NCBI RefSeq assembly: GCF_007747655.1
Contig: NZ_CP036274.1
Coordinates: forward strand, 2,108,001 to 2,172,000
DNA from: Anatilimnocola aggregata
Lineage (GTDB): Bacteria; Planctomycetota; Planctomycetia; Pirellulales; Pirellulaceae
Reading direction: 5' to 3'
DNA length: 64,000 bases
Below the pieces are notes generated by a model that made no database searches, was not told the DNA's origin, and saw only the letters and a program-made list of their open reading frames with translations. The translations under genes were made by a program, and so were the position numbers. Below are positions 1-64,000 of the stretch, piece after piece (position 1 is the stretch's first letter; the number at the start of each line of letters is the position of its first letter).

Positions 1-668
1 AGATAATGACTCTGCAGCCGTAGGAACTCACGCGTCGGCGTGTCACCCCGTTTCCCCACGAACCGGGCCACAGCAATCCGGCTGTTGTCGTAGCTGATCC
101 GGCGGGGCACGCCGCCGAAGAACTCAAAGGCCCGCTGATGGCCCGCTTGAAACGTCTCGGTGCATTCGCGAGGAAAGACCTGCACGAAGAACGCGTCGCT
201 GTACGGCAACGACATGACGCAGTACGCGACTTTCGTCGGCATGCCTTGCAGCACCACCTCCGCTTCGCCGAAGTCGAACTGGGCTTCGCCCGGTTGATGC
301 GACAAGGGTAAGAACACCTCCGCCGTGGTCGTTCGCCACTCCCGCACGACCTCGCCGACCACCGTGATCCCGCCGGTGTAGCCATGCTCGGCACGCAGGC
401 GGTCGAAGATCCGTTTAGTGGTGTGGCGCTGCTTGCGGGGCGCCGTTTTGTCCTGCTCCAGGATCTCGTGGATGATCGGCAGGAACGGATCGAGTTTGGG
501 CCGCTCCCGGGGCAGACGTTGTCGATAACCGGGCGGCTCAGGGTGCTGCAGGATCTTTTCGAGGGTCTGCCAGTGAAGGGAAAATTCCCTGCAAACCGCT
601 CGTTTGGATTTCTTCTCGGTCAGGACAAGACGACGGATTTCGGTCCAGTTATGCATATCTCGCAGCAT
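1..668 (-). CDS. istA: IS21-family transposase IstA, N-terminal part only (window edge)
   Basis: This is the first ~222 codons of an IS21-type DDE transposase, identical to the start of the full copy at 54131-55645. Reading begins at 668 and leaves the window at base 1. The visible part holds the N-terminal helix-turn-helix region that binds the element ends and the beginning of the integrase core. Nothing in view interrupts it, so the copy may be intact. IstA acts with the ATPase IstB, whose gene would lie off the left edge. Confidence 0.88.
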   Translation of the reverse strand, partial: MLRDMHNWTEIRRLVLTEKKSKRAVCREFSLHWQTLEKILQHPEPPGYRQRLPRERPKLDPFLPIIHEILEQDKTAPRKQRHTTKRIFDRLRAEHGYTGGITVVGEVVREWRTTTAEVFLPLSHQPGEAQFDFGEAEVVLQGMPTKVAYCVMSLPYSDAFFVQVFPRECTETFQAGHQRAFEFFGGVPRRISYDNSRIAVARFVGKRGDTPTREFLRLQSHY

Positions 669-811
669 GGGCTACGCTCGCGGATCGTAAGGCTTGAGAC
701 GCTGGGAAGCCTCAAATCTGCCTTACGGATTCTCACGAGCAGGGCTAGCGCTGCACTTTTCGACCGACCATCGGCTCCGCCGCGCGCTGCACTATTCGAC
801 CGTCGTTTACA
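1..811 (-). mobile_element. IS21-family element, right-hand part (continues off the left edge)
   Basis: Bases 1-811 are the same as 54978-55788, the istA-proximal end of the complete element further right, at a constant offset of 54977. The element ends at 811 with the same 35-bp terminal repeat (777-811). Sequence beyond 812 is unrelated in the two places, so the boundary is sharp. Both copies have the same orientation. The rest of this copy lies outside the window. Confidence 0.93.
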
Positions 812-1152
812 GTAAGTGTCCGAACTGCGGAAGCGTATTGAACTCTGGTGCGAATAATACCTTTCGCCAGGGAGATTCTCGTGTCTGCCCAGTCTGCCAC
901 ACTCAGTTCACGGTTTCCCTGCCTCTGCCGCCGTTGGACAATATTAAATTTGGGTGTTCACTGGCCGAGCGGGTAGCCAACTTCCTTCAGGCAGGCGGCG
1001 AGATCCCAAGTCGCCACCCATATTTTGACGAGGCTTGCCTCGCCCGAATCGGCAGTGAGTTTTTGTACGGTTACGCGAATGAGGCCCGAGCACCGCATTT
1101 TTTGACACGACGCCAGTCATCGATCGGTTCGCAAACCGAGCGCCATTGGTAG
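812..1152 (+). pseudogene. Zinc-ribbon protein fragment truncated by IS21
   Basis: Directly after the IS end, an open frame on the plus strand encodes a peptide starting SKCPNCGSVL and containing CPVCH about 22 residues later. This pair of CxxC motifs is typical of an N-terminal zinc ribbon. No start codon lies between the IS end and the first Cys pair; the frame is open backwards only into IS DNA. The simplest reading is that IS21 removed the first few codons and the promoter of a small zinc-ribbon protein. The remaining ~85 residues resemble nothing I recognise and may themselves be decayed. Confidence 0.45.
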
Positions 1153-1230
1153 ATTGGCTGGCGAATAATAGCGACCATAGTTTGAACCGGGGATCAAACA
1201 CAGGCCTACGGTCCTCCGAGGAGATTGGAG

Positions 1231-1704
1231 TCACGCGGCAAGTGCCTGAAGCGGCAGTTGGTATTGAACCGGCGAGGACAGCTGAGAGCGGCAGGTAGGG
1301 TAGCAACGCCACTTTACTTTGCGCTCCCCAGTTAGTATCAGCGTTCCGACCATTACTTTTTTTGGTTGATGTTCCGCGTCAGGACGCGGAAGTGCCGCAA
1401 TTGTACGTCGAACCTCCTCATCAGTCGGTCTGACTAATTCGGCGATTACATGCCCATCGTGCAGCACGATAAATGTTGGCCAAAGCTTGACCCGAAAGGA
1501 TCGTCCGAGTGGCTTGCCTCGTCCGTCGGCGATTCGTATGTGCAGGACGTCACTGCGCTTCTCAAGTACTTCTCTGATGGCCGGTTCTAACGCCAGGCAG
1601 TGGCCGCACCAGCCAGCGCCAAATTCTAGGAGCACTAATCCGGTGCCTTCATCGAGTTGCTGGCGCGCGGGTTGGATCTCGCTGTAAGGGGAAGAGATGG
1701 GCAT
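1231..1704 (-). CDS. Thioredoxin-like protein coupled to selO
   Basis: This 157-residue protein has a thioredoxin fold signature: a hydrophobic strand (LVLLEFGAGWCGHC) with the redox motif WCGHC at residues 32-36 and a cis-proline strand (KLWPTFIVL) about 40 residues later. There is no signal peptide, so it should act in the cytoplasm as a disulfide reductase. Its ATG follows the TAA stop of the selO gene without any gap (TAAATG), which indicates translational coupling. Thioredoxin domains normally end near residue 110; here a basic, cysteine-containing tail of roughly 40 residues follows and matches nothing I know. The tail could be a frame-shifted remnant or an added function. Confidence 0.85.
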   Translation of the reverse strand: MPISSPYSEIQPARQQLDEGTGLVLLEFGAGWCGHCLALEPAIREVLEKRSDVLHIRIADGRGKPLGRSFRVKLWPTFIVLHDGHVIAELVRPTDEEVRRTIAALPRPDAEHQPKKVMVGTLILTGERKVKWRCYPTCRSQLSSPVQYQLPLQALAA

Positions 1705-3174
1705 TTAAGTACCACAAAACGTTCGATAGTTGCATTCACTGGCGGGTGGTTCTCTGTACGATTGCCCCCCTGTGGCATCATAGGGTCGCTTCAGAACTTC
1801 CAGCAGCCGATGCAGCGGCGACAAATCGCCTGAATCCTCGGCGGCAGACAATGCTTCTTCAACGCGGTGATTACGAGGAATGAACGCCGGATTGACGATC
1901 CGCATGCCGGCGTAGATTGAGCTGTGCGGTTTTTGTTCACAGTTCAATCGTTCCTGCCACCGCGCGTACCAAGCTTGGAAGTCGGGCTGGTTGTAATAAT
2001 GACCAGCAGGCATGGTACCCGCGGACAGATCACGCCAGACGTTGGTGTAATCTGCGCCAGCTTGCTGCATCCAGTCCAGAAGTGATCGAACGAGCTCAAG
2101 ATCACCCGAATCTGGCGTCTGTAGTCCCAACTTTCGCCGCATGCCATCGAGCCAGTATCGATCGAAGAGGGCTGGGGACTCGCTAATGGTCTCCGTAGCG
2201 ATGGCGATTGCTCGATTCGAGTCCGAATCTAACAGCGGCAAGAGAGTTTCGGCAAAGCGTGCTAGGTTCCACATTGCGATCGCCGGCTGATTGCGATAGG
2301 CATACCTGCCCGCATGATCAATTGAGCTAAACACAGTATCCGGGTCATAGGCGTTCATAAAGGCACAGGGGCCATAATCAATCGTCTCGCCCGAAATTGC
2401 CATGTTGTCAGTATTCATCACGCCATGGATGAAACCGACCGCCTGCCACTTGGCAATGAGTGCAGCCTGGCGATCAATCACCGCCCACAAGAAGTCCTGA
2501 TACTTGTTTGGAGTATCTCCGATTTCTGGATAATGCCTTTCGATTGCATAGTCGGCCAGGGCTTTCAGACTCGTGTAGTCCCGCGTGGCGGCCAAATATT
2601 GAAAAGTCCCGACTCGAATGTGACTCGCGGCAACTCGGACCAGGATCGCTCCTTTACGGACGGATTCTCGATAGACCGGTTCTCCGGTGGTGATTACCGC
2701 CAAGCTTTGCGTAGTGGGAATTTCTAAAGCAAACATGGCTTCACTGATCAGATACTCGCGGAGCATCGGCCCGAGCGCTGCTCGACCGTCACCGCCTCGT
2801 GAGAACCTCGTTCGTCCTGCCCCCTTTAGTTGAATGTCGAGCAAATTGCCGGCCGGGGTGCGATGTTCGCCGAGCAATATGGCGCGACCGTCCCCCAACA
2901 TGGTGAAGCCGCCGAACTGATGACCAGCGTAAGCCTGCGCGATCGGCTGAAAGTCACCTGGCAGTTGGTTCCCCGCAAATAGCGACGCCAGCGTTTCCGG
3001 TGTGGTTCTTGACAAATTGATTCCAAGCACACGGGCGAGCCGGTCGTTCAGGATAGAAACTTGTGGATCACGTACCGGAACCGGTAAAGCAGAGCTAAAG
3101 AGCGTTTCTGGCAGACGTGCATAAGTGTGCTCCATCCGCCAGCCAATATCGGTGTTCGCAACTGATGGCATCAA
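1705..3174 (-). CDS. selO: SelO (YdiU) family protein adenylyltransferase
   Basis: Members of this pseudokinase family transfer AMP from ATP to Ser, Thr or Tyr of target proteins and are linked to oxidative-stress responses. Family landmarks in order are GHQFGGF and GDGRAILLGE, the Lys-bearing QLKGAGRT strand, GGDGRA, the metal-binding run GVMNTDNM followed by IDYGP, and the C-terminal TFCGT. At 489 residues it has the usual bacterial length. Enzymes of the E. coli type form a disulfide between an active-site-loop Cys and the C-terminal Cys; here the loop reads VFSSIDHAGRY and lacks the Cys, while the terminal FCGT is kept. Methionines at residues 1, 2 and 14 are all possible starts; the one at 14 (base 3135) lies closest to where homologues begin. 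It is followed immediately by the thioredoxin gene. Confidence 0.93.
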   Translation of the reverse strand: MMPSVANTDIGWRMEHTYARLPETLFSSALPVPVRDPQVSILNDRLARVLGINLSRTTPETLASLFAGNQLPGDFQPIAQAYAGHQFGGFTMLGDGRAILLGEHRTPAGNLLDIQLKGAGRTRFSRGGDGRAALGPMLREYLISEAMFALEIPTTQSLAVITTGEPVYRESVRKGAILVRVAASHIRVGTFQYLAATRDYTSLKALADYAIERHYPEIGDTPNKYQDFLWAVIDRQAALIAKWQAVGFIHGVMNTDNMAISGETIDYGPCAFMNAYDPDTVFSSIDHAGRYAYRNQPAIAMWNLARFAETLLPLLDSDSNRAIAIATETISESPALFDRYWLDGMRRKLGLQTPDSGDLELVRSLLDWMQQAGADYTNVWRDLSAGTMPAGHYYNQPDFQAWYARWQERLNCEQKPHSSIYAGMRIVNPAFIPRNHRVEEALSAAEDSGDLSPLHRLLEVLKRPYDATGGQSYREPPASECNYRTFCGT

Positions 3175-3403
3175 TCGTCATTCCCTTGCTTTGCTTCTGA
3201 ATCTAGGAATTATAGACGATTAAGCAATTCCGAAGGCAAAATTGCGGCAGATCGGCGGTCTGGTTCGTCGGACCTTCTAGCTGTTCCGCAACGAAATCAA
3301 TCGCCCCGATTCGTTCCGCGTTCTCTAGTTAGTTTCTGTGTCCGAGCCGTCCCCGGGGCCGAACCTGACTTGAAGCAGTCAGTGATTTGGTCGCTTTGAC
3401 GGA

Positions 3404-5473
3404 TCATTCGGTCGGCAGTAGTTGGATCGCGTCGACGATGACGAAGCCGACGGTGTTGGCATTGGAAATCGAAATGGTGGTTTCTACCTCAGCTTGCAGA
3501 TCGATCGTATCAATCGGGCGGAAGAGCTTCCCCGCAGGTAACGGCTTGGTCTGATCAACAGTCAGCGTCTTAGTGGCACTGCCAGAAGTAACCGTCACAG
3601 GAACATTGTTCGCTCGACTCTCGTGCGCCGAATAGGCAAGGAGAAGCTGATACCGACCGGTTTTCGGGGATTTGAAGCGAAACGTGGCGGATGTCGAGCC
3701 ATCGCCTTTGGTGGTAGCATCTTTCTCGCCGCAATAAACGTAGCCGCGATCGATGTGCGGCTTGAAATTGGTCGAGTGAGTCCACTGACCTGCTAACTTC
3801 GCATTGCGATCGTCTAGCACGATGCCCGGCAGTTTGCCCGAGTCAATTGAATGAGCCGTGGACTCGGTCTCTGAGATCGTAGGTAATTCCAGCACCTGCT
3901 TTTGGGCGAGCAACCGCTCGCGCAGCTTCGGGTACGGCAGTTTTTGGACAGCCAATTCTTGCTTTGCAGCGAGTGCTGCTGCGATCCCTGCGCTTTGACC
4001 GAGGATCATCCACGTCGGTTCGACTCGAATCGAGGAGATACCGACATGCGTACAAGAGAGAGCGACTGGGACGAGCAGATTTTCGCATTCCTCGGGTTTC
4101 GGCAAGATCGAGCGATAAGGAACGTGGTATGCATATCCCTGAGCGGGGCTCTTGCGCCTCACAGGGAAGATCGTTCCCTCATTGATGACCCCGCCGTCTT
4201 TGATTGCAACTCGCTGGCAATCATGAGAATCGATCGGGAAAGATGAGACAACAATCGGGTCTTCCTTCTCAGGCTCTTCCAGGATGTCTTTCTGGCTCAG
4301 CACATACATGCCTTTCATGCGCCGCCCTTCACGCACATACAGCGATGGTGAAAAGTGTCCGTAGTCGGCAAACTCGTCCCTACACAAACCAAGGGCCGAG
4401 AATCGCCTGCGATCAGCTTCGGGAACTGCTGGGTCGGTCGTAAGAAAGTGATAGAACTCCAGGGTGTACTGCTTGTGAGCTTCCCAGATCGCCTTGCGGC
4501 CAGTCTCGCCGGCCGCGCACCAGTCATTACCGCCACCAACTAGGCCGATGGAGAATTGCCCGCCAATCGAATTATTGCCGTCGACTTTGCCACCAGGGAG
4601 AGGATAAAGATCAAAGCCGACCTTTCCTCCGTTCTGGACAAACCGCCGAATGACTTCGAAACGTGCGGGATCGTAGTTCACCGGTTTGGGAAACGGTACG
4701 CGAATCTTGGGATCAGCTGTCAGGCACAGTCGAAAGCTGTAAACCATCACATTCTGGTCGCCTTCGTCTTCAGGACCGGCATTCGTAGTGGTAATCAATG
4801 GCAACGGCTTGCCCTCGCTGTCAAAACCGTCGATGTTCATTTTCCCCTTGGGGTAGCGCTTGCCAGCCAGCGACTCTCCGAACGCGGCGCGTCCTTCACG
4901 TCCAATCGTCCAACTCACCCCTGCGGCCGGTAACAGGTCACCTTCGTAAGTAGCATCGACGAAGACTTTGGCGGTAAATGTTCCATCGTTAGTCACAACG
5001 GATGTGATTCGATTACCCTCCTTGATCACCGACTGTAGATAGCGATTGGTTAGCACGGTGACGCCAGCCTCGTCCAGCATCTGTCGAGTGACCCTGGCCG
5101 CAACGTGTGGTTCGTATGTCCACTTGGACTGATCTTTGATGCCGACCTTGTACGGCAAGACAACGCCGCGCTCGGTGTAGTCTCGTTCAATGCGCGAGTG
5201 CCATTCATCAAACAAGCCCATCACCGTGCTCCGCACGGTCTGGTTGGAATCACTAAAACTGAGGCCGCCGGTATTCAGACCACCAATATGATTCGTCGGT
5301 TCCAAGAGAATGACCGATGCACCTTCTCGAGCAGCGGCAATTGCCGCACAGACACCACCTGGCGTCGAGCCATAGACAACCACATCGGCCTTGCTGGCGT
5401 CGCTCGCCTGTACGGCTGTCATTCCGCAACACAGGAACACCACCGCGGCTAAAATTCGTTGACGATCAATCAT
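3404..5473 (-). CDS. Exported FAD-dependent oxidoreductase with C-terminal golvesin/xanthan-lyase-like domain
   Basis: The 689-residue protein begins with a Sec-type signal peptide (hydrophobic residues 7-22, AQAS-like cleavage region near 23). An FAD-binding Rossmann segment follows: ADVVVYGSTPGGVCAA, with the glycine-rich turn at residues 35-40, then an acidic strand end (LLEP) and HIGGL. This matches the FAD_oxidored family (PF12831), abundant in planctomycete polysaccharide loci. After about residue 555 a separate beta-rich domain begins; motifs such as GRYQLLLAYSAHESRANNVPV and VVDAIQLLP resemble the carbohydrate-associated golvesin C-terminal domain. I infer oxidation of a sugar or sugar-like substrate outside the cytoplasm; the substrate is unknown. 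The next gene downstream of this one on the minus strand is selO, 229 bp away. Confidence 0.85.
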   Translation of the reverse strand: MIDRQRILAAVVFLCCGMTAVQASDASKADVVVYGSTPGGVCAAIAAAREGASVILLEPTNHIGGLNTGGLSFSDSNQTVRSTVMGLFDEWHSRIERDYTERGVVLPYKVGIKDQSKWTYEPHVAARVTRQMLDEAGVTVLTNRYLQSVIKEGNRITSVVTNDGTFTAKVFVDATYEGDLLPAAGVSWTIGREGRAAFGESLAGKRYPKGKMNIDGFDSEGKPLPLITTTNAGPEDEGDQNVMVYSFRLCLTADPKIRVPFPKPVNYDPARFEVIRRFVQNGGKVGFDLYPLPGGKVDGNNSIGGQFSIGLVGGGNDWCAAGETGRKAIWEAHKQYTLEFYHFLTTDPAVPEADRRRFSALGLCRDEFADYGHFSPSLYVREGRRMKGMYVLSQKDILEEPEKEDPIVVSSFPIDSHDCQRVAIKDGGVINEGTIFPVRRKSPAQGYAYHVPYRSILPKPEECENLLVPVALSCTHVGISSIRVEPTWMILGQSAGIAAALAAKQELAVQKLPYPKLRERLLAQKQVLELPTISETESTAHSIDSGKLPGIVLDDRNAKLAGQWTHSTNFKPHIDRGYVYCGEKDATTKGDGSTSATFRFKSPKTGRYQLLLAYSAHESRANNVPVTVTSGSATKTLTVDQTKPLPAGKLFRPIDTIDLQAEVETTISISNANTVGFVIVDAIQLLPTE

Positions 5474-5793
5474 GGGGAAATCCTTCGATAGCCTCGAACA
5501 CTTGGTCGACCGAATTCAATTCTCCGCATCTGCGCTCTCGCTTAGTAGGAGGGTTCGTCTCGGCATCCCGAACCGAACGTACCGACCCATCAACCGAAAT
5601 CGAGATACGTTTCAGATGGCCGATGGTCCCGTCGGGGTGATAAGTCTGAAATCAGTTTAGATTGACATATCCAGCTATCACTTAATGTTGGTGATCGGCA
5701 CCTGCAGAAGAGGTTGAGCCCTTCGACTTTCAGTATAAGGTTTTCCGACGAACGTGAGACGGTAACCAATGTCGGAGAAATCAAACATCTCGA
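5474..5793. other. Intergenic stretch
   Basis: This stretch separates two minus-strand genes. It probably holds the promoter of the FAD oxidoreductase. I found no convincing hairpin terminator, RNA gene or repeat in it; the short frames present have no coding features. Confidence 0.4.
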
Positions 5794-7113
5794 TCAACGT
5801 GCATTCCATTCGCGGTTCGGCTGTTTCCACAAGATGCGTGCGGCGTAGATGCTATTGTCGGAACCGTAGGGGTTGCCCGGCCGGAGAATGCCCTTGGGGC
5901 CTTGCATCCATTCGGCTGTTGTCACCCAGCTTTCGTGCTCGTTCACTTCGGTAACACCAAAAGCGTTGCCCAAGCCTGCCCCGCGCTCAGGAATCAAGAT
6001 TCGCTCGGTACTGCGGATCACGTGCAGTTTCTCGGGATCGACCTGCGCGATGAACAGCGGCGCTCGATGGCGGAACACATGGTCGTTGGTCGCCCCTTTG
6101 CGCGTGTAGCTCAGCAGCAAGCCGGCGCTGTGTGTAACCCAATGTTGCTGAGTGTTTGTGCTGCCGAGATCGCTGCCGTCGTCGAACCGCCAACGTTTGA
6201 CCGGGCCGAAGTGGAGACCGTCATCGGACGTGGCCACGTAGGCCGTGCGATCGTTACGCATTGTCAGAAAATATCGGCCGCGATACACGGTCAGCGACGG
6301 TTCGAAGACGCCGGTCTGGCGACTACCGGGAAGTTTGTATTCGACGCCGGGCTCAGCAGGTCGGCTCAGTTCGTCGCCATGTTCGAGATACTTGAGCTTC
6401 CTACCGTCAAACGAACAACGCATCACGGCGGTGTGGTACGGACTTTCGCCGGCGGTCTTGAAGTGGAACGGCAGCAGAATGTCGCCACCAGGCAGATCGA
6501 CCCGTTGGCTGGCACCGACGGTGGCGTAGAAGAACTTCGGATCGTCGGGCATGACGATCGTGTCCCAAACGGTCCAGGTGCGTTGTTCGGCGTTGTAGAC
6601 CGAGTATGACGTGCGTGACGACGCTTCGTTTTGACTGATCTTCACTTCCGCGCCGGAGGCATTGCGTTTGTAGCGAACTGTGGGGCCCGTGGCGAGCAAT
6701 TTGCCGGTCGCTGCGTGCCATTTGGGGACCATGTCGCCAGCGACAATCTCGATACCGCCCGGCTCTTGGCGGCGGCCCAAGGTTTGCGGATGTTCGAGCG
6801 GCGGCGACCAGGTTTTGCCCAAGTCGTCGGAACGAACTTCATTGACCGCAAAGAAAACGTCGCTACCAGTGAGCAGTAGCTTTTGCATCGTGAAGACGAT
6901 ACTTGGCTTGGGGCCGTGAACGACACCGGCCCGCGGCGCGACCCAACAGGTTTTGCCATCGAAGCCCGACATGACCGTGTCGAGCTTGATTGTATAGTCG
7001 AGCGGCTCCGCGGCGTTTGTCTGTTGTGATGCAGTACTTAGAAGTATTCCGTTAGCTAGGCACAAGATTAGAAACACTCTGCCAAGAATCATCACACTCT
7101 CGGTCATCGCCAT
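5794..7113 (-). CDS. Exported sialidase-like (BNR/Asp-box) beta-propeller protein
   Basis: The protein of 439 residues starts with a hydrophobic export signal (residues 8-28, ending near TNAAEP). It carries an Asp-box type sequence, RSDDLGKTWSPP, and further lines of the form TSDDGLHFGP, the pattern of six-bladed sialidase/neuraminidase-like propellers. Catalytic arginines cannot be assigned by eye, so hydrolysis of sialic acid is not claimed; many planctomycete members are named exo-alpha-sialidase without biochemical proof. It lies 26 bp after the 988-residue gene on the same strand and probably shares its transcript. A second protein of this type is at 32748-33893. Confidence 0.75.
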   Translation of the reverse strand: MAMTESVMILGRVFLILCLANGILLSTASQQTNAAEPLDYTIKLDTVMSGFDGKTCWVAPRAGVVHGPKPSIVFTMQKLLLTGSDVFFAVNEVRSDDLGKTWSPPLEHPQTLGRRQEPGGIEIVAGDMVPKWHAATGKLLATGPTVRYKRNASGAEVKISQNEASSRTSYSVYNAEQRTWTVWDTIVMPDDPKFFYATVGASQRVDLPGGDILLPFHFKTAGESPYHTAVMRCSFDGRKLKYLEHGDELSRPAEPGVEYKLPGSRQTGVFEPSLTVYRGRYFLTMRNDRTAYVATSDDGLHFGPVKRWRFDDGSDLGSTNTQQHWVTHSAGLLLSYTRKGATNDHVFRHRAPLFIAQVDPEKLHVIRSTERILIPERGAGLGNAFGVTEVNEHESWVTTAEWMQGPKGILRPGNPYGSDNSIYAARILWKQPNREWNAR

Positions 7114-7139
7114 CTCACACCAGAGTTTCGCTTGTCACA

Positions 7140-10106
7140 CTATTGCGCCGGCACAAAATCATCAATCACACGCACCGTCGGCTGACCGCCATTGTCTGAG
7201 TCGCCGCCGAGCACCAGATCGTATGAGCCGTCGTGCTTGTTGAGGTCGGGCAAGAAGCAACGCACGATACGATTGAAATCCTTGACCTGGCCAACCTTGT
7301 CCCAGGTGACCGCGAGCTGCGGCGCAACCGTGATCTGACCGGCGTTCGTGACCTGCACGTTAAAGAAGTTCACGCTCTTCGACGCGTCGCCATCGAGCGC
7401 GGCATGAAAGAATATCTGGCCGTCCGGGGCGGTCCAAATCCAGGCACTTGGCTTCGAGTAATCGAGCAGATGAATCGGCTCGCCGGCCGAGTTGCGTAGC
7501 TGCAAGCCGTCGACGAACCGCCGCTGGGCGAGACTATACGTCAGCAGCGTGCCGCCACCTTGCATGACGACCAAGAACTGATGACACGGCGAGAACACCA
7601 GGTTGGCCGAGTTGTCGCCGTTGGGATTCAGCGGCAGCGAAAAACCATAGAGATCGCGGAGACCGGCTCCTGACGCACAATCGTACGCAAAAATCTTGGG
7701 GTCCTGGTTCTTGGGTCGTTGGGCCGGGTCAGTGATGTCCTCGACATACTCGCGCCGAATGTTCCCGCTGGCAGCGTAAATCTCTTGTCGGACCGGGCTA
7801 CCCGATGGGGAGTAGATCAACCGACTGAGTGGAGTAAACAGTCCGTAGCAACGATTCATCTCGACAGCCGATTGGCTCTTGCCGAGCGTGCTGGGATCGA
7901 ACAGTTCGAGTCCCGCCGAACGTGCGCCGCCGCCACGTCCCACTCGACCACGGCCGATGTTGATCAACCGGTTGTCGGTAGCGGGCAACACATACAAGAA
8001 GTCTTTGACGTTGTCACGCGTGACTACGTCGATCGGCTGCGGCAATAGCCGACCGTGAATGTGTTCGGCGGTGAAACCCGCGAGCGTCTTGCCCCCCTCG
8101 GCATACTTGATTCGCGAGATGCCCGTGTAGCCCGTGATGTAGAGCCAGAGGGCATTATCATGTTCGACCCATGTCGAGTTGTACGGCCCCAATCCGACCG
8201 ACGCGGGCTGGCCGGTCACTTGACCGTTGCTCATCAGCGGCAGGTACGACTTGTAGACCTTTCGTTCGGCGACACGGCGCGAGAAATCGAGCTTCGAGTA
8301 AAAGTAGTTGTAGTCGCAGACCCCAATCACCCGGTCGGCCTCACCCGGGGCGTCGATCACTGCATAGTTGGGCCCCTGCGAGATTCCGATCATCGCCGCT
8401 GCCAATGTCGCAAATCGCTGAGGATCGCGCTTGATCTTCGCGGTGATATCGAAGCGAATTGTCAGTTCGCCACTGGGAGCGCCAGAGAACGTTGTGCGGT
8501 GGCGACCCGTCGAGTCGGCAATCAAATCGGCCGGCGCGTCAGGCATCGACAGCGCTATCGCCGCACGCGAGATCGAGCATTCGCCATAAGCTAAACGCAC
8601 AAACTGACGCCCTGCAGCGCCGATATTGATGTAACGCTGGCGCTGCAGGCCCTTGATGGTCTCGAACTCGGTCGGAGGCAACGATCTACCTGCTGCGTCG
8701 CTTGGATCACGAATCGTTTTGATGACCGACAATCGCTCGGTATTGCCATTCGCGTCCAGGTCAAGTCGGTACGTGCCAAACGTGATGCCACGTTTGGTGG
8801 CGACAGGGGCACCTGCCTTGCGCGAGCTACCGACGATCAACTCATCGTTGTAGAGCGGTACCTTGGCTGTCGGCCAGCAAGCCGCGTGCAGGCGAATGTC
8901 CTTGCGAAACACCTCCGCATCGTGCCAGTTCTCCAGTGGCACCGACACCACACCGCTACACGTCTCGAACTCACCGTTGGGCGTACTCACACGGTAGTTG
9001 CGATCGAATACGATATACAATCGCCCGCGGGTGCATACGAGTTTGGCGTCATCGAGATCCCAATTGCGTTTGATGCCCGGTGTTTCTGGCACAAACTTGC
9101 GTGTCTCGGCCTGAAAACAGACCGGCGGTTGCTCAAACTTGCCAGTGTGCGGATTGAAGCGGACAATGCCCGCGCCGTCGGCGACGTTGCTGATATAGAT
9201 GCGTCCCTGGTCGTCGACCTCGACCGATTGACCACCTTGGTATAAGCCGCTCGATGAGCCGCCGAGCATGTTGTATCCCAAGGGATCATTCCAGCGTGGA
9301 TTGGCCAACTCACGTTCTTCGGTCGTGTGGATCGCGAAGCCATCGAGCGGCAACGTGATCGTCTCGTCACCCTGCTTGTTGAGCCACGCCCGATCGAGCG
9401 GCACCTCGATCAGCATCTTGCGCCACTCTTTGAGCTTCGTCGTCGAAGTGTCGTAGATCGCCTTGCGATACGAGAAATAGAGGCTCACCTTGGTCGGATC
9501 GTCCGGAGCGAAACTCTGGCGCGACAGGATTGTGCCATTGTTCGAGGCAATGCCCGGTAGATCGGCATCGGTGATGACCGGATACGTGATTGAGTCGGTC
9601 GTGACGGTGCGCGTGGCACCGGTGAGATCTTGCATACGGAGCTTTGTCAGATCGGGAAGCGCAATCCGAGGCGTGGCCGACGGATCGAGCTTCGACCCCG
9701 GCTCGATCGCCGCAAACGTGTTGTTCTGCAGCGGCAGGGTATTGAGAATGGTCACCGTCGGCACTGGGCTCACTTGCTGCGCATGTACCGACTTGCCTGT
9801 GGCGTCTTTCACTTCGAGCGACACCGCCGAGCACGCGCCAAAACCAACCACATCGATCACCATTGCTTCGGGCGTGAGGCGATCGCTGAGATTCACCTGC
9901 AATACTTTCTCGCCACTTGCGCCGGTCAATTTCAATGTCGCGTTCAGCTTTGGGTACTTGTATCGCCATTGACCGAGCTGCGGGAGCCGAACGATCAGCT
10001 CATCACCACAGCGAAAAATGGTGTCGTCGGCCCCGATGATCACTTCCATGCTGCATAAGAACGTGAGTAGAACCGTCGATACAAAACGCAAAGATGAGGC
10101 ATTCAT
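7140..10106 (-). CDS. Large exported protein of unknown function, propeller-like
   Basis: I do not recognise this 988-residue protein. It has an N-terminal signal peptide (about residues 5-25, MEVIIGAD region). The first ~200 residues are beta-rich and Ig-like in style. From about residue 260 there are repeated strand-turn patterns such as QGRIYISNVADGAGIVRFNPHTGKFE, YVLPATDNRLINIG and GQIFFHAALDGD, which suggest an SMP-30/NHL-type beta-propeller. A Gly-Arg-rich patch (GRGRVGRGGGARS) lies at about residue 725. It is probably the first gene of a two-gene unit with the sialidase-like protein. A role in binding or processing extracellular polysaccharide is inference from neighbours only. Confidence 0.7.
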   Translation of the reverse strand: MNASSLRFVSTVLLTFLCSMEVIIGADDTIFRCGDELIVRLPQLGQWRYKYPKLNATLKLTGASGEKVLQVNLSDRLTPEAMVIDVVGFGACSAVSLEVKDATGKSVHAQQVSPVPTVTILNTLPLQNNTFAAIEPGSKLDPSATPRIALPDLTKLRMQDLTGATRTVTTDSITYPVITDADLPGIASNNGTILSRQSFAPDDPTKVSLYFSYRKAIYDTSTTKLKEWRKMLIEVPLDRAWLNKQGDETITLPLDGFAIHTTEERELANPRWNDPLGYNMLGGSSSGLYQGGQSVEVDDQGRIYISNVADGAGIVRFNPHTGKFEQPPVCFQAETRKFVPETPGIKRNWDLDDAKLVCTRGRLYIVFDRNYRVSTPNGEFETCSGVVSVPLENWHDAEVFRKDIRLHAACWPTAKVPLYNDELIVGSSRKAGAPVATKRGITFGTYRLDLDANGNTERLSVIKTIRDPSDAAGRSLPPTEFETIKGLQRQRYINIGAAGRQFVRLAYGECSISRAAIALSMPDAPADLIADSTGRHRTTFSGAPSGELTIRFDITAKIKRDPQRFATLAAAMIGISQGPNYAVIDAPGEADRVIGVCDYNYFYSKLDFSRRVAERKVYKSYLPLMSNGQVTGQPASVGLGPYNSTWVEHDNALWLYITGYTGISRIKYAEGGKTLAGFTAEHIHGRLLPQPIDVVTRDNVKDFLYVLPATDNRLINIGRGRVGRGGGARSAGLELFDPSTLGKSQSAVEMNRCYGLFTPLSRLIYSPSGSPVRQEIYAASGNIRREYVEDITDPAQRPKNQDPKIFAYDCASGAGLRDLYGFSLPLNPNGDNSANLVFSPCHQFLVVMQGGGTLLTYSLAQRRFVDGLQLRNSAGEPIHLLDYSKPSAWIWTAPDGQIFFHAALDGDASKSVNFFNVQVTNAGQITVAPQLAVTWDKVGQVKDFNRIVRCFLPDLNKHDGSYDLVLGGDSDNGGQPTVRVIDDFVPAQ

Positions 10107-10375
10107 GGGATTGGTCTGAGCTTGATCTTGGGGCGAGACGCGGTGGTTCTCTGTAAGTTTCCAATCGTCTAACGATCACTCGTTTTTCGACGGGCTCTAG
10201 CGACCAGGCAACGTGCTTAACAATCGAAGACTCAAGTCCGGCTGGATTGCTCGTTACCGCAAACTTCAGAAGCGCGGTTGACCTCGCCCGACCATTCCCA
10301 TTGCCGGTGCCGGCTTCAACGTCTGTGTCGTTTGATTGTCAACGGAAGGAGAACATTAGTAGCCAGGTGCAGTCG

Positions 10376-11716
10376 CTAGATCAATTCTCGCATGGGTTGA
10401 TGGCGATCGACCAGATATTGCGGTCGACCGGCGAAGTCGCGGACGGTGGTTTTGTTGGGATTGATTCCCAGCTGGTGGTAAAGCGTTGCTAATACCTCGC
10501 CAAAATGCACCGGGCGGTCGACCGCCTCTCCGCCGAGACGGTCGGTGGCACCGATCACCTGTCCGGTCCGCAGCCCGCCACCAGCGAGTAGCGCGCCGCC
10601 GACCTGCGGCCAGTGGTCGCGGCCAGCGTCCTTATTGATGATTGGCGTGCGGCCGAATTCACCCCAGGCGACCACGGAAACTTCGTCGCTCAAGCCGCGC
10701 TCGTGCAGATCTTCCACGAGAGCGCTCAGTCCTTGATCGAACAACGGGCCATGCGTGTTCTTGAATTCGGAGAAGTTATTCGAATGGAAGTCCCAGCGGC
10801 CGAAGTTAAGTGTCACGCAACGCGCACCGGCCTCTACCAGACGCCGCGCCATGAGGAAATGTTCCAGGTTGCGAGGAGCGCCGTCGCCATAGTTCTTGGC
10901 GTCCCCCTTGCCATATCGTTCGCGTACGCGTGGATCTTCGCGGCTGACGTCGAGGGCTTCCGCAAGCCGGCTAGAAGTGAGCACGCCGAGGGCCTGCTGC
11001 GTAAAGGCGTCGTAGCCCGCGAGCTTGCCCGAGTTCTCTACGTTGCGGCGAATCGTATCAAAGCTCGACAATAGTTGCTTACGGTCTTGTAGGCGCTCGA
11101 CTGGGATGCCGTTGAGCTTTAGATCAGCGCGACCTTCACCATTGGGGCGGAAGGCGCTATGCGACGCGCCGAGAAATCCCGGATGACCCGGCGAACCATA
11201 GGGCGGATGCCCCGTAACCGGTGCGAGCCCGACAAAGGGTGGCGTGCCGGGATCGCGGCTGCCCAATAACTTCGAAAGTGTTGCGCCAACTGATGGCCAA
11301 CCACCCGGCGGTTGCTGCATGAAAGACCGGCCCGTGTAGCAGATAAATGAATCGTGACTGCCATTAGGTGAACCTACCACCGAGCGAATGGGCACGAGCT
11401 TGTCCATGATCCGTGCCAGGCGCGGCAAGTGTTCACAAATCCGAATTCCCGGCACGTTGCTCTCAATCGGCTGGAATTCTCCACGAATTTCGGCAGGCGC
11501 CTCCATTTTCAGATCGTACATGTCCTGATGCGGTGGAGCGCCGCACATGTAGATCATGATGATGGCCTTTTTCGTTGAATGGATTCCGCCAGTTGACTCG
11601 GCACGCAGCAAGTCAGGTAGGGCCAGTCCTCCCAAACCCAAAGCACCGATGGTCAGAACTTCGCGCCTACTCAATCCACTACACAGTCGTGGCGGCGAAT
11701 CGAGAAGCGAAAGCAT
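10376..11716 (-). CDS. DUF1501 family exported protein (1)
   Basis: DUF1501 proteins (PF07394) have an alkaline-phosphatase/sulfatase-like fold and no established reaction. This 446-residue copy has a twin-arginine export signal (LSRREVLTIGALGLGG) and the family's landmarks: a metal-site-like MCGAPPHQDMYDLK near residue 60, GEFQPIESNVPG, VVAWGEFGRTPIIN and GRDHWPQ, ending at FAGRPQYLVD. The usual partner, a DUF1549/DUF1553 gene, is not adjacent. The next gene upstream is another DUF1501, 89 bp away, in the same orientation. Confidence 0.92.
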   Translation of the reverse strand: MLSLLDSPPRLCSGLSRREVLTIGALGLGGLALPDLLRAESTGGIHSTKKAIIMIYMCGAPPHQDMYDLKMEAPAEIRGEFQPIESNVPGIRICEHLPRLARIMDKLVPIRSVVGSPNGSHDSFICYTGRSFMQQPPGGWPSVGATLSKLLGSRDPGTPPFVGLAPVTGHPPYGSPGHPGFLGASHSAFRPNGEGRADLKLNGIPVERLQDRKQLLSSFDTIRRNVENSGKLAGYDAFTQQALGVLTSSRLAEALDVSREDPRVRERYGKGDAKNYGDGAPRNLEHFLMARRLVEAGARCVTLNFGRWDFHSNNFSEFKNTHGPLFDQGLSALVEDLHERGLSDEVSVVAWGEFGRTPIINKDAGRDHWPQVGGALLAGGGLRTGQVIGATDRLGGEAVDRPVHFGEVLATLYHQLGINPNKTTVRDFAGRPQYLVDRHQPMRELI

Positions 11717-11805
11717 GAGGCAGCCCTTGTCAGGTGGGTATTAATTCAAGCGGGTGCATTACCGTTATCATTCCGCAGAAAGGCTCTTTCAAGCCATGCG
11801 AATGG

Positions 11806-13128
11806 TCAGATTAGCTCTTTCACGACCGTTCGGTTTTCCAGGATGTAGCGAGGCCGTCCGGAGAAATCGTTGAATGTTAACTGCGGATCGATCCCCAGGT
11901 GGCGATAGATCGTGGCGAGGATGTTTTCGGGACGATAGGGGAGATCTTGCGGCGTTTCACCCTTATCATTCGACGAGCCGATAATTTGCCCCATCTTCAA
12001 TCCGCCCCCAGACATCACCACGCTCATCAGCGTTCCCCAGTGATCGCGACCGGCGCTGGCATTGATCCGCGGCGTGCGCCCAAATTCGCCCATCGAGACA
12101 ACGAGGACATCGCGCGCGAGTCCCCGCTCGTGAATGTCTTCGACAAGAGCGGCCAACCCTTGGTCGTACGCTGGTCCCCTTTCCTTCATACGCTGTTCGA
12201 TCTGAACGTGATCATCCCAGCCACCAACTCGAACCGTGACAAAGGTCACTCCGGCTTCGACCAGTCGCCGAGCGAGCAGCAAGCTTTGACCGGTTGTATG
12301 GCGGCCGTAACGGTCACGGGTGACGTCGCTTTCGGCCTCGATCTGAAATGCGCGGCGGGCACGATCGCCCGTGACCATCTCGAAGGCCTCGCGACTAAAG
12401 TGATCAATTGCCTCGGTCGTTCCTGTTGCAGCGGCCGCGCGGCGCTGGCCATCTAACGCGGCTAGCAACGAGCGACGGTCGGTGAGTCGTTCGAGATTCA
12501 AGGAAGTGTTGAGGCTCAGGTTATTTACTTCAAATTTGGCAGCAGCGGGATCGCCGCCGGTTTCGAATGGGCTAAAGCGCTTGCCGAAGTAGGCTGGGCC
12601 GCCGAAACGCATTACCTGAGGTACAGCCACATAGGCTGGAACCCCGACTTGGTTTGGTCCGCGTAATTGGGAGGTAATCGAACCAGCGCACGGCATGTCG
12701 TTTTCACGCCGCTGAGGGTCGCGGAGGTAATACCCGGTTTGTGTCAGATGGGCCGAGGTGCCGTGGCTGCTGGAAGAGTGAGTGACCGCGCGCAGAACAG
12801 CCAGTTTGTCCATGATCCGCGCTTGCTGAACCATCAGCTCACTGAACTGTACTCCGGGCAGGTTGGTAGCGATCGTTCCGAGTGGTCCGCGATATTCGGC
12901 CGGCGCGCGTGGCTTGGGATCGTAGGTTTCAATATGGGTCGGCCCGCCGGCCAGTTCCACAAAAATCACTGCCGTGCTCCGCCGCTCCGTACCCTTCGCT
13001 GCTGCAGCACGAGCCCGGAACAAGCCGGCAAGCGTAAGCCCGAATACACCGATTCCGCCGACCCGAATCAGGTCACGACGGGAGACTCGATCGCAGCACT
13101 CAAATGGTCTTCCCAACAGTGTCAGCAT
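11806..13128 (-). CDS. DUF1501 family exported protein (2)
   Basis: This copy has 440 residues from the chosen start at 13128. An earlier in-frame ATG at 13185 exists, but the start at 13128 places the twin-arginine signal (VSRRDLIRVGGIGVFG) at the usual distance and has a GAGG-type ribosome site. Family landmarks are VELAGGPTHIETYDPKP, VVSMGEFGRTPRIN, AGRDHWG and the closing FSGRPRYILEN. It differs enough from its neighbour at 10376-11716 to be an old paralogue, not a recent duplicate. No DUF1549/DUF1553 partner is adjacent. Confidence 0.92.
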   Translation of the reverse strand: MLTLLGRPFECCDRVSRRDLIRVGGIGVFGLTLAGLFRARAAAAKGTERRSTAVIFVELAGGPTHIETYDPKPRAPAEYRGPLGTIATNLPGVQFSELMVQQARIMDKLAVLRAVTHSSSSHGTSAHLTQTGYYLRDPQRRENDMPCAGSITSQLRGPNQVGVPAYVAVPQVMRFGGPAYFGKRFSPFETGGDPAAAKFEVNNLSLNTSLNLERLTDRRSLLAALDGQRRAAAATGTTEAIDHFSREAFEMVTGDRARRAFQIEAESDVTRDRYGRHTTGQSLLLARRLVEAGVTFVTVRVGGWDDHVQIEQRMKERGPAYDQGLAALVEDIHERGLARDVLVVSMGEFGRTPRINASAGRDHWGTLMSVVMSGGGLKMGQIIGSSNDKGETPQDLPYRPENILATIYRHLGIDPQLTFNDFSGRPRYILENRTVVKELI

Positions 13129-13402
13129 GGTTGACCTCGGCGGGTAAATTTGGCGGGATAACGAACCGGCGGGAAATATCAACATCCGTTGATGGTCGTA
13201 GTCTAGGTACTGCTTCAGCCGCGAACAAGACGATTTTTTAACGTGTAGATGCTACCTGGCAGGGTCTCGGCCACTTCGAACTGTGCGACAAACTCTTCCA
13301 GATGCGGTCACTTGGGGACGTGACGTCGCGGCACCCTTCGTACGTTTTGATAATCGCCGCAGTTTTCCTTCGTGTGTTAACAGCAAACGAGGGGCGACGG
13401 AT

Positions 13403-14395
13403 TCACTCCGACCACTCATATAGAGTCAATGATCCGGAGTCTGGATAAGAACGCTGTCCGATCATTTGCGTTAAGATGCAGCGTTGGCCGTTCGGATGAA
13501 TATCGACGCTGGTGCAAGGGCCGGGAGTGGCTACGGTGGCAAGCGATTCACCTTGGGTGGGATCCCACGCACGCAGTTCGCCTTTGCCAATATCGCCCCC
13601 AGCTGTGAGTAGAAAGCCTTGCGCGTGAAATTGAGCCGAATAATAAAAGCCCTTCAACTGTGAAGCAACTTTGAGTTTCAGTTCACCGGTCGCGATATCA
13701 ACCAGCAACGCACATGCAGGGCCCGAGTATTCGTTACTGCCGCAGGCGACGAGCGTGCCGCCATCGGGCGAAATCGTAATGCCACGAATGCCGCCCCACT
13801 CGATATCTTCCACGCGGCGATATGCAGAGAGTTGAGGCACATCGATGCTGCGTTGCTCCTTGCCGGTTGCAAACTCCCAGACCTTAAGCCGCGGCTTCTT
13901 CGGCTGACGGTCGGCAGAGATCAGTCGTTGATCATCCGGATGAAACGCCAGCCCGTACACAGGATGGCCCTCAATCCGCAACTCGTGCATCCGCTTTCCA
14001 TCACTGGCCTGCCAGACGTGTATGTTGCCATCGCGGTCACCGGTCGCGAACAGCTTGCCGTCTGGGCTGGCAGCCAGTGAGTAGATGGTGCTCGCATGAG
14101 CGGTGATCTTCCAGCGCTGCCGAGGTTTATCGCCTGTGCAGTCCCAAGCGAAAACCACACCCGCAAAGTCCGCCGTCAGAATCAGGTCCGTACCGGAACG
14201 TACGATGTTGCCGACCCAAGTCTCGTGGCCCGATAGCTCCGTGGTTGACTTAGCAGCCACATCGAGGCAAAGGATGTCGCGGTCTCGTCCTCCGGCCAGC
14301 ACAAACCGGGCGGTCGGATCGAACGCGCAAGAAACCAGCGGTGAGTGGTGTTTGTATTCAGCCACTTCCTTGATTTTGGTGGGATCACTTTGCAT
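13403..14395 (-). CDS. WD40 repeat protein
   Basis: The 330-residue protein is made of about seven WD40-type blades. Examples are AHASTIYSLAASPDGKLFAT followed by GNIHVWQA, and GHPVYGLAFHPDDQRLISAD; the last ends in LTLYEW. This is enough for one closed propeller with no other domain. Unlike its neighbours it has no signal peptide, so as drawn it would stay in the cytoplasm. It starts 24 bp after the DUF1501 gene at 14420-15688 and is the last member of a DUF1549/DUF1553-DUF1501-WD40 operon. WD40 domains act as protein-binding platforms; the partner is unknown. Confidence 0.85.
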   Translation of the reverse strand: MQSDPTKIKEVAEYKHHSPLVSCAFDPTARFVLAGGRDRDILCLDVAAKSTTELSGHETWVGNIVRSGTDLILTADFAGVVFAWDCTGDKPRQRWKITAHASTIYSLAASPDGKLFATGDRDGNIHVWQASDGKRMHELRIEGHPVYGLAFHPDDQRLISADRQPKKPRLKVWEFATGKEQRSIDVPQLSAYRRVEDIEWGGIRGITISPDGGTLVACGSNEYSGPACALLVDIATGELKLKVASQLKGFYYSAQFHAQGFLLTAGGDIGKGELRAWDPTQGESLATVATPGPCTSVDIHPNGQRCILTQMIGQRSYPDSGSLTLYEWSE

Positions 14396-14419
14396 GGCAT
14401 TGCCGCCGGAAGGAATGGA

Positions 14420-15688
14420 TCAGGCGAGTAGTTCGCCAATCGGTTTCGCCGCTGGGTCTGCCACCGGATTGGTTTGTCCGCCGATGCTGTAAGATGCCGA
14501 TGAATCGATACCTACGGCTCGCAAATAAGTGTGAAACAGATCGCCGAGTTTGACGGGCTTGTCTTTGACTTCCGTACCGAGGTCATTGGTCGAACCATAC
14601 ACCACGCCCGGCTTCACACCACAACCGGCCATTGCCACACTCCAGGCGCGGCCCCAGTGATCGCGGCCGCCGAGCTTATTGATCTGCGGCGTGCGGCCCA
14701 TCTCGCCCGAGATCACGACCAGCGTGTGCTCCAGCATGCCGCGCCGCTCGAGGTCGTCGAGCAAGGTGACCAGCGTGCGGTCGAACTCGGCACACCGGAT
14801 TTGGTGCCAGTAGAAATTGTCCTGATGAGCATCCCAGTCGAAGTGAGTAACTTTCACGCAAGTGACGCCAGACTGCAGCAGCCGCCGGGCGAGCAAGCAA
14901 TTCTGACCGAATTCGTGCTTGCCATATTGTTCGTGATCAGCACCAGATTCTTTCGTCAAATCAAATATCTCGCGCCGATCCATCAGTGCCTGCGCTTGTT
15001 CGAATGTCGTCCGATAGGCGTCAATTGGCGCTGCATCGCGGCCCCGCCGGAAGCGTTCATCGTTCGATTTCCGGATGCGATCGACGGTCTCGGCAAGGGT
15101 TGGTTTTACCGCAGCAGGCTGGACGAGATTCTCCGGAGGCCGATTGTTGACGACCCGCACACCTTCGTACTTCGCGCCCAAAAAGCCTGCATCGCCGACA
15201 TCAGTGTACGCCTTCGGCCCATCGCGCCGGATCGAAACGTAACCGGGCAACACGTCCTCGGATCGTTCTAGCAGCTTTGCAACCGCGGAGCCGAGCACCG
15301 GATAACCGGGCGCGATGCGGCCCGATTGCATGGCGTAATGTCCTTGGAAGTGATCCGGGATGTTCGAATTCAGGCTGCGCACCACCGTCAGGCGATGCAT
15401 GATCTTCGAAGTGTGGGGCAGAAGTTCGCCGATCTGCACGCCAGGGAGTGATGTCGAGATCGCCCGGAACGGGCCGCCGGTTTTGGTGCCCGGTTTAGGA
15501 TCCCAAGTTTCGAACTGGCTCGCACCCCCGGACAGAAACAAGAGGAGCAGTTGTTTGCGAGATAACGTGGATACCTCGGCACGTAACGGTTGCTCAATTG
15601 CTCCCGCTCCGAGTGCAGCAGCAGTCCCTTGCAACCAGGCGCGGCGTGAGATCTCCGACGCTGCGGTACGTGATTGACGTCCTGCCAT
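14420..15688 (-). CDS. DUF1501 family exported protein (3), partner of DUF1549/DUF1553 protein
   Basis: This 422-residue protein has a twin-arginine signal (ISRRAWLQGTAAALGAG). Family landmarks are LSGGASQFETWDPKPG, VISGEMGRTPQIN and GRDHWGRAW; note GEMGRT in place of the commoner GEFGRT. A good ribosome site (CAGGAG) precedes the ATG. It follows the DUF1549/DUF1553 gene by 15 bp, the classical planctomycete pairing, and is followed by the WD40 gene. The pair is common in these genomes and is thought to act at the cell envelope, but its reaction is not known. Confidence 0.92.
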   Translation of the reverse strand: MAGRQSRTAASEISRRAWLQGTAAALGAGAIEQPLRAEVSTLSRKQLLLLFLSGGASQFETWDPKPGTKTGGPFRAISTSLPGVQIGELLPHTSKIMHRLTVVRSLNSNIPDHFQGHYAMQSGRIAPGYPVLGSAVAKLLERSEDVLPGYVSIRRDGPKAYTDVGDAGFLGAKYEGVRVVNNRPPENLVQPAAVKPTLAETVDRIRKSNDERFRRGRDAAPIDAYRTTFEQAQALMDRREIFDLTKESGADHEQYGKHEFGQNCLLARRLLQSGVTCVKVTHFDWDAHQDNFYWHQIRCAEFDRTLVTLLDDLERRGMLEHTLVVISGEMGRTPQINKLGGRDHWGRAWSVAMAGCGVKPGVVYGSTNDLGTEVKDKPVKLGDLFHTYLRAVGIDSSASYSIGGQTNPVADPAAKPIGELLA

Positions 15689-15703
15689 CTGCTGCTCCTG
15701 AAA

Positions 15704-17419
15704 TCAGTGGTTCAAACGAAATTCAGACGACAACAGCAAACCCCACAGCAGAGCTTGCAACGGTTCACGCCGCTCCTTGGGAGTTTTGATCGACTGGAGC
15801 AGTTGCCGAACTTCGGCCATTTCATCCTCGGTTGGCAGGCGTGACAGCACGCTCAGATACAGTCCATCGGCTACCGACTGGATGTCGGACATCTGGTTGA
15901 GGCGCGCGAGCAGAGTGCCAGAGTCCTCTTGGAGAATCGGTAAAAGCTTAGTGCTGTTGCGCAAATACAGCGCCTGATCGACCACCGGTTGAAAGCCCTC
16001 TTCCGGTTGACCGGGAAGCCCCGTGAACGCGGCCACCAAGCTAACAGACTGACGTTCCAGGGCTTCGTTCCGCGTAATCTTCTCTTTCCAAGCCGGTGTG
16101 GGACTCGCTTCTGACAATGGCGAAGTTTTCTTCGTTTGAGCATCGAGCCGAGCGTAATGCAATTCAATCCGACCCGTGGCTTGCAGCACCGACCACCGCA
16201 ATTGTTCAGCGCTCAGCCCACGCAAAGGCGCGACGGCAAATGACTTTTCCGACAAATCCTTTGAGTCAGCCGGCATCAAACTGGACCGCTGATAGGTATC
16301 GCTAATCGCGACTTCGCGGAGAAAGCCCTTGATGTCGTAATGGTTCTCAACCATCCAGCGTTCCAGCACGGCGAGCAATTCGGGATGTGAAGGTGGATTG
16401 GCAGCGTGATGAAGATCGAGGGGGTGTACCAATCCTCTTCCCAGCAAGATGGCCCACAAGCGATTGGCAATGTTTCGCGTAAACCCCAGCGTTCCCGCGC
16501 GGGGAAGCTGCTCAGCCAGTTTCAATCGCCGGCTATAAGTAGGGACGCCCCGAACTTTTGGCTCCGGTTTGACGAGGTACTCTTTATCCTTTTCGAGCGG
16601 CGGGTCGGCAATCATTTCGCCGCCGGGCAAGCGGGGACTAGTTTCCCCAGACCTGGTCGTGAAGACCGAAACAAACGTCGTTTTGCTCGCGGCGGTTTCT
16701 GCCAGTTGTGCTCCGCGGGGCGAGAGCGGGTGCATTTTGGACCGTTCCAGAAATGCGTATATGCCGAAGTAGTCAGACTGGCGATAATCTACAACGTGTG
16801 GGTCGTCATGACATTGGGCACACTGCAGATCGACTCCGAGAAACAGACGTCCCACATCGCGTGTCAGTTGATGCGGGGCGACATCCCGGACGAGGTAGAA
16901 TTTGAGCGCGCTCGCGAGTTTTTCATCGGTGCCGTCACCGGCCAGCAACTCCCGAACAAGCTGGTCCCAGGGTTTATTGGAGGCAAACGACTCCGCCAAA
17001 TACTCGCGCCAGTTCGGTGCGGGCACATCGTACAAGTTGCCCCCCGCCGCAATCCGTCGCTCGGTGAGCATGACATCAAACAACCGAGCCATGTGCAGAG
17101 CATAGTCGGGGCTGGCGAGCAAATCGTCAATCAGCTTTTGTCGCTTGTCGGTCGCAGAGTTCTCTAAAAAAGCTCGAGTTACTTCTGCTGATGGAATGAC
17201 GCCGTTCAGATCTAGATGCACGCGACGGATAAACTCCGCGTCGCTGCAAATCGCAGTCGGGACGACCTTAAGTTCAGAGTGCCGCTGGGAGATGAGTGTG
17301 TCAATTTGCTGATGCAGCGACGGGGCATCGGCCGCGGTCGAGATGGCAGAAATCATGGTGCAGGCTGCGATGCATATCGGCCAAGCAGCAAACCGTGGCA
17401 TATGACAAAATACGATCAT
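15704..17419 (-). CDS. DUF1549/DUF1553 planctomycete protein
   Basis: The 571-residue protein has a hydrophobic export signal (residues 10-27) and then DUF1549 (PF07583; EFIRRVHLDLNGVIPS and SPDYALHMARLFDVML) followed by DUF1553 (PF07587; GTLGFTRNIANRLWAILLGRGLVHP and ISDTYQRSS). A c-type haem motif CAQCH lies at residues 200-204 inside DUF1549, consistent with a periplasmic redox protein. Many relatives carry one more cytochrome domain (PSCyt1) at the N-terminus; this one starts directly with DUF1549. The ATG at 17401 (MPRFAAW) is an alternative start. It heads the operon with the DUF1501 and WD40 genes. Confidence 0.92.
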   Translation of the reverse strand: MIVFCHMPRFAAWPICIAACTMISAISTAADAPSLHQQIDTLISQRHSELKVVPTAICSDAEFIRRVHLDLNGVIPSAEVTRAFLENSATDKRQKLIDDLLASPDYALHMARLFDVMLTERRIAAGGNLYDVPAPNWREYLAESFASNKPWDQLVRELLAGDGTDEKLASALKFYLVRDVAPHQLTRDVGRLFLGVDLQCAQCHDDPHVVDYRQSDYFGIYAFLERSKMHPLSPRGAQLAETAASKTTFVSVFTTRSGETSPRLPGGEMIADPPLEKDKEYLVKPEPKVRGVPTYSRRLKLAEQLPRAGTLGFTRNIANRLWAILLGRGLVHPLDLHHAANPPSHPELLAVLERWMVENHYDIKGFLREVAISDTYQRSSLMPADSKDLSEKSFAVAPLRGLSAEQLRWSVLQATGRIELHYARLDAQTKKTSPLSEASPTPAWKEKITRNEALERQSVSLVAAFTGLPGQPEEGFQPVVDQALYLRNSTKLLPILQEDSGTLLARLNQMSDIQSVADGLYLSVLSRLPTEDEMAEVRQLLQSIKTPKERREPLQALLWGLLLSSEFRLNH

Positions 17420-17504
17420 GGTTCAACTAAAGTCTCGGCTTGGATCCAGGCAAGTTGGTTGCGGCAGTCGTCTGGCGTTCCTGCTCTGGGCAAGCAGCGA
17501 CAAA

Positions 17505-18935
17505 CTAGGCAAACAGGCCGTCGATCACTTGCCCGGCCGCGATTGGTGTAGGGCGGGGGAGTCTTGGGAAATAAGTGCGGTGTGGTTCGATGCCCAGGGC
17601 ATGGTAGATCGATGCTGCAACGTCTTCCGGCGTCCAAGGTCGCGTAGCTGGGAATGCTCCTGAACGATCGGTCGCGCCAATCACAGCGCCACGACTAATA
17701 CCGGCGCCCGCCATCAGCACGCAGCCCGCGTTGGGATAGTGATCTCGGCCGCCGTCCTTGTTGATGCGGGGTGTGCGTCCAAACTCGCCCATGACCACAA
17801 CGAGTGTTGTGTCAAGTAAGCCACGTTCTTCCAGGTCATCGAGCAAGGCCGAGAGGGACATGTCCAATTGCGGCAGGTTTCCGGGCCCTCGATACGAATG
17901 CCACTTGTAGCCGCTGGGTGCGTTCGCAGGTGCCTCGGAGACCGACATCATCGATTCGAACAGCAACTGGTGATTATCCCAGGTGCCATCCGTCGTGCCA
18001 TCGCCGAACAGCCCACCTTGGACGGCTTGGTTGATGGTCACGAACCTCGCCCCGGCTTCGATCAGCCGGCGTCCCATGAGGACGCGTTGCCCGTAGATGT
18101 TCTGGCCATAACGCTCACGCAGCGATGTCCGTTCCTCATCCAGGTTCATCGCCCGCGCCATCGCACCGCTGGTGAGCAGCGAAATCGCTTCTGCGCCGAA
18201 CTTGTCGTGTGCTTCGAACGGCCCGGCGTTTTGGACGGAGAGTTTGTTGAGGTTCTCCATCTGAGCAAGCAACGACCGGCGATTCTCAAAGCGTGAGGCA
18301 TCGACGCTCAGTTTGTTGAACTGCAAGGTCGGAGCACTCGGGTCACCCTTGATATTGAAAGCGTCGTACGCGGCGCCAAGATAGCCAGGCGGGTTTGTAT
18401 AGCGAGCCGCGACTGGCAAACCGAGATGGGCGGGTATTCCCGGCACTCGGTTGCCCCGCAGTGCGGAGACAAGGCAACCAAAGTTGGGAAAGTACTGTTC
18501 GTTGCGCGCGGGAAGGAATCCGGATGCTACGTGCTGCGAACCGACATCGTGGCCGCCGTTTCTGCCTTGCCACGAGCGAATGATGGTGACCTTGTCCATC
18601 CGCTGCGCCATCAGCGGCAACTTCTCGCAGATGTGAGTTCCAGCCACATTCGTCGAGATTGGTTGCCAGAGCCCCCGAATTTCAACGGGCGCATCGGGCT
18701 TTGGATCGAAGGTTTCATATTGGCTTGGTCCGCCAGCCAGGAACAGAAAGATGCACGAAATGTCTGAGGACTTGCGACCAGCGTGGGGTGCAGCCTGCAA
18801 CCATTGGGGAAGATTGAGCCCGAACAGCCCTGCACCGATTTGCAGTGCAGCACGTCGACTCGTTCGTACGTTCACCGTTTTTCCCGCCGTCATCATGTCA
18901 AACCACCGTCTAGCAAGCACCCAACCGCAAAGCAT
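17505..18935 (-). CDS. DUF1501 family exported protein (4)
   Basis: This is the longest copy, 476 residues from the first ATG. The methionines near 18893 (MTAGKTV) would bring the twin-arginine signal (TSRRAALQIGAGLFGLN) to the normal distance from the start and are likely better. Landmarks are LAGGPSQYETFDPKPD, VVVMGEFGRTPRIN and GRDHYPNAG, with Tyr in place of the usual Trp in RDHW. Loops are longer than in its paralogues, including a Gly-rich insert (NQAVQGGLFGDGTTDGTWD). It lies 85 bp upstream of the DUF1549/DUF1553 gene and may belong to the same transcript. Confidence 0.9.
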   Translation of the reverse strand: MLCGWVLARRWFDMMTAGKTVNVRTSRRAALQIGAGLFGLNLPQWLQAAPHAGRKSSDISCIFLFLAGGPSQYETFDPKPDAPVEIRGLWQPISTNVAGTHICEKLPLMAQRMDKVTIIRSWQGRNGGHDVGSQHVASGFLPARNEQYFPNFGCLVSALRGNRVPGIPAHLGLPVAARYTNPPGYLGAAYDAFNIKGDPSAPTLQFNKLSVDASRFENRRSLLAQMENLNKLSVQNAGPFEAHDKFGAEAISLLTSGAMARAMNLDEERTSLRERYGQNIYGQRVLMGRRLIEAGARFVTINQAVQGGLFGDGTTDGTWDNHQLLFESMMSVSEAPANAPSGYKWHSYRGPGNLPQLDMSLSALLDDLEERGLLDTTLVVVMGEFGRTPRINKDGGRDHYPNAGCVLMAGAGISRGAVIGATDRSGAFPATRPWTPEDVAASIYHALGIEPHRTYFPRLPRPTPIAAGQVIDGLFA

Positions 18936-19190
18936 CAGAATCCACTTATATGTCTTAGGCGACGCGAGGTCAACGTAACAACATCAAATGCGCGCCGCAG
19001 CAGTGAAGTCCCTTCCCCAGCCGCTGCGGACTGCCGAAACGATTGAGAGTCCGCGTTTTGCCTGCCGACGAGATCAAGTTAACGCGCGCACGAGTACGGC
19101 GGTGTGAGATCTGAGCGTAACGTCGCTCGCTGCTGAGAGTACGTTTCGCACGCAAGAATGCACGCCTAGTGCGATCCGCAACAGTGCCTG

Positions 19191-20099
19191 TCACGGCACG
19201 CGCAATACGGCCTCAAGGAACGCTACGGCGTCTGCGTACTTCTCTGATTTATAAGTCGTTCCCTTTCCGACGAGTAAATGACACTCCATCCCAACGGAAT
19301 CCGACTTTTCCTTGAGCTTCACGCCGAACACGGGATGGTGGATACCGTGGCTCGCATGCCGTGCGGGAACGGTCAGGTCAGCGTCGCACGACATGAACAG
19401 CGGAGGATCATCTCGGCTGACGTGATTAAAGGGAGAAAACTCGACATACGCATTGCGATGTACAGCGTAATTCTTCAATGCGTTGTCGATGGTGCGTTCA
19501 CCGACTGCCATGGCGATCATCCGATGCTGGAGCACATTTGGCCCGAGCCACGGTTCGATTTGCCTAGGATCAATCGAGGTTTGCCCACGAAATACGGCAG
19601 CACCTGCTACGCGAGTCGACTCGCGTAGCACCGGATCCATGGACTTGGGATCGGCCAGATCATCATGGCAGAGCAGCCACATTGCTGTACACGCCCCGGC
19701 GCTCCCGCCGGTCAGACAGATCCGTTTCGTATCAATGTTCCACTCGTTCGCCTTCGTGCGCAGAAATTGAATGGCTCGAGCCGCATCGTGAACAGGGGCT
19801 GGCAAAGGAGCTTCAGTAGTCAGTCGGTAGTTGATCGCCGCATAAGAGACACCCTTTGCCAGCCAATGTCGCTGCGGATTTCCCTCCTGCAGCTTGTCAC
19901 CACCGGTCCAGCCTCCACCGTGAATAAAAACCAACAACGGCCGAGGGTCATTTCCTTCCGCCCGCCAGAAATCGAGCACATTCCGCGCATGCGAGCCATA
20001 GGAAGCATCGGCATGGGTTGGTGGATCACGCGTCGGCAAATCGGCCGCGCGAAGACTGGTCACGATAAACAGCACACCGAGCAGGACCAATCCCTTCAT
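19191..20099 (-). CDS. Exported alpha/beta-hydrolase (esterase/lipase type)
   Basis: From the chosen start at 20099 the protein has 302 residues with a signal peptide (MKGLVLLGVLFIVTSLRA). AGGAAG at the proper distance supports this start over the ATG 24 codons upstream. The oxyanion motif HGGGW is at residues 60-64 and the nucleophile elbow GGSAGA at about 127-132, as in carboxylesterases of the hormone-sensitive-lipase/BD-FAE type. An Asp in SCDADLTVP would complete the charge relay, but the catalytic His cannot be placed with certainty. Removal of acyl groups from polysaccharide is a plausible role given the neighbours. A 26-bp perfect palindrome lies inside the gene. Confidence 0.85.
   Translation of the reverse strand: MKGLVLLGVLFIVTSLRAADLPTRDPPTHADASYGSHARNVLDFWRAEGNDPRPLLVFIHGGGWTGGDKLQEGNPQRHWLAKGVSYAAINYRLTTEAPLPAPVHDAARAIQFLRTKANEWNIDTKRICLTGGSAGACTAMWLLCHDDLADPKSMDPVLRESTRVAGAAVFRGQTSIDPRQIEPWLGPNVLQHRMIAMAVGERTIDNALKNYAVHRNAYVEFSPFNHVSRDDPPLFMSCDADLTVPARHASHGIHHPVFGVKLKEKSDSVGMECHLLVGKGTTYKSEKYADAVAFLEAVLRVP
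19605..19630. repeat. 26-bp perfect palindrome inside the hydrolase gene
   Basis: The sequence TGCTACGCGAGTC is followed at once by its exact reverse complement, centred on GTCGAC. It lies within the coding region and does not break the frame. It could form a stem without a loop in the mRNA, or be a protein-binding site; nothing else points to either. Confidence 0.8.
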
Positions 20100-20187
20100 G
20101 ACGTCTTCCTGAGCAGGTGTACTAGTGACTGAATTGACGTGGTGTTGAATCTGCGACTGGTTATGAGGCAAGGCACATGGGCGCCCG

Positions 20188-21657
20188 TCACTTTATCAAC
20201 CGCAATTCGAACAACTGCAGCGTGCCATCGCTAATGACGCCCGGCACGAGCAGTCCGTCACTCGTTCGGTTCCAGCGTGGTGCCGAATCAATCCGCACAA
20301 CGCCACCTCCCACTTTTGTTGGAACTGGGGGAGAACGGATGTAATTTCCATCCCCGCGGTAATAGATGGTATAAATGCACTCCGTTGGTTTTTGCTTGTA
20401 GCTGCCGACATACAGCTTCGTATCGGGCGAAAGTGCATTGTCGTCATCGGTGTCAGGAAATACGCTGGGCCCGCCGAGTTGTCCGGCCCACTTCTCCGCC
20501 GCAACGTCATAAAGGTTGTAGGCACCGTGATCCTTGGAAGCCATTGCGAAAAGAGAGCCCTCGAGCCACTCTGGATGACCAGCAAACGGGATCTTTCTTA
20601 AGCCAGTGCCGTCGACCCGCACGGCGCAGCCAGCGCTCGGGCGCTTGTTGCCCTTGCCTCGCACGATAAACGTAATCCACTCGCTGTCTCGGTTCCAAAG
20701 AGTGTGATGCACATAAATCGGGTATTTATCGGGATCGCCCAGTCGAGCCCGCTCTTTAGGATTGTCAAGCAGCAAGTCGGACAGTTGCTTGTAAGAGACA
20801 AGCAACTTGCGCTCTCCGTTCTCAATATCGACGCGAAAGAGACCGTCAGTCGTCGGGTTCGCCGGACCATTGACCGTCCCATCCAATGCTCCAGGATAGG
20901 CAATGACTTCTCGCGAGCGGCTGATCTTGCCGTAGTTAATGCCGGCGAAGTACTTACCGTTCGGGGCCACGCCGCCGTTGGCGATCGATTCGTTGCCGAA
21001 GCGATACTCGCGTACTCGGCGGCGACTCTTGACGTCGTAAAGAACCGTGAAAACGAGCCCAGATTTCGGATCGACATCGTTGAAGAAAAACTGCGTTTCT
21101 GCTTCGCTGGGGTTCCAGTAGAGCATCGTTCCTTGCTGGACGTTCCAAGCCCGAGTCCGGTCGACGACTGTCACCTCATTTTGTTTCTGTGAATCGATTA
21201 GGACCACTTCGGCAATGTCGCCAACAGTCGGCATGCGGTCGTGAAAATCGGTTCGCAGCGCAACAATGAAGCGACCGCTAGCATTCCATGGAATCGTGAG
21301 ACCGTGGCCGATATAGCCGAAAAAATGGTTCTTTGGACCGAACGTAATTTGTTCGATAGTCATCGAGGGTTCTGCAGAAGTCGCAATACCGGCCCAGTTG
21401 GCAAACGCCGCTAGAATTAGGACTATCTGCGAGCAAACGAACGCGAGTGGGATGCAAAGATTAGGCGAACGGCCTCTGGAAGAAAGCGGCCGGAATGCTT
21501 TGGCAAGCAAGGAACGCGACAACAAAGGGGTAGTCCTCCAGAGCGAAGCGGAACAAGTCCCGGTAGAGATCAGGGTCGAGCGATGCAATGTATCGAAGCG
21601 AAAGCAGCCGATCAAGAAATCATCGAGCAGCGAGGCAAAACTGCCGTCGCTCCCCAA
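20188..21657 (-). CDS. Exported propeller-like protein of unknown function
   Basis: From about residue 98 to the end (489) this protein shows repeated strand-turn patterns (VVLIDSQKQNEVTVVDRTRAW, LYWNPSEAETQFFF, YVHHTLWNRDSEWITFIVRG), resembling TolB/oligogalacturonate-lyase-like propellers. I cannot name a family firmly. The start is unsure: the first ATG at 21657 puts ~60 unremarkable residues before a hydrophobic export segment (CIPLAFVCSQIVLILAAFA). A TTG at 21522 would give a normal signal peptide preceded by basic residues. It lies 88 bp upstream of the hydrolase start, same strand, probably co-transcribed. Confidence 0.7.
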   Translation of the reverse strand: MGSDGSFASLLDDFLIGCFRFDTLHRSTLISTGTCSASLWRTTPLLSRSLLAKAFRPLSSRGRSPNLCIPLAFVCSQIVLILAAFANWAGIATSAEPSMTIEQITFGPKNHFFGYIGHGLTIPWNASGRFIVALRTDFHDRMPTVGDIAEVVLIDSQKQNEVTVVDRTRAWNVQQGTMLYWNPSEAETQFFFNDVDPKSGLVFTVLYDVKSRRRVREYRFGNESIANGGVAPNGKYFAGINYGKISRSREVIAYPGALDGTVNGPANPTTDGLFRVDIENGERKLLVSYKQLSDLLLDNPKERARLGDPDKYPIYVHHTLWNRDSEWITFIVRGKGNKRPSAGCAVRVDGTGLRKIPFAGHPEWLEGSLFAMASKDHGAYNLYDVAAEKWAGQLGGPSVFPDTDDDNALSPDTKLYVGSYKQKPTECIYTIYYRGDGNYIRSPPVPTKVGGGVVRIDSAPRWNRTSDGLLVPGVISDGTLQLFELRLIK

Positions 21658-21998
21658 ATGTGGAAATCGTCACTGCCACAGCAAACTAAAATGCCCGCGA
21701 TCTTCTCGGAAGACTCTGGATTTTAGACAATCACGTACCAGCCGGCTTCTTAAAGGCTGCGTGCTCGGAATCTCCTGTCGCCAGCAGGAACGTGAGAAGG
21801 TCACGGATTTATTCCTCGACGTGTTCAGTTGACCGGGTGGCATAATCGACAGTGCTGACGGCAGGCGGCCATCGGTCGAATCTTTGGCGATCTTGTGCTC
21901 CTTTGGCACGCGCATTGTGGATGGTTGTGCGGCCATGTAATGCTGAACCCCATGCCCTATGCCCTCGCGGTCGGATAAGCGACGAAACGGCCGTTCCC
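21658..21998. other. Intergenic stretch before the integrase relic
   Basis: No gene, repeat or RNA is recognisable here. It lies between the propeller gene (start region) and the recognisable part of a decayed transposase, and may contain unrecognisable remnants of that element. Confidence 0.3.
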
Positions 21999-22475
21999 GC
22001 AAGCAGCCAGCAAACCTTCCACCCGAACGCAGTGTGGGTGAAGGAGCAAGTTGAGTCGTTTGTGACATGGGCAAATATCCAAGGCATGGAACCTGGCATC
22101 GTCCAACACGACCGCGACTCGAAGTTCACCAAGAACGTCAATCAAGCGCTGAGGCGAAAGCGAGTGAATGTGAAAGTGCCGGAGTTCCGGACACCGAACA
22201 CCAACGCTTTCGTGGAGCGGTTCGTTCAATCGATCCAGCAAGAGTGACTGGATCGGTTCGTGAGCTTCGGCGAGACGCACATGGATCATGTGTGCGGGGA
22301 AAACCTGGAGCACTACGACAAAGAGCGACCGCATCAGGGCATCGAGAACGAATTCGTGAACGATCCAAGGCGGCGCAGCGTGACGCAACCAGTTGAATCG
22401 ATTCCGATGTGCGAGATTCGTAGTTCAGCGCGGTTAGGTTGGCTACTGAAGTGCGATTGGAGGAAGTCGGCATAA
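21999..22475 (+). pseudogene. Integrase-core (rve) transposase relic with internal stop
   Basis: The frame encodes the C-terminal half of a DDE integrase core: HPNAVWVKEQVESFVTW, the second catalytic Asp in IVQHDRDSKFTKN, and the catalytic Glu in NTNAFVERFVQSIQQE. A TGA at 22245-22247 then stands where relatives have Cys (QQECLDHF), and the same frame continues with LDRFVSFGETHMDHV and YDKERPHQGIEN. The N-terminal half with the first Asp is missing. It is therefore a dead fragment of a transposase of the IS3/IS481 style. No inverted repeats or second copy are visible in the window. Confidence 0.85.
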
Positions 22476-22645
22476 AAAGCCAACTCGCCACACTGATCGT
22501 TCGCAAACGCCCCTCGATTCTGCACGTCAGGACGCACCGAAACATTTGCTCGGAACTGAACCGTGGATCTGCGAACTAATGCTACGACGTTTGCCGTTCT
22601 GGCATGAAGTTAGGTTCGAGAGTGACGCGTCGTTTAGCAGTGGCG

Positions 22646-23902
22646 TTATTCCTCTTTCCATTGCAGGACGGAAAGTGCGTTCAATTCACGCACGAAGAGT
22701 TGGCCATCGGCAACGGCCAAGTGAGCCCATGCCGATTCGTCACTTACCTTTCGACGGCTGAGGAGCTTGAATTCGCTGGGATTAGCTGCGATGAGCAACA
22801 GTTCCCCCTTTTCGTCTAAAGCCAGCAGTCGATCACCACGGGCGATGACGCTCCAATATTTGCCGAACGGCTCACTGGTCCAAGTACGCTTACCGCTCTC
22901 AAGATTGAAACACGCAAACCTTTGATTGCGGAGATGAACATACGCGTGGCCGGCGATCACGACCGGCGAACTCATGTAGCCTTGAGCTGGTTCCTCCCAA
23001 GCGGTTTCCACGCTGAAGTTCGGCGATTCGCCCATCGGTGCGCTGTTATGAATTCGATACGCGACTGTTTTGCCCCCATAGGTGCTGGTGAAGGCGAGGT
23101 CGCCAATGATGGTTGGGGTAATGATGTTCATGCCGCGAAAGGCGGGCACTTTCTGCGACCACAACACATTGCCGCTGTCGAGCGCGAGGCCAGCTAGTTT
23201 TTCCCGGGCCTGCACGACGAGTTGGCGGACGCCGTCGATGGTTGCGATAATTGGGGACGAGAAGGCGCTACCGTTCATACCGCCTTCGTCGTGAAACTCT
23301 CGCCAGACAACCTCGCCGGTACGTTTGTCGAGCTTAACGACTCCCGCAGCCGCCTGCACATACAGATGGTCGCCGTCGATCAGTGGCGAGGCCACAAATC
23401 CGAACGAGGGAACCGGCGTTTTGTATTCATCTACGAAGTTGACCCTCCAACGCTCTTTGCCGTTGGAAACATCAAGAGCCACCAGTACATCGCGGATGCC
23501 AGCAACATACAGGGTCTCACCATCACAAGCCGGTGTCGCGCGAATCCAGCTACCGTTGGCCCAGGCGAAGAAGGGAACGATTAGCGAACCTTTCCATTCG
23601 GTTTGCCACAATTCCTCGCCTGTGTCGCGATCGAACGCACGGACTCGCTCTTTATCGGCGTTAACGGTTTCCGTCGTAAAGACTCGCTTACCGCTGACGA
23701 TCGGCCCTGAATAACTCTGTCCGAGTTCGACCCGCCAGGAGGTCCGCAAGTTCTTCTCATCGAGCGATTCAGGCCAGGATAGGCCGCGATAGAAACCATC
23801 CCGCGTCGGACCTCGCCACTGAAGCCAATCTTCTCCAGGGGCCGGAAGTGGCATGATCGCAACTGCAACTAGGATGCAAAGCCAACGCTTGTAAGCCATC
23901 AT
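22646..23902 (-). CDS. Exported PQQ-like (BamB-type) beta-propeller protein
   Basis: The 418-residue protein has a signal peptide (residues 8-22) followed by EDWLQWRGPTRDG, the usual opening of planctomycete PQQ-like propellers. Repeats of the type VRAFDRDTGEELWQTEWKG, LVALDVSNGKERW and VVKLDKRTGEVVWREF each match one PQQ_2 blade. No attached enzyme domain is present. Such proteins are thought to act as scaffolds or outer-membrane-assembly-like factors; cofactor binding is not implied. It lies downstream, on the minus strand, of no obvious operon partner. Confidence 0.88.
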   Translation of the reverse strand: MMAYKRWLCILVAVAIMPLPAPGEDWLQWRGPTRDGFYRGLSWPESLDEKNLRTSWRVELGQSYSGPIVSGKRVFTTETVNADKERVRAFDRDTGEELWQTEWKGSLIVPFFAWANGSWIRATPACDGETLYVAGIRDVLVALDVSNGKERWRVNFVDEYKTPVPSFGFVASPLIDGDHLYVQAAAGVVKLDKRTGEVVWREFHDEGGMNGSAFSSPIIATIDGVRQLVVQAREKLAGLALDSGNVLWSQKVPAFRGMNIITPTIIGDLAFTSTYGGKTVAYRIHNSAPMGESPNFSVETAWEEPAQGYMSSPVVIAGHAYVHLRNQRFACFNLESGKRTWTSEPFGKYWSVIARGDRLLALDEKGELLLIAANPSEFKLLSRRKVSDESAWAHLAVADGQLFVRELNALSVLQWKEE

Positions 23903-24525
23903 TTCCGCTTCCTCGTCACCTATTTCATTGCCAAAGCTGAGTCAAAGCTACTCCACGAACGACTTGCGGCCTGTCAGTCTAGCGCCTCGGCATCCGCCAG
24001 TTCCAAGGCGAAGCCCGAAGCCAACAGCAAACTTGGATCATTCCTGCAATCGTTCATGGGAAAAAAGCCCATGCCAGTCACCGGCGGAGTCGCGACTGCA
24101 CAGCAGCCTCGCACGGCACAAAAATCAAGCGACGAACGATCCCCAACGGTCGCGGTGGCCATCACTCCATCATGACCATCACCACCGGCCGAGCAAGCGG
24201 GCTGATGGCAATTGCCGGCTCGGTTCGGCTAAAAACGGTGAGAACTCTCGCAAAAAAGTGTAGAGTGTCATGACAAACAGCACGGTTGGGAACTCACGTC
24301 CGCCTACTCCACGTCGAGCCGGCCCTCCTGACGCCGTTGAAGCAACGCGGCTCGGCAAAGTAGTGAATCGCCTTCTTTCAGCAACGATCGCAGGCCGCCG
24401 CCGCATCTAACCGGATGATCCTACTAAGGCCGAGGCCAAGTATCCTCGTCAGGACTAAGGTAGACTGGACACTTCGACTCAAAGTCTGCGACCAGATCGC
24501 TTTCAATAAATGTTGGGTTGGATTC
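23903..24525. other. Divergent intergenic region with a dispersed-repeat copy
   Basis: This region separates the minus-strand PQQ-like gene from the plus-strand DUF1592 gene and should hold both promoters. Its only recognisable content is repeat copy A (24151-24285). An open frame runs upstream of the DUF1592 gene from 24415, but its translation has no signal or domain features. Confidence 0.4.
24151..24285 (+). repeat. Dispersed repeat, copy A (long form)
   Basis: About 135 bp align with 31631-31764 across the whole length: cGCGGTGGCCATCACT, TCATGACCA, CACCGG-CGAGCAA, GCTGATGG, GGTGAGAACTCTCGC and ACAGCACGG are shared or nearly so. By eye roughly four fifths of positions agree. The last ~50 bp correspond to the core that also occurs at 28561, 29018 and 31255. 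No conserved open frame runs through it. Confidence 0.75.
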
Positions 24526-27135
24526 ATGATGTATGCTCGCCGGCCGTCGCCTCTCACTGCCGTATTAGCCTGGACCATGGCCATGTCAGGCATCGGCTCG
24601 GCCACCGAGTTGCCTCAACCGGTGCGGACCTTGCTCGACCGTCATTGCACGGCTTGCCACGATGCCGCGGAGAAATCGGGCGGCCTCGATCTTGCGACGC
24701 TCGGAACGGATCTCGATAACCCGGCGACCTTCGCGCGCTGGGTGCGCATTCACGACCGCATCGAGACCGGCGAAATGCCTCCCCCCGATGCGGGCGACGC
24801 ACTCGCGGCGCAAGATCGCGCTGCCCTGATCAAATCGCTCGGCAGCCTACTGACGCAAGAAGACGCACGGCAGCAACGAAGCGAAGGCCGCGTCCCCTTG
24901 CGGCGGCTCAATCGTACGGAGTACGAAAACACGCTCCGCGATCTGTTCGCCATGCCGGGGCTCGCGGTCAAAGATCTGCTGCCGGAAGACGGTCGTGTCG
25001 ACGGCTTCGATAAAGGGAGCGACGCGCTCGAAATCTCGGCCGTTCAACTGCGCAAGTACCTCGAAGCCGCCGACTATGTGCTCGATCGTGCCATCGTTCG
25101 CCAAGATCGTCCGATGGTGTATCGGACTCGCATCCGTCGCATCGGCGGTTTGGCACAGTTCGGCGAGTGTTCGTTTCCGATCCAAGGCGGCCAAGTCGAT
25201 CTGGAGCAAATCAAAGCCTTGCGAAAAATGCGGCTTCCGGAAAAGCTGCCGTACTTCGAAACTATGGATTCGCTTGGCATACTGACGAGCGCGCGTGAAT
25301 CATATCGTCCGGAGGTCGGCAACTTCTCGCCGTATCATTCCGGTTACTACCGTATCCGCACGTCGGTGTGGAGCTTCGACTACAAGGCCGGCGAAATGAA
25401 ACCGGCGCGGCGGATGCAATCGTTGGCCCTGTTGGCGAACGAGCGGCTGCTGGCGTATTTCGATGCGCCGTCATTGGCGGCGCGCGAGCATGAGATTGTG
25501 GTCTGGTTGAATGCGGCCGAGACGCTGCAACTCAACCCGGCCAACCTCTGGCCGAACTACTCCAACCCGCTGGGATACGACGGGCCGTGTGTGGCCGTCA
25601 ACTGGGTGGACGTCGAAGGCCCATTGCACGACGCTTGGCCGCCGTTGAGTCACACGCGACTGTTCGGCAATCTGCCGCTGGCAGAATTGTCGAACGAGAA
25701 GAATCGACCGGTACCGCGTCAGCCGCCCCCTCCGCTGCGTCATCCGGGCTCCGTTCCGAACCATAAGGACGGCCGCGAATTTCAAAAGAATCAACCGGTT
25801 TGGACCGCTGCCTCGCCGTTGCCGACAGCCGACGCAGAGCGGCTGCTGGCCGACTTTCTGCCCCGTGCGTTTCGTCGCCCCGTCGCTGCCGAAGAGGTCG
25901 CCGAGTACGTCAAGATTGCGCATGAGCGTCTCGCCGCAGGCGATTTTCTTGAGACCGCCATGCGGGCCGCGTATCGCGTCGCTCTCTGTTCGCCCGACTT
26001 CTTGTTCCTCAACGAACCTCCGGGGGCCGCCGACCCGAAGGACCCGATGGCCCTCGATGCCTATGCCGTCGCCGCGCGGTTGTCGTATTTCTTGTGGAAC
26101 TCGCTTCCCGACGACGAACTAACCACCCTTGCGGCGAAGCGACAACTCAGCGGCACGGCCCTCCCACAGCAAGTCGATCGCCTGCTCGCCGATCCGCGCT
26201 CCGATCGCTTTGTGAACGACTTTCTCGATCAATGGCTGGAGCTGCGCGAAATCGATGCGACCAGCCCCGAAGGAAAGCTCTATCCCGGTTTCCGCCTCGA
26301 CCTGCGCGATGCGATGCTCGCCGAGCCACGGGCCTATTTCCGCGAGCTGCTCACGCACGATCTCGGTGCGGCCCATGCGATTGATTCCGACTTTTTGATG
26401 GTGAACCAGCGCCTGGCCGAGCATTACGGGATAGTGGGCGTGGAAGGGAGCGCGATCCGCCGCGTCGCTGTGCCGCCGGGCTGCGTCCGCGGCGGCTTTT
26501 TGACCCAAGCCGCCGTGCTGAAAGTGACGGCCAACGGGACTACGACTTCGCCGGTGCTGCGCGGCGCTTGGGTGCTCGACCGCCTGCTCGGCCGTGCGCC
26601 GCTGCCGCCGCCGCCGGATATCGCGGCCGTCGACCCCGACGTGCGCGGCGCCACGACCATTCGTGAGCAACTCGACAAGCATCGCAATCACGCGAGCTGC
26701 GCCGGTTGCCACGCCCAGATCGACCCGCCGGGCTTCGCATTGGAAAGCTTCGACGTGATCGGCGGCCAGCGGACCCGCTATCGCCATACCGGCGAGACGG
26801 GCGACTTGCCGAGTCGCGAGGAATTCGTCAACGTGCCGGCCAAGACGATACTTGAGAGCTTTCGATACGGTCTACCGGTCGACGCTTCGGGCACGACGGC
26901 CGACGGCAAAGCTTTCCGCAACGTCGCGGAATACAAACAACTGCTGCTGCGCGATCAGGAGGTCGTGGCCCGGGCGCTCGTCGAACGATTGATCCTCTAC
27001 GCGACCGGCTCGCCGGTCAGTTTTGCCGATCGGGCCCAGGTCGAGCGCATCCTTACGGCGGCGCAGAAAAGCGAATACGGACTGCGGACGCTGTTACACC
27101 AAGTCGTACAATCCCCCCTCTTTCGCCGGAAGTAA
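24526..27135 (+). CDS. DUF1592/DUF1588-type planctomycete cytochrome c protein
   Basis: From the ATG at 24526 the product has 869 residues: a short signal peptide, then a haem-binding CTACH at residues 41-45. The planctomycete domain series follows: DUF1587 (RRLNRTEYENTLRDLF), DUF1595 (FLPRAFRRPVAAEEVAEY), DUF1592 (YAVAARLSYFLWNSLPDDEL, DFLDQWLELREID), DUF1588 (GGFLTQAAVLKVTANGTTTSP and CAGCHAQIDPPGFALE, haem motif 725-729) and DUF1585 (YGLRTLLHQVVQSPLF). The two CxxCH motifs predict a periplasmic dihaem protein. It is followed after 2 bp by the DUF1552 gene, the standard partner. The frame is open back to 24415, but no signal peptide would result. Base composition looks more GC-rich than the flanks. 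Confidence 0.92.
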   Translation: MMYARRPSPLTAVLAWTMAMSGIGSATELPQPVRTLLDRHCTACHDAAEKSGGLDLATLGTDLDNPATFARWVRIHDRIETGEMPPPDAGDALAAQDRAALIKSLGSLLTQEDARQQRSEGRVPLRRLNRTEYENTLRDLFAMPGLAVKDLLPEDGRVDGFDKGSDALEISAVQLRKYLEAADYVLDRAIVRQDRPMVYRTRIRRIGGLAQFGECSFPIQGGQVDLEQIKALRKMRLPEKLPYFETMDSLGILTSARESYRPEVGNFSPYHSGYYRIRTSVWSFDYKAGEMKPARRMQSLALLANERLLAYFDAPSLAAREHEIVVWLNAAETLQLNPANLWPNYSNPLGYDGPCVAVNWVDVEGPLHDAWPPLSHTRLFGNLPLAELSNEKNRPVPRQPPPPLRHPGSVPNHKDGREFQKNQPVWTAASPLPTADAERLLADFLPRAFRRPVAAEEVAEYVKIAHERLAAGDFLETAMRAAYRVALCSPDFLFLNEPPGAADPKDPMALDAYAVAARLSYFLWNSLPDDELTTLAAKRQLSGTALPQQVDRLLADPRSDRFVNDFLDQWLELREIDATSPEGKLYPGFRLDLRDAMLAEPRAYFRELLTHDLGAAHAIDSDFLMVNQRLAEHYGIVGVEGSAIRRVAVPPGCVRGGFLTQAAVLKVTANGTTTSPVLRGAWVLDRLLGRAPLPPPPDIAAVDPDVRGATTIREQLDKHRNHASCAGCHAQIDPPGFALESFDVIGGQRTRYRHTGETGDLPSREEFVNVPAKTILESFRYGLPVDASGTTADGKAFRNVAEYKQLLLRDQEVVARALVERLILYATGSPVSFADRAQVERILTAAQKSEYGLRTLLHQVVQSPLFRRK

Positions 27136-27137
27136 CG

Positions 27138-28430
27138 ATGAACTCGCTCAAGCGTTGTGCCCTCTCGCGTCGCACATTTCTGCGCAGCGTCGGCGTCTCG
27201 CTGTCGCTGCCGCTATTCGACGCCATGACGCCGGCCCTGGCCCGAGCGGCTGAACAAGATACCGCACGACGGCTCGTCGCCGTGCAAACGAATCTCGGCA
27301 TCATGCCGCACCTGTTCTTCCCGGAAATGGAAGGTTCCGATTACGAGCTGTCGCCGTATTTGAAACTGCTCGAGCCGGTCCGCCGCGACTTCACAGTCTT
27401 CTCGGGGCTGTCGCATCCCGGCGTCGATGGCGGTCACGCCAACGAAAAGGCGTTTCTCACCGGCGCGCCGCATCCGGCGGGGGCGGGCTTTCGGAACACC
27501 GTGTCGCTCGATCAAGTCGTGGCCGAACAGGTCGGCAGCCGCACCCGCCTGCCGAGCCTGACGCTCAACGTCAGCGCCGGAAACGGTACGAGCAGCATGT
27601 CGTTCACTCGCGCGGGCGTCGCGATTCCCGCCGAGTCGAGCGTCGCCGCGCTCTACAAACGGTTGTTCATCCAAGGGACGGCCCAAGAGACTGCCGCCCG
27701 TGTGGAAGACCTCAAGGCCGGCCGAAGCCTGCTCGATTCGGTTCGCGCGCGGGCCGGTCGTTTAGAAATGACGGTGGGGCCGGCCGATCGTCGGCGTCTC
27801 GATCAGTATTTCACCTCGATCCGCGAACTGGAGCAGCAACTGCTGCAGGCCGAAGCGTGGGAGTACAAACCGAAGCCGCAGGTTTCACTGGCGGAGCCGA
27901 AGGACGTCGACGGTCCGGCGCTGTTGATCTCGCAACTGCGGATGATGTTCGATTTGATTCGGTTGGCCCTGGAGACCGACTCAACCCGCGTCGTCAGCTT
28001 ATACGTCGTTCCGCTCGGAACGCTGTCGGCCATCCCCGGCGTCGAGCATGAAACGCACTCGCTAACGCATCACGGTAACCGGCCCGAGATGATCGACGAA
28101 CTGCGAAAGATCGAAGAAGCGCAGCTCGCCGCCGTCCGCGATTTTCTCCTCGGCCTGCAAACCGCGAACGAAACAGGCACGTCGTTGCTCGACCGCACGG
28201 CCGTGGTTTACGGCACCTGCATGGGGAACGCCAACGGCCACACGAACAAGAACTGGCCCATGCTGCTCGCCGGCGGCGGATTCAAGCACGGCCGACATCT
28301 GGCTTTCGATCGCGATCGCAACTATCCGCTAGCGAATCTCTATGTGTCACTGTTGCAACGCCTCGGGTTCGAATCAGACCGGTTTGCTTCGAGCACAGGC
28401 ACGATGCGCGGTTTGGAAATGACCGCGTAA
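27138..28430 (+). CDS. DUF1552 family exported protein
   Basis: The 430-residue protein (PF07586) has a twin-arginine signal (LSRRTFLRSVGVSLSLPLF), then LVAVQTNLGIMPHLFFPEM, VFSGLSHPGVDGGHA, and TAVVYGTCMGNANGHTNKN near the C-terminus. The family always accompanies DUF1592 proteins and is a distant analogue of DUF1501 in this pairing. Its chemistry is unknown. Start and stop of the pair are separated by 2 bp, so translation is probably coupled. Confidence 0.93.
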   Translation: MNSLKRCALSRRTFLRSVGVSLSLPLFDAMTPALARAAEQDTARRLVAVQTNLGIMPHLFFPEMEGSDYELSPYLKLLEPVRRDFTVFSGLSHPGVDGGHANEKAFLTGAPHPAGAGFRNTVSLDQVVAEQVGSRTRLPSLTLNVSAGNGTSSMSFTRAGVAIPAESSVAALYKRLFIQGTAQETAARVEDLKAGRSLLDSVRARAGRLEMTVGPADRRRLDQYFTSIRELEQQLLQAEAWEYKPKPQVSLAEPKDVDGPALLISQLRMMFDLIRLALETDSTRVVSLYVVPLGTLSAIPGVEHETHSLTHHGNRPEMIDELRKIEEAQLAAVRDFLLGLQTANETGTSLLDRTAVVYGTCMGNANGHTNKNWPMLLAGGGFKHGRHLAFDRDRNYPLANLYVSLLQRLGFESDRFASSTGTMRGLEMTA

Positions 28431-28560
28431 GTGCGGTTAACGCTAAAAATGCCGTCGATCTGAGCTTCGATTCGGTTCAAGTTCCGAGAAACGTCGGTTA
28501 AGATCGTGACTTGTCTTACTCGTCGATAGGGACAGATGCAGCGCGTTGAATTCCTGCGGC

Positions 28561-28608
28561 GCAGTGTGTCACGACCTTCTGGAGTTTTCTGCGCGAGTTC
28601 TCGCCATT
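28561..28608 (-). repeat. Dispersed repeat, copy C (core only)
   Basis: These 48 bp are, apart from about two bases, the reverse complement of 31711-31761 in copy B, including CACGACCTTCTGGAG and TGCGCGAGTTCTCGCCAT. It lies 130 bp past the DUF1552 stop, in opposite orientation to copy A on the other side of the DUF1592-DUF1552 module. Confidence 0.75.
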
Positions 28609-28620
28609 CGCCAGCAAGTT

Positions 28621-28887
28621 CTACCAAATGACAGAGCGGCGATAGGCGGGCCGAGTATTGACCACCGTGCCGCCTAGAATCGGGCGGCGGCGCGAGTATA
28701 CGACCGTAGAAGGTTGGTAGACAACCATCGGGGCTCGATAGACACGCGTCGCTGGCGGCGCCACGAACATCGGCTGATAAACGCGGCGATAAACCGGGCG
28801 ATAGGTCCGCACCCATTGAGCGTTGGCCTCGGGTGCCAAGACAAACAAAGCCATAACGGCGAAAATCGAGAGGGCGAACCGCTTCAT
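28621..28887 (-). CDS. Small secreted Tyr/Arg-rich protein
   Basis: The 88-residue product has a clear signal peptide (MKRFALSIFAVMALFVLAP, cleavage after EANA) and a ribosome site AGAAGGAAG before the ATG. The mature part is short and built from Y-x-R/P patterns: TYRPVYRRVYQPMF, TRVYRAPMVVYQP, RPAYRRS. It contains no cysteine. Small proteins of this composition occur in planctomycetes, but I know no function; a cell-wall or matrix component is a guess. It stands alone between dispersed-repeat copies C and D. Confidence 0.7.
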   Translation of the reverse strand: MKRFALSIFAVMALFVLAPEANAQWVRTYRPVYRRVYQPMFVAPPATRVYRAPMVVYQPSTVVYSRRRPILGGTVVNTRPAYRRSVIW

Positions 28888-29017
28888 AGGATGCTTCCTT
28901 CTGGAGATGCCAACATGGTTACTTCGAAAAGCAGACCAAGTCTCGGGTGGACATCACGCATGCTTACAGATGTTAAGCACCATCCATGCCAATCGTCAAC
29001 TGTTGTCAAAGTTTCTC

Positions 29018-29067
29018 GCCGTGCTGTGCGCCAAGACATTTGGGACTTTTCACGCGAGTTCTCGCCA
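29018..29067 (-). repeat. Dispersed repeat, copy D (core, diverged)
   Basis: GCCGTGCTGTGCGCCAAGACATTTGGGACTTTTCACGCGAGTTCTCGCCA matches the core of copies B, C and E with several substitutions, as split here into motifs GCCGTGCTGTG, ACATTTGGGACTTTT and CGCGAGTTCTCGCCA. Confidence 0.65.
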
Positions 29068-29585
29068 GTCGGACGGCTACTCTCCTCGCTCGCGCTGAGT
29101 TTCACGCCGACGTGTTCTCGGTGATTATTGAGGGATGACCTCAATCACCCGGACCCAGCGCCGGTATGTTCATCGCCTGCGTCTGCAGCAGCAACAACAT
29201 CGACGCAGCAGTCGGGTGAGGAGTACCCCGATCTACGGCGCGTGGCTGGCTCGCGCCGACGACGACGCTGCCAGTCGTCACGGTGCCAATGGAACGCTCG
29301 CCCGGCAGTGCTCACGCTGGCAGGAGCTTTTATCACTCGCAACTTGAAAGGGTCTGCTATTTCCGCCACTCATCGCATTGGATTCGAACTGATCGTTGGC
29401 TTCGCCTTCATACTGGGCAACGCTTAGCACAGTTCGCGGGGGCGCCAGGGCGAGAAGACTAAGGCGCTTCAGAAGCGGGAATACACATCGAGCGACAGCA
29501 ACTCATTGACATTGATCCGGCCCTTGGTGGCCGATAACATAAACATTGCTTGATGGCTTGTGGATTCGCCATTTCTCGGGAGACG
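29068..29585. other. Intergenic stretch upstream of a DUF1501 gene
   Basis: Only the likely promoter of the plus-strand DUF1501 gene is expected here. Open frames in it have no recognisable domain and I see no hairpin terminator. Confidence 0.35.
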
Positions 29586-30911
29586 ATGATGCTCACGATG
29601 TTTTCGCAACAGACTTCGCGGTCGTGCGACCAAGTTTCACGCCGCGAATTTCTCCGTGCGGGCGGACTCGGGCTGGGCGGATTCACCATGGTGGACATGC
29701 TTCGCTGGCGAGCGATGGGAGCGGTGGATGACCGGCAGCGGGCTAAGTCAGTGATTGTCGTTTTTCTTGCTGGTGGACCAAGCCACATCGACATGTACGA
29801 TTTGAAGCCGGACGCTCCCGCCGAAATTCGCGGCGAATTCCAGCCGATCGAAACAAATGTTCCGGGCCTGCGCGTCTGCGAATTGATGCCGCGGCACGCG
29901 ACGATCGCGGACAAGTTTTCGGTGGTAAACGGCGTGGAAATGTTGGACACGCATAGCGCCTGGGTGGTGATGACCGGTTTTGGGGAACGTGAAAAGCGGC
30001 CGGTGTTTGGCAGTTACATCAGTCGTATTCGTGGCAGCAGCGTAGGCGGCATGCCTACCTACGTTTCGCTGCGCGGCGAAAATGGCGCTGATCCCGGCGA
30101 ACCGGCTTGGCTGGGCGCGGCTCATCGGCCATTCACGCCCAGTGGCGAAGGGATGAGCAGCCTGCAACTTTCGCGCGAAATCTCCACCGACCGCTTCGAC
30201 GAGCGGCGCGGCCTGTTGCGTGATATGGACCGCCTGCCGCCGAACGCTCAGGATCAATTAGGTAATGTCGCGGGTTTTGATGGCTTTCGCGATCAGGCGC
30301 TGGAGATCATTCGTTCGCCGAAGACGCGTACCGCGTTCGACATCAGCCAGGAACCGAAGGCACTGCAAGACGCTTACGGCCCGGCCAAACGCTTGCTGCA
30401 AGCGCGACGGTTGGTTGAAGCGGGCGTCCCCGTGGTGACGCTTTCGATGGCGGGTACTATCTGCCCGCCGGGCGACTGGGATACCCACGCCGGTACCGAC
30501 CAAAAGTCGCAAACCAACTTCTATGCCCTCCGGCAGAAGTTGCCCATTTACGATAAAGCGATTCATACCCTGATCACTGATTTGCACGATCGCGGTTTGG
30601 ATAAGGACGTGTTGTTGGTGGTGCATGGCGAATTTGGCCGAACGCCCAAAATCAACAAGTTCGGCGGTCGCGACCACTGGGCTCCCGCCAGTTCCGTCTT
30701 GTTTTCGGGGGGGGGGCTGCAAATGGGCCAAGTCGTGGGCGACACCGGCCCACGGGCCGAACGAGCGGTAGATACGAATTACTCAGGCCAAAACATCCTG
30801 GCGACCATCTATCGCCACTTGGGAATTGACCTGGAAACCAAGTTGAACGATCTTTCGGGCCGACCACGCTATTTGCTGGACGACACGCGCCCCATTCGCG
30901 AACTGATCTAA
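29586..30911 (+). CDS. DUF1501 family exported protein (5)
   Basis: The product has 441 residues from the ATG at 29586 (an earlier ATG at 29550 adds 12 residues). It has a twin-arginine signal (VSRREFLRAGGLGLGG) and landmarks FLAGGPSHIDMYDLKPD, GEFQPIETNVPG, VVHGEFGRTPKIN, GGRDHWAPA and LSGRPRYLLDD. It is closest in style to the copy at 10376-11716 (shared GEFQPIE and DMYDLK). It is the only plus-strand DUF1501 here and has no DUF1549/DUF1553 partner. Dispersed-repeat copies D and E lie on either side. Confidence 0.92.
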   Translation: MMLTMFSQQTSRSCDQVSRREFLRAGGLGLGGFTMVDMLRWRAMGAVDDRQRAKSVIVVFLAGGPSHIDMYDLKPDAPAEIRGEFQPIETNVPGLRVCELMPRHATIADKFSVVNGVEMLDTHSAWVVMTGFGEREKRPVFGSYISRIRGSSVGGMPTYVSLRGENGADPGEPAWLGAAHRPFTPSGEGMSSLQLSREISTDRFDERRGLLRDMDRLPPNAQDQLGNVAGFDGFRDQALEIIRSPKTRTAFDISQEPKALQDAYGPAKRLLQARRLVEAGVPVVTLSMAGTICPPGDWDTHAGTDQKSQTNFYALRQKLPIYDKAIHTLITDLHDRGLDKDVLLVVHGEFGRTPKINKFGGRDHWAPASSVLFSGGGLQMGQVVGDTGPRAERAVDTNYSGQNILATIYRHLGIDLETKLNDLSGRPRYLLDDTRPIRELI

Positions 30912-31254
30912 GCCGCAAATCCTGATGGCATTTATCAGCAATTCCGTACGTGGTTTCACGCGGAAAGCCGTGCGCGGTTGAAAGGCGATTGCCAACGCGG
31001 ATCCCGACTTCGTATTCTTATGACTTCGACGTGAACGATCCTAACTTGCGACGCGCATATTGGTGCGAACGGCTGCTCTCTTACGCCCGTTTTCCACAAC
31101 GCTCACCCGGCGATTCACCAACTGTCCCGTTTCCGAACGCGCCGAAGTCAGCGGAGCACTAAGCTGTAGCATGCGGTGCTAGTGTTACCAACACGCGAAT
31201 CGGCAGCAGTTGGACGCGCTGACAATGCGGCATGGCCCCGATGCTCTGCTATTT
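30912..31254. other. Intergenic stretch after the DUF1501 gene
   Basis: Nothing is recognisable here. No terminator hairpin follows the DUF1501 stop directly. Confidence 0.3.
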
Positions 31255-31304
31255 GCGGTGCTGAGAACCACGACATTTTGGACTTTTCGCGCGAATTCTC
31301 GCCA
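31255..31304 (-). repeat. Dispersed repeat, copy E (core, diverged)
   Basis: GCGGTGCTGAG, CACGACATTTTGGACTTTT and CGCGCGAATTCTCGCCA match the core of copies B-D in the same order and spacing. Confidence 0.65.
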
Positions 31305-31630
31305 CCGCTGGATCAAAATGCGATGGAAAAGCGACTAGCGACTCCTTTGGTCGGCAGCCACAATCGGGAGAATATCTAACACTTCAAAGCTGCCCCTCTA
31401 ATTATTCAAACCTGCGACCCGACGGTTAACAGCCCCAGATCCCAGATGCTAAAGAAAAGCCACATCAGCCCCGGCCGCCTTGAGCGACCGGGGCCGACTG
31501 GGACTTCTGAATCCGTCAGTCAGCCACGTGCGGTCGAACGAGGGACCCCTCGTTGGATGGCGCAGTGAATCTCCCGTGTTGTGCGGACCAGATTCCGGAG
31601 ACGGTGATCATAACGACGTTGCGTGCGAGT

Positions 31631-31764
31631 TGCGGTGGCCATCACTCGATCATGACCAACCCCACCGGTCGAGCAACCAGGCTGATGGAAATCGCCGCCT
31701 CGATTCGACTAAAATGGCGAGAACTCGCGCAGAAAACTCCAGAAGGTCGTGACACACAGCACGG
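31631..31764 (+). repeat. Dispersed repeat, copy B (long form)
   Basis: This is the second long copy, aligned over its full length with 24151-24285. Its right end, read on the minus strand, fuses directly to the coding sequence of a broken esterase gene (frame ...TSVAVLC then VTTFWSFLREFSPF), so the element appears to have truncated that gene. Confidence 0.75.
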
Positions 31765-32124
31765 CAACGCTCGTCGGTCGCTTGTCACCGAGCGCCGCTT
31801 TCACCTTATCCATCAGAACTTGGTAGAGATCGCCGTTGTTGACCTTTCGAGCAATTTCCTCAGCTCCTGCGGGCAGCGTCCATTTTTTGTGCCAGCGACG
31901 AATCGGCTGGCCGCTAATAGCATGCTTCACCACGATCACTTCATCGTCGGCGAATTCCTTGGTACGGCCGGCGTGAACGACACGTTGGGATCGAGGCCCG
32001 CCATATTCGATTGCCCCGAAAGAATGAACACCCGAACTTTCTTGTCAACCGCTTCGGCGGAAGAAAGACCGAGGAGTTATACAAAACCGAGGAAGAGAGG
32101 CAACGTAGGTTGTAGGCGGTGCAT
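31765..32124 (-). pseudogene. Decayed SGNH/sialate O-acetylesterase-like gene
   Basis: From an ATG at 32124 the frame gives a signal-peptide-like start (MHRLQPTLPLFLGFV), a TAA stop at 32077-32079, and then in the same frame the rest of the signal (LLGLSSAEA) and VRVFILSGQSNMAGLDPN. The last contains the GQSN nucleophile block of the SASA/DUF303 carbohydrate-esterase family. The frame then shifts, and the next frame continues with DDEVIVVKHAISGQPIRRWHKKW, also typical of the family, before running into dispersed-repeat copy B. One stop, one frameshift and the loss of the C-terminal half show a dead gene. Intact relatives remove acetyl groups from sugars. Confidence 0.8.
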
Positions 32125-32747
32125 AACCGGTGAACTCCCAGCTGGCACGAGGCGGACTGTTTTCGACATCATGCGCTCCAACGCAGATCAGTGCAACCAA
32201 AGTCGATCGTGGGTGTGATACCGTTTGAGAATTCCCCTACCCTTCGCGATTTCGCTGCCCGTCCGCAACACATGCTGAAATTCCTACGCATCGTGAAATA
32301 GTGAGTTGCCCTGTTGTAGCATAGTCGATTGTGGTCCATGGTTGGGAGAGTTGCTAAACTGTCGGCTTCAATGAGGCGGCCGGGATTTAGCCAAGAAATG
32401 TCTGCGATTTGACGGACGAGCCACCCGTGTTTTGGCAACGCATGCCTGTTGCAAGATTGACTAGCTAACAGGGTTGGGCTATTCCCGCAGCCACCTAGTT
32501 GCGATTTGGAGGTATGGCTTCGCTGAAGGGAGTAGGGGTGACTGCCATTGGTGCGAGCAGGGGAGTTGTGTCGAAAATCCCGTAACTTATGCCAGCCGCA
32601 AGTGCAGGTTTCAGAAACGCCTCAAAGCGTGCGACGGCAGCAAATTGACCTTTTATAATCCGACCGCCAGACACGACGGCTTTGGCTGCGGTGAATAGAA
32701 AGCGATCAAAGTCGTTAACGACGACCTGGATAAAGGCAAGGCCAACC
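32125..32747. other. Intergenic stretch upstream of the sialidase-like gene
   Basis: I see no gene, RNA or repeat here. The plus-strand frame leading into the sialidase-like gene has no signal-peptide or domain features before 32748. Confidence 0.35.
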
Positions 32748-33893
32748 ATGAGACAGTTTTGTTACGCGACACTCTTCGTACTGCTGTCCGTTTCTGCCTT
32801 AATTGGCGAAGAGCCGGTCGAGTCGGCCGTCGTGCTTAAGTTGAATGTTACGATCACCGATCCCTTGGCAATCGAATTCGGCGAGCTTCCCAAGATTACC
32901 GGCGAACATGCCGTCGTCTGTCCCGGGACGGAAGAGTTGAAGTTTCAACTGCACAATTATCTGATTCACCACGACGGCAAATATTGGTGCATGTTCAGTC
33001 ATGGACCCGTTGTCGAAGACGTGCCGACTCAGTTTGTCAGCTATGCGACCAGCGACGATGGTCTGAAGTGGACCGCAGCGAAGCCAGTCATGACGGCACC
33101 CGAGGCTCCGTATGCATACATTGCCCGTGGGTTCTGGCTGCGAGACGGCGAATTGCTCGCGCTGGTCGCTCACTTTCGAGATAAAGGAGCATTCGGAGTC
33201 AACAAAGAATTGAAACTTGAAGCTTACGTCTGGGACAAGACGGCCGACGCTTGGAAGTTCAAAGACGTCTTGTACGAAGACGCCATCAATAACTTCGAGC
33301 CACAGTCGTTGAAAGACGGATCGTGGCTGATAACCCGCCGCGACGCGCGGTTCAACGTGTACATGCTCCGCGGCGGCGTGAAGGCGCTCGACGACTGGGA
33401 GTCGTTCCCTGTGATGCAACGGCTCCAGTATAAACCAATGGTCCCGGACGAACCGCTCTGTTTAATGTTGCCCGACGGCCGCATTCATGCGTTGTTCCGC
33501 GACAACGGTGGTTCGCAAAAACTGTTTCGCTCGTTTTCTTCCGACGGCGGCAAGTCCTGGACTAAGCCGGAGTTGACGAACTTTCCCAATGCGACGAGCA
33601 AGATCTATTCGATCCGGCTGAAAAGCGGTGCGTGGGTTTTGATCTCGAACGCCTGCGTCGGCGGACCGCCGATGATAGCCGGCCGTCGCTCGCTGTACGT
33701 GTCACTGTCGGAGGACGGCCTGACTTTCACGAAGATGGCGCAGCTTGTGATCCCCATGACCAAGGCGACGACGTTTCAGTATCCGCACGCGATCGAGCAC
33801 AACGAGCATCTGCTCATCGCCTTCTCGCAGAAGAAAATGCAAACTGAGGTGCTCAAGGTGCCGCTGGCATCAGTCGAGGCATTGCGAAAGTGA
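32748..33893 (+). CDS. Exported sialidase-like (BNR) beta-propeller protein
   Basis: From the ATG at 32748 the product has 381 residues with a signal peptide (MRQFCYATLFVLLSVSALIG). An upstream in-frame ATG at 32682 would hide that signal and is rejected. Asp-box-like lines YATSDDGLKWTAA, FSSDGGKSWTKPE and SLSEDGLTF mark the blades of a sialidase-type propeller. The fold suggests a glycoside-binding or glycosidase role, but catalytic residues are not certain. The sulfatase gene follows after 34 bp on the same strand, so the two probably act on the same polymer. Confidence 0.78.
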   Translation: MRQFCYATLFVLLSVSALIGEEPVESAVVLKLNVTITDPLAIEFGELPKITGEHAVVCPGTEELKFQLHNYLIHHDGKYWCMFSHGPVVEDVPTQFVSYATSDDGLKWTAAKPVMTAPEAPYAYIARGFWLRDGELLALVAHFRDKGAFGVNKELKLEAYVWDKTADAWKFKDVLYEDAINNFEPQSLKDGSWLITRRDARFNVYMLRGGVKALDDWESFPVMQRLQYKPMVPDEPLCLMLPDGRIHALFRDNGGSQKLFRSFSSDGGKSWTKPELTNFPNATSKIYSIRLKSGAWVLISNACVGGPPMIAGRRSLYVSLSEDGLTFTKMAQLVIPMTKATTFQYPHAIEHNEHLLIAFSQKKMQTEVLKVPLASVEALRK

Positions 33894-33927
33894 AATACGG
33901 CCGGCTTCTCCAGGAGAAAGAATCATC

Positions 33928-35277
33928 ATGAATCGGCAACTGATTTGTGCAGTCGCCTGCGTCGTTGCGATAGCACTCCTCTCGCCCGTCGTGGCCAACG
34001 ACGTCGCGTCGCTCCCCAATATCGTCCTTATCGTTGCCGACGATTTGGGATACGGCGATCTCGGGTGCTACGGCGGTCAGCGAGCACGCACACCTCACCT
34101 CGATCGCTTGGCACAAGAAGGATTACGGCTGACCGATTTCCATGCCAACGCAGCCTCTTGTTCGCCGACCCGAGCCGCACTGCTGACTGGACAGTACCAG
34201 CAACGCTCTGGAGTAGTCGAGGCCCTGAGTGAACGTAGCCCGGGCCTTCCCGATGAAGCCCGCACCATCGCAGAGTATTTGAAGTCCGCCGGCTATGACA
34301 CCGGGATCTTCGGCAAGTGGCATTTAGGATCGAAGCCCGAAAGCCGTGCGCTCCCCAACCGCCAAGGCTTCGACGTGTTTTGCGGTGCAAGGCACGGTGG
34401 AATCGATTACGTCTCGCACGTCGACCGTTACGGGCGACTCGATTGGTGGCACGACGAAAAACCCGTTGACGAGGCCGGCTACGCGACCGATTTGCTCGCC
34501 GAACATGCCGTTCGATTTATCGAAGGCCGACGCACCCGACCTTTCTTTCTCTATTTGCCGCACTTGGCCGTCCATTTTCCTTGGATGGAGCCAGGGGACG
34601 AAAGCTACCGTGAGGTCGGCAAGAACTACGACGATCGCACCAAGACGGGGCCGCATGCGCCCGAGAATGTTCCTCGCGTCGTCGATAAGATGGTCGAAAG
34701 GCTGGACGACGGCGTGGGCAAAGTGATGGATTGCCTGCGGCGATTGAAACTCGAGCGGAACACACTCGTCATCTTTACTTCAGACAACGGCGGCTACGTA
34801 CATTATGCAGGGGCGAAAAACGTTTCGTCGAACGCACCGCTGCGGGGAGGAAAGATAGGGATGTACGAAGGCGGCCATCGCGTCCCCTGCCTTGCTTGGT
34901 GGCCAAGCAAAATTGCCGCAGGCGGCGTAAACTATGCGACGATGATGACCATGGACTTGCTGCCGACCTGCTTGGAGTTGGCAGGCTTGCCATTGCCACC
35001 CGCCGGCGGTCCCACGGCCCTCGACGGAGTGAGCCTAGTCCCCGTGCTGCTACGTGACGAACCCATCGCCGAGCGAACCTTGTTCTGGCAGACGGGCGAT
35101 ATGAAAGCCGTTCGCCGCGGACCTTGGAAAGTGGTGATTCAGCACGATCAGCCGGCGGAACTTTACAACTTGACGACCGATCTCGGTGAACGGAAGAATC
35201 TGGCGTCGCATGAACCGAAGCACATGCGAGATATGCTCACTGCTCTGGAGGTATGGCAATCGCAGTTCATAAAGTGA
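33928..35277 (+). CDS. Exported type I sulfatase
   Basis: The 449-residue protein has a signal peptide (residues 5-25) and the sulfatase N-terminus NIVLIVADDLGYGDLGCYGG, whose paired Asp bind Ca2+. The CSPTR motif at residues 78-82 supplies the Cys that becomes formylglycine, followed by AALLTGQYQQRSG. Further metal and sulfate residues are in GKWHLG and FTSDNGG. All key positions are present, so an active sulfatase requiring formylglycine-generating enzyme (not in the window) is expected. It likely removes sulfate from an extracellular polysaccharide. The sialidase-like gene is immediately upstream. Confidence 0.94.
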   Translation: MNRQLICAVACVVAIALLSPVVANDVASLPNIVLIVADDLGYGDLGCYGGQRARTPHLDRLAQEGLRLTDFHANAASCSPTRAALLTGQYQQRSGVVEALSERSPGLPDEARTIAEYLKSAGYDTGIFGKWHLGSKPESRALPNRQGFDVFCGARHGGIDYVSHVDRYGRLDWWHDEKPVDEAGYATDLLAEHAVRFIEGRRTRPFFLYLPHLAVHFPWMEPGDESYREVGKNYDDRTKTGPHAPENVPRVVDKMVERLDDGVGKVMDCLRRLKLERNTLVIFTSDNGGYVHYAGAKNVSSNAPLRGGKIGMYEGGHRVPCLAWWPSKIAAGGVNYATMMTMDLLPTCLELAGLPLPPAGGPTALDGVSLVPVLLRDEPIAERTLFWQTGDMKAVRRGPWKVVIQHDQPAELYNLTTDLGERKNLASHEPKHMRDMLTALEVWQSQFIK

Positions 35278-35439
35278 TCGAATCGACGTGATAAGTCCTC
35301 GCAAGACGGTTTGGCAACCGGCTTTGATCCAGCGGTCTGGTGCGGCACTGGGATATGATGCCCCAGTTGCGGTCGTGGCTTCGGTAGCGGCTGCGACGAC
35401 ACCTCTAAGTCGTGTTGAAATTGCAGGTTAAGAAGATAG

Positions 35440-35466
35440 CCCCGGTGTCACAGCCGGGGTCTTTTT
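35440..35466 (+). terminator. Intrinsic terminator T1
   Basis: A CCCCGG...CCGGGG stem followed by TCTTTTT. It lies 162 bp after the sulfatase stop. The 30 bp from 35430 (AAGAAGATAGCCCCGG onward) are repeated exactly at 35944, next to the following small gene, so T1 belongs to the duplicated unit. Confidence 0.8.
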
Positions 35467-35504
35467 CGTTCTTGCCATGCACTGTTGTCCAGTTTTTTTC
35501 GACC

Positions 35505-35609
35505 CAAACTCCGGCCGCCAAAGATTTCAAAAATACGTGGCGGGTGCTCCTGACCGTTTGCGGGCTAAGTGTGACGAGGCGAATGACGCTTCGAAAAACA
35601 AACACTCAG
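35505..35609 (+). promoter_or_regulatory. Conserved 105-bp leader, copy 1
   Basis: These 105 bp match 38023-38127 with only three substitutions and no gaps, ending about 16 bp before the start codon of each small secreted protein. A short stem (AGGCG/CGCTT) is possible near its end. Promoter, untranslated leader or both; no sigma-70 boxes are obvious. Confidence 0.7.
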
Positions 35610-35625
35610 ATTTGGAGTCCTGACC

Positions 35626-35922
35626 ATGAAACTTGCAACTCTCGCCGCGTCCCTGGTTGTTGCCGCTGTCGCCCTGATCGCCGTCCAATCGGCTTCTGCT
35701 CAAGGATACGGTGGTTTTCAACAAAGCTACTCCACGGGTTACGGCTGCCGCCCAGCCCCTTACTGCCCACCCCAGTTCTGCCCGCCGCAATATGGCCGGC
35801 CTTACTGCCCTCCAAGCTTCCAGCCCAACTGCTACCCAAACTGCCCGCAGCCTTGGTGCGGTACCGGGATGCAACGCCCAAATTACGGTTACGGCTTCAG
35901 TGGCGGCTACGGCAACCCCTAA
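35626..35922 (+). CDS. Small secreted Cys/Pro/Tyr-rich protein (copy 1)
   Basis: The 98-residue product has a signal peptide (MKLATLAASLVVAAVALIAVQ, cleavage after ASA) and a mature part of about 73 residues rich in Cys, Pro, Tyr, Gly and Gln: repeats such as PYCPPQFCPPQYG and FQPNCYPNCPQPWC, then a Gly-Tyr tail. Nine or so cysteines suggest extracellular cross-linking by disulfides. It shares signal peptide, leader and CPPQYG/CPPSF motifs with the gene at 38144-38482. No known family comes to mind; a structural wall or spore-coat-like role is inference. Terminator T2 follows 29 bp after the stop. Confidence 0.8.
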   Translation: MKLATLAASLVVAAVALIAVQSASAQGYGGFQQSYSTGYGCRPAPYCPPQFCPPQYGRPYCPPSFQPNCYPNCPQPWCGTGMQRPNYGYGFSGGYGNP

Positions 35923-35951
35923 GTTGTTTCTGAATCACAAGCTAAGAAGAT

Positions 35952-35981
35952 AGCCCCGGTGTCACAGCCGGGGCTTTTTTT
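35952..35981 (+). terminator. Intrinsic terminator T2, group IIC intron insertion point
   Basis: AGCCCCGG pairs with CCGGGGCT and is followed by a run of T. It ends the first small gene. The group IIC intron begins with the next base, as expected for class C introns, which home to the 3' side of terminator hairpins. Confidence 0.88.
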
Positions 35982-36504
35982 GTGTTTGCCAGGCATGTTT
36001 GCCAATTCGAGGGTGGAAGTCCCTTATCCAACCTGATGGAGGTGAAGGATCAGCGAAGCGCAAGGGCGTCGCGGTGACGCGGGGTTTGAAGGAAGCGTGG
36101 AGCAAAGTCGCGGCCTGACGCACAGGAATCGGATCGTAGGCAGTACCGGTGGGACGAGCCGCCACGAAACGGCGAAGTCCTCCATCCATCGAAGGCCGGT
36201 GCTGTAAATCCGGCGGGCGTGCGACGAAGGTTGTCAAACTTAACCTGGGAGGTCTGGCGTGTGTTTGGGAGGAACAGCCTTGCTGCTGCGACCCGAACTG
36301 ATTGCTTCGCAAGGAGCGATGACCGCACGTCAGAAGTCAGCCGAGGGCATAGTAGGCGGGTGCCGCCGATCCGCTTGAGCGGGACACTGACTCGAAAGAG
36401 CAGAAACGGCCTGGGCTCACACGATCGTCGCGGTCCGTCCGAAGGCCCGAACGGTACCTCGTGCTAAACGAGGTAAATGGAGTGGCAAGTAAGTCCGAGA
36501 ACTC

Positions 36505-37893
36505 ATGGGCAGCAAACGGCAGAAAAACCAGACGCAGCAGACACAACTGCTGCTGGCCTTTGCGGGGGAAGCTGGGAGTGAATCTCCGAGCGCCCGCGAC
36601 GAAGGGACCGTGCTGTCTGCGGCGAACTTGAGCACTGAACGCCCGACAGGTAGTGATCGGTTGATGGAGTGCATCTGCGACGCATCCAATCTCAACCAGG
36701 CGATTGCGAAAGTAATTGCCAACGGTGGCGCTCCCGGCGTGGATGGAATGCGTGTGACGCAACTCGAAAAGTATTTCGAGCGTCACCGCGACCGGATCGT
36801 CGGCGGGTTGCTCGCTGGGACGTATCGGCCTCAGCCGGTAAAGCGTGTGGAGATCCCTAAGCCCGACGGTGGAGTGCGTAAGCTTGGCATTCCGACGGTG
36901 GTGGATCGCGTGATCCAGCAGGCGATTCTTCAGGTGCTTTCACCGCTCTGGGACGCGACGTTTTCGGAGCACAGTTTCGGCTTTCGGCCGGGCCGGTCGG
37001 CTCACCAGGCAATCGCCCAAGTCCAGCAATATCTGGAGGAGGGGTACACCTGGGTCGTCGATTTGGATCTGGAGAAATTCTTCGACCGCGTGAACCACGA
37101 CGTGCTGATGAGCCGCGTGGCTCGGCGTGTGGAAGACAAACGACTGCTGAAACTGATTCGTGCCTTCTTGAACTCGGGAGTGATGATTGAGGGGCTAACC
37201 GAGGCGACTCCGGAAGGAACGCCGCAGGGAGGCCCGCTCTCACCGTTGCTCTCGAACTTGCTGCTGGATGAACTGGATCGCGAGCTTGAGTCTCGCGGCC
37301 TGCGTTTCGCCCGCTACGCCGATGACTGCAACGTGTACGTCAAAAGCCAGCGGGCGGGACAACGTGTTCTGCAAAGCGTGACTCACTGGCTGGCCACTCA
37401 GCTCCGGCTGACAGTCAACCAGACGAAGAGCGCCGTGGACCGCCCTGGGAAACGCAAGTTCCTGGGGTTCACGTTCGCCTCCAGCAAGAAGCGGAGCATC
37501 GCACCTTCATCGCGAGCGAAGTTCAAGCAGCGAATCCGGCAACTGACCAAACGTAACCGGGGCTCGTCCTTGGAACGCGTGGTCAGCGAACTGCGCAGTT
37601 ACTTGCTGGGTTGGCGAGGCTACTTCGGCTTCTGCCAGACCCCATCGGTGCTGCGTGACTTCGACAGTTGGATTCACCGTCGGTTGAGATGCTATGCGTG
37701 GAAGCAATGGCGGACTGGCCCACGCCGGTTCGCTGAACTGCGAAGGCTGGGAATCGGCAAAGACCTTGCCGCTCAAACCGCCGGCAGCCGCAAAGGCTAC
37801 TGGCACCTCAGCCGCAGCCCCGCGCTGGGAATTTCGCTCACCCGAGCGTACTTCGAGGCGCTGGGCCTTCCGATGCTCTCCCCAACAACCTGA
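36505..37893 (+). CDS. ltrA: Group II intron reverse transcriptase/maturase (class C)
   Basis: The 462-residue protein contains all reverse-transcriptase blocks: GAPGVDGM, RVEIPKPDGGVRKLGIPTV, FGFRPGRSAHQA, VVDLDLEKFFDRVNHD, GTPQGGPLSPLLSN and the catalytic YADD at residues 271-274, then RKFLGFTF. The maturase (X/thumb) domain follows, with RLRCYAWKQW and LRRLGI in the last hundred residues, as in class C relatives. There is no HNH endonuclease domain, which is normal for this class. It splices its own intron RNA and copies it into new terminator sites. No stop or frameshift is present. Confidence 0.95.
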   Translation: MGSKRQKNQTQQTQLLLAFAGEAGSESPSARDEGTVLSAANLSTERPTGSDRLMECICDASNLNQAIAKVIANGGAPGVDGMRVTQLEKYFERHRDRIVGGLLAGTYRPQPVKRVEIPKPDGGVRKLGIPTVVDRVIQQAILQVLSPLWDATFSEHSFGFRPGRSAHQAIAQVQQYLEEGYTWVVDLDLEKFFDRVNHDVLMSRVARRVEDKRLLKLIRAFLNSGVMIEGLTEATPEGTPQGGPLSPLLSNLLLDELDRELESRGLRFARYADDCNVYVKSQRAGQRVLQSVTHWLATQLRLTVNQTKSAVDRPGKRKFLGFTFASSKKRSIAPSSRAKFKQRIRQLTKRNRGSSLERVVSELRSYLLGWRGYFGFCQTPSVLRDFDSWIHRRLRCYAWKQWRTGPRRFAELRRLGIGKDLAAQTAGSRKGYWHLSRSPALGISLTRAYFEALGLPMLSPTT

Positions 37894-37912
37894 ACCACCC
37901 GTTCACCCAGCC

Positions 37913-37987
37913 GAACCGCCGCGGTACGGACCCGTATGCCCGGTGGTGTGGGAGGGGCAGAGCCGAAAGGCTCTCCCCTATCCCGAT
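37913..37987 (+). ncRNA. Group II intron domains V and VI
   Basis: GAACCGCC pairs with GGTGGTG around an inner stem GGTACGG/CCGTATGCC, the catalytic domain V of class C type (CGC triad). Domain VI is a GC-rich stem with a GAAA loop (GCAGAGCCGAAAGGCTCT) and an unpaired A in CCCTATCCC as the likely branch point. Confidence 0.78.
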
Positions 37988-38022
37988 TGTTGCCGTGGGC
38001 GGTTGTCCCGTTTCCTCCCGAT

Positions 38023-38127
38023 CAAACTCCGGCCGCCAAAGATTTCAAAAATACATGGCGGGTGCTGCTGACCGTTTACGGGCTAAGTGTGACGAGGCGA
38101 ATGACGCTTCGAAAAACAAACACTCAG
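38023..38127 (+). promoter_or_regulatory. Conserved 105-bp leader, copy 2
   Basis: This is the second copy of the leader at 35505-35609, with three substitutions in 105 bp. It starts 35 bp after the intron end and stops 16 bp before the start of the second small secreted protein. Confidence 0.7.
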
Positions 38128-38143
38128 GTTTAGGAACTTGGCC

Positions 38144-38482
38144 ATGAAGCTCGCATCTATCGCCCTGTCGCTCGTCGTTGCTGTGATCGCCCTGGTAGCC
38201 GTCGAATCGGCGTCCGCTCAGGGCTTTGGCGGGTACTCCTACAGCTGGTCGAGTGGTGGCAACTGCCAGCCTGGTTTTCAGCAGAACTGCTCGCCCTACG
38301 GCCAACCCAACTGCCAGCCTGGGATGGGCCTGTACAACCGACCTGTGTGTCCACCGCAGTACGGCATGAACCCCGGCTACTGCCCGCCGAGCTTCCGGCC
38401 TTCTGGCCAGCAGATGACGCCCCACTGTGGCACCGGCATGACACCTCGTCAGCACAGCATGGGATACGGCTACAACCCGTAG
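38144..38482 (+). CDS. Small secreted Cys/Pro/Gln-rich protein (copy 2)
   Basis: The 112-residue product starts MKLASIALSLVVAVIALVAVE, a signal peptide nearly the same as in copy 1. An ATG two codons earlier is in frame but leaves less room for the AGGA ribosome site. The mature part has NCQPGFQQNC, PNCQPGMG, RPVCPPQYGMNPGYCPPSFRP and a tail with GMTPRQHSMGYGYNP. It is clearly related to the protein at 35626-35922 but has diverged widely after the signal, in contrast to the almost unchanged leader. Function unknown; an extracellular cross-linked protein is inferred from composition. Confidence 0.8.
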   Translation: MKLASIALSLVVAVIALVAVESASAQGFGGYSYSWSSGGNCQPGFQQNCSPYGQPNCQPGMGLYNRPVCPPQYGMNPGYCPPSFRPSGQQMTPHCGTGMTPRQHSMGYGYNP

Positions 38483-38510
38483 AGCGACCGGCAGGTCATG
38501 AGCCACGCCA

Positions 38511-38531
38511 GCCCCGGCACTGCGACCGGGG
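38511..38531 (+). terminator. Hairpin after small secreted protein copy 2 (weak terminator)
   Basis: CCCCGG...CCGGGG, the same stem as in T1 and T2, 28 bp after the stop codon. It is followed by GTTACCC with no T run, so it may be a decayed copy of the terminator. Confidence 0.4.
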
Positions 38532-38649
38532 TTACCCGATCCGAACGAGGCTTCTATTCTTCGGCCGATGTGACCGAAGTAGCTTGTTGTTAGGCGAAGG
38601 GACGGAAGCAAGCCGGCGGTAGGCCGAACGATTTTGAATTGTAGGCATG

Positions 38650-39360
38650 TCAGACACGGGCCCCAAACAAGGCCCCTACGCCAGCCGTGAGTGCCATCGC
38701 CAATATGCCCCAGAAAGTCACTCGCACCGCGGCTATGAGCACTGGAGCGCCTCCTGCATAGGCGCCAAAACCACCCAGCAATGCGAGGAATACAACGGAA
38801 GTCCCAATGACAACGGGAATCAATGCCTGCGGCGGAACCATGATCGCCGTGAGCAGCGGCATTGCTGCTCCCACGGCAAACGTGCCCGCGGAGGCGAAAG
38901 CTGCCTGCACGGGGCGGGCGGTCGTCAGATCCGAAATCCCTAGCTCGTCACGAGCATGCGTGGCGAGTGAATCGTGAGCCATCAACTGACCGGCAACCTG
39001 TTCGGCCAGCACTTCATCGAGTCCTCGCTGCACGTAGATGGCAGCCAATTCGCGATGCTCAGCGGATCGATCGGCAGCAAGCTCCTGGCGCTCGCGCGCC
39101 AGGTCAGCCTGTTCGGTATCGGCCTGCGAACTAACCGAGACATATTCACCAGCAGCCATCGACATTGCGCCCGCGACCAGTCCAGCCACGCCGGCTACAA
39201 GAATCTCACTGGATGCTGCCTGTGCAGAGGCTACGCCGACGACAAGACTGGCGGTCGACACGATACCGTCGTTGGCTCCGAGCACTGCTGCGCGGAGCCA
39301 ACCGATGCGATCGGTGCGGTGCCATTCGCGATGTAACGCTCTCACAAAGTTCACTCCCAA
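38650..39360 (-). CDS. VIT/CCC1-family metal transporter
   Basis: The 236-residue protein belongs to the VIT1/CCC1 family, which exports or stores Fe2+ and Mn2+ across membranes. It opens with LRAAVLGANDGIVSTASLVVGVA (first membrane helix), then AGLVAGAMSMAAGEYVSVSSQADTE, the family signature with the metal-contacting Met/Glu. A charged cytoplasmic metal-binding loop follows (about residues 80-150, ERQELAADRSAEHRELAAIY), and the last ~80 residues form three further helices. There is no N-terminal ferritin-like domain. It lies just 9 bp from the end of the giant adhesin gene on the same strand. Confidence 0.9.
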   Translation of the reverse strand: MGVNFVRALHREWHRTDRIGWLRAAVLGANDGIVSTASLVVGVASAQAASSEILVAGVAGLVAGAMSMAAGEYVSVSSQADTEQADLARERQELAADRSAEHRELAAIYVQRGLDEVLAEQVAGQLMAHDSLATHARDELGISDLTTARPVQAAFASAGTFAVGAAMPLLTAIMVPPQALIPVVIGTSVVFLALLGGFGAYAGGAPVLIAAVRVTFWGILAMALTAGVGALFGARV

Positions 39361-39369
39361 ACTGAATTC

Positions 39370-42300
39370 CTACCGTCCGCGGTGTCGGAACTGCAGTTTC
39401 GCGGCGGGTTGCATGATACCACCCCCTGCGCTACGCAAGTTCCGCTCTTGATCCGCCATCACCGCTTGTAAGGCGGCAGTCCACACATCGTCGTCTGCAA
39501 CATCGTGGGCAGTGGCCACCGCTGCGAGTGTTTGTTCGTCAACATGCTGTAGGTGAATTGCCTGCCGTGGATCGGCAATGCCCTGTGGATTTCCGTCTGC
39601 GGAGTTGAGCGCGAAACTGAGTGCTGCGGACTGTTGTCCCGATAAGCGGCTGACAGCACTTGAGTATTCGTACACTCGATCGGTGCCAGAATCCACGATC
39701 CAAATGTGGTTGACGTCGTTCGGATCGATGGTCAAGCCAGTCGGATTGCGATTGGTGGCGTCGATTTGCCAGCTTCCTTGCCATGCGCCGGATAGTGAAT
39801 AGCGAAATACCTTGTCCACCGAGTTGGTATTATTCACTACCCACAGATGCGCGCCATCCGTCGTTACATCAAACGGATCGCGATTGCTGACCGCAAGGGC
39901 GAAGTTGGATGTCGCCTTCACACTGCCACTGCGCCGCGCGGCGGCACCCGCAAAGAGAAATATCCGATCGGTTTCGCGATCGACGATCCAGAGATCAGTG
40001 CCGTTCGTGGCGATTCCTTCCGGCTTGTCGATGCCTTTGGTTTGCCACTGACCGAGAAGACGACCACTCTGGTCATGCACAAACACCTTGCCATCTTTGT
40101 CGACGACCCAATAGACGGAACCGTCCTTGTTGGCCGCAACACCCCGCGACTCCTGAGCCTGCTTGTTGAGTGAGTGCCGAACGACCAAGTTGCCGGCAGC
40201 ATCGTAATTGAAGGTCTGGTCGGCCGTCGCATCGACGACGATAAACTTGGTGTCGCTGGTGGTGGGCAACGTTTTGACATCGATTGTGACCGTAACCAGA
40301 TTGCCGTTCAGCAGGCCGTCGCTGGCGAGGTAAGCGAAGGAATCGATTCCGGAAAATCCAGTTCGCGGCGTGTAGGTGAACGAGCCATTGGAATTGAATA
40401 CCAGAGTTCCGTTGGCCGGATTTGTGGACAAGGCAGCAGACAATGAATCACCATCGACCTCGCGATCGTTTGCCAGCACACCGGTTGTTGCAGGGACCGG
40501 GAGCGCAATGCCTTGATTAGTTTGATAGCCATCGTTAACGCCGACCGGCGGGTCGTTGACCGGTGTCACTGTGATGCTCACTGTGATCAGGTTGGAATCG
40601 GCCGAGCCATCGTTGGCGCGATAAACAAAGCTGTCGGCCCCGTTGTAATTCGAAATCGGGGAGTAAACGAACGAACCATCGGGATTGAGCATCAGCGTGC
40701 CATGACTGGGACCGCTCACCAGAATCGCACGCAGCGTATTGCCATCCACATCAACATCGTTGCTCAACACACCGCCGGCCATCACTGCCAGGAGAACGTC
40801 TTCAGCCGTTGAATAGACTTCCCCGGACGCAATCGGTGCGTCATTGACGGCAATGACCGTGAGATTCACCGTCGTGATCGCCGAATCCAGTGTTCCGTCA
40901 TTGGCCTGGTAAGCAAAGCTATCCGGGCCGTTGTAGTTAGCAGTTGGAGAGTACGCGAACGAACCGTCAGGATTCAACGTTAATGTGCCGTGGCTGGGAC
41001 CAGCAACAAGCACGGCCGTTAGCGTGGCACTATCGGCATCTGTATCGTTCGCCAAAACGCCATTCGTGATGATCGACAGTTGGGTATCTTCCGCAATCGT
41101 ATACGAATCCACGCTGGCCAGCGGCGCAGTGTTCACCGGCGTGACGGCTAGGCTCACCGTGACGATATTGGAATCCGCAACGCCGTCATTCGTTTTGTAA
41201 GTGAAGCTGTCAGTGCCGTTGTAGTTGGCATTCGGCGAATAGCTGAACGAACCATTTGCGTTTAGAGTCAACGTGCCATGGCTTGGCCCCGTTGCGAGAA
41301 CGGCCGTCAGTTTGCCCCCTTCGATATCTGTATCATTGCTTAGCACTCCGCTCACAGCGATGGTGAGCGAAGCATTTTCGGCCGTCGCGTAAGAGTCGGC
41401 AGTTGCCACGGGAGCGTCGTTCACACTCGCAAGTGAAATAGTAAAAGTCTGCACTGCGCTCGTATCGATTCCGCCATTGGCAGTGCCGCCGTTGTCATGC
41501 AACTGCACTATCACTGTCGCGGTTCCAAACGCATTTGCTGCTGGCGTGAAATTGAGCGTGCCATCGGCGGAAACAGTGGGCTGAACGCTGAAGAGCGAAT
41601 TGCTGTCATTGCTGACTAGGAAGTTCACCGATTGACTTAATTCGCTGGCGGGACCGGCGCTGATAGCCGTTGCCCAGGCTACGATCGACTGCAGTCCGGA
41701 ATCCTCGGAAACGCTAACATTGCCGCCGCTGACAAACGAGGGGGCCACATTGATTACTTCGATGCTCGAAGCATGTGCGCCAAAGTCATCTTCGTACTCG
41801 ATCTCGCCTTCTTCCAGATCTTCAAATTCATAGCCATCGCCGGGAACAGGAGTTCCGATCACCACGGGAATTGAGCCCAACACAACGTTGGTTCCAGCCC
41901 GTACGAATTGCAGGTCGAAGCGATGTGGAATGCCATCGCCGACGAACTCGAAGTCGAAGGAAGCAGTGCTACCAGCGCTGAGGCCGCGCAGCGTGCCGGT
42001 GTGGTTGACAATGCGAACTCGTGGATCGGAGGCTTGCAATTCAATATCAACGGCGACATTAGTCACTGCGTTTTGAATAGCACTCGTCACGCCATTCGCC
42101 ACACTAGCGCCAAAGCCGGAGGCAATCTGAAAATAGAGTGGGTCACCCGGAGCAATGGGGTCTGCCGTGCCGTTGGCGATCGTTGCCGTCGATTGATTGG
42201 TTGCACCCGTGAGTTTGGAGATGGCCTCCAGTCCCTGTCGCGGGTCGATCGTCGCTTGCGGATTGGTGCCCAGGCCGATGACGAGCGCACCCAACGCATT

Positions 42301-45300
42301 CAAGCCCGTGATCGTCTGTTGAATCCCCGCACCGTTGTTGAACGGCGTAGTGGGGCGTGATGTTTGTGTGAATGCAGAGACGGGTAACGTCAGACCGCCC
42401 AAGCCTGTGACCGATGTTTCGCCCTGCGGTTGATAGGCAAAGCCGATATCCGTTGCCAGCAGAATGATGGGCAACGCACCGGCGCGAAAACCTGCACCGC
42501 CTAAACTGCCCGCGGCCGGCATCACAGAATTGGCAGCGTCGGCCGTGAAGGACGCAAAGGAGGGAACGTCACCGCTGCTGCCCGGATTGAGTTGCGTCGC
42601 CGCCAAACCTGCGCGGCCGCTATCAAGCACCGAGCCGTTGTTGTTGCCGTCGAATCCTCGTCCGGTCACGAGTTGATAGAGCGCTTCAATGTCGGTCTCA
42701 GGTCCATCGCCGCCGTATCCTGGTGTTGTGCGATTCAGCGCCGCTTGAATGGCGGTTAAATAGCCCGTGGTGCTGGCCGCCACGATAGGCTGATTCAGAG
42801 TGAACGGCCGTCCGGTCGCATATTCCGAAGCGAAGTTGGCATACTCTTCGAGACGTCCCACGCCAAAGCCAAGATCAATGCCTGGCAACGAAGTCTGCAA
42901 CTGCGAAATGATGCTGGGAAAGGCGGACCGAACGATCGGGCTGTTGTTCACAAAGCTGCCAGTGTCATCGAACAGCAGAAACACGTCCACCAGGTTCGTT
43001 AGCGCACCCGTATCTGGAAGCGTGAGACTTACCGTCTGCCGATGGCTCGCACCGATTGCCAGCGATGTCGTGATGCTCGGTGGGTTGACGTTGCCCACCG
43101 CGGGATTGCTGACTCCACTCGGCCAGAGAATACCGCCGACCGTAGTTGGCGAAGTTTGGGTGTAACCAGCAGAGATGATTTCGCGAACGATATATGCGCC
43201 TGGCGTCAGGTTGGTGAAAGTGTACGAGCCATCGGCCGACGTCATCGTGCTGGGTTCGTCAGCGTCATGGATGTCATCCCGGTCGAGGTCAACATAGATG
43301 GTTGCGCCACCCACTCCCATTTCACCTGCGTCGCGCACATGATTTCCGTTGGCGTCATCAAAACGGGTTCCATGGATTTCGTTGGCGCGATACACAGACG
43401 CAAAATCAACGCCCGACTGACCAGCAGCGGTGATTGTCACCACATGCTCCCGTTCGGCGGCCGGCGTGGCACTCAGAGTTGCTGGAACAACTTGCCGAAC
43501 GGAGTACGTGCCGCTGGCCAGATGCGTGAAGCTGTAAGTACCCGCCTCATCGACTCCCGGGGTGTAGTACAAATCGACGGATGTTTGAACCTCTGGCTCA
43601 CCGACGTCGAGTGTCGCACTGTTGTTGAGATCCAGATATACGGTGACTCCACCGAGGCCGCGCTCACCGGCGTCTCGCACTTGATCACGATCTGAATCAG
43701 CGAACACCACGCCACGAATGCTGGAATCCCTAATCTCGGCTTCACCAAAGTCGAGTCCACTGACGGTATCGCCACTACGCAGGGCAACTGTGCGAGAGTT
43801 CGTGAGCGGTGCTGTTGCCCGCCAGCCAGTGGTGGGCTGCACATAAATGGTGATAGTCCCAGGCAGAATGCCGGGTAGCGTGTACGAGCCATCTGCAGCC
43901 GAGGTCGCCTGGGGCTCGCCGACGCTCAAAAGCCGATCGGAATTGAGGTCCGCATAGACTGTCCAGCCTGCGAGGCCCGGATCAGTGAATTCGCCCGTCG
44001 TCGCATTGACGTTACGTATTCCGTTAGAGTTGATGTCGTTCCAAACAGTTCCGCGCAGCGATCCCGGTGTCGCAACTGCGATGTTGTAATTGGCGAAGTC
44101 AGGAGCAACCGACTCAGCACCAGAATAGACAACGACCGATTCGCTATCGCTAAAAGTGCTCGCTGCTTCCCAGCCGGTTGGCAGAACTTCGATCACTTGA
44201 TACTCGCCAACTTGCAGATCGGCAAACAAGTAGTTCCCCGCAGCGTCGGTGAGCGTCGTTGGCTCTGTTGCATCCGCGACTCGATTGCGATTCAAGTCGA
44301 GATAGATGGTCCAATTCGCGAGTCCGGGATCCAGATAGGCACCCGTGATCGTACTGACATCGCGCAGACTGTTGCGATTGAGATCATTCCAGACGGTTCC
44401 GCTAATCGATCCGTTGAGCGATGTGAAGTTGGCAAAGTCATCCGCCGTCGACACCTCACCACCATTGACTGCCACGGTTTGGCGGGAATCGAAAGTCGGC
44501 GATACGCTCCAACCGCTGGGTAAAACTTCGGTGACTTCGTAATCGCCAGCATCCAAACTAATGAACGCGTAGTTGCCGTCCGTATCGGTTACCGTAGAGA
44601 GTTCGCCGACATCCAGCGCACGATTATTGTTCGCGTCTAAAAAGACGGTCCAATCCGCGAGGCCAGGCTCGGTGAACTCACCGGTTGTTGGGTTCGTCTC
44701 ACGGACTCCATTGGCATTGGTGTCGTTCCAAATCACTCCCTGGATCGAACCGTTCGTCATACTGAAGTTGGCAAAGTCCTGCACCACTTGTTCGCGAGCG
44801 ACGACACTGGCAGTCTGCCGAATGTCAAAGCGGGAAGGAACATCCCAACCCGCAGGCAGAACCTCGGTCACCTCATAGTCATCCGGCGGCAATCCGACGA
44901 ACGAATAGCTGCCATCCGCCGCAGTGACCGTTGCTGGTTCGCCAGCGCCTAGCGCTCGATCATTATCAAGATCCAAGAATACGGTCCAACCAACGAGGCC
45001 CGGTTCTGTAAACGCGCCTGAGACTGGATCCGTTGCGCGGATGCTGTCTTGATCGAGATCGTTCCACACAGTCCCCACAATGTCGCCGCCGCTGAAGTTG
45101 AAAAAGTCAGCTTGGGTGCTTTGACCTTGAGTAACGATTACATCCTGGGAAACCGGAGCCGTCGCGGTCCAGCCACTTTGAACCACCTCACCGACACGGT
45201 ACGTATTGGGAACCAGGCGATTGATCCTGTAGTCACCGTCGACATTCGTGACTGCTGATGGCTCTTGCGTCCCCGCCGCATCGTTGTTCAACGTGCCGCT

Positions 45301-45576
45301 ATTGTCTAAGTCGAGATAAACCGTCCAGCCTGCGATGCCGTTCTCGCCGCCGTCGCGCACGCCGTTGGAATTGACGTCTTCGTAAACAGTGCCGCTCACG
45401 GCGGTGTTCGCCGTTCCTTGCAGAACATCGGCCACTAGCATGGCCAGCAGCGAACGCCCTTCCAAGTTTTCCAGCGACAGAAAGCGGCGGCGTTTGTTGT
45501 TGCGTGTGCTACTGGATTTCGAACCGCGATTCTTCTTGGGGCTGTTGGCCATCAACAGAGAGACTGGGGCGTTCAT
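39370..45576 (-). CDS. Giant multidomain secreted adhesin (SdrD-B, VWA-like, cadherin-like, propeller)
   Basis: From the ATG at 45576 (AGAGGAA ribosome site; an ATG 33 codons upstream is rejected) the product has 2068 residues. A basic stretch and FLSLENLEGRSLLAM at about residues 30-45 form a planctomycete LExLExR-LLA type N-terminal signal. Then come seven SdrD-B-like repeats (each GTVWNDLNxNxxRD...GWTVYLDLN), a VWA-like domain (VDVFLLFDDTGSF), an Ig-like segment, four cadherin/VCBS-type repeats (GVLSNDxDxD...GPSHGTLTLNxDGSFxYSP...NYNGxDSFxYxxNDG) and a C-terminal NHL-like propeller. The Asp-rich loops predict Ca2+ binding. It is probably an adhesion or matrix protein. No C-terminal sorting signal is obvious. 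Confidence 0.9.
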   Translation of the reverse strand: MNAPVSLLMANSPKKNRGSKSSSTRNNKRRRFLSLENLEGRSLLAMLVADVLQGTANTAVSGTVYEDVNSNGVRDGGENGIAGWTVYLDLDNSGTLNNDAAGTQEPSAVTNVDGDYRINRLVPNTYRVGEVVQSGWTATAPVSQDVIVTQGQSTQADFFNFSGGDIVGTVWNDLDQDSIRATDPVSGAFTEPGLVGWTVFLDLDNDRALGAGEPATVTAADGSYSFVGLPPDDYEVTEVLPAGWDVPSRFDIRQTASVVAREQVVQDFANFSMTNGSIQGVIWNDTNANGVRETNPTTGEFTEPGLADWTVFLDANNNRALDVGELSTVTDTDGNYAFISLDAGDYEVTEVLPSGWSVSPTFDSRQTVAVNGGEVSTADDFANFTSLNGSISGTVWNDLNRNSLRDVSTITGAYLDPGLANWTIYLDLNRNRVADATEPTTLTDAAGNYLFADLQVGEYQVIEVLPTGWEAASTFSDSESVVVYSGAESVAPDFANYNIAVATPGSLRGTVWNDINSNGIRNVNATTGEFTDPGLAGWTVYADLNSDRLLSVGEPQATSAADGSYTLPGILPGTITIYVQPTTGWRATAPLTNSRTVALRSGDTVSGLDFGEAEIRDSSIRGVVFADSDRDQVRDAGERGLGGVTVYLDLNNSATLDVGEPEVQTSVDLYYTPGVDEAGTYSFTHLASGTYSVRQVVPATLSATPAAEREHVVTITAAGQSGVDFASVYRANEIHGTRFDDANGNHVRDAGEMGVGGATIYVDLDRDDIHDADEPSTMTSADGSYTFTNLTPGAYIVREIISAGYTQTSPTTVGGILWPSGVSNPAVGNVNPPSITTSLAIGASHRQTVSLTLPDTGALTNLVDVFLLFDDTGSFVNNSPIVRSAFPSIISQLQTSLPGIDLGFGVGRLEEYANFASEYATGRPFTLNQPIVAASTTGYLTAIQAALNRTTPGYGGDGPETDIEALYQLVTGRGFDGNNNGSVLDSGRAGLAATQLNPGSSGDVPSFASFTADAANSVMPAAGSLGGAGFRAGALPIILLATDIGFAYQPQGETSVTGLGGLTLPVSAFTQTSRPTTPFNNGAGIQQTITGLNALGALVIGLGTNPQATIDPRQGLEAISKLTGATNQSTATIANGTADPIAPGDPLYFQIASGFGASVANGVTSAIQNAVTNVAVDIELQASDPRVRIVNHTGTLRGLSAGSTASFDFEFVGDGIPHRFDLQFVRAGTNVVLGSIPVVIGTPVPGDGYEFEDLEEGEIEYEDDFGAHASSIEVINVAPSFVSGGNVSVSEDSGLQSIVAWATAISAGPASELSQSVNFLVSNDSNSLFSVQPTVSADGTLNFTPAANAFGTATVIVQLHDNGGTANGGIDTSAVQTFTISLASVNDAPVATADSYATAENASLTIAVSGVLSNDTDIEGGKLTAVLATGPSHGTLTLNANGSFSYSPNANYNGTDSFTYKTNDGVADSNIVTVSLAVTPVNTAPLASVDSYTIAEDTQLSIITNGVLANDTDADSATLTAVLVAGPSHGTLTLNPDGSFAYSPTANYNGPDSFAYQANDGTLDSAITTVNLTVIAVNDAPIASGEVYSTAEDVLLAVMAGGVLSNDVDVDGNTLRAILVSGPSHGTLMLNPDGSFVYSPISNYNGADSFVYRANDGSADSNLITVSITVTPVNDPPVGVNDGYQTNQGIALPVPATTGVLANDREVDGDSLSAALSTNPANGTLVFNSNGSFTYTPRTGFSGIDSFAYLASDGLLNGNLVTVTIDVKTLPTTSDTKFIVVDATADQTFNYDAAGNLVVRHSLNKQAQESRGVAANKDGSVYWVVDKDGKVFVHDQSGRLLGQWQTKGIDKPEGIATNGTDLWIVDRETDRIFLFAGAAARRSGSVKATSNFALAVSNRDPFDVTTDGAHLWVVNNTNSVDKVFRYSLSGAWQGSWQIDATNRNPTGLTIDPNDVNHIWIVDSGTDRVYEYSSAVSRLSGQQSAALSFALNSADGNPQGIADPRQAIHLQHVDEQTLAAVATAHDVADDDVWTAALQAVMADQERNLRSAGGGIMQPAAKLQFRHRGR

Positions 45577-45685
45577 GGTGAATTCCTCTGACACAGGTGT
45601 AGAAAAGTGGGCATGGCGGCACTGACATGCTGAAAACGGAAGTACATTCGACACCCGAAGAATATTGAGAATCACTTTTTAAAAA

Positions 45686-45756
45686 TGCCGGGGTTGTTCC
45701 TATGTGCAATTTTTCGTGCCGGGGTTTCCCCGGCAGCCACTCTGGCGACCCCGGCA
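45686..45756. promoter_or_regulatory. Cluster of TGCCGGGG sites between divergent adhesin and histidine kinase genes
   Basis: TGCCGGGGTT occurs at 45686 and again 31 bp later at 45717. The second is also one arm of a palindrome (TGCCGGGG TTT CCCCGGCA, 45717-45735). A further inverted copy ACCCCGGCA lies at 45748-45756. No T run follows the hairpin on either strand, so it is not a standard terminator. The cluster could be an operator shared by the divergent genes. Confidence 0.5.
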
Positions 45757-45838
45757 TAGGGTGGAGATATGACCAGCCTCAGGGCGGTTACACTGAATTG
45801 CTTCCGCTGGCTATCCGACGCATTGCTGATCGAAACCC

Positions 45839-46747
45839 ATGCCCACGCGACAAAATCTCGAACTTGGCCGAATCCGACCGCTCCGGCTGTTCGTGATCAT
45901 CTTGATCTTGCTCTTCTCGATCGAAGTGTTGGTGATGTTGGTTCTGCCGTATCTGTTGCCCATCAGCGGAACTAAGCTTGTCGAAGCGCTCGTTGATGCA
46001 TTTTTATTGACGGGGGTGCTCGCGCCGTTGCTGTGGTACTTGATTGTCAAACCACTGCAAAAGCTCGCGGCGACCCGGCAACGACTCTTGGCTTTCGCAC
46101 TGTCGGCGCAAGAGGATGAGCGCGGTCGCATCGCGCGAGATTTGCACGACAGTCTTGGCCAGGCCTTAACCGGTCTGATGATTGGCTTGCGGACGATCGA
46201 AGGCTCTTCACAGGAAGAAGCCGTTCAACTGCAAGCCCGCGAATTACGGCGGATTGGCAGCGATATGCACGATGAAGTTCGCCGCCTCGCCCGCGGCTTA
46301 CGGCCGGCTGTGCTGGATGACTTGGGCTTGGTTCCCGCGCTTGAACGCTATGTGGCTGATCTCGGGGCCGCACATCAGATCGCTGCTAAGTTCGAACGCG
46401 ACTGCCAAGAGGGGATCAAGCTTCCCGCGGATGTGCAAACGGCCGTTTATCGAATCGTGCAGGAAGCTGCAACGAACGCGGTGCGACATGGCAAGTCACA
46501 TCATGTACAAGTCAAATTGAGTTGCTCTCCCGCGGAAGTGACCATTGCAATTTGCGATGACGGGGTAGGCTTCAGTGTATCCAAGGCGCTCCGCTCTGGT
46601 CAGGACAATTGTCCCTTCGGCCTGCTGAGTATTCACGAGCGTGCCAGCTTGTTGGGGGGCGAGGCCGCAATTACTTCTCGCCCTGGTCAGGGAACTCAAG
46701 TGAAGGCAAGTTTTCCTCTGCAACGGACGGTGGCGAACCATGGCTAA
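45839..46747 (+). CDS. Membrane sensor histidine kinase, NarX/HisKA_3 type
   Basis: The 302-residue protein has two membrane helices (about residues 17-40 and 53-73) with almost no loop between them, so it probably senses within the membrane or through a partner. The phosphoacceptor motif RIARDLHDSLGQALTG puts the active His at 103. The ATPase part shows EAATNAVRHGKS (N box), ICDDGVGF (G1), FGLLSIHERASLLGG and SRPGQGTQV (G2). It overlaps the response-regulator gene by 8 bp and is surely its cognate kinase. Confidence 0.93.
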   Translation: MPTRQNLELGRIRPLRLFVIILILLFSIEVLVMLVLPYLLPISGTKLVEALVDAFLLTGVLAPLLWYLIVKPLQKLAATRQRLLAFALSAQEDERGRIARDLHDSLGQALTGLMIGLRTIEGSSQEEAVQLQARELRRIGSDMHDEVRRLARGLRPAVLDDLGLVPALERYVADLGAAHQIAAKFERDCQEGIKLPADVQTAVYRIVQEAATNAVRHGKSHHVQVKLSCSPAEVTIAICDDGVGFSVSKALRSGQDNCPFGLLSIHERASLLGGEAAITSRPGQGTQVKASFPLQRTVANHG

Positions 46748-47408
46748 AATTCGCGTGTTGGTGGCAGACGACCATGCTGTGCTCCGCAGCGGGTTGAAGC
46801 TACTGATCAATTCACAGTCCGACATGCAGGTTGTCGGCGAGGCGGGAAGTCACGAAGAAGCGCTGCGCAAATCGCGCGAACTCAAGCCAGACGTGTTGAC
46901 TCTCGATCTGACGATGCCTGGTGGGACCGCCACAAAAGTGATCGAAACGCTGTCGCGTGAGTGCCCCGCAACCAGGATAGTCGTGCTCACGATGCACGAT
47001 GACGCCGCGTATTTTCGCGTGGCGATGGCCGCCGGTGCGTTTGGTTACGTGGTGAAACAATCGGCAGATACAGAGTTGCTCGATGCGATCCGCTGCGTGG
47101 CACGTGGGAAGATCTATACGCACGTGCAACTCGCCACGGCTTCCGATCGGCCTGCAGTCATGCTTGTTCCGCCGAACGGACCGACAAACTTGCTCAGCAG
47201 CCTCAGTGAGCGCGAACGGGAAGTGCTGACGATGGTCGCGCAAGGTCACACGAATCAAGCAGTGGCCGATCGGCTCGATCTGAGTGTCAAAACAGTGGAA
47301 TCGTATCGCGCTCGCCTGATGACCAAGTTAGGTCTTCACAACCGTGCCGAACTCACCCAACTCGCCATGGAAGCCGGCTTGCTCGCTGGTAGTGGGGGGC
47401 AAGATTGA
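46740..47408 (+). CDS. NarL/FixJ-type response regulator
   Basis: The 222-residue protein has a receiver domain with acidic pocket (VADDH) and phosphoacceptor Asp56 (LTLDLTMPGG), the switch residue in VVLTMHDD, and Lys in YVVKQSAD. A LuxR-type helix-turn-helix follows (LSEREREVLTMVAQGHTNQAVADRL...VKTVESYRARLMTKLGL). The 45-residue linker is longer than usual and Pro/Ala-rich. It is translated together with the upstream kinase. Its targets are unknown; the divergent adhesin gene is one candidate by position. Confidence 0.93.
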   Translation: MAKIRVLVADDHAVLRSGLKLLINSQSDMQVVGEAGSHEEALRKSRELKPDVLTLDLTMPGGTATKVIETLSRECPATRIVVLTMHDDAAYFRVAMAAGAFGYVVKQSADTELLDAIRCVARGKIYTHVQLATASDRPAVMLVPPNGPTNLLSSLSEREREVLTMVAQGHTNQAVADRLDLSVKTVESYRARLMTKLGLHNRAELTQLAMEAGLLAGSGGQD

Positions 47409-47508
47409 GTCCGCCTTGCCTCGCTTACTGATTCAACAAGTTCTCGATCAAATCCTTGGCTTCACTCGATGGCCATTCGCCAACAATTCACCATAGCAAT
47501 GTTTCGCA

Positions 47509-48984
47509 ATGCACTTAATGTTACCAGCTAAACTTCCAACCTTTCTGGATCCGCGCACGCTGCGAGGTCGTGTTACGCTCGTTTTGAATGGAACTCTGAT
47601 TATTCTGCTCGGCCTATTTTTATTCATCGACTTTCAACGCGACTTCGCCGACCGCTTACGTTTAATGCGAACGGCACTCGACGAACAAGCGAGACTAATC
47701 GAACCAGGCATCTTCGAGCATTTGGCAATTAGCCGGGATTCCGCACAAGAATTCCTGAATGCGACCCATCTTCGTATGAACGACGTTGAGCACAGCCGGC
47801 ATTGGATCGCTGTTCACACTCCTCAGGAGTGGCTAACGATCGGAGTTCCGGAACCCCTCCAGGTCTCCGTTGCGTCGTCCTTGAACAAGGTTTCTCGCGG
47901 TGAACTGAAGCTGGAAGAAGCTTTCGACGGAGAGTTTCTGGTAGGAAGTCATTCAGGCTCCGATTTCGAGATCCTCGTTGCAGAAACCTACCAGGAAGTT
48001 GAGGCGGGCATTTGGTCAGACCTGCGCCGACATACCTGGGGAGTTGGACTGATTCTGTTAGTGGGAATTGCCACCTTGAATCTGGTGATGAACGCGGGCT
48101 TTCTCGGTCCTTTAAACAGCCTGGCAGTTGCCGCCCGCGCTGTTGGGAAGGGCGATTTTGGCTCGAAGATCCAGACCGTGGGAATTCGAGAGCTGGATTA
48201 CTTAGGCGCAGCATTCAACGGCATGAGGGAGCAACTCGCCGATGTTGAAAAGAACCGGGCAACGCAAATGCACACTGCTCGCCTGATTCAGGAACATTTA
48301 CTTCCCAAATCCGTCTCAGTGGCCGGCTTCAAGGTTGCGTACTTGTTTCGGCCGACGGAGGCAATTGGTGGCGATTACTTCGACATTCTGCCGCTAAAGC
48401 ACGGTGGTTCCATCATTGCAATTGCGGATGCTTCTGGGCATGGTGTACCCGCTGCACTCGTTGCGGCCATTGTCAAAGTGCTGCTGCTCGATGCCGTCGA
48501 ATATATCTCGGACCCAGCGAAGATCTTGAGGCTTATCGACAAGCGGATCAACAGTCTCGATATACCCGAGGCTTTCGTGACCATGCAGCTGGTCCGCTTG
48601 TTTCCCGGAACTGAATACATTGACTATGCCAGCGCCGGGCATATTTCGGCCTGGATCATCCAAGACCAAATTCACTGTCTTGCCTTGCCATCCACTGGGC
48701 CCCTTCTCGGCGCGGGAATCGATGTAGGTTGGCAAACCGAACGTGTCGCGTTTCAAAATGGGAATCGTTTACTGCTGCTGACTGATGGAGTGATTGAGGC
48801 CTCACTTCCCGAAGGCGACGCCTTTGGTGAAGCAAGGTTGTGCGAGACGTTGAGAGGGTCCATTTCGGCCGGACCCGACGAAGCTCTGGGACGACTGCAC
48901 CAGCAACTGCAAAAGCATATGAACGGTCAGGAATGTATCGACGACGTCAGCGTCATCCTGGTAGATCCCATTCAGTCAACGTAG
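47509..48984 (+). CDS. Membrane SpoIIE/RsbU-type PP2C phosphatase with HAMP domain
   Basis: The 491-residue protein has one membrane helix at about residues 18-42, a periplasmic sensor region (43-170), a second helix (GVGLILLVGIATLNLVM), a HAMP linker, and a C-terminal PP2C domain (from about 280). The last has the metal-binding blocks PTEAIGGDYFDILPL, IAIADASGHGVPAALVAAIV, LLLLTDGVIEA and CIDDVSVILV. Such enzymes dephosphorylate anti-sigma-factor antagonists in partner-switching systems. No antagonist or anti-sigma gene is adjacent. The codons at 47509 and 47518 are both possible starts. It lies 100 bp after the two-component pair. Confidence 0.9.
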   Translation: MHLMLPAKLPTFLDPRTLRGRVTLVLNGTLIILLGLFLFIDFQRDFADRLRLMRTALDEQARLIEPGIFEHLAISRDSAQEFLNATHLRMNDVEHSRHWIAVHTPQEWLTIGVPEPLQVSVASSLNKVSRGELKLEEAFDGEFLVGSHSGSDFEILVAETYQEVEAGIWSDLRRHTWGVGLILLVGIATLNLVMNAGFLGPLNSLAVAARAVGKGDFGSKIQTVGIRELDYLGAAFNGMREQLADVEKNRATQMHTARLIQEHLLPKSVSVAGFKVAYLFRPTEAIGGDYFDILPLKHGGSIIAIADASGHGVPAALVAAIVKVLLLDAVEYISDPAKILRLIDKRINSLDIPEAFVTMQLVRLFPGTEYIDYASAGHISAWIIQDQIHCLALPSTGPLLGAGIDVGWQTERVAFQNGNRLLLLTDGVIEASLPEGDAFGEARLCETLRGSISAGPDEALGRLHQQLQKHMNGQECIDDVSVILVDPIQST

Positions 48985-49029
48985 GTCATGAACTTAGCTC
49001 GGCGCAGCCCCGAATAGCCAACAGAAAGA

Positions 49030-50997
49030 ATGACTTTGCCAAATTCACCTGCCCCCAGTCCAACTTCTTCCCTCTCACCCACAGCTGCGAAGGCTTCGCC
49101 GCCGGTCTTTAGTGCCATCGCGACCGCCATTTGTGCAGCGCTCGGAATTGCTGGCGCTGTTTTCAACTCGCTGGATTTTTCTGGCGCGCCGATGTGGTCA
49201 ATCGCAGCCTGTGTGAGTGCTTATCTGGCTGGCGGGCTTGGGCCGACCGCGAATGCACTGGCTGCGTTGCGGAAACGCGAGCTCAATGTCGATCTGCTCA
49301 TGATTCTCGCCGCGATCGGTGCAGCCACGATCGGCGATTGGCTCGAAGGGGTGGTACTGCTCTTCCTGTTCTCGCTGAGCGGCACGCTGGAAGCGTTTGC
49401 CATGTATCGGACGACCCGCTCGATCGAGTCGCTCATTCAATTGCGACCACGCGAGGCCATGCTAGTGCGACCAGGCGTTGTCGACGACGAGCGCGTCGCG
49501 GTCGAATCGCTACAAATCGGCGATGTGATTCGGGTCCGACCCGGCGAACGCTTTGCCGTCGACGGTATGATAACGGAGGGAGAGACCTGGGCTGACGAAG
49601 CGACGTTGACTGGCGAGAGCGAGCCAATCCACAAACCGCTTGGCGCGACGGTGTTCTCCGGCACGATCAATGGACAGGGTAGTGTGCAAGTGCGAATGAC
49701 GAAGGCGGTCGCAGACACGACGCTGGAGCGAATCGTCAAGATGGTGCAGGAATCGCAGGCACAAAAGACGCCGACGCAACGCTTTGTCGAGTCCTGGCAG
49801 CAACCGTACGTTGTCGGTGTCCTGCTCGTTGCAACGCTGGTGTTCGTAGGGGCCAAGCTCATACATACCGCCAGTTGGTACGACGCGTTTTATCATGCAA
49901 TGGTGATGCTCGTCGCAGCTTCGCCTTGTGCGGTGGTGGTCAGTGCGCCCGCGGTTTTACTCTCGGCAATTGCCCGCGCTGGTCGGCACGGCGTGCTGTT
50001 TAAAGGGGGCGTGCATCTGGAGTCGTTGGGGCAGGTCGATGTGATTGCCTTCGACAAGACTGGGACAGTCACGATCGGCAAACCAGGTGTCACGGAGATT
50101 TGGACTCCGCTGGGTGTCGATGTCGCGCGGCTGCTCTGTCTCGCCGCGACCGTTGAGCAACGTAGCGAACATCCGTTAGGAGTGCCGGTGGTCGCTGAAG
50201 TCCGCAAGCGCGGCGTGGCTCTTTCTGATTCGCCGCTGGGTGATTTTCACAGCCACACGGGACTTGGTGTGCATGCTCGGATTGATGGAATCTGGGTTGG
50301 AGCGGGCCGAGAGGGACTGTTCGAGACGCATGGTATTGCGATTCCTGCAGTGCTCGCCGAACAAGCGCAGCGCATTCGCGAAGCCGGGCAGACGGCTTTG
50401 CTAATCGTGACCGATCAGGAATCGCTCTGCGGCGTCATCGGCGTAGCCGATCAGATCCGTCCGGAAGCGACGGCGACCATGGATGCGCTGAAGCACTTAG
50501 GAATTCGCAAGATCGTAATTCTGACTGGCGATCATGAGCGAGTGGCCCGCTCGATTGCAGCCACGCTGCATGCCGACGAAGTGCGCGCGGGCTTGATGCC
50601 CGATCAAAAGGTCGTTGAACTGCGCCGGCTCGCCGAATATGGCGGAATGGTGGCCATGGTGGGTGATGGCGTCAACGATGCACCTGCGTTGGCAGCAGCG
50701 AGCGTGGGAATTGCGATGGGAGGTGCTGGGACAGACGTCGCGTTGGAAGTGGCCGATGTAGTGTTGATGCGCGACGACTTGCGAGCACTGCCGCTGGCTG
50801 TTTGGATTAGCCACCTGGCCCGCAGACGAGTTCGCCAAAACATGATCTTCGCGTTCTCGATGATCGCTGTGCTGGTAATTTCAACGTTCTTCGATCTGCC
50901 CCTGTGGCTAGGCGTGCTGGGGCACGAAGGAAGCACCGTGATCGTGGTATTCAACGGATTGCGAATTTTGTGGGAGAAAACACCGAAGTTCTCTTGA
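49030..50997 (+). CDS. P1B-type heavy-metal ATPase (Zn/Cd/Pb type)
   Basis: The 655-residue pump has membrane helix 6 motif SPC at residues 298-300, actuator TGES (LTGESEPIHKP), phosphorylation site DKTGT at 342-346, nucleotide-domain SEHPLG, and hinge GDGVNDAP at 545-552. The SPC motif, in place of CPC, points to divalent ions such as Zn2+, Cd2+ or Pb2+. The N-terminal ~30 residues are a Pro/Ser/Ala-rich tail with no CxxC metal-binding domain, and no His-rich stretch is present. The pump should export metal from the cytoplasm. It lies 45 bp after the phosphatase gene on the same strand; the small cytochrome gene converges on it. Confidence 0.93.
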   Translation: MTLPNSPAPSPTSSLSPTAAKASPPVFSAIATAICAALGIAGAVFNSLDFSGAPMWSIAACVSAYLAGGLGPTANALAALRKRELNVDLLMILAAIGAATIGDWLEGVVLLFLFSLSGTLEAFAMYRTTRSIESLIQLRPREAMLVRPGVVDDERVAVESLQIGDVIRVRPGERFAVDGMITEGETWADEATLTGESEPIHKPLGATVFSGTINGQGSVQVRMTKAVADTTLERIVKMVQESQAQKTPTQRFVESWQQPYVVGVLLVATLVFVGAKLIHTASWYDAFYHAMVMLVAASPCAVVVSAPAVLLSAIARAGRHGVLFKGGVHLESLGQVDVIAFDKTGTVTIGKPGVTEIWTPLGVDVARLLCLAATVEQRSEHPLGVPVVAEVRKRGVALSDSPLGDFHSHTGLGVHARIDGIWVGAGREGLFETHGIAIPAVLAEQAQRIREAGQTALLIVTDQESLCGVIGVADQIRPEATATMDALKHLGIRKIVILTGDHERVARSIAATLHADEVRAGLMPDQKVVELRRLAEYGGMVAMVGDGVNDAPALAAASVGIAMGGAGTDVALEVADVVLMRDDLRALPLAVWISHLARRRVRQNMIFAFSMIAVLVISTFFDLPLWLGVLGHEGSTVIVVFNGLRILWEKTPKFS

Positions 50998-51011
50998 GCC
51001 CGCGAGAGCGA

Positions 51012-51449
51012 CTAGTCCAGCTTGCCACCTGGGCCACCCTTGTAATGGCAATCGGCGCACGAGTCGGAGAGCGTCGTCAGCGCGGCTCGGGCGCGAACGG
51101 TATCGCGTTTGTTCGCTTGCATGGCGAGCTCCTGCACGGCGGCGACATAACCATCAGCTGCGTCACGCACGTCTTTATCCTTGGTAGTTACAAGTGCCTC
51201 GCTCATGTCTGCTAGTCGCGGCAGCGCTTGGTTGATGGTGGCCCAATCAATGGGATTTGCCTGGGAGGCTTGAATTGCTTTCTTCCAGGGCGACTTCTTT
51301 CCTTCGTGCGTTTTCTCCATCAACTCGTGAACTTTCTCATCCTCGTCATCCTTGCCACCATAGGCTTCACGCTGATTCAACTGGTAGGCCAAGAATCCGA
51401 TCAGCAAACAGGATGTGAACGACAGGCTGATCACGCTAGCGCGGCGCAT
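51012..51449 (-). CDS. Small c-type cytochrome with C-terminal haem motif
   Basis: The 145-residue protein has a membrane-anchor or signal segment (VISLSFTSCLLIGFLAYQL), a charged stretch (KDDEDEKVHELMEKTHEGKK), helices, and a single CADCH at residues 131-135 followed by YKGGPGGKLD. A haem site near the C-terminus of a helical bundle is the pattern of class II (cytochrome c'-like) proteins. It should sit at the outer face of the membrane. The gene for a b-type cytochrome lies ~1.5 kb away, broken by IS21, and could once have been a partner. Confidence 0.82.
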   Translation of the reverse strand: MRRASVISLSFTSCLLIGFLAYQLNQREAYGGKDDEDEKVHELMEKTHEGKKSPWKKAIQASQANPIDWATINQALPRLADMSEALVTTKDKDVRDAADGYVAAVQELAMQANKRDTVRARAALTTLSDSCADCHYKGGPGGKLD

Positions 51450-51730
51450 GCAACAGTCTCCGGGTAAAAGAAGGAGTGACTACCGCGATTGTAGCTATCA
51501 CCGCCAAGCTGGGGCCATGTCTCAGCCGAAAGTGGATGCCTTGTTGAAAACTTCAGCCTGCGATCAGGGTTTTCCCTCGCATACGGAGCATAACTCCTCT
51601 TCCTACCATTCAGCGTGGTGGAACGAGTGCTCGGGTGCGGTCGCGACCTTGCAGGCGGATCACTTCTTTTCTACGGAACCTCTCCGCGACCGGGAACGTT
51701 TGACGGCGCTGCCGTCGAAGGAGAATTGCG

Positions 51731-52669
51731 ATGACCATTGGAAAACGTAAGTCTTGGATCGAACAATCGCGGCTGACACTGGAGTCGCTGGAAACCCGGA
51801 GCCTGCTCTCCGGAATTCACGGCGCAGCGACCGCGCGCGTCCCTGATCATCATCCAGCGATCGTGAGCACAGCAGCTGCCAAATCGACGGCGGTAGCCGC
51901 AAAGTCGTCAAGCGTCAAAAGTGAAACTCACTTGGTTGCCAACCTGGCTGACGCCACCGGCGCGAGCAAGGTAACCGGTACCGCCAAGTTCGAATCGGAG
52001 CTGAAAAGGGGAGTTCCCGTTCGTGAACTGAGTGTCGAAGTGAAAGGTGCGACAGCTGGATCGGTGATCCAAGTGACGGCGACGGATGCCAAGGGCACCG
52101 CGAGCGTGCTCGGCTCGATCACCGTCAAAGCCGACGGTTCGGGGAAGTTGAAGTTGACGGCCAAGTCGCCAGACATTCTGGCGGGTTCCAGCATCTCGCT
52201 AAACAGCACCGATGCGGCGGGAACTGTCAGCACGCTGGCCAGCGGCATCTTCGCCGTTCCCACCAAGGGATCAGGTTCAGGGCACGATTCGAGTGATCAC
52301 ACCGAAACAAAACTGGCCGCAAAGTTAGTTGATCCTGCCAGCAAACTCACCGGTTCAGTCTGTTTCGAGAGCGAAACCGAGCATGGGTTGGTGGTCAGTG
52401 AGTTGAGTGTGCAACTCAAGGGGGGAACGCCGGGTGCCGTGATCGATGTGTCGATTTCGCTCGACGGCAAGAGTCCTGCGTCGTCCATCGGCCAGATCAC
52501 CATTGGTGCCGATGGCACGGGCAAACTCAAGTTGAATAAGACTGCGCCGGCAGTCACAGCAACTTCGGTCATTACTCTTTCAACTGTTTCAACCGCAACC
52601 GATGGATCGGTTACCGTGACACCAATCACAAATGCAACCTTCGCCACGGTACCCAAGCCGGGTCGCTAG
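51731..52669 (+). CDS. Secreted two-repeat protein with LESLETRSLLS N-terminal motif
   Basis: The 312-residue product starts with a basic stretch and LTLESLETRSLLSGI at residues 15-29, the same kind of motif as in the giant adhesin. After a Ser/Ala/Lys-rich spacer come two related ~110-residue beta-rich repeats: ETHLVANLADATGASKVTG... with ELSVEVKGATAGSVIQV and GSGKLKL, then ETKLAAKLVDPASKLTG... with ELSVQLKGGTPGAVIDV and GTGKLKL. No enzyme motif is present. Probably an extracellular structural or binding protein. Ribosome site AAGGAG lies before the ATG. Confidence 0.8.
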   Translation: MTIGKRKSWIEQSRLTLESLETRSLLSGIHGAATARVPDHHPAIVSTAAAKSTAVAAKSSSVKSETHLVANLADATGASKVTGTAKFESELKRGVPVRELSVEVKGATAGSVIQVTATDAKGTASVLGSITVKADGSGKLKLTAKSPDILAGSSISLNSTDAAGTVSTLASGIFAVPTKGSGSGHDSSDHTETKLAAKLVDPASKLTGSVCFESETEHGLVVSELSVQLKGGTPGAVIDVSISLDGKSPASSIGQITIGADGTGKLKLNKTAPAVTATSVITLSTVSTATDGSVTVTPITNATFATVPKPGR

Positions 52670-52943
52670 TGGTTTCCTAATCTTCGAAACTTTGCCGAAG
52701 AAAATTGCTGTGTGACGCGGGGCTGCATTCAATGTTGCGAATGCAGTCCCCGTCGCTGCGATTGGCATTCGCAAAGCGAACTTCGACAGGATTGTCAGCT
52801 GAGCGATTTTTTCATCCGCATTCCTTGCCGCCTGCGTTACTACACGGGAGACCGCGCAATTTCGCTATGAGCTTTACTGGTCCGACATTCGCACGTTGCA
52901 AATGAGTGTTACTACTCGCGTTTCTTACTTGAAAGCCTCAATC

Positions 52944-53160
52944 ATGTCCATGTCCCGCATTTTGGTCTGGGACCTTCCGACCCGGCTATTTCACTGGTTT
53001 CTGACCTCGGGACTTGTTGCTTGCTTTGCGTTCGCCCAATTGTCAGGCGAACACGGTACTTGGTTCTCTGCACATATGCTTGTCGGAATCATGCTTGGCT
53101 TGATGCTTCTGATGAGGGTGGCTTGGGGCATTATCGGAAGTAAATATGCTCGTTTCGATT
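52944..53160 (+). pseudogene. b-type cytochrome (cytochrome b561/hydrogenase-subunit type), truncated by IS21
   Basis: The frame encodes ILVWDLPTRLFHWFLTSGLV, a first membrane helix with the haem-ligand His, then SGEHGTWFSAHMLVGIMLGLMLLMRVAWGIIGSKYARF, with a second His and helix. This is the first ~70 residues of a four-helix b-type cytochrome. It then runs into the left end of IS21. Sequence on the far side of the IS (55789 onward) does not continue the protein, so the rest is lost or moved. The function, electron transfer through the membrane, is gone. Confidence 0.85.
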
Positions 53161-53194
53161 GTAAACGACGGTCGAATAGTGCAGCGCGCGGCGG
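53160..53194. repeat. IS21 left terminal inverted repeat
   Basis: The exact inverse of 55754-55788. It begins TGTAAACGACGGTCG and includes GAATAGTGCAGCGCGCGG. Confidence 0.93.
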
Positions 53195-53263
53195 TTGAAA
53201 AGTGTGGCGCTGAGGTGGGGAAGGGTCTCAGTCTAAATCAGGGTGTTGGGGCATTCCAGTAAG

Positions 53264-53293
53264 AATCCTTCCTCCTCCGGAGGAGGAAGGATT
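53264..53293. repeat. 30-bp perfect palindrome inside IS21
   Basis: AATCCTTCCTCCTCC is followed at once by its exact reverse complement, 20 bp past the istB stop. It may act as a terminator or as a shield against outside transcription; there is no T run. Confidence 0.85.
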
Positions 53294-53312
53294 GCGACGG
53301 TTGTAACGACGG

Positions 53313-54134
53313 CTAGGATTCTGCCGTTTCATCGGCGGGTGACAAGGATGAGGTCGCCGGTTTCGGGCGCGATCCTTTGCGGCGGCGCCGCGCGTCTTGC
53401 AAGCGATAACTTTCGCCGGTCGATTCGAGGATGTGGCAGCGGTGTGTCAGCCGATCGAGCACGGCGCCGGTCAGGCGCTCGCTGCCCAGGACTTCGGTCC
53501 ATTGCTCGAACGGCAGATTGGTGGTCACGATCAACGATTGGCGTTCGTAAGCGCTACTGATGACCTCGAAGAGCAACTCCGCGCCCAGCTTACTGGCGGG
53601 GACGTAACCCAGTTCATCGAGGATCAGCAGATCGAACTTGGCTAGTGACGACTTCATCCGCAGCAGCGTCCGTTCTTCTCGGGCTTCCATAAGTTGCGTG
53701 ATCAGTTCCGTCACGCGGCAGAAGCGGACCCGTTTGCCCCGCTGACAGGCGGCAATGCCAAGCGCGATGGCCAGGTGCGTCTTCCCCGTGCCCGGATGCC
53801 CGAGAAAGATCACCGACTCGCGGCGTTCCACGAACTCGCACCGCAGTAGTTCTGCCACCAGCACGCGATTGAGCGAGGGCTGGGCGGCGAAGTCGAAATC
53901 ACCAGGCGATTTCAGGTTGGGAAAGCGCGCTGACTTGAGCCGCCGCTCGCTGGCACGCTTCTCACGGTTGAGTAACTCCAGCTCACACAGTTGCAGCAGA
54001 AAGCCCAGATGATCGACGTTCTCCGTCGCACACCGCTGGGCCGTTTTCTCGCAGCCCTCCAGGAACGACGGCAACCGTAGGGCCTTCAAGTGATGCTTGA
54101 GCAGCACCGTGCTTTTGGTTTCGAGAGATTTCAT
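53313..54134 (-). CDS. istB: IS21-family ATPase helper protein IstB
   Basis: The 273-residue AAA+ ATPase has Walker A GHPGTGKT at residues 112-119, Walker B FDLLILDELGY, sensor VTTNLPF, and a conserved end (GAVLDRLTHRCHIL). IstB binds DNA, selects the target and stimulates IstA. Its ATG overlaps the istA stop in ATGA, so the two are translationally coupled. The length is normal for the family and no defects are seen. Confidence 0.96.
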   Translation of the reverse strand: MKSLETKSTVLLKHHLKALRLPSFLEGCEKTAQRCATENVDHLGFLLQLCELELLNREKRASERRLKSARFPNLKSPGDFDFAAQPSLNRVLVAELLRCEFVERRESVIFLGHPGTGKTHLAIALGIAACQRGKRVRFCRVTELITQLMEAREERTLLRMKSSLAKFDLLILDELGYVPASKLGAELLFEVISSAYERQSLIVTTNLPFEQWTEVLGSERLTGAVLDRLTHRCHILESTGESYRLQDARRRRKGSRPKPATSSLSPADETAES

Positions 54135-55645
54135 AACACACCTCCCGTCGTCAGCGCGCAGGTCAGTTCACGGTAAGACAGGAGATTGGGAGGAGGGATC
54201 GAGTGCGACTGCAGATGCGGATGATTGTCCAGCCGAAACCACCGCGTCGGCTCTTCCAGTCCCTGCTGCACGAGCAGCCGAATCGCATCGACGGCCAGAA
54301 CGTCGATCTCCAGTGCCCGCTCAATCGCCGCAGTTAATGCAGCCAGCGAGATAGTCTCCAGCAGCCGCAAGGTTTTGATGAACTCCCGGCGGCCGTGTGC
54401 GCCGCCATCTGCTTCCAGACGCCGCCGGAGGAGATCGAAACAGTCCGGCAAGCCCCAGTTTTCCAGGGGTTTCGCGAAGTCCAAGCCCCCTGGCTTCCGC
54501 TCCAAGAGTGCCAGGTAATGCAGCGGGTTGTAATGGACCTGCTCCTTCGACCAGTCGCGTGGATGCTGGGCAACCAACTTGTCGTTAACGACCAGCCGAA
54601 CTTCCTCCAGGCCGCCAATTGCGGTCACTTTCTGATGAGCATACTGCGTCGGCACCGAGTAATCGTTGCCGTCGAAGCGAACCAAGGAAAGAGAGTTGGC
54701 CTGGGCCGGTTCGACTCGCCGCGCTTCAAAGCCCGACTTCGGCAGCGGCAACAACGCAGCCTGCTCCTCTGCCAACAACGTGGCTTTGTTCGCCGGTTGT
54801 CCGCGTAACTGGCGTTCCAGATCTTCACAGCACTGCCGCTCGAGTTCGGCATTCAGCACTTCCAGGCTGCCGGTCCGTGGTACCGGCACCAGGAAGTTCC
54901 GCCGCGCGAAACCGATGAGGTTCTCCGTATGCCCCTTCTCCATCGGCCGTCGCACCAGGCAGAAGTGATGCTCAAACAGATAATGACTCTGCAGCCGTAG
55001 GAACTCACGCGTCGGCGTGTCACCCCGTTTCCCCACGAACCGGGCCACAGCAATCCGGCTGTTGTCGTAGCTGATCCGGCGGGGCACGCCGCCGAAGAAC
55101 TCAAAGGCCCGCTGATGGCCCGCTTGAAACGTCTCGGTGCATTCGCGAGGAAAGACCTGCACGAAGAACGCGTCGCTGTACGGCAACGACATGACGCAGT
55201 ACGCGACTTTCGTCGGCATGCCTTGCAGCACCACCTCCGCTTCGCCGAAGTCGAACTGGGCTTCGCCCGGTTGATGCGACAAGGGTAAGAACACCTCCGC
55301 CGTGGTCGTTCGCCACTCCCGCACGACCTCGCCGACCACCGTGATCCCGCCGGTGTAGCCATGCTCGGCACGCAGGCGGTCGAAGATCCGTTTAGTGGTG
55401 TGGCGCTGCTTGCGGGGCGCCGTTTTGTCCTGCTCCAGGATCTCGTGGATGATCGGCAGGAACGGATCGAGTTTGGGCCGCTCCCGGGGCAGACGTTGTC
55501 GATAACCGGGCGGCTCAGGGTGCTGCAGGATCTTTTCGAGGGTCTGCCAGTGAAGGGAAAATTCCCTGCAAACCGCTCGTTTGGATTTCTTCTCGGTCAG
55601 GACAAGACGACGGATTTCGGTCCAGTTATGCATATCTCGCAGCAT
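54131..55645 (-). CDS. istA: IS21-family transposase IstA, full length
   Basis: The 504-residue transposase has an N-terminal helix-turn-helix (KSKRAVCREFSLHWQTLEKIL region), a DDE integrase core with AQFDFGEAEVV (first Asp), ISYDNSRIAV (second Asp) and KGHTENLIGFARRNFLVP (Glu), and a C-terminal beta-barrel/basic region (SLVRFDGNDYSVPTQYA). It cuts and joins the element ends. Its first 222 codons are the same as those at 1-668. Confidence 0.96.
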   Translation of the reverse strand: MLRDMHNWTEIRRLVLTEKKSKRAVCREFSLHWQTLEKILQHPEPPGYRQRLPRERPKLDPFLPIIHEILEQDKTAPRKQRHTTKRIFDRLRAEHGYTGGITVVGEVVREWRTTTAEVFLPLSHQPGEAQFDFGEAEVVLQGMPTKVAYCVMSLPYSDAFFVQVFPRECTETFQAGHQRAFEFFGGVPRRISYDNSRIAVARFVGKRGDTPTREFLRLQSHYLFEHHFCLVRRPMEKGHTENLIGFARRNFLVPVPRTGSLEVLNAELERQCCEDLERQLRGQPANKATLLAEEQAALLPLPKSGFEARRVEPAQANSLSLVRFDGNDYSVPTQYAHQKVTAIGGLEEVRLVVNDKLVAQHPRDWSKEQVHYNPLHYLALLERKPGGLDFAKPLENWGLPDCFDLLRRRLEADGGAHGRREFIKTLRLLETISLAALTAAIERALEIDVLAVDAIRLLVQQGLEEPTRWFRLDNHPHLQSHSIPPPNLLSYRELTCALTTGGVL

Positions 55646-55753
55646 GGGCTACGCTCGCGGATCGTAAGGCTTGAGACGCTGGGAAGCCTCAAATCTGCCT
55701 TACGGATTCTCACGAGCAGGGCTAGCGCTGCACTTTTCGACCGACCATCGGCT

Positions 55754-55788
55754 CCGCCGCGCGCTGCACTATTCGACCGTCGTTTACA
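55754..55788. repeat. IS21 right terminal inverted repeat
   Basis: The exact inverse of 53160-53194, and the same as 777-811 of the other copy. Confidence 0.93.
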
Positions 55789-56024
55789 GACGCAATCAAT
55801 AGCCCAAAAGGGATGATCGAACCCCCTCTCTGTAGGCCGAATTGCCGCAAACTAAAGAAAAGTCACTTTGTCCACTGGCAATTTATAGAGCCCCTCTTTA
55901 TAGTCGGATTCGTAGGCATACTCTGCGCATTTTAGCCCAGCCAACCCAGTACACACACGCCGAGTTTGAGAGTAACGGCTCAGCCTAGGCGAAACACACC
56001 TCTCTCACTAGCCTTACCTCTCCC

Positions 56025-59000
56025 ATGCTCAACCGCAACCTTCGGTCGCTGTGGTCTCGTATTCTTGGCAAGCAGCAACAGGCAAAGGAACTCCAACGCC
56101 GCCGCCGCTCCTTCTTAGAAGTCCTCGAAGACCGCCGCGTATTGGCCACCTACGTTTGGGATGGAACCGGGGATGGTGTGTCCTGGACAGATCCCCTCAA
56201 CTGGAATCTTAATGCGGGCACTCCGAGCCTTGCTGCAGACATTGCCCAATTTACTGGAACTGCGGCCGGAGCAATCACCGTCGGAGCACCTGTCACGGTT
56301 GGTCAAATCCAATTCACTACTACCGCTGCAGCCTACAGCCTCACTGGCAGCGCGATCACACTTAGCACCAGCCTTAGCAACGCGGTCGGTACGAACTCGA
56401 TTGCCAACGACCTGATTGGTGGAATTGGCACGGTTTCTGTCACCGGTGGAACATTATCCCTCTCAGGTGCAAATACCCTCGGATTAGCAACGATCGGCCC
56501 GGGCACGCTTTCAATCAGCACCAATGCCACGGCAGCAGGTGCTGTGGCAATCAACACGAGCGGCGTGTTTGAGATCAACAACGTCACACACAATGCCGCA
56601 GTCGCGCTCAATTCTGGCGGCACACTGCGAGGGGTTGGTGCCAACGCACGCGAGAACGGCATCATTACCGTAGCCAATGCGGCAGTAACAATCGGCACTG
56701 GTACGAGTGCGAGCGATGTTCTGACACTCAGTGACGCTGACAACGAACTTACAGGTGGAGGCAACGTAATTAACATCGCCGGTTCGGGTACGGTCGCTTT
56801 AGCCGGTGACACATCTCCCACCAATAACCTGATTGCCAACACCAGATACTCGGTTGCCGCTACTTCAACACTGAGCTTTATTACGGAAGCTCAGTTGGGT
56901 GCGGCACCGAGCACTGCTCAGGCAAATCACATCGCGCTCAGCGGAACATTGCGCGGTGCTGGCACTGGCGCGATGGGATTCACGGCCAATCGTGGAATCA
57001 CGCTGGCAGGAACCGCGGCCACAATTGATGTGAGTAATTCGGCCGGCGCATTGACAGTCAGCGGCATCATCGCTGGAACAGCTTTAACAAAAGTAGGCTC
57101 AGGCTCCGCAATTCTAAGCGGTGCCAATACCTACACGGGAGCCACCAACGTTAACGCAGGTACGCTTGTGGCAAATGCCGCCGCAGCTCTGGGAACAACG
57201 GCCGGTAGCACCACCATTGCCAACGGAGCAACCTTGGATGTACGTGCTTCCATCGGAACCGAAGCAATTAACGTGCAAGGAACAGGAGTCGGTAATAATG
57301 GTGCCCTGATCACTGCTTCGGGTACTGGCACCGTTGGCGGTGCCGTCACGCTCGCTGGCAATACCTCCATCGGCGGTGCCGCAACGCTCAATATCACCGG
57401 AAACATTACAGGCGGCTTTGCACTTACCAAAGTAGGCGCTGGGACAACCGTCCTGCGCGGCACCAACAGTTACACCGGAATTACGACGGTCAGCGCTGGC
57501 ACTCTGCGGTTCGGCAGGCAAGTCTCGCTATACAACAATGGTACGGTTGCCGGTGGTTGGACGCCAACAAACATCGTGGTTAGCTCGGCAGCAACGTTGG
57601 CGCTCAACGTCGGCGGTACGGGTGAATTCACAGCTGCAGACATTACGACGCTCGCAGGCTTAGGTACCCCCACGGGTGGCTTTGCGAACAACTCTATCCT
57701 GGGCTTGGATCCTACGAACGCGCCCAACGGACTTTTTACCTACTCCACGGCAATTTCTAATACGAACGCGAACGCCAATGTTCTTGGTGTGTCAAAGCTA
57801 GGTGCAGGGATTGTGGTGCTCTCAGGAGACAACAGCTACACCGGTGTTACGCGAGTTGTCACAGGAATTCTGCAGTTTGCCAATCCAGCCTCACTTTACA
57901 CCAATCCCGCCACCGACTGGAACACGACCAATCTTGTCGTCGAAAGCGGCGCGACGATGGCCTTCAACGTCGGAGGTGTGTCCGATTTCAGCGCAGCACA
58001 GCTCCAAACTCTCTCGACGCTTGGCAATGCATCCGGCGGGTTCAGGACTGGCGCTGCCATAGGCATGGATACGACGAACGCTGCCAGTCCTTTCACATAC
58101 TCACAGAACATCGTCAACCCAGGGGCAAATATTCTTGGCTTTACGAAGCTCGGCTCTGGTGTTCTGAGTCTCACGGGCACCAACACCTACACTGGAACCA
58201 CCACAATTCTGGGCGGTACGCTCCAAAAAGGCACCGCGACCGCACTTCCGTCGACAACGCCCCTCGTCTTTGGAAACACCTACGACTTTACTGGCTCACT
58301 CGACCTTAGCACTTTCAATCAAACCGTTTCGACGTTAAATGTTTTGAGCAACTCTGCGTCAAGCAATTCCATCACGATTGGCAGCGGAAGCATCCTAACT
58401 TCCACGGGCAACATCACGATTGGATTCAACTCTGCTGCGACGACCAGCAGCAAGCTAGTCGTCTCTGGTGCGACACCCGGTGTGGGCACTTGGACTGCCA
58501 ACAACTCCGCAACAAATGGCAGAATTCAACTTGGGGGCAGCACCACAGACAGCTTCAGCAACGCTGCTACGCTTGACATGTCGGATCTAGGCACATTTAC
58601 GGCCAATCTGTCAGGCACAACAACAACCTTTATGGTTGGAGATGCAACCAACGGAAGTGGCACAGGTACGGCTGGTTCGACCCTCATTCTAGCCCGCACA
58701 AGCACCATTATCGCCGATACATTTACTTCCGACTCGCCGGCTGGCGATTCGACTTTCGCGATTAAACAAGTCATTAAGCTTGGCAGCACAGCCAATACGA
58801 TTCGAGCGAACACAATCAACATCGGGGCATCAGGCAATCGCGCGAATGGCACGCTCGACTTCCTCACCAGTTCTGGCACGCTGACGATTCGTAACAAGGC
58901 GAATGCGACAAATGCCGCAATTATGAATGTGGGCTACGGTGGAGCAACAACTGGTTTTAGCTTTAGCTCGACGGTTAATTTGAACGGCCACTCTGTTGAT

Positions 59001-62000
59001 ATTAACCTTGCTAGTTTGAATATTGGTGGACGGACAGGTACTAGTGGTGCCAATTCGACTGCCAGTTTTTCTTACGACACTGGAACGCTGACGGTCGGAA
59101 CATTAAATGTGGGCCGGCGAAACTCCACCGCTAGCACCAGTTCAGGGACTTTAAACATTGGAGGTACCTCAACTACCACAATCACTGGCGCATTCGCGAT
59201 TGCCGCCCAACTCGCTGCCTCGGGATCATCGGTTACCAATGGCACAGTGAATATTACTGGGGGCAATACGACTGTGTCGGGCGGAATTTCGCTGGCAAAT
59301 CGCCCAACCGCCGGAACGGCAACCGGTGCATTGAGCATCACCGGTGGAACGCTTTCCGTCGGTGGCGATATCACAGTGACGGGGACTACCAGTGAGTCAA
59401 TCACGCTCGACGGTGGCACACTCGACATGGGGGGCTTTAATATCGGCAGCGTTGCCTCGCCGATCATTCCTCTAACCTTCGCCAGTGGCACGCTCAAGAA
59501 TGTCGGCACGATCAACGGTACCGCTGGCCTCACCAAAACAACGACCGGTCAGTTGATCCTGGATGGCACCATTGGCTACACCGGTGCCACGGTTATCAAC
59601 GGCGGAAAGTTGGTCGTGAATGCAACAAACGCGCTCACGGCGTTGCCAGGTGCCGTGACCGTGAACTCTGGCGGCACACTTGGCGGTACGGGAACTATTA
59701 CCGGTACGGTTTCTGTTGTCGGTACGGGTGCCATCGATGCCGGTGCAACAGGTGCCGATGAGACCGGTACTCTGACAATCTCGAATACCTTGACGCTGGC
59801 CGGTACTTCGACTTTTGCGGCACAACTGAACGGCAACGCCCCCGGCGACGGTGCTGGCTTCTATGACCAAGTGACATCGACCGGCGCGGTCAACTTAACC
59901 GGCGTGGACCTCATCCTTACTGGCACCTACGCTGCAGAAGCTGGTGATTCGTTCACCATCCTCACCGCAACTGGCGGAATCACGGGCAACTTTGATGGCT
60001 ACGCTGACGGGCAAAAATTTATCCTGAACAACCGCCCACTGACTATTTCTTACACCCCGACCAGTGTGGTCGTGACCTTCGACACCGATCCCGTGGTGGA
60101 TGGCACTGCAGCAGCAGACACGTTTGTCGTTAAGCAAGTCGGCGCGAACCTGGAAGTCAGCTTGGGCATGGTTGTGGTGTTGTCCACTCCCGTGTCAGAC
60201 ATCGACACCCTCACAATCAACGGCCTGGGTGATAATGACACTTTGACAGTTGACTACAGCGGTGGCGTGTTCGATGAAGTAATCAACTTCAACGGCGGCA
60301 CACAGACGGGTTCTCCTGGTGACGTTCTGGAAATTACTGGCGGCACGTTCGACAAGCTGCAATATGATGCGACGGATGTTGGGTCTGGCGAGATTACGCT
60401 GAGCAGCATGGCGGGAACCGGCACGGTGATCTTCACTGGATTGGAACCGGTGATGGTCGACGCGGTCGCGGCCACGGTGGAGATCAATCTCGATCCATCG
60501 AACCTTGTGGCTGGACCCCATACGGTCGAGATCACCGATGTGGCAGCTACCAACGAGATGCTAGTCTCGTTCAATTCTGGTTTCGAGTCGATGTCGTTCG
60601 TCACGCCGACGGTCGAACTCATCATCAACGGCGATAACGTTGACAACGACACGATCACGATTACTTCGGTCAATGCACCCGCGGACGGCGGCTTTGTCGC
60701 TGGTGTCACCATCAATGGCCAAGGCGGAACCGACAGCATCATCGTCAATGCTGCTCTTGCGCTCGGAGATGGGCCTGGTCCGGGTACATCCACCGGTGCC
60801 GTTTCGCTGACTGCGGAGACGATCGACATCAACGCCGCCATCAGCACAGTCAACGAAGGAGCTACTGGCACGATCACGCTGAGCGGCAGCACGATCAGCA
60901 CAAACTCAGATCTGAGTACCGATGGCGCTGCGGTCTCGGTCGCGGCTGCCACTGCCTTTGTAGTGGACGGCACAAATGTCATCATCGATACCGAATCGGG
61001 CAACAACAGCGCTGCCGGTGCGATCAACTTCACGGGCACTGCGTTGATTCGCGCGGATGCGCCCGCACGTAACCTCTCGCTGCTCAGCGATTCCGCGGTT
61101 GGCGCGAACGGTGCGATCACGCTGGCCGCGTTTGGCAACACGGGCGGCGCGTTCGTCAACAACCTGACGATCGACGCTGATGACGCAGCGTCGGTTGGCC
61201 AAACGGTGACGATCGCGTCCACCAGCCAAGTTGCCGGAAATCTCTCGATTACCGGCGGCACGATTGCTTCGAATGCCAATTTTACGGCGGGGGCTTCGAG
61301 TGCGATTTCGTTGACATCTGACGCCAGCATCACCGATGGCAATGGCAGTGGTACGGGCAACCCCAACTTTACTGCTACGAGCGGCTCGCTGACGGCTTCC
61401 GCACCCAACGGGATTGACCTCGATATCGACGTCGCCCAAATCACGGCCAGCAGCACGAACACCAATATCACGCTGCGAGAGGCCAGCGGACTTACGGATC
61501 TGAACATCGCAGCGGGTACAGGAAATGTCTCTCTCACATTGGCAGCTGGCAGCATTACCGATACGGCCGCTGACGGGAACGACATCGTCGCGAACGTCAT
61601 TACGTTGGTAATGCCCAGTGGAGGTGCAATTGGCGCTCCAGCGAACCGCGTAGAGATTAATGGTACGCAACTGCAGGTAACCTATTCCGTCAGCAACTCC
61701 GGAAACGATGTCTATTTGGAAGACACCGCCGGTGGTTTGCAACTCAACAATTCGACCGTAACCTCGTCGACCAATACCACCTTCGATCTGTTGGTGACGA
61801 ATGGCAGCTTGACCAGCGTTGTTGGTGGCTCGCGCGATATTGGTGGCGATATCATCGTTTTACGTGTCACGGGAGCGGCTAGCACGATTGGGCTTAACGC
61901 CGCGAATCGGCTAGAGCTCAACGGTGTGGTTCGTGTCGATGCGGCAACCGATGGGGGCAGTATCTTCATTGTTGATACCGACGGCGGCTTGCCTGTCGGC

Positions 62001-64000
62001 TTGATCGACGCCGGTACAGGCAACGTGGATCTGCTCACCAATGCGGGTACTGTCCGCAACATTACTGATGCGTCGAACGATGCAGCCACAGACGTTATTG
62101 GTTCAACCGTCACTCTCACCGTGACAGGTGCCACCAGCACCATTGGTACATCAACTTCGGATCGCTTGGAAATTGATGCCATAACACTGAACGTGACCAC
62201 AGCGGGTGGTGGCGCATTCCTCAGCGATACGGCTGGCGGCGTAGAACTGAATACGGTGGCGGTCGGCAGCTTGGCTCTTCAATCGGCCGCAGCAATCACC
62301 GATAGCACGAATGCCAGCATCGCAGTGACGAACAATGCTTCGCTCACGGGTACGACCATCACGCTGGGCGAACAGGGTACGGATGCCGTGAACTTTGGCT
62401 CGCTGACATTTAACAGTGCTGGTGCAGTGAATATCTCGGAAGACAGCAGCACGCTGCTCCTGGGAGCAAGCACGGCCGATAGCCTGGTCCTCAACTCGAC
62501 CGCTGGTATTACCGACGATGCTGCCGCCAGTGTGACCGTGACGAACAATGCCTCGTTCGATGCGACAGCAATCACGCTGGGTGAACTCGGCTCCGACTTG
62601 ATGAATTTTGGTTCGCTCACATTCACGAGTGGCGGTGCGGTGAATATCTCGGAAGACAGCAGCACGCTGCTCCTGGGTACGAGTACCGCTGCAAACCTGG
62701 TCCTCAACTCGACCGCTGGCATTACCGACGATGCTGCTGCCAGTGTGACCGTGACGAACAATGCCTCGTTCAATGCGACTGCAATCACGCTGGGTGAACT
62801 CGGCTCCGATACTGTCCACTTTGGTTCGCTGACGTTCACAAGTGGCGGTGCGGTAAATATCTCGGAAGACAGCAGCACACTACTCCTGGGTACAAGCACG
62901 GCCGAAAGTCTGGTCCTAAACTCGACTGCGGGAATCACTGATGATGTTGCTGCCAACTTGACGGTGACGAATAACGCCTCGTTCGATGCCACCGAAATCA
63001 CTCTTGGCGACGCGGTGGGAAATACGGTGAACTTCGGTTCGCTGACGTTCACGAGCTTGGGGGCGGTGATTATTTCGGAGGATAGTGCGACGGAGTTGAC
63101 GGGAACCAGCACGGCGTTGAGCCTGGTGCTGACATCGACGGCGGGAATTACGAATGATGCGACGGCCAGCCTGGTGGTGACGAACAACGCCACGTTGAAT
63201 GCCACGAGTATCGCGCTCGGGAATGTCGGGGCACTCGATACGGTGAACTTCGGTTCGCTCACATTCACGGCCACGGCCGGCGGCGTGACGATCGAAGAGA
63301 ACTCAGAGCTCGAACTGCTCGGCGCGAGCAGTGCAACCGGCACGATTGTCCTCACCAGCCTCGATACGCTGGCTGCGAATGAGAACATCACCATTCCAGC
63401 CATGGCTTCGCTGGAATCCACTACGGCAAGTGTGACGTTGAATGCGGGTGATGGCCTCACGTTGAATGGTGGCTCGTTCATTAGTGGTTTCTCGGGCGTG
63501 GCGCTCAATGTCGATAACATCGGCGGGTTGGGAGCGGGAGCCGGATCGGCCAGCACGCTGGCGGGTACGATCCAGACGACTGACGGTAATATCACGATTT
63601 CCAGTGGTGCGGGTGGCGATACCTTCACCCAGACCGGCAGCCTGGTAGCTGGCGGCATGGGCGACATCACGATCAGCTTGGGAGCCGGCACGGATCAATA
63701 CAACGCGGCGACCACGGCGACAGCGGTGTTGACGGCACTCGGCAATACGATCACGATCAATGGTGGGAATGGCAACGATACGATCCTGCTGGGGGACCAG
63801 TTCTTTGCGGCCACGATCAGCGCTGCGAGCACGATTCTCAACGGCAACGACGGGACGAACAATCCCGACGGCAGCGACACCTTCAAGGTGCGGGCCAGTA
63901 CGACCACGCCGTTCACCATCGACGGCGACGATCCGACCGAACCGACTCTGCCCGGCGATACGCTGTTCGTCGATCTGACGGGCGTGTCGGGTCCGGTCAA
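56025..64000 (+). CDS. Giant secreted repeat protein, autotransporter-strand type (continues off the right edge)
   Basis: One reading frame is open from the ATG at 56025 to the last base, at least 2658 codons; I checked the frame at 57120, 59580, 62398 and 63657. The N-terminus has a basic stretch and RRSFLEVLEDRRVLATYVWDG, the planctomycete LExLExRRVLA motif followed by the W-D-G start of such adhesins. Residues ~30-1350 contain autotransporter-associated beta-strand repeats (GANTYTGATNVNAGTLV, GTNTYTGTTTILGGTL, GTIGYTGATVINGGKLVV), typical of a right-handed beta-helix. Further on come VCBS-like segments and a 71-residue tandem repeat. The start has no good Shine-Dalgarno sequence. Likely role: surface fibre or matrix. 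Confidence 0.9.
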   Translation, partial: MLNRNLRSLWSRILGKQQQAKELQRRRRSFLEVLEDRRVLATYVWDGTGDGVSWTDPLNWNLNAGTPSLAADIAQFTGTAAGAITVGAPVTVGQIQFTTTAAAYSLTGSAITLSTSLSNAVGTNSIANDLIGGIGTVSVTGGTLSLSGANTLGLATIGPGTLSISTNATAAGAVAINTSGVFEINNVTHNAAVALNSGGTLRGVGANARENGIITVANAAVTIGTGTSASDVLTLSDADNELTGGGNVINIAGSGTVALAGDTSPTNNLIANTRYSVAATSTLSFITEAQLGAAPSTAQANHIALSGTLRGAGTGAMGFTANRGITLAGTAATIDVSNSAGALTVSGIIAGTALTKVGSGSAILSGANTYTGATNVNAGTLVANAAAALGTTAGSTTIANGATLDVRASIGTEAINVQGTGVGNNGALITASGTGTVGGAVTLAGNTSIGGAATLNITGNITGGFALTKVGAGTTVLRGTNSYTGITTVSAGTLRFGRQVSLYNNGTVAGGWTPTNIVVSSAATLALNVGGTGEFTAADITTLAGLGTPTGGFANNSILGLDPTNAPNGLFTYSTAISNTNANANVLGVSKLGAGIVVLSGDNSYTGVTRVVTGILQFANPASLYTNPATDWNTTNLVVESGATMAFNVGGVSDFSAAQLQTLSTLGNASGGFRTGAAIGMDTTNAASPFTYSQNIVNPGANILGFTKLGSGVLSLTGTNTYTGTTTILGGTLQKGTATALPSTTPLVFGNTYDFTGSLDLSTFNQTVSTLNVLSNSASSNSITIGSGSILTSTGNITIGFNSAATTSSKLVVSGATPGVGTWTANNSATNGRIQLGGSTTDSFSNAATLDMSDLGTFTANLSGTTTTFMVGDATNGSGTGTAGSTLILARTSTIIADTFTSDSPAGDSTFAIKQVIKLGSTANTIRANTINIGASGNRANGTLDFLTSSGTLTIRNKANATNAAIMNVGYGGATTGFSFSSTVNLNGHSVDINLASLNIGGRTGTSGANSTASFSYDTGTLTVGTLNVGRRNSTASTSSGTLNIGGTSTTTITGAFAIAAQLAASGSSVTNGTVNITGGNTTVSGGISLANRPTAGTATGALSITGGTLSVGGDITVTGTTSESITLDGGTLDMGGFNIGSVASPIIPLTFASGTLKNVGTINGTAGLTKTTTGQLILDGTIGYTGATVINGGKLVVNATNALTALPGAVTVNSGGTLGGTGTITGTVSVVGTGAIDAGATGADETGTLTISNTLTLAGTSTFAAQLNGNAPGDGAGFYDQVTSTGAVNLTGVDLILTGTYAAEAGDSFTILTATGGITGNFDGYADGQKFILNNRPLTISYTPTSVVVTFDTDPVVDGTAAADTFVVKQVGANLEVSLGMVVVLSTPVSDIDTLTINGLGDNDTLTVDYSGGVFDEVINFNGGTQTGSPGDVLEITGGTFDKLQYDATDVGSGEITLSSMAGTGTVIFTGLEPVMVDAVAATVEINLDPSNLVAGPHTVEITDVAATNEMLVSFNSGFESMSFVTPTVELIINGDNVDNDTITITSVNAPADGGFVAGVTINGQGGTDSIIVNAALALGDGPGPGTSTGAVSLTAETIDINAAISTVNEGATGTITLSGSTISTNSDLSTDGAAVSVAAATAFVVDGTNVIIDTESGNNSAAGAINFTGTALIRADAPARNLSLLSDSAVGANGAITLAAFGNTGGAFVNNLTIDADDAASVGQTVTIASTSQVAGNLSITGGTIASNANFTAGASSAISLTSDASITDGNGSGTGNPNFTATSGSLTASAPNGIDLDIDVAQITASSTNTNITLREASGLTDLNIAAGTGNVSLTLAAGSITDTAADGNDIVANVITLVMPSGGAIGAPANRVEINGTQLQVTYSVSNSGNDVYLEDTAGGLQLNNSTVTSSTNTTFDLLVTNGSLTSVVGGSRDIGGDIIVLRVTGAASTIGLNAANRLELNGVVRVDAATDGGSIFIVDTDGGLPVGLIDAGTGNVDLLTNAGTVRNITDASNDAATDVIGSTVTLTVTGATSTIGTSTSDRLEIDAITLNVTTAGGGAFLSDTAGGVELNTVAVGSLALQSAAAITDSTNASIAVTNNASLTGTTITLGEQGTDAVNFGSLTFNSAGAVNISEDSSTLLLGASTADSLVLNSTAGITDDAAASVTVTNNASFDATAITLGELGSDLMNFGSLTFTSGGAVNISEDSSTLLLGTSTAANLVLNSTAGITDDAAASVTVTNNASFNATAITLGELGSDTVHFGSLTFTSGGAVNISEDSSTLLLGTSTAESLVLNSTAGITDDVAANLTVTNNASFDATEITLGDAVGNTVNFGSLTFTSLGAVIISEDSATELTGTSTALSLVLTSTAGITNDATASLVVTNNATLNATSIALGNVGALDTVNFGSLTFTATAGGVTIEENSELELLGASSATGTIVLTSLDTLAANENITIPAMASLESTTASVTLNAGDGLTLNGGSFISGFSGVALNVDNIGGLGAGAGSASTLAGTIQTTDGNITISSGAGGDTFTQTGSLVAGGMGDITISLGAGTDQYNAATTATAVLTALGNTITINGGNGNDTILLGDQFFAATISAASTILNGNDGTNNPDGSDTFKVRASTTTPFTIDGDDPTEPTLPGDTLFVDLTGVSGPV
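62398..63465 (+). repeat. Five tandem 213-216 bp (71-72 residue) repeats in the giant protein
   Basis: Units begin at 62398, 62611, 62824, 63037 and 63253, each at FGSLTFxSxGAVNISEDS followed by TLLLGTSTAxxLVLNSTAGITDD, ASVTVTNNASF and TAITLGELG. The middle copies are very alike at DNA level; the last is diverged. Spacing is exactly 213 bp three times and then 216. Confidence 0.85.

Follow-up and report, generated by a model that had tools for sequence, protein, structure and literature searches.

Organisation of the locus

The window, a 64,000-nucleotide stretch of the Anatilimnocola aggregata genome, carries two genes for small proteins on its forward strand: gene A (35626..35922, 98 amino acids) and gene B (38144..38482, 112 amino acids). 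Both proteins begin with a signal peptide, recognised by eye, followed by a mature part rich in Pro, Gly, Tyr and Cys in A and in Gly, Pro, Gln and Cys in B. No Pfam or NCBIfam match to the A and B proteins was found at E ≤ 1, and the A/B profile, run against PDB sequences, gave none below E = 0.1. A Pro- and Cys-rich, disulfide-stabilised cell envelope protein has been described in planctomycetes, according to excerpts of PMC3035269; the mature A and B peptides share this richness (20.8% and 16.3% Pro, 9.7% and 7.0% Cys, respectively), but the likeness is compositional, given the empty Pfam and NCBIfam searches.

A remnant of another A-type gene, consisting of its decayed 3′ end and terminator, was identified by blastn and spacer alignment upstream of the intact gene A (35338..35494, forward strand). 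Over 157 columns it shares 75% identity with 35854-36007, where gene A has its own 3′ end and terminator, and it includes a stem resembling a terminator at 35439-35460. Gene A itself is followed by an intrinsic-terminator-like stem (35952..35975, forward strand), the sequence of which recurs before the B leader at the two other A-B loci and after the lone A copy. Between gene A and the B leader lies a group II intron on the forward strand, with approximate ends taken from the span of the Rfam matches (36068..37987): D1D4-3 (36068-36239) and D1D4-1 (36299-36364) exceeded the gathering score, while Intron_gpII (37914-37987) reached 30.4 bits, below its gathering score of 40. The intron encodes a reverse transcriptase/maturase (36505..37893, forward strand), with Pfam RVT_1 and GIIM above cut-off. 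The genome also holds other short dispersed repeats.

Each gene is preceded by a leader on the same strand, at 35505..35604 for gene A and 38023..38143 for gene B. Pattern matches and a gapless alignment (A5) place a module in each, promoter-like by predicted function: TGGCGGG-N13-TTGCGGGCTAA for gene A (35538..35568) and TGGCGGG-N13-TTACGGGCTAA for gene B (38056..38086). A hairpin follows at 35575..35593 in leader A, where the core stem pairs 35575-35580 with 35588-35593, and, with the same letters, at 38093..38111 in leader B.

Paralogue types and the leader of gene A

Comparison of 35505-35609 with 38023-38127 confirmed the near-identity of the two 105-bp leaders, which differ at three positions (35537, 35549, 35560) without a gap. 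The wider 281-nt repeat around them is 78% identical, and the signal-peptide codons of the two genes differ at 19 of 78 positions. The genome contains four A and three B copies (seven leader-gene copies at dispersed loci), with A-B blocks at three loci. The window A and B coding sequences are separated by a pS of 0.67 and a pN of 0.26; the four A copies differ among themselves by a pN of 0.03-0.06 against a pS of 0.08-0.29, and the three B copies by a pN of 0.00-0.03 against a pS of 0.08-0.15. Judged by these sequence comparisons, the two window genes are old paralogue types, with proteins conserved within each type. The preliminary description had taken the mature proteins to be fast-changing, a view contradicted within both types, where pN lies well below pS.

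The other A genes have leaders that disagree with the window A leader at roughly one position in five, including cases in which the coding parts are near-identical. Against the A copy at 7.318 Mb, the window gene differs at 9 of 219 positions in the mature part, at 7 of 31 in the promoter, and by 9 mismatches and 6 gap columns in the remaining leader up to CTCAG. The idea that the leader is more conserved than the genes holds for the window pair but not in general, because other A leaders diverge while the coding parts stay nearly the same.

Diagnostic columns were used to assign each part of the window A gene to a type. All 15 columns up to 35604 were B-type and all 140 from 35610 were A-type, with two further columns matching neither state. 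A single breakpoint thus lies at 35604..35610, B-type on its left and A-type on its right, as expected of a recombinant tandem pair, indicating that the window A gene carries a B-type leader through recombination. The likely event is an unequal recombination within an A-B tandem, which would have placed the B leader ahead of the A gene and would make the near-identity in the window a local accident. The difference of only 3 in 105 positions is seen mainly because recombination put a B leader before an A gene, and the picture of a frozen leader ahead of rapidly changing, variable peptides is unsupported, both on this account and in view of the conservation of the peptides within type. A recent duplication or a gene conversion confined to the leader segment had been named as an outcome that would undo a regulatory reading; the recombination seen in the window comes close to this outcome, but the element is also found elsewhere.

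A promoter-like module and hairpin ahead of exported-type genes

The module takes the form TGGCGGG-N13-TTRCGGGCTAA, with the hairpin centred 16 nt further on. The pattern TGGCGGG-N10..20-TTTRCGGGCTAA was matched seven times in the genome, each time with a gap of 12 nt, and its reversed control had no match. With N13 fixed and up to two mismatches, 10 matches were found in this genome (G000) and one in a congener (G001), in a search blind to other spacings; the variable-gap search (10-20) had given a single spacing. All 11 are in sense orientation, 73-94 nt before a start codon (counted from the first T of TGGCGGG), and all 11 downstream proteins are of exported type as read by eye, carrying either a signal peptide or an export signal of the LEDRRLLA type. 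Four of the downstream genes (C, D and E in the genome, F in the congener) were missed by the A/B protein profile. Allowing three mismatches raised the matches to 33 in G000 (23 with exactly three), against 33 for the reversed pattern, and to 23 in G001 (22 with three), against 34, neither being above background; most of the three-mismatch matches inspected (23 of 23 in G000, 14 of 22 in G001) fell within long open frames. Two three-mismatch matches, L076 and L108, lie 104 and 108 nt before exported-type starts and were left out of the count.

Beyond the genus, a 40-genome search returned two matches in another genus (G009; E = 3.6e-5 and 0.0019), both before proteins with a signal peptide by eye. 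A search of 241 genomes gave 16 matches at E ≤ 0.05 outside G000, G001 and G009, where about 12 are expected by chance; five of the 16 lie before exported-type proteins. The pattern with up to one mismatch was matched three times outside the genus, no excess over the reversed control (13; 148 genomes), and across 84,980 species genomes the N13 pattern had 14 exact matches, scattered and never more than one to a record. The leader as a family-wide sequence was rejected, the first seven-sequence model (R1) having matched only G000 among 149 genomes. The A/B protein profile gave only two weak matches in other genomes, both without the module and both rejected as relatives: in L013 the likeness is limited to the signal peptide by eye, and L012 is a different, Asn-rich small protein. 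A scan of genome contigs for A/B proteins gave no relative. Six other genomes encode a homologue of protein C, and the module was absent upstream of all six on both strands. Module F in the congener lies downstream of the protein C homologue there.

The preliminary description had proposed a shared regulatory element before secreted Cys/Pro-rich peptides, to be dropped if the leader occurred nowhere else. The search of the genome and its relatives supports this part of the proposal and widens it: further copies were found in the genome, in the congener and in another genus, and a regulatory-looking module stands before the A/B genes and also before six unrelated exported-type genes (C, D, E, F and the two of G009).

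Known promoter classes were then compared with the module. No sigma-70 hexamer pair (TTGACA/TATAAT, 16-18 nt apart) was found in 35250-38700, where shuffles expect 0.8, and a housekeeping promoter was rejected. Sigma-54 promoters have GG and GC dinucleotides 10 nt apart; the distance from the GG of TGGC to the GC of TTGC is 19 nt in alignment A5, and this type was also rejected. The G of TTGC is replaced by A in six of the 11 rows. ECF-type sigma regulons have two short conserved blocks at fixed spacing before sets of envelope or exported proteins. The module likewise has two short blocks ahead of such proteins, with N13 kept in 11 of 11 genus members; for TGGCGGG and CGGGCTAA the likeness is one of block geometry. 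The fixed spacing is compatible with an ECF-type promoter, and equally with other promoter types.

The best symmetry axis of the hairpin falls at the same nucleotide in leaders A, B, C, E and F despite their differing stems; leader D, without this axis, is the sole exception. With the axis chosen from the same sequences that were tested, its score summed over A, C, E and F exceeded all 3000 shuffle sets (p = 0.0003, the floor), and did so also with D added. In the gapless, sequence-only alignment of 11 leaders, seven of them A/B relatives, 76.1% of pair cells form, against 66.6% in shuffles and at most 47.7% when the alignment is slid by 1-3 columns. The covariance analysis that had been called for gave a covariation of 0.295 over these 11 rows, against at most 0.123 when slid, with stems that change on the common axis. 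Pair 37/57 is unpaired in nine of the 11 rows and pair 44/50 in five, and the observed number of further pair types was reached by 33 of 500 shuffles. Folding energy by itself is weak evidence: against shuffles, p fell below 0.05 for three of the nine leaders tested (A, C, G009_a) but not for the other six (D, E, F, G009_b, G033_a, G033_b), and the combined p was 0.0014 for all nine and 0.07 for the four other-genus leaders. A stem-loop conserved without regard to its stem letters, as in a stabilising 5′ stem-loop, was found, with D as an exception. Some 27-38 nt separate the end of the hairpin from the start codon (about 17 in D), and the loop letters vary between leaders. No Rfam 15 family matched the leaders in the window (E up to 1) or in a search of eight loci; an isrL match at 35896-35980, overlapping the end of gene A, reached 14.3 bits (E = 0.63), whereas the gathering score of that family is much higher, at 35.

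Interpretation of the leader

On the observed copies, their spacing and position before exported-type genes, the hairpin covariation and the breakpoint, we give a probability of about 0.58 to the reading that the leader is a non-housekeeping promoter joined to a 5′-terminal, mRNA-protecting hairpin, serving exported or surface proteins. The leader would be a transcription-start cassette in which TGGCGGG and TTRCGGGCTAA, at their fixed spacing, form the two contact blocks of the promoter, probably read by an alternative, ECF-like sigma factor. Transcription would start about 6-8 nt 3′ of CTAA, which would put a small stem-loop at the beginning of the message; retained for its shape and place and not for its letters, this stem-loop would shield the 5′ end from decay, with the ribosome site after it. 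The genes served would be a small group coding for exported proteins, among them the Cys/Pro/Tyr-rich peptides A and B, possible components of the wall or matrix, and the leader probably switches on a set of cell-surface proteins in concert. The closest known counterparts of the hairpin are the 5′-terminal stem-loop mRNA stabilisers of the E. coli ompA type (Emory, Bouvet and Belasco 1992, as related in the review PMC7509114). In both, mRNAs that encode envelope or exported proteins carry a stem-loop at their inferred 5′ end or close to it; the hairpin described here, known from sequence, differs in being tied to a specific promoter geometry and common to unrelated genes.

That the likeness of the leaders is a mere trace of recent A/B duplication and gene conversion, devoid of regulatory meaning, agrees with the B leader and single clean breakpoint at window gene A, the decayed A end upstream, the A-B blocks at three loci and the missing module before the six protein C homologues elsewhere. 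We consider it unlikely, since the module precedes non-A/B genes in this genus and another, its spacing is fixed within the genus and the hairpin stems have changed on one axis. Moreover, when the DNA beyond the module (the 3′ part of the leader and the signal-peptide codons) is compared with that of A, no significant similarity is seen for E, F, G009_a, G009_b and G033_b; the values for C (p = 0.016) and D (p = 0.034) lie at the border, and G033_a does resemble A (p = 0.002). Shared signal-peptide DNA as the cause of the leader likeness is unsupported for E (p = 0.14) and F (p = 0.57). An equally unlikely explanation is that the inverted repeat is a DNA operator, bound by a dimeric regulator and overlapping the transcription start. 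An operator would, like the hairpin, have its symmetry axis always equally far from the presumed −10 block, but the arms differ among A, C, E and F, where one regulator would be expected to need shared letters, and the stems of leaders B and E depend on G-T pairs, a feature of RNA pairing rather than of DNA symmetry.

Only marginally less doubtful is a cis-acting regulatory RNA (a thermosensor, protein-binding hairpin or sRNA target) that tunes translation. A structured 5′ region does stand ahead of the ribosome-binding region, a short hairpin can be a switch, and some copies fold with longer pairings that reach the start codon region; these pairings, however, use the CGGGCTAA block, upstream of the inferred start, and the lack of an Rfam family, the variable loops and the distance of the hairpin from the start codon also speak against this reading. 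A mobile cassette, or small repeat element, inserting upstream of genes would suit the dispersed loci and the presence of other short dispersed repeats, but is very improbable with 11 of 11 copies (up to two mismatches) in the same orientation and at nearly the same distance from the start codon.

The promoter-hairpin reading may extend beyond the genus. Some planctomycete exported proteins bear an RRLxxExLExRxLLA signal (PF07595; excerpts of PMC8567305). The protein behind leader D resembles them at 22.1 bits, below the cut-off of 25.5, and three weak matches in other genera precede proteins with a similar motif, whereas the remaining clear members (A, B, C, E, F and the two of G009) begin with signal peptides of ordinary appearance. 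A family-wide surface-protein regulon, in which TGGCGGG-N13-TTRCGGGC is always coupled to a shape-selected 5′ hairpin and serves proteins exported by signal peptides and LExxRxLA signals, is a tentative extension that we rate as less probable than its absence.

The promoters of planctomycetes seem little known; neither start-site maps nor the module motif appeared in the titles and abstract beginnings of the open-licence matches listed. A leader that appears more conserved than its gene can owe this to recombination between paralogues and yet hide a real regulatory element. The module offers a concrete candidate promoter that can be put to the test, that brings its own RNA shape and that comes with a list of exported target proteins, several of which are candidates for a place in the wall or matrix. 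If the family-wide regulon were true, a single unit would both switch the building of wall or matrix and stabilise the messages for it.

The window leaders and the history of their locus

The two window leaders are non-coding stretches at 35505-35609 and 38023-38127; as the preliminary description had reported, 3 positions in 105 distinguish them. They precede gene A (35626-35922, 98 aa) and gene B (38144-38482, 112 aa), representatives of two paralogous types of small secreted-type protein, each with a signal peptide recognised by eye and a proline-rich mature part (20.8% in A, 16.3% in B) in which glycine, tyrosine and cysteine are also abundant. The DNA between the terminator of A and the leader of B contains a group II intron (36068-37987; Rfam, Pfam), which carries a reverse transcriptase/maturase and interrupts no gene; because it now separates A and B, the two genes probably used to lie nearer each other.

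Searching the genome to which the window belongs (a single contig of 9.0 Mb) at the DNA level gave seven matches, and a profile built from the encoded proteins recovered the same genes: four of type A (window, 1.857 Mb, 5.361 Mb and 7.318 Mb) and three of type B (window, 5.362 Mb and 7.323 Mb). They form A-B pairs at three loci, while the 1.857-Mb A gene stands alone. In the 7.32-Mb pair, an insert of about 4.2 kb (L010:8281-12526, where L010 is the extracted locus) separates A from B; it carries one transposase-like gene and another gene of 752 aa, and the A terminator is kept beside B. Substitution levels were pN 0.03-0.06 and pS 0.08-0.29 among the four A copies, and pN 0.00-0.03 and pS 0.08-0.15 among the three B copies; pS between A and B was 0.57-0.69, and on these sequences the A/B divergence is an old one. 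The mature proteins had been described as fast-changing, a view that did not hold, since pN within types is low (0.00-0.06 overall, versus pS 0.08-0.29) and the A/B split is old.

Diagnostic columns, those at which each type has a fixed state of its own, numbered 157 in the alignment (gap columns included), and at these the window copy of A was set against the remaining three A copies and all three B copies. Up to 35604 it is B-type at 15/15 columns and from 35610 on A-type at 140/140; two columns match neither type, one of them at the 5' extreme and the other inside the gene. Upstream, at 35338-35494, lies a decayed A-gene 3' end with its terminator, 75% identical to 35854-36007, and its placing is the same as that found ahead of B genes elsewhere. 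In the simplest history, an A-B tandem underwent unequal exchange to become A'-spacer-A-spacer-B, and A' later decayed. Given the switch from B-type to A-type at 35604/35610 and the decayed A' upstream, the near-identity of the window leaders is mainly due to gene A having inherited a B leader. At 97% (102/105 identical), the leader is nevertheless closer than the upstream terminator block (60/75, 80%) and the stretch between the two (30/44 aligned positions, 68%), which implies that it was subject to some constraint or to later conversion. The similarity of the leaders therefore stands, and recombination accounts for most of their contrast with the genes.

The window also carries a two-gene insertion element with 35-bp inverted ends (53160-55789), which we take to resemble IS21 (istA/istB-like), and an exact 812-bp partial copy of it at the left edge (1-812). 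Short dispersed repeats of MITE size were seen at 31687-31769, 28542-28609, 24149-24285, 31629-31764 and L010:7438-7520; one pair, with a member in the window and the other at 7.32 Mb, is 98.8% identical. A tandem repeat block occupies 62312-63269, its copies 67-77% alike.

A two-block module ahead of exported-type genes

Comparison of the leaders gave a module consensus of TGGCGGG, 13 nt and TTRCGGGCTAA. The first covariance model added a further place in the own genome, the eighth, at 298 kb, ahead of gene C, whose 169-aa product has a signal peptide and is not related to A or B. The pattern TGGCGGG-N10..20-TTTRCGGGCTAA had 7 matches in this genome (reversed-pattern control, 0); with N13 fixed and at most 2 mismatches there were 10 places, and 1 in the congener, the one other species of the genus compared. 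The cut-off was set at 2 because at up to 3 mismatches the own-genome total (33) was no higher than the control (33). All 11 module places are sense-oriented, 73-94 nt upstream of a start codon, and every downstream protein starts with a signal peptide by eye, except that of gene D (759 kb), which has a LEDRRLLA-type export signal. The planctomycete origin of the window was taken from the preliminary description and from the PF07595-type signal. Apart from the A and B genes, the places belong to C, D, E and F: gene E (5.359 Mb, 273 aa) has an A-B pair about 2 kb away, and gene F (298 aa) belongs to the congener. The preliminary description had allowed that the leader might occur nowhere else; the search of genome and relatives found further copies, including those ahead of the non-A/B genes C to F. 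On this evidence, the shared regulatory element that it proposed is real and reaches further than it claimed.

When the exact pattern was run against 84,980 species genomes, the matches were scattered and numbered 14, each in a different record and with no planctomycete among the titles; the congener is missing from them despite its exact match, so this set of genomes either does not contain it or omits it. Within the window, a 2101-aa open frame (39370-45675, minus strand) encodes a repeat-rich surface-type protein with a SLENLEGRSLLA stretch resembling a planctomycete export signal, and the third covariance model (R3) found no module in the part of the window upstream of it.

Outside the genus, the plain pattern with at most 1 mismatch gave 3 matches against 13 for the reversed control (148 genomes) and therefore shows nothing by itself. 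A second model (R2), built from the 11 module places, was run on 40 related genomes. Its best two matches outside the genus were both in G009, a genome of another genus of the family (E 3.6e-5 and 0.0019), ahead of signal-peptide proteins mutually alike by eye; neither leader had contributed to R2. R3, which includes these two leaders, was run on 241 family genomes and gave 16 matches at E <= 0.05, a number close to the 12 expected by chance, when both species of the genus and G009 were set aside. Five of the 16 (two in G033, two in G249 and one in G061, all of other genera) precede signal-peptide or LExxRxLA-type proteins, as called by a crude automatic rule for four and by eye for one (L161); one of the rule-called four, L162, has a likelier start codon at 142 nt. 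The same rule called 3/27 weaker R2 matches with loci and 0/14 three-mismatch matches of the congener. Judged by these matches, the extension of the module to G009 appears real and that to G033 likely.

A hairpin downstream of the module

In the 40-nt stretches just 3' of the module, A, B, C, E and F share the position of their best symmetry axis, which lies 16 nt after CTAA, and the stem letters vary between leaders (CGAAGC/GCTTCG in A versus CGGGTC/GACCTG in E). Leader D has no hairpin at this common axis. With A, C, E and F taken together, the total score at this axis exceeded that of all 3000 shuffle sets, each allowed its own best axis (p=0.0003, the floor), and p was unchanged with D included; random relative shifts gave p=0.0003 and 0.0007. 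The 65-nt modules of all 11 places aligned without gaps (MAFFT). In this 11-row alignment, standard pairs filled 76.1% of pair cells, compared with 66.6% when shuffled and at most 47.7% when partners were slid; covariation was 0.295 against at most 0.123 slid, and 5/8 hairpin pairs had changes on both sides. Adding the two G009 leaders in a structure-fitted alignment gave the same picture (76.7%, covariation 0.322). Folding energy was weaker than the pairing evidence: singly, 3/9 leaders reached p<0.05, and combined p was 0.0014 for the nine leaders and 0.07 for the four other-genus leaders alone. Support for a hairpin from the axis and pairing comparisons is strong but not independent, because the axis was chosen from the same sequences and 7/11 rows are A/B relatives.

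A probable promoter with a proposed 5' hairpin

Because the spacing of its two blocks is fixed and its distance to exported-type start codons near-constant, the module looks like a promoter. Its blocks fit neither the housekeeping promoter type, which gave 0 matches, nor sigma-54, whose promoters have a GG to GC spacing of 10, where here the two are 19 nt apart. Our guess is that an alternative sigma factor of the ECF type might read the module. Transcription usually starts 6-8 nt after a block such as CTAA, and such a start would open the message at the foot of the hairpin. That the stems swap letters yet hold their place and pairing argues for an RNA shape rather than a protein-bound DNA repeat, and this 5' stem-loop may guard the message against decay. 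Message-stabilising 5' stem-loops are established elsewhere (passages of PMC7509114, citing Emory et al. 1992). Planctomycete envelopes have been described, in a passage of PMC3035269, as containing disulfide-held protein rich in proline and cysteine; since the mature A and B proteins are rich in both residues, a place for them in the wall or matrix is plausible.
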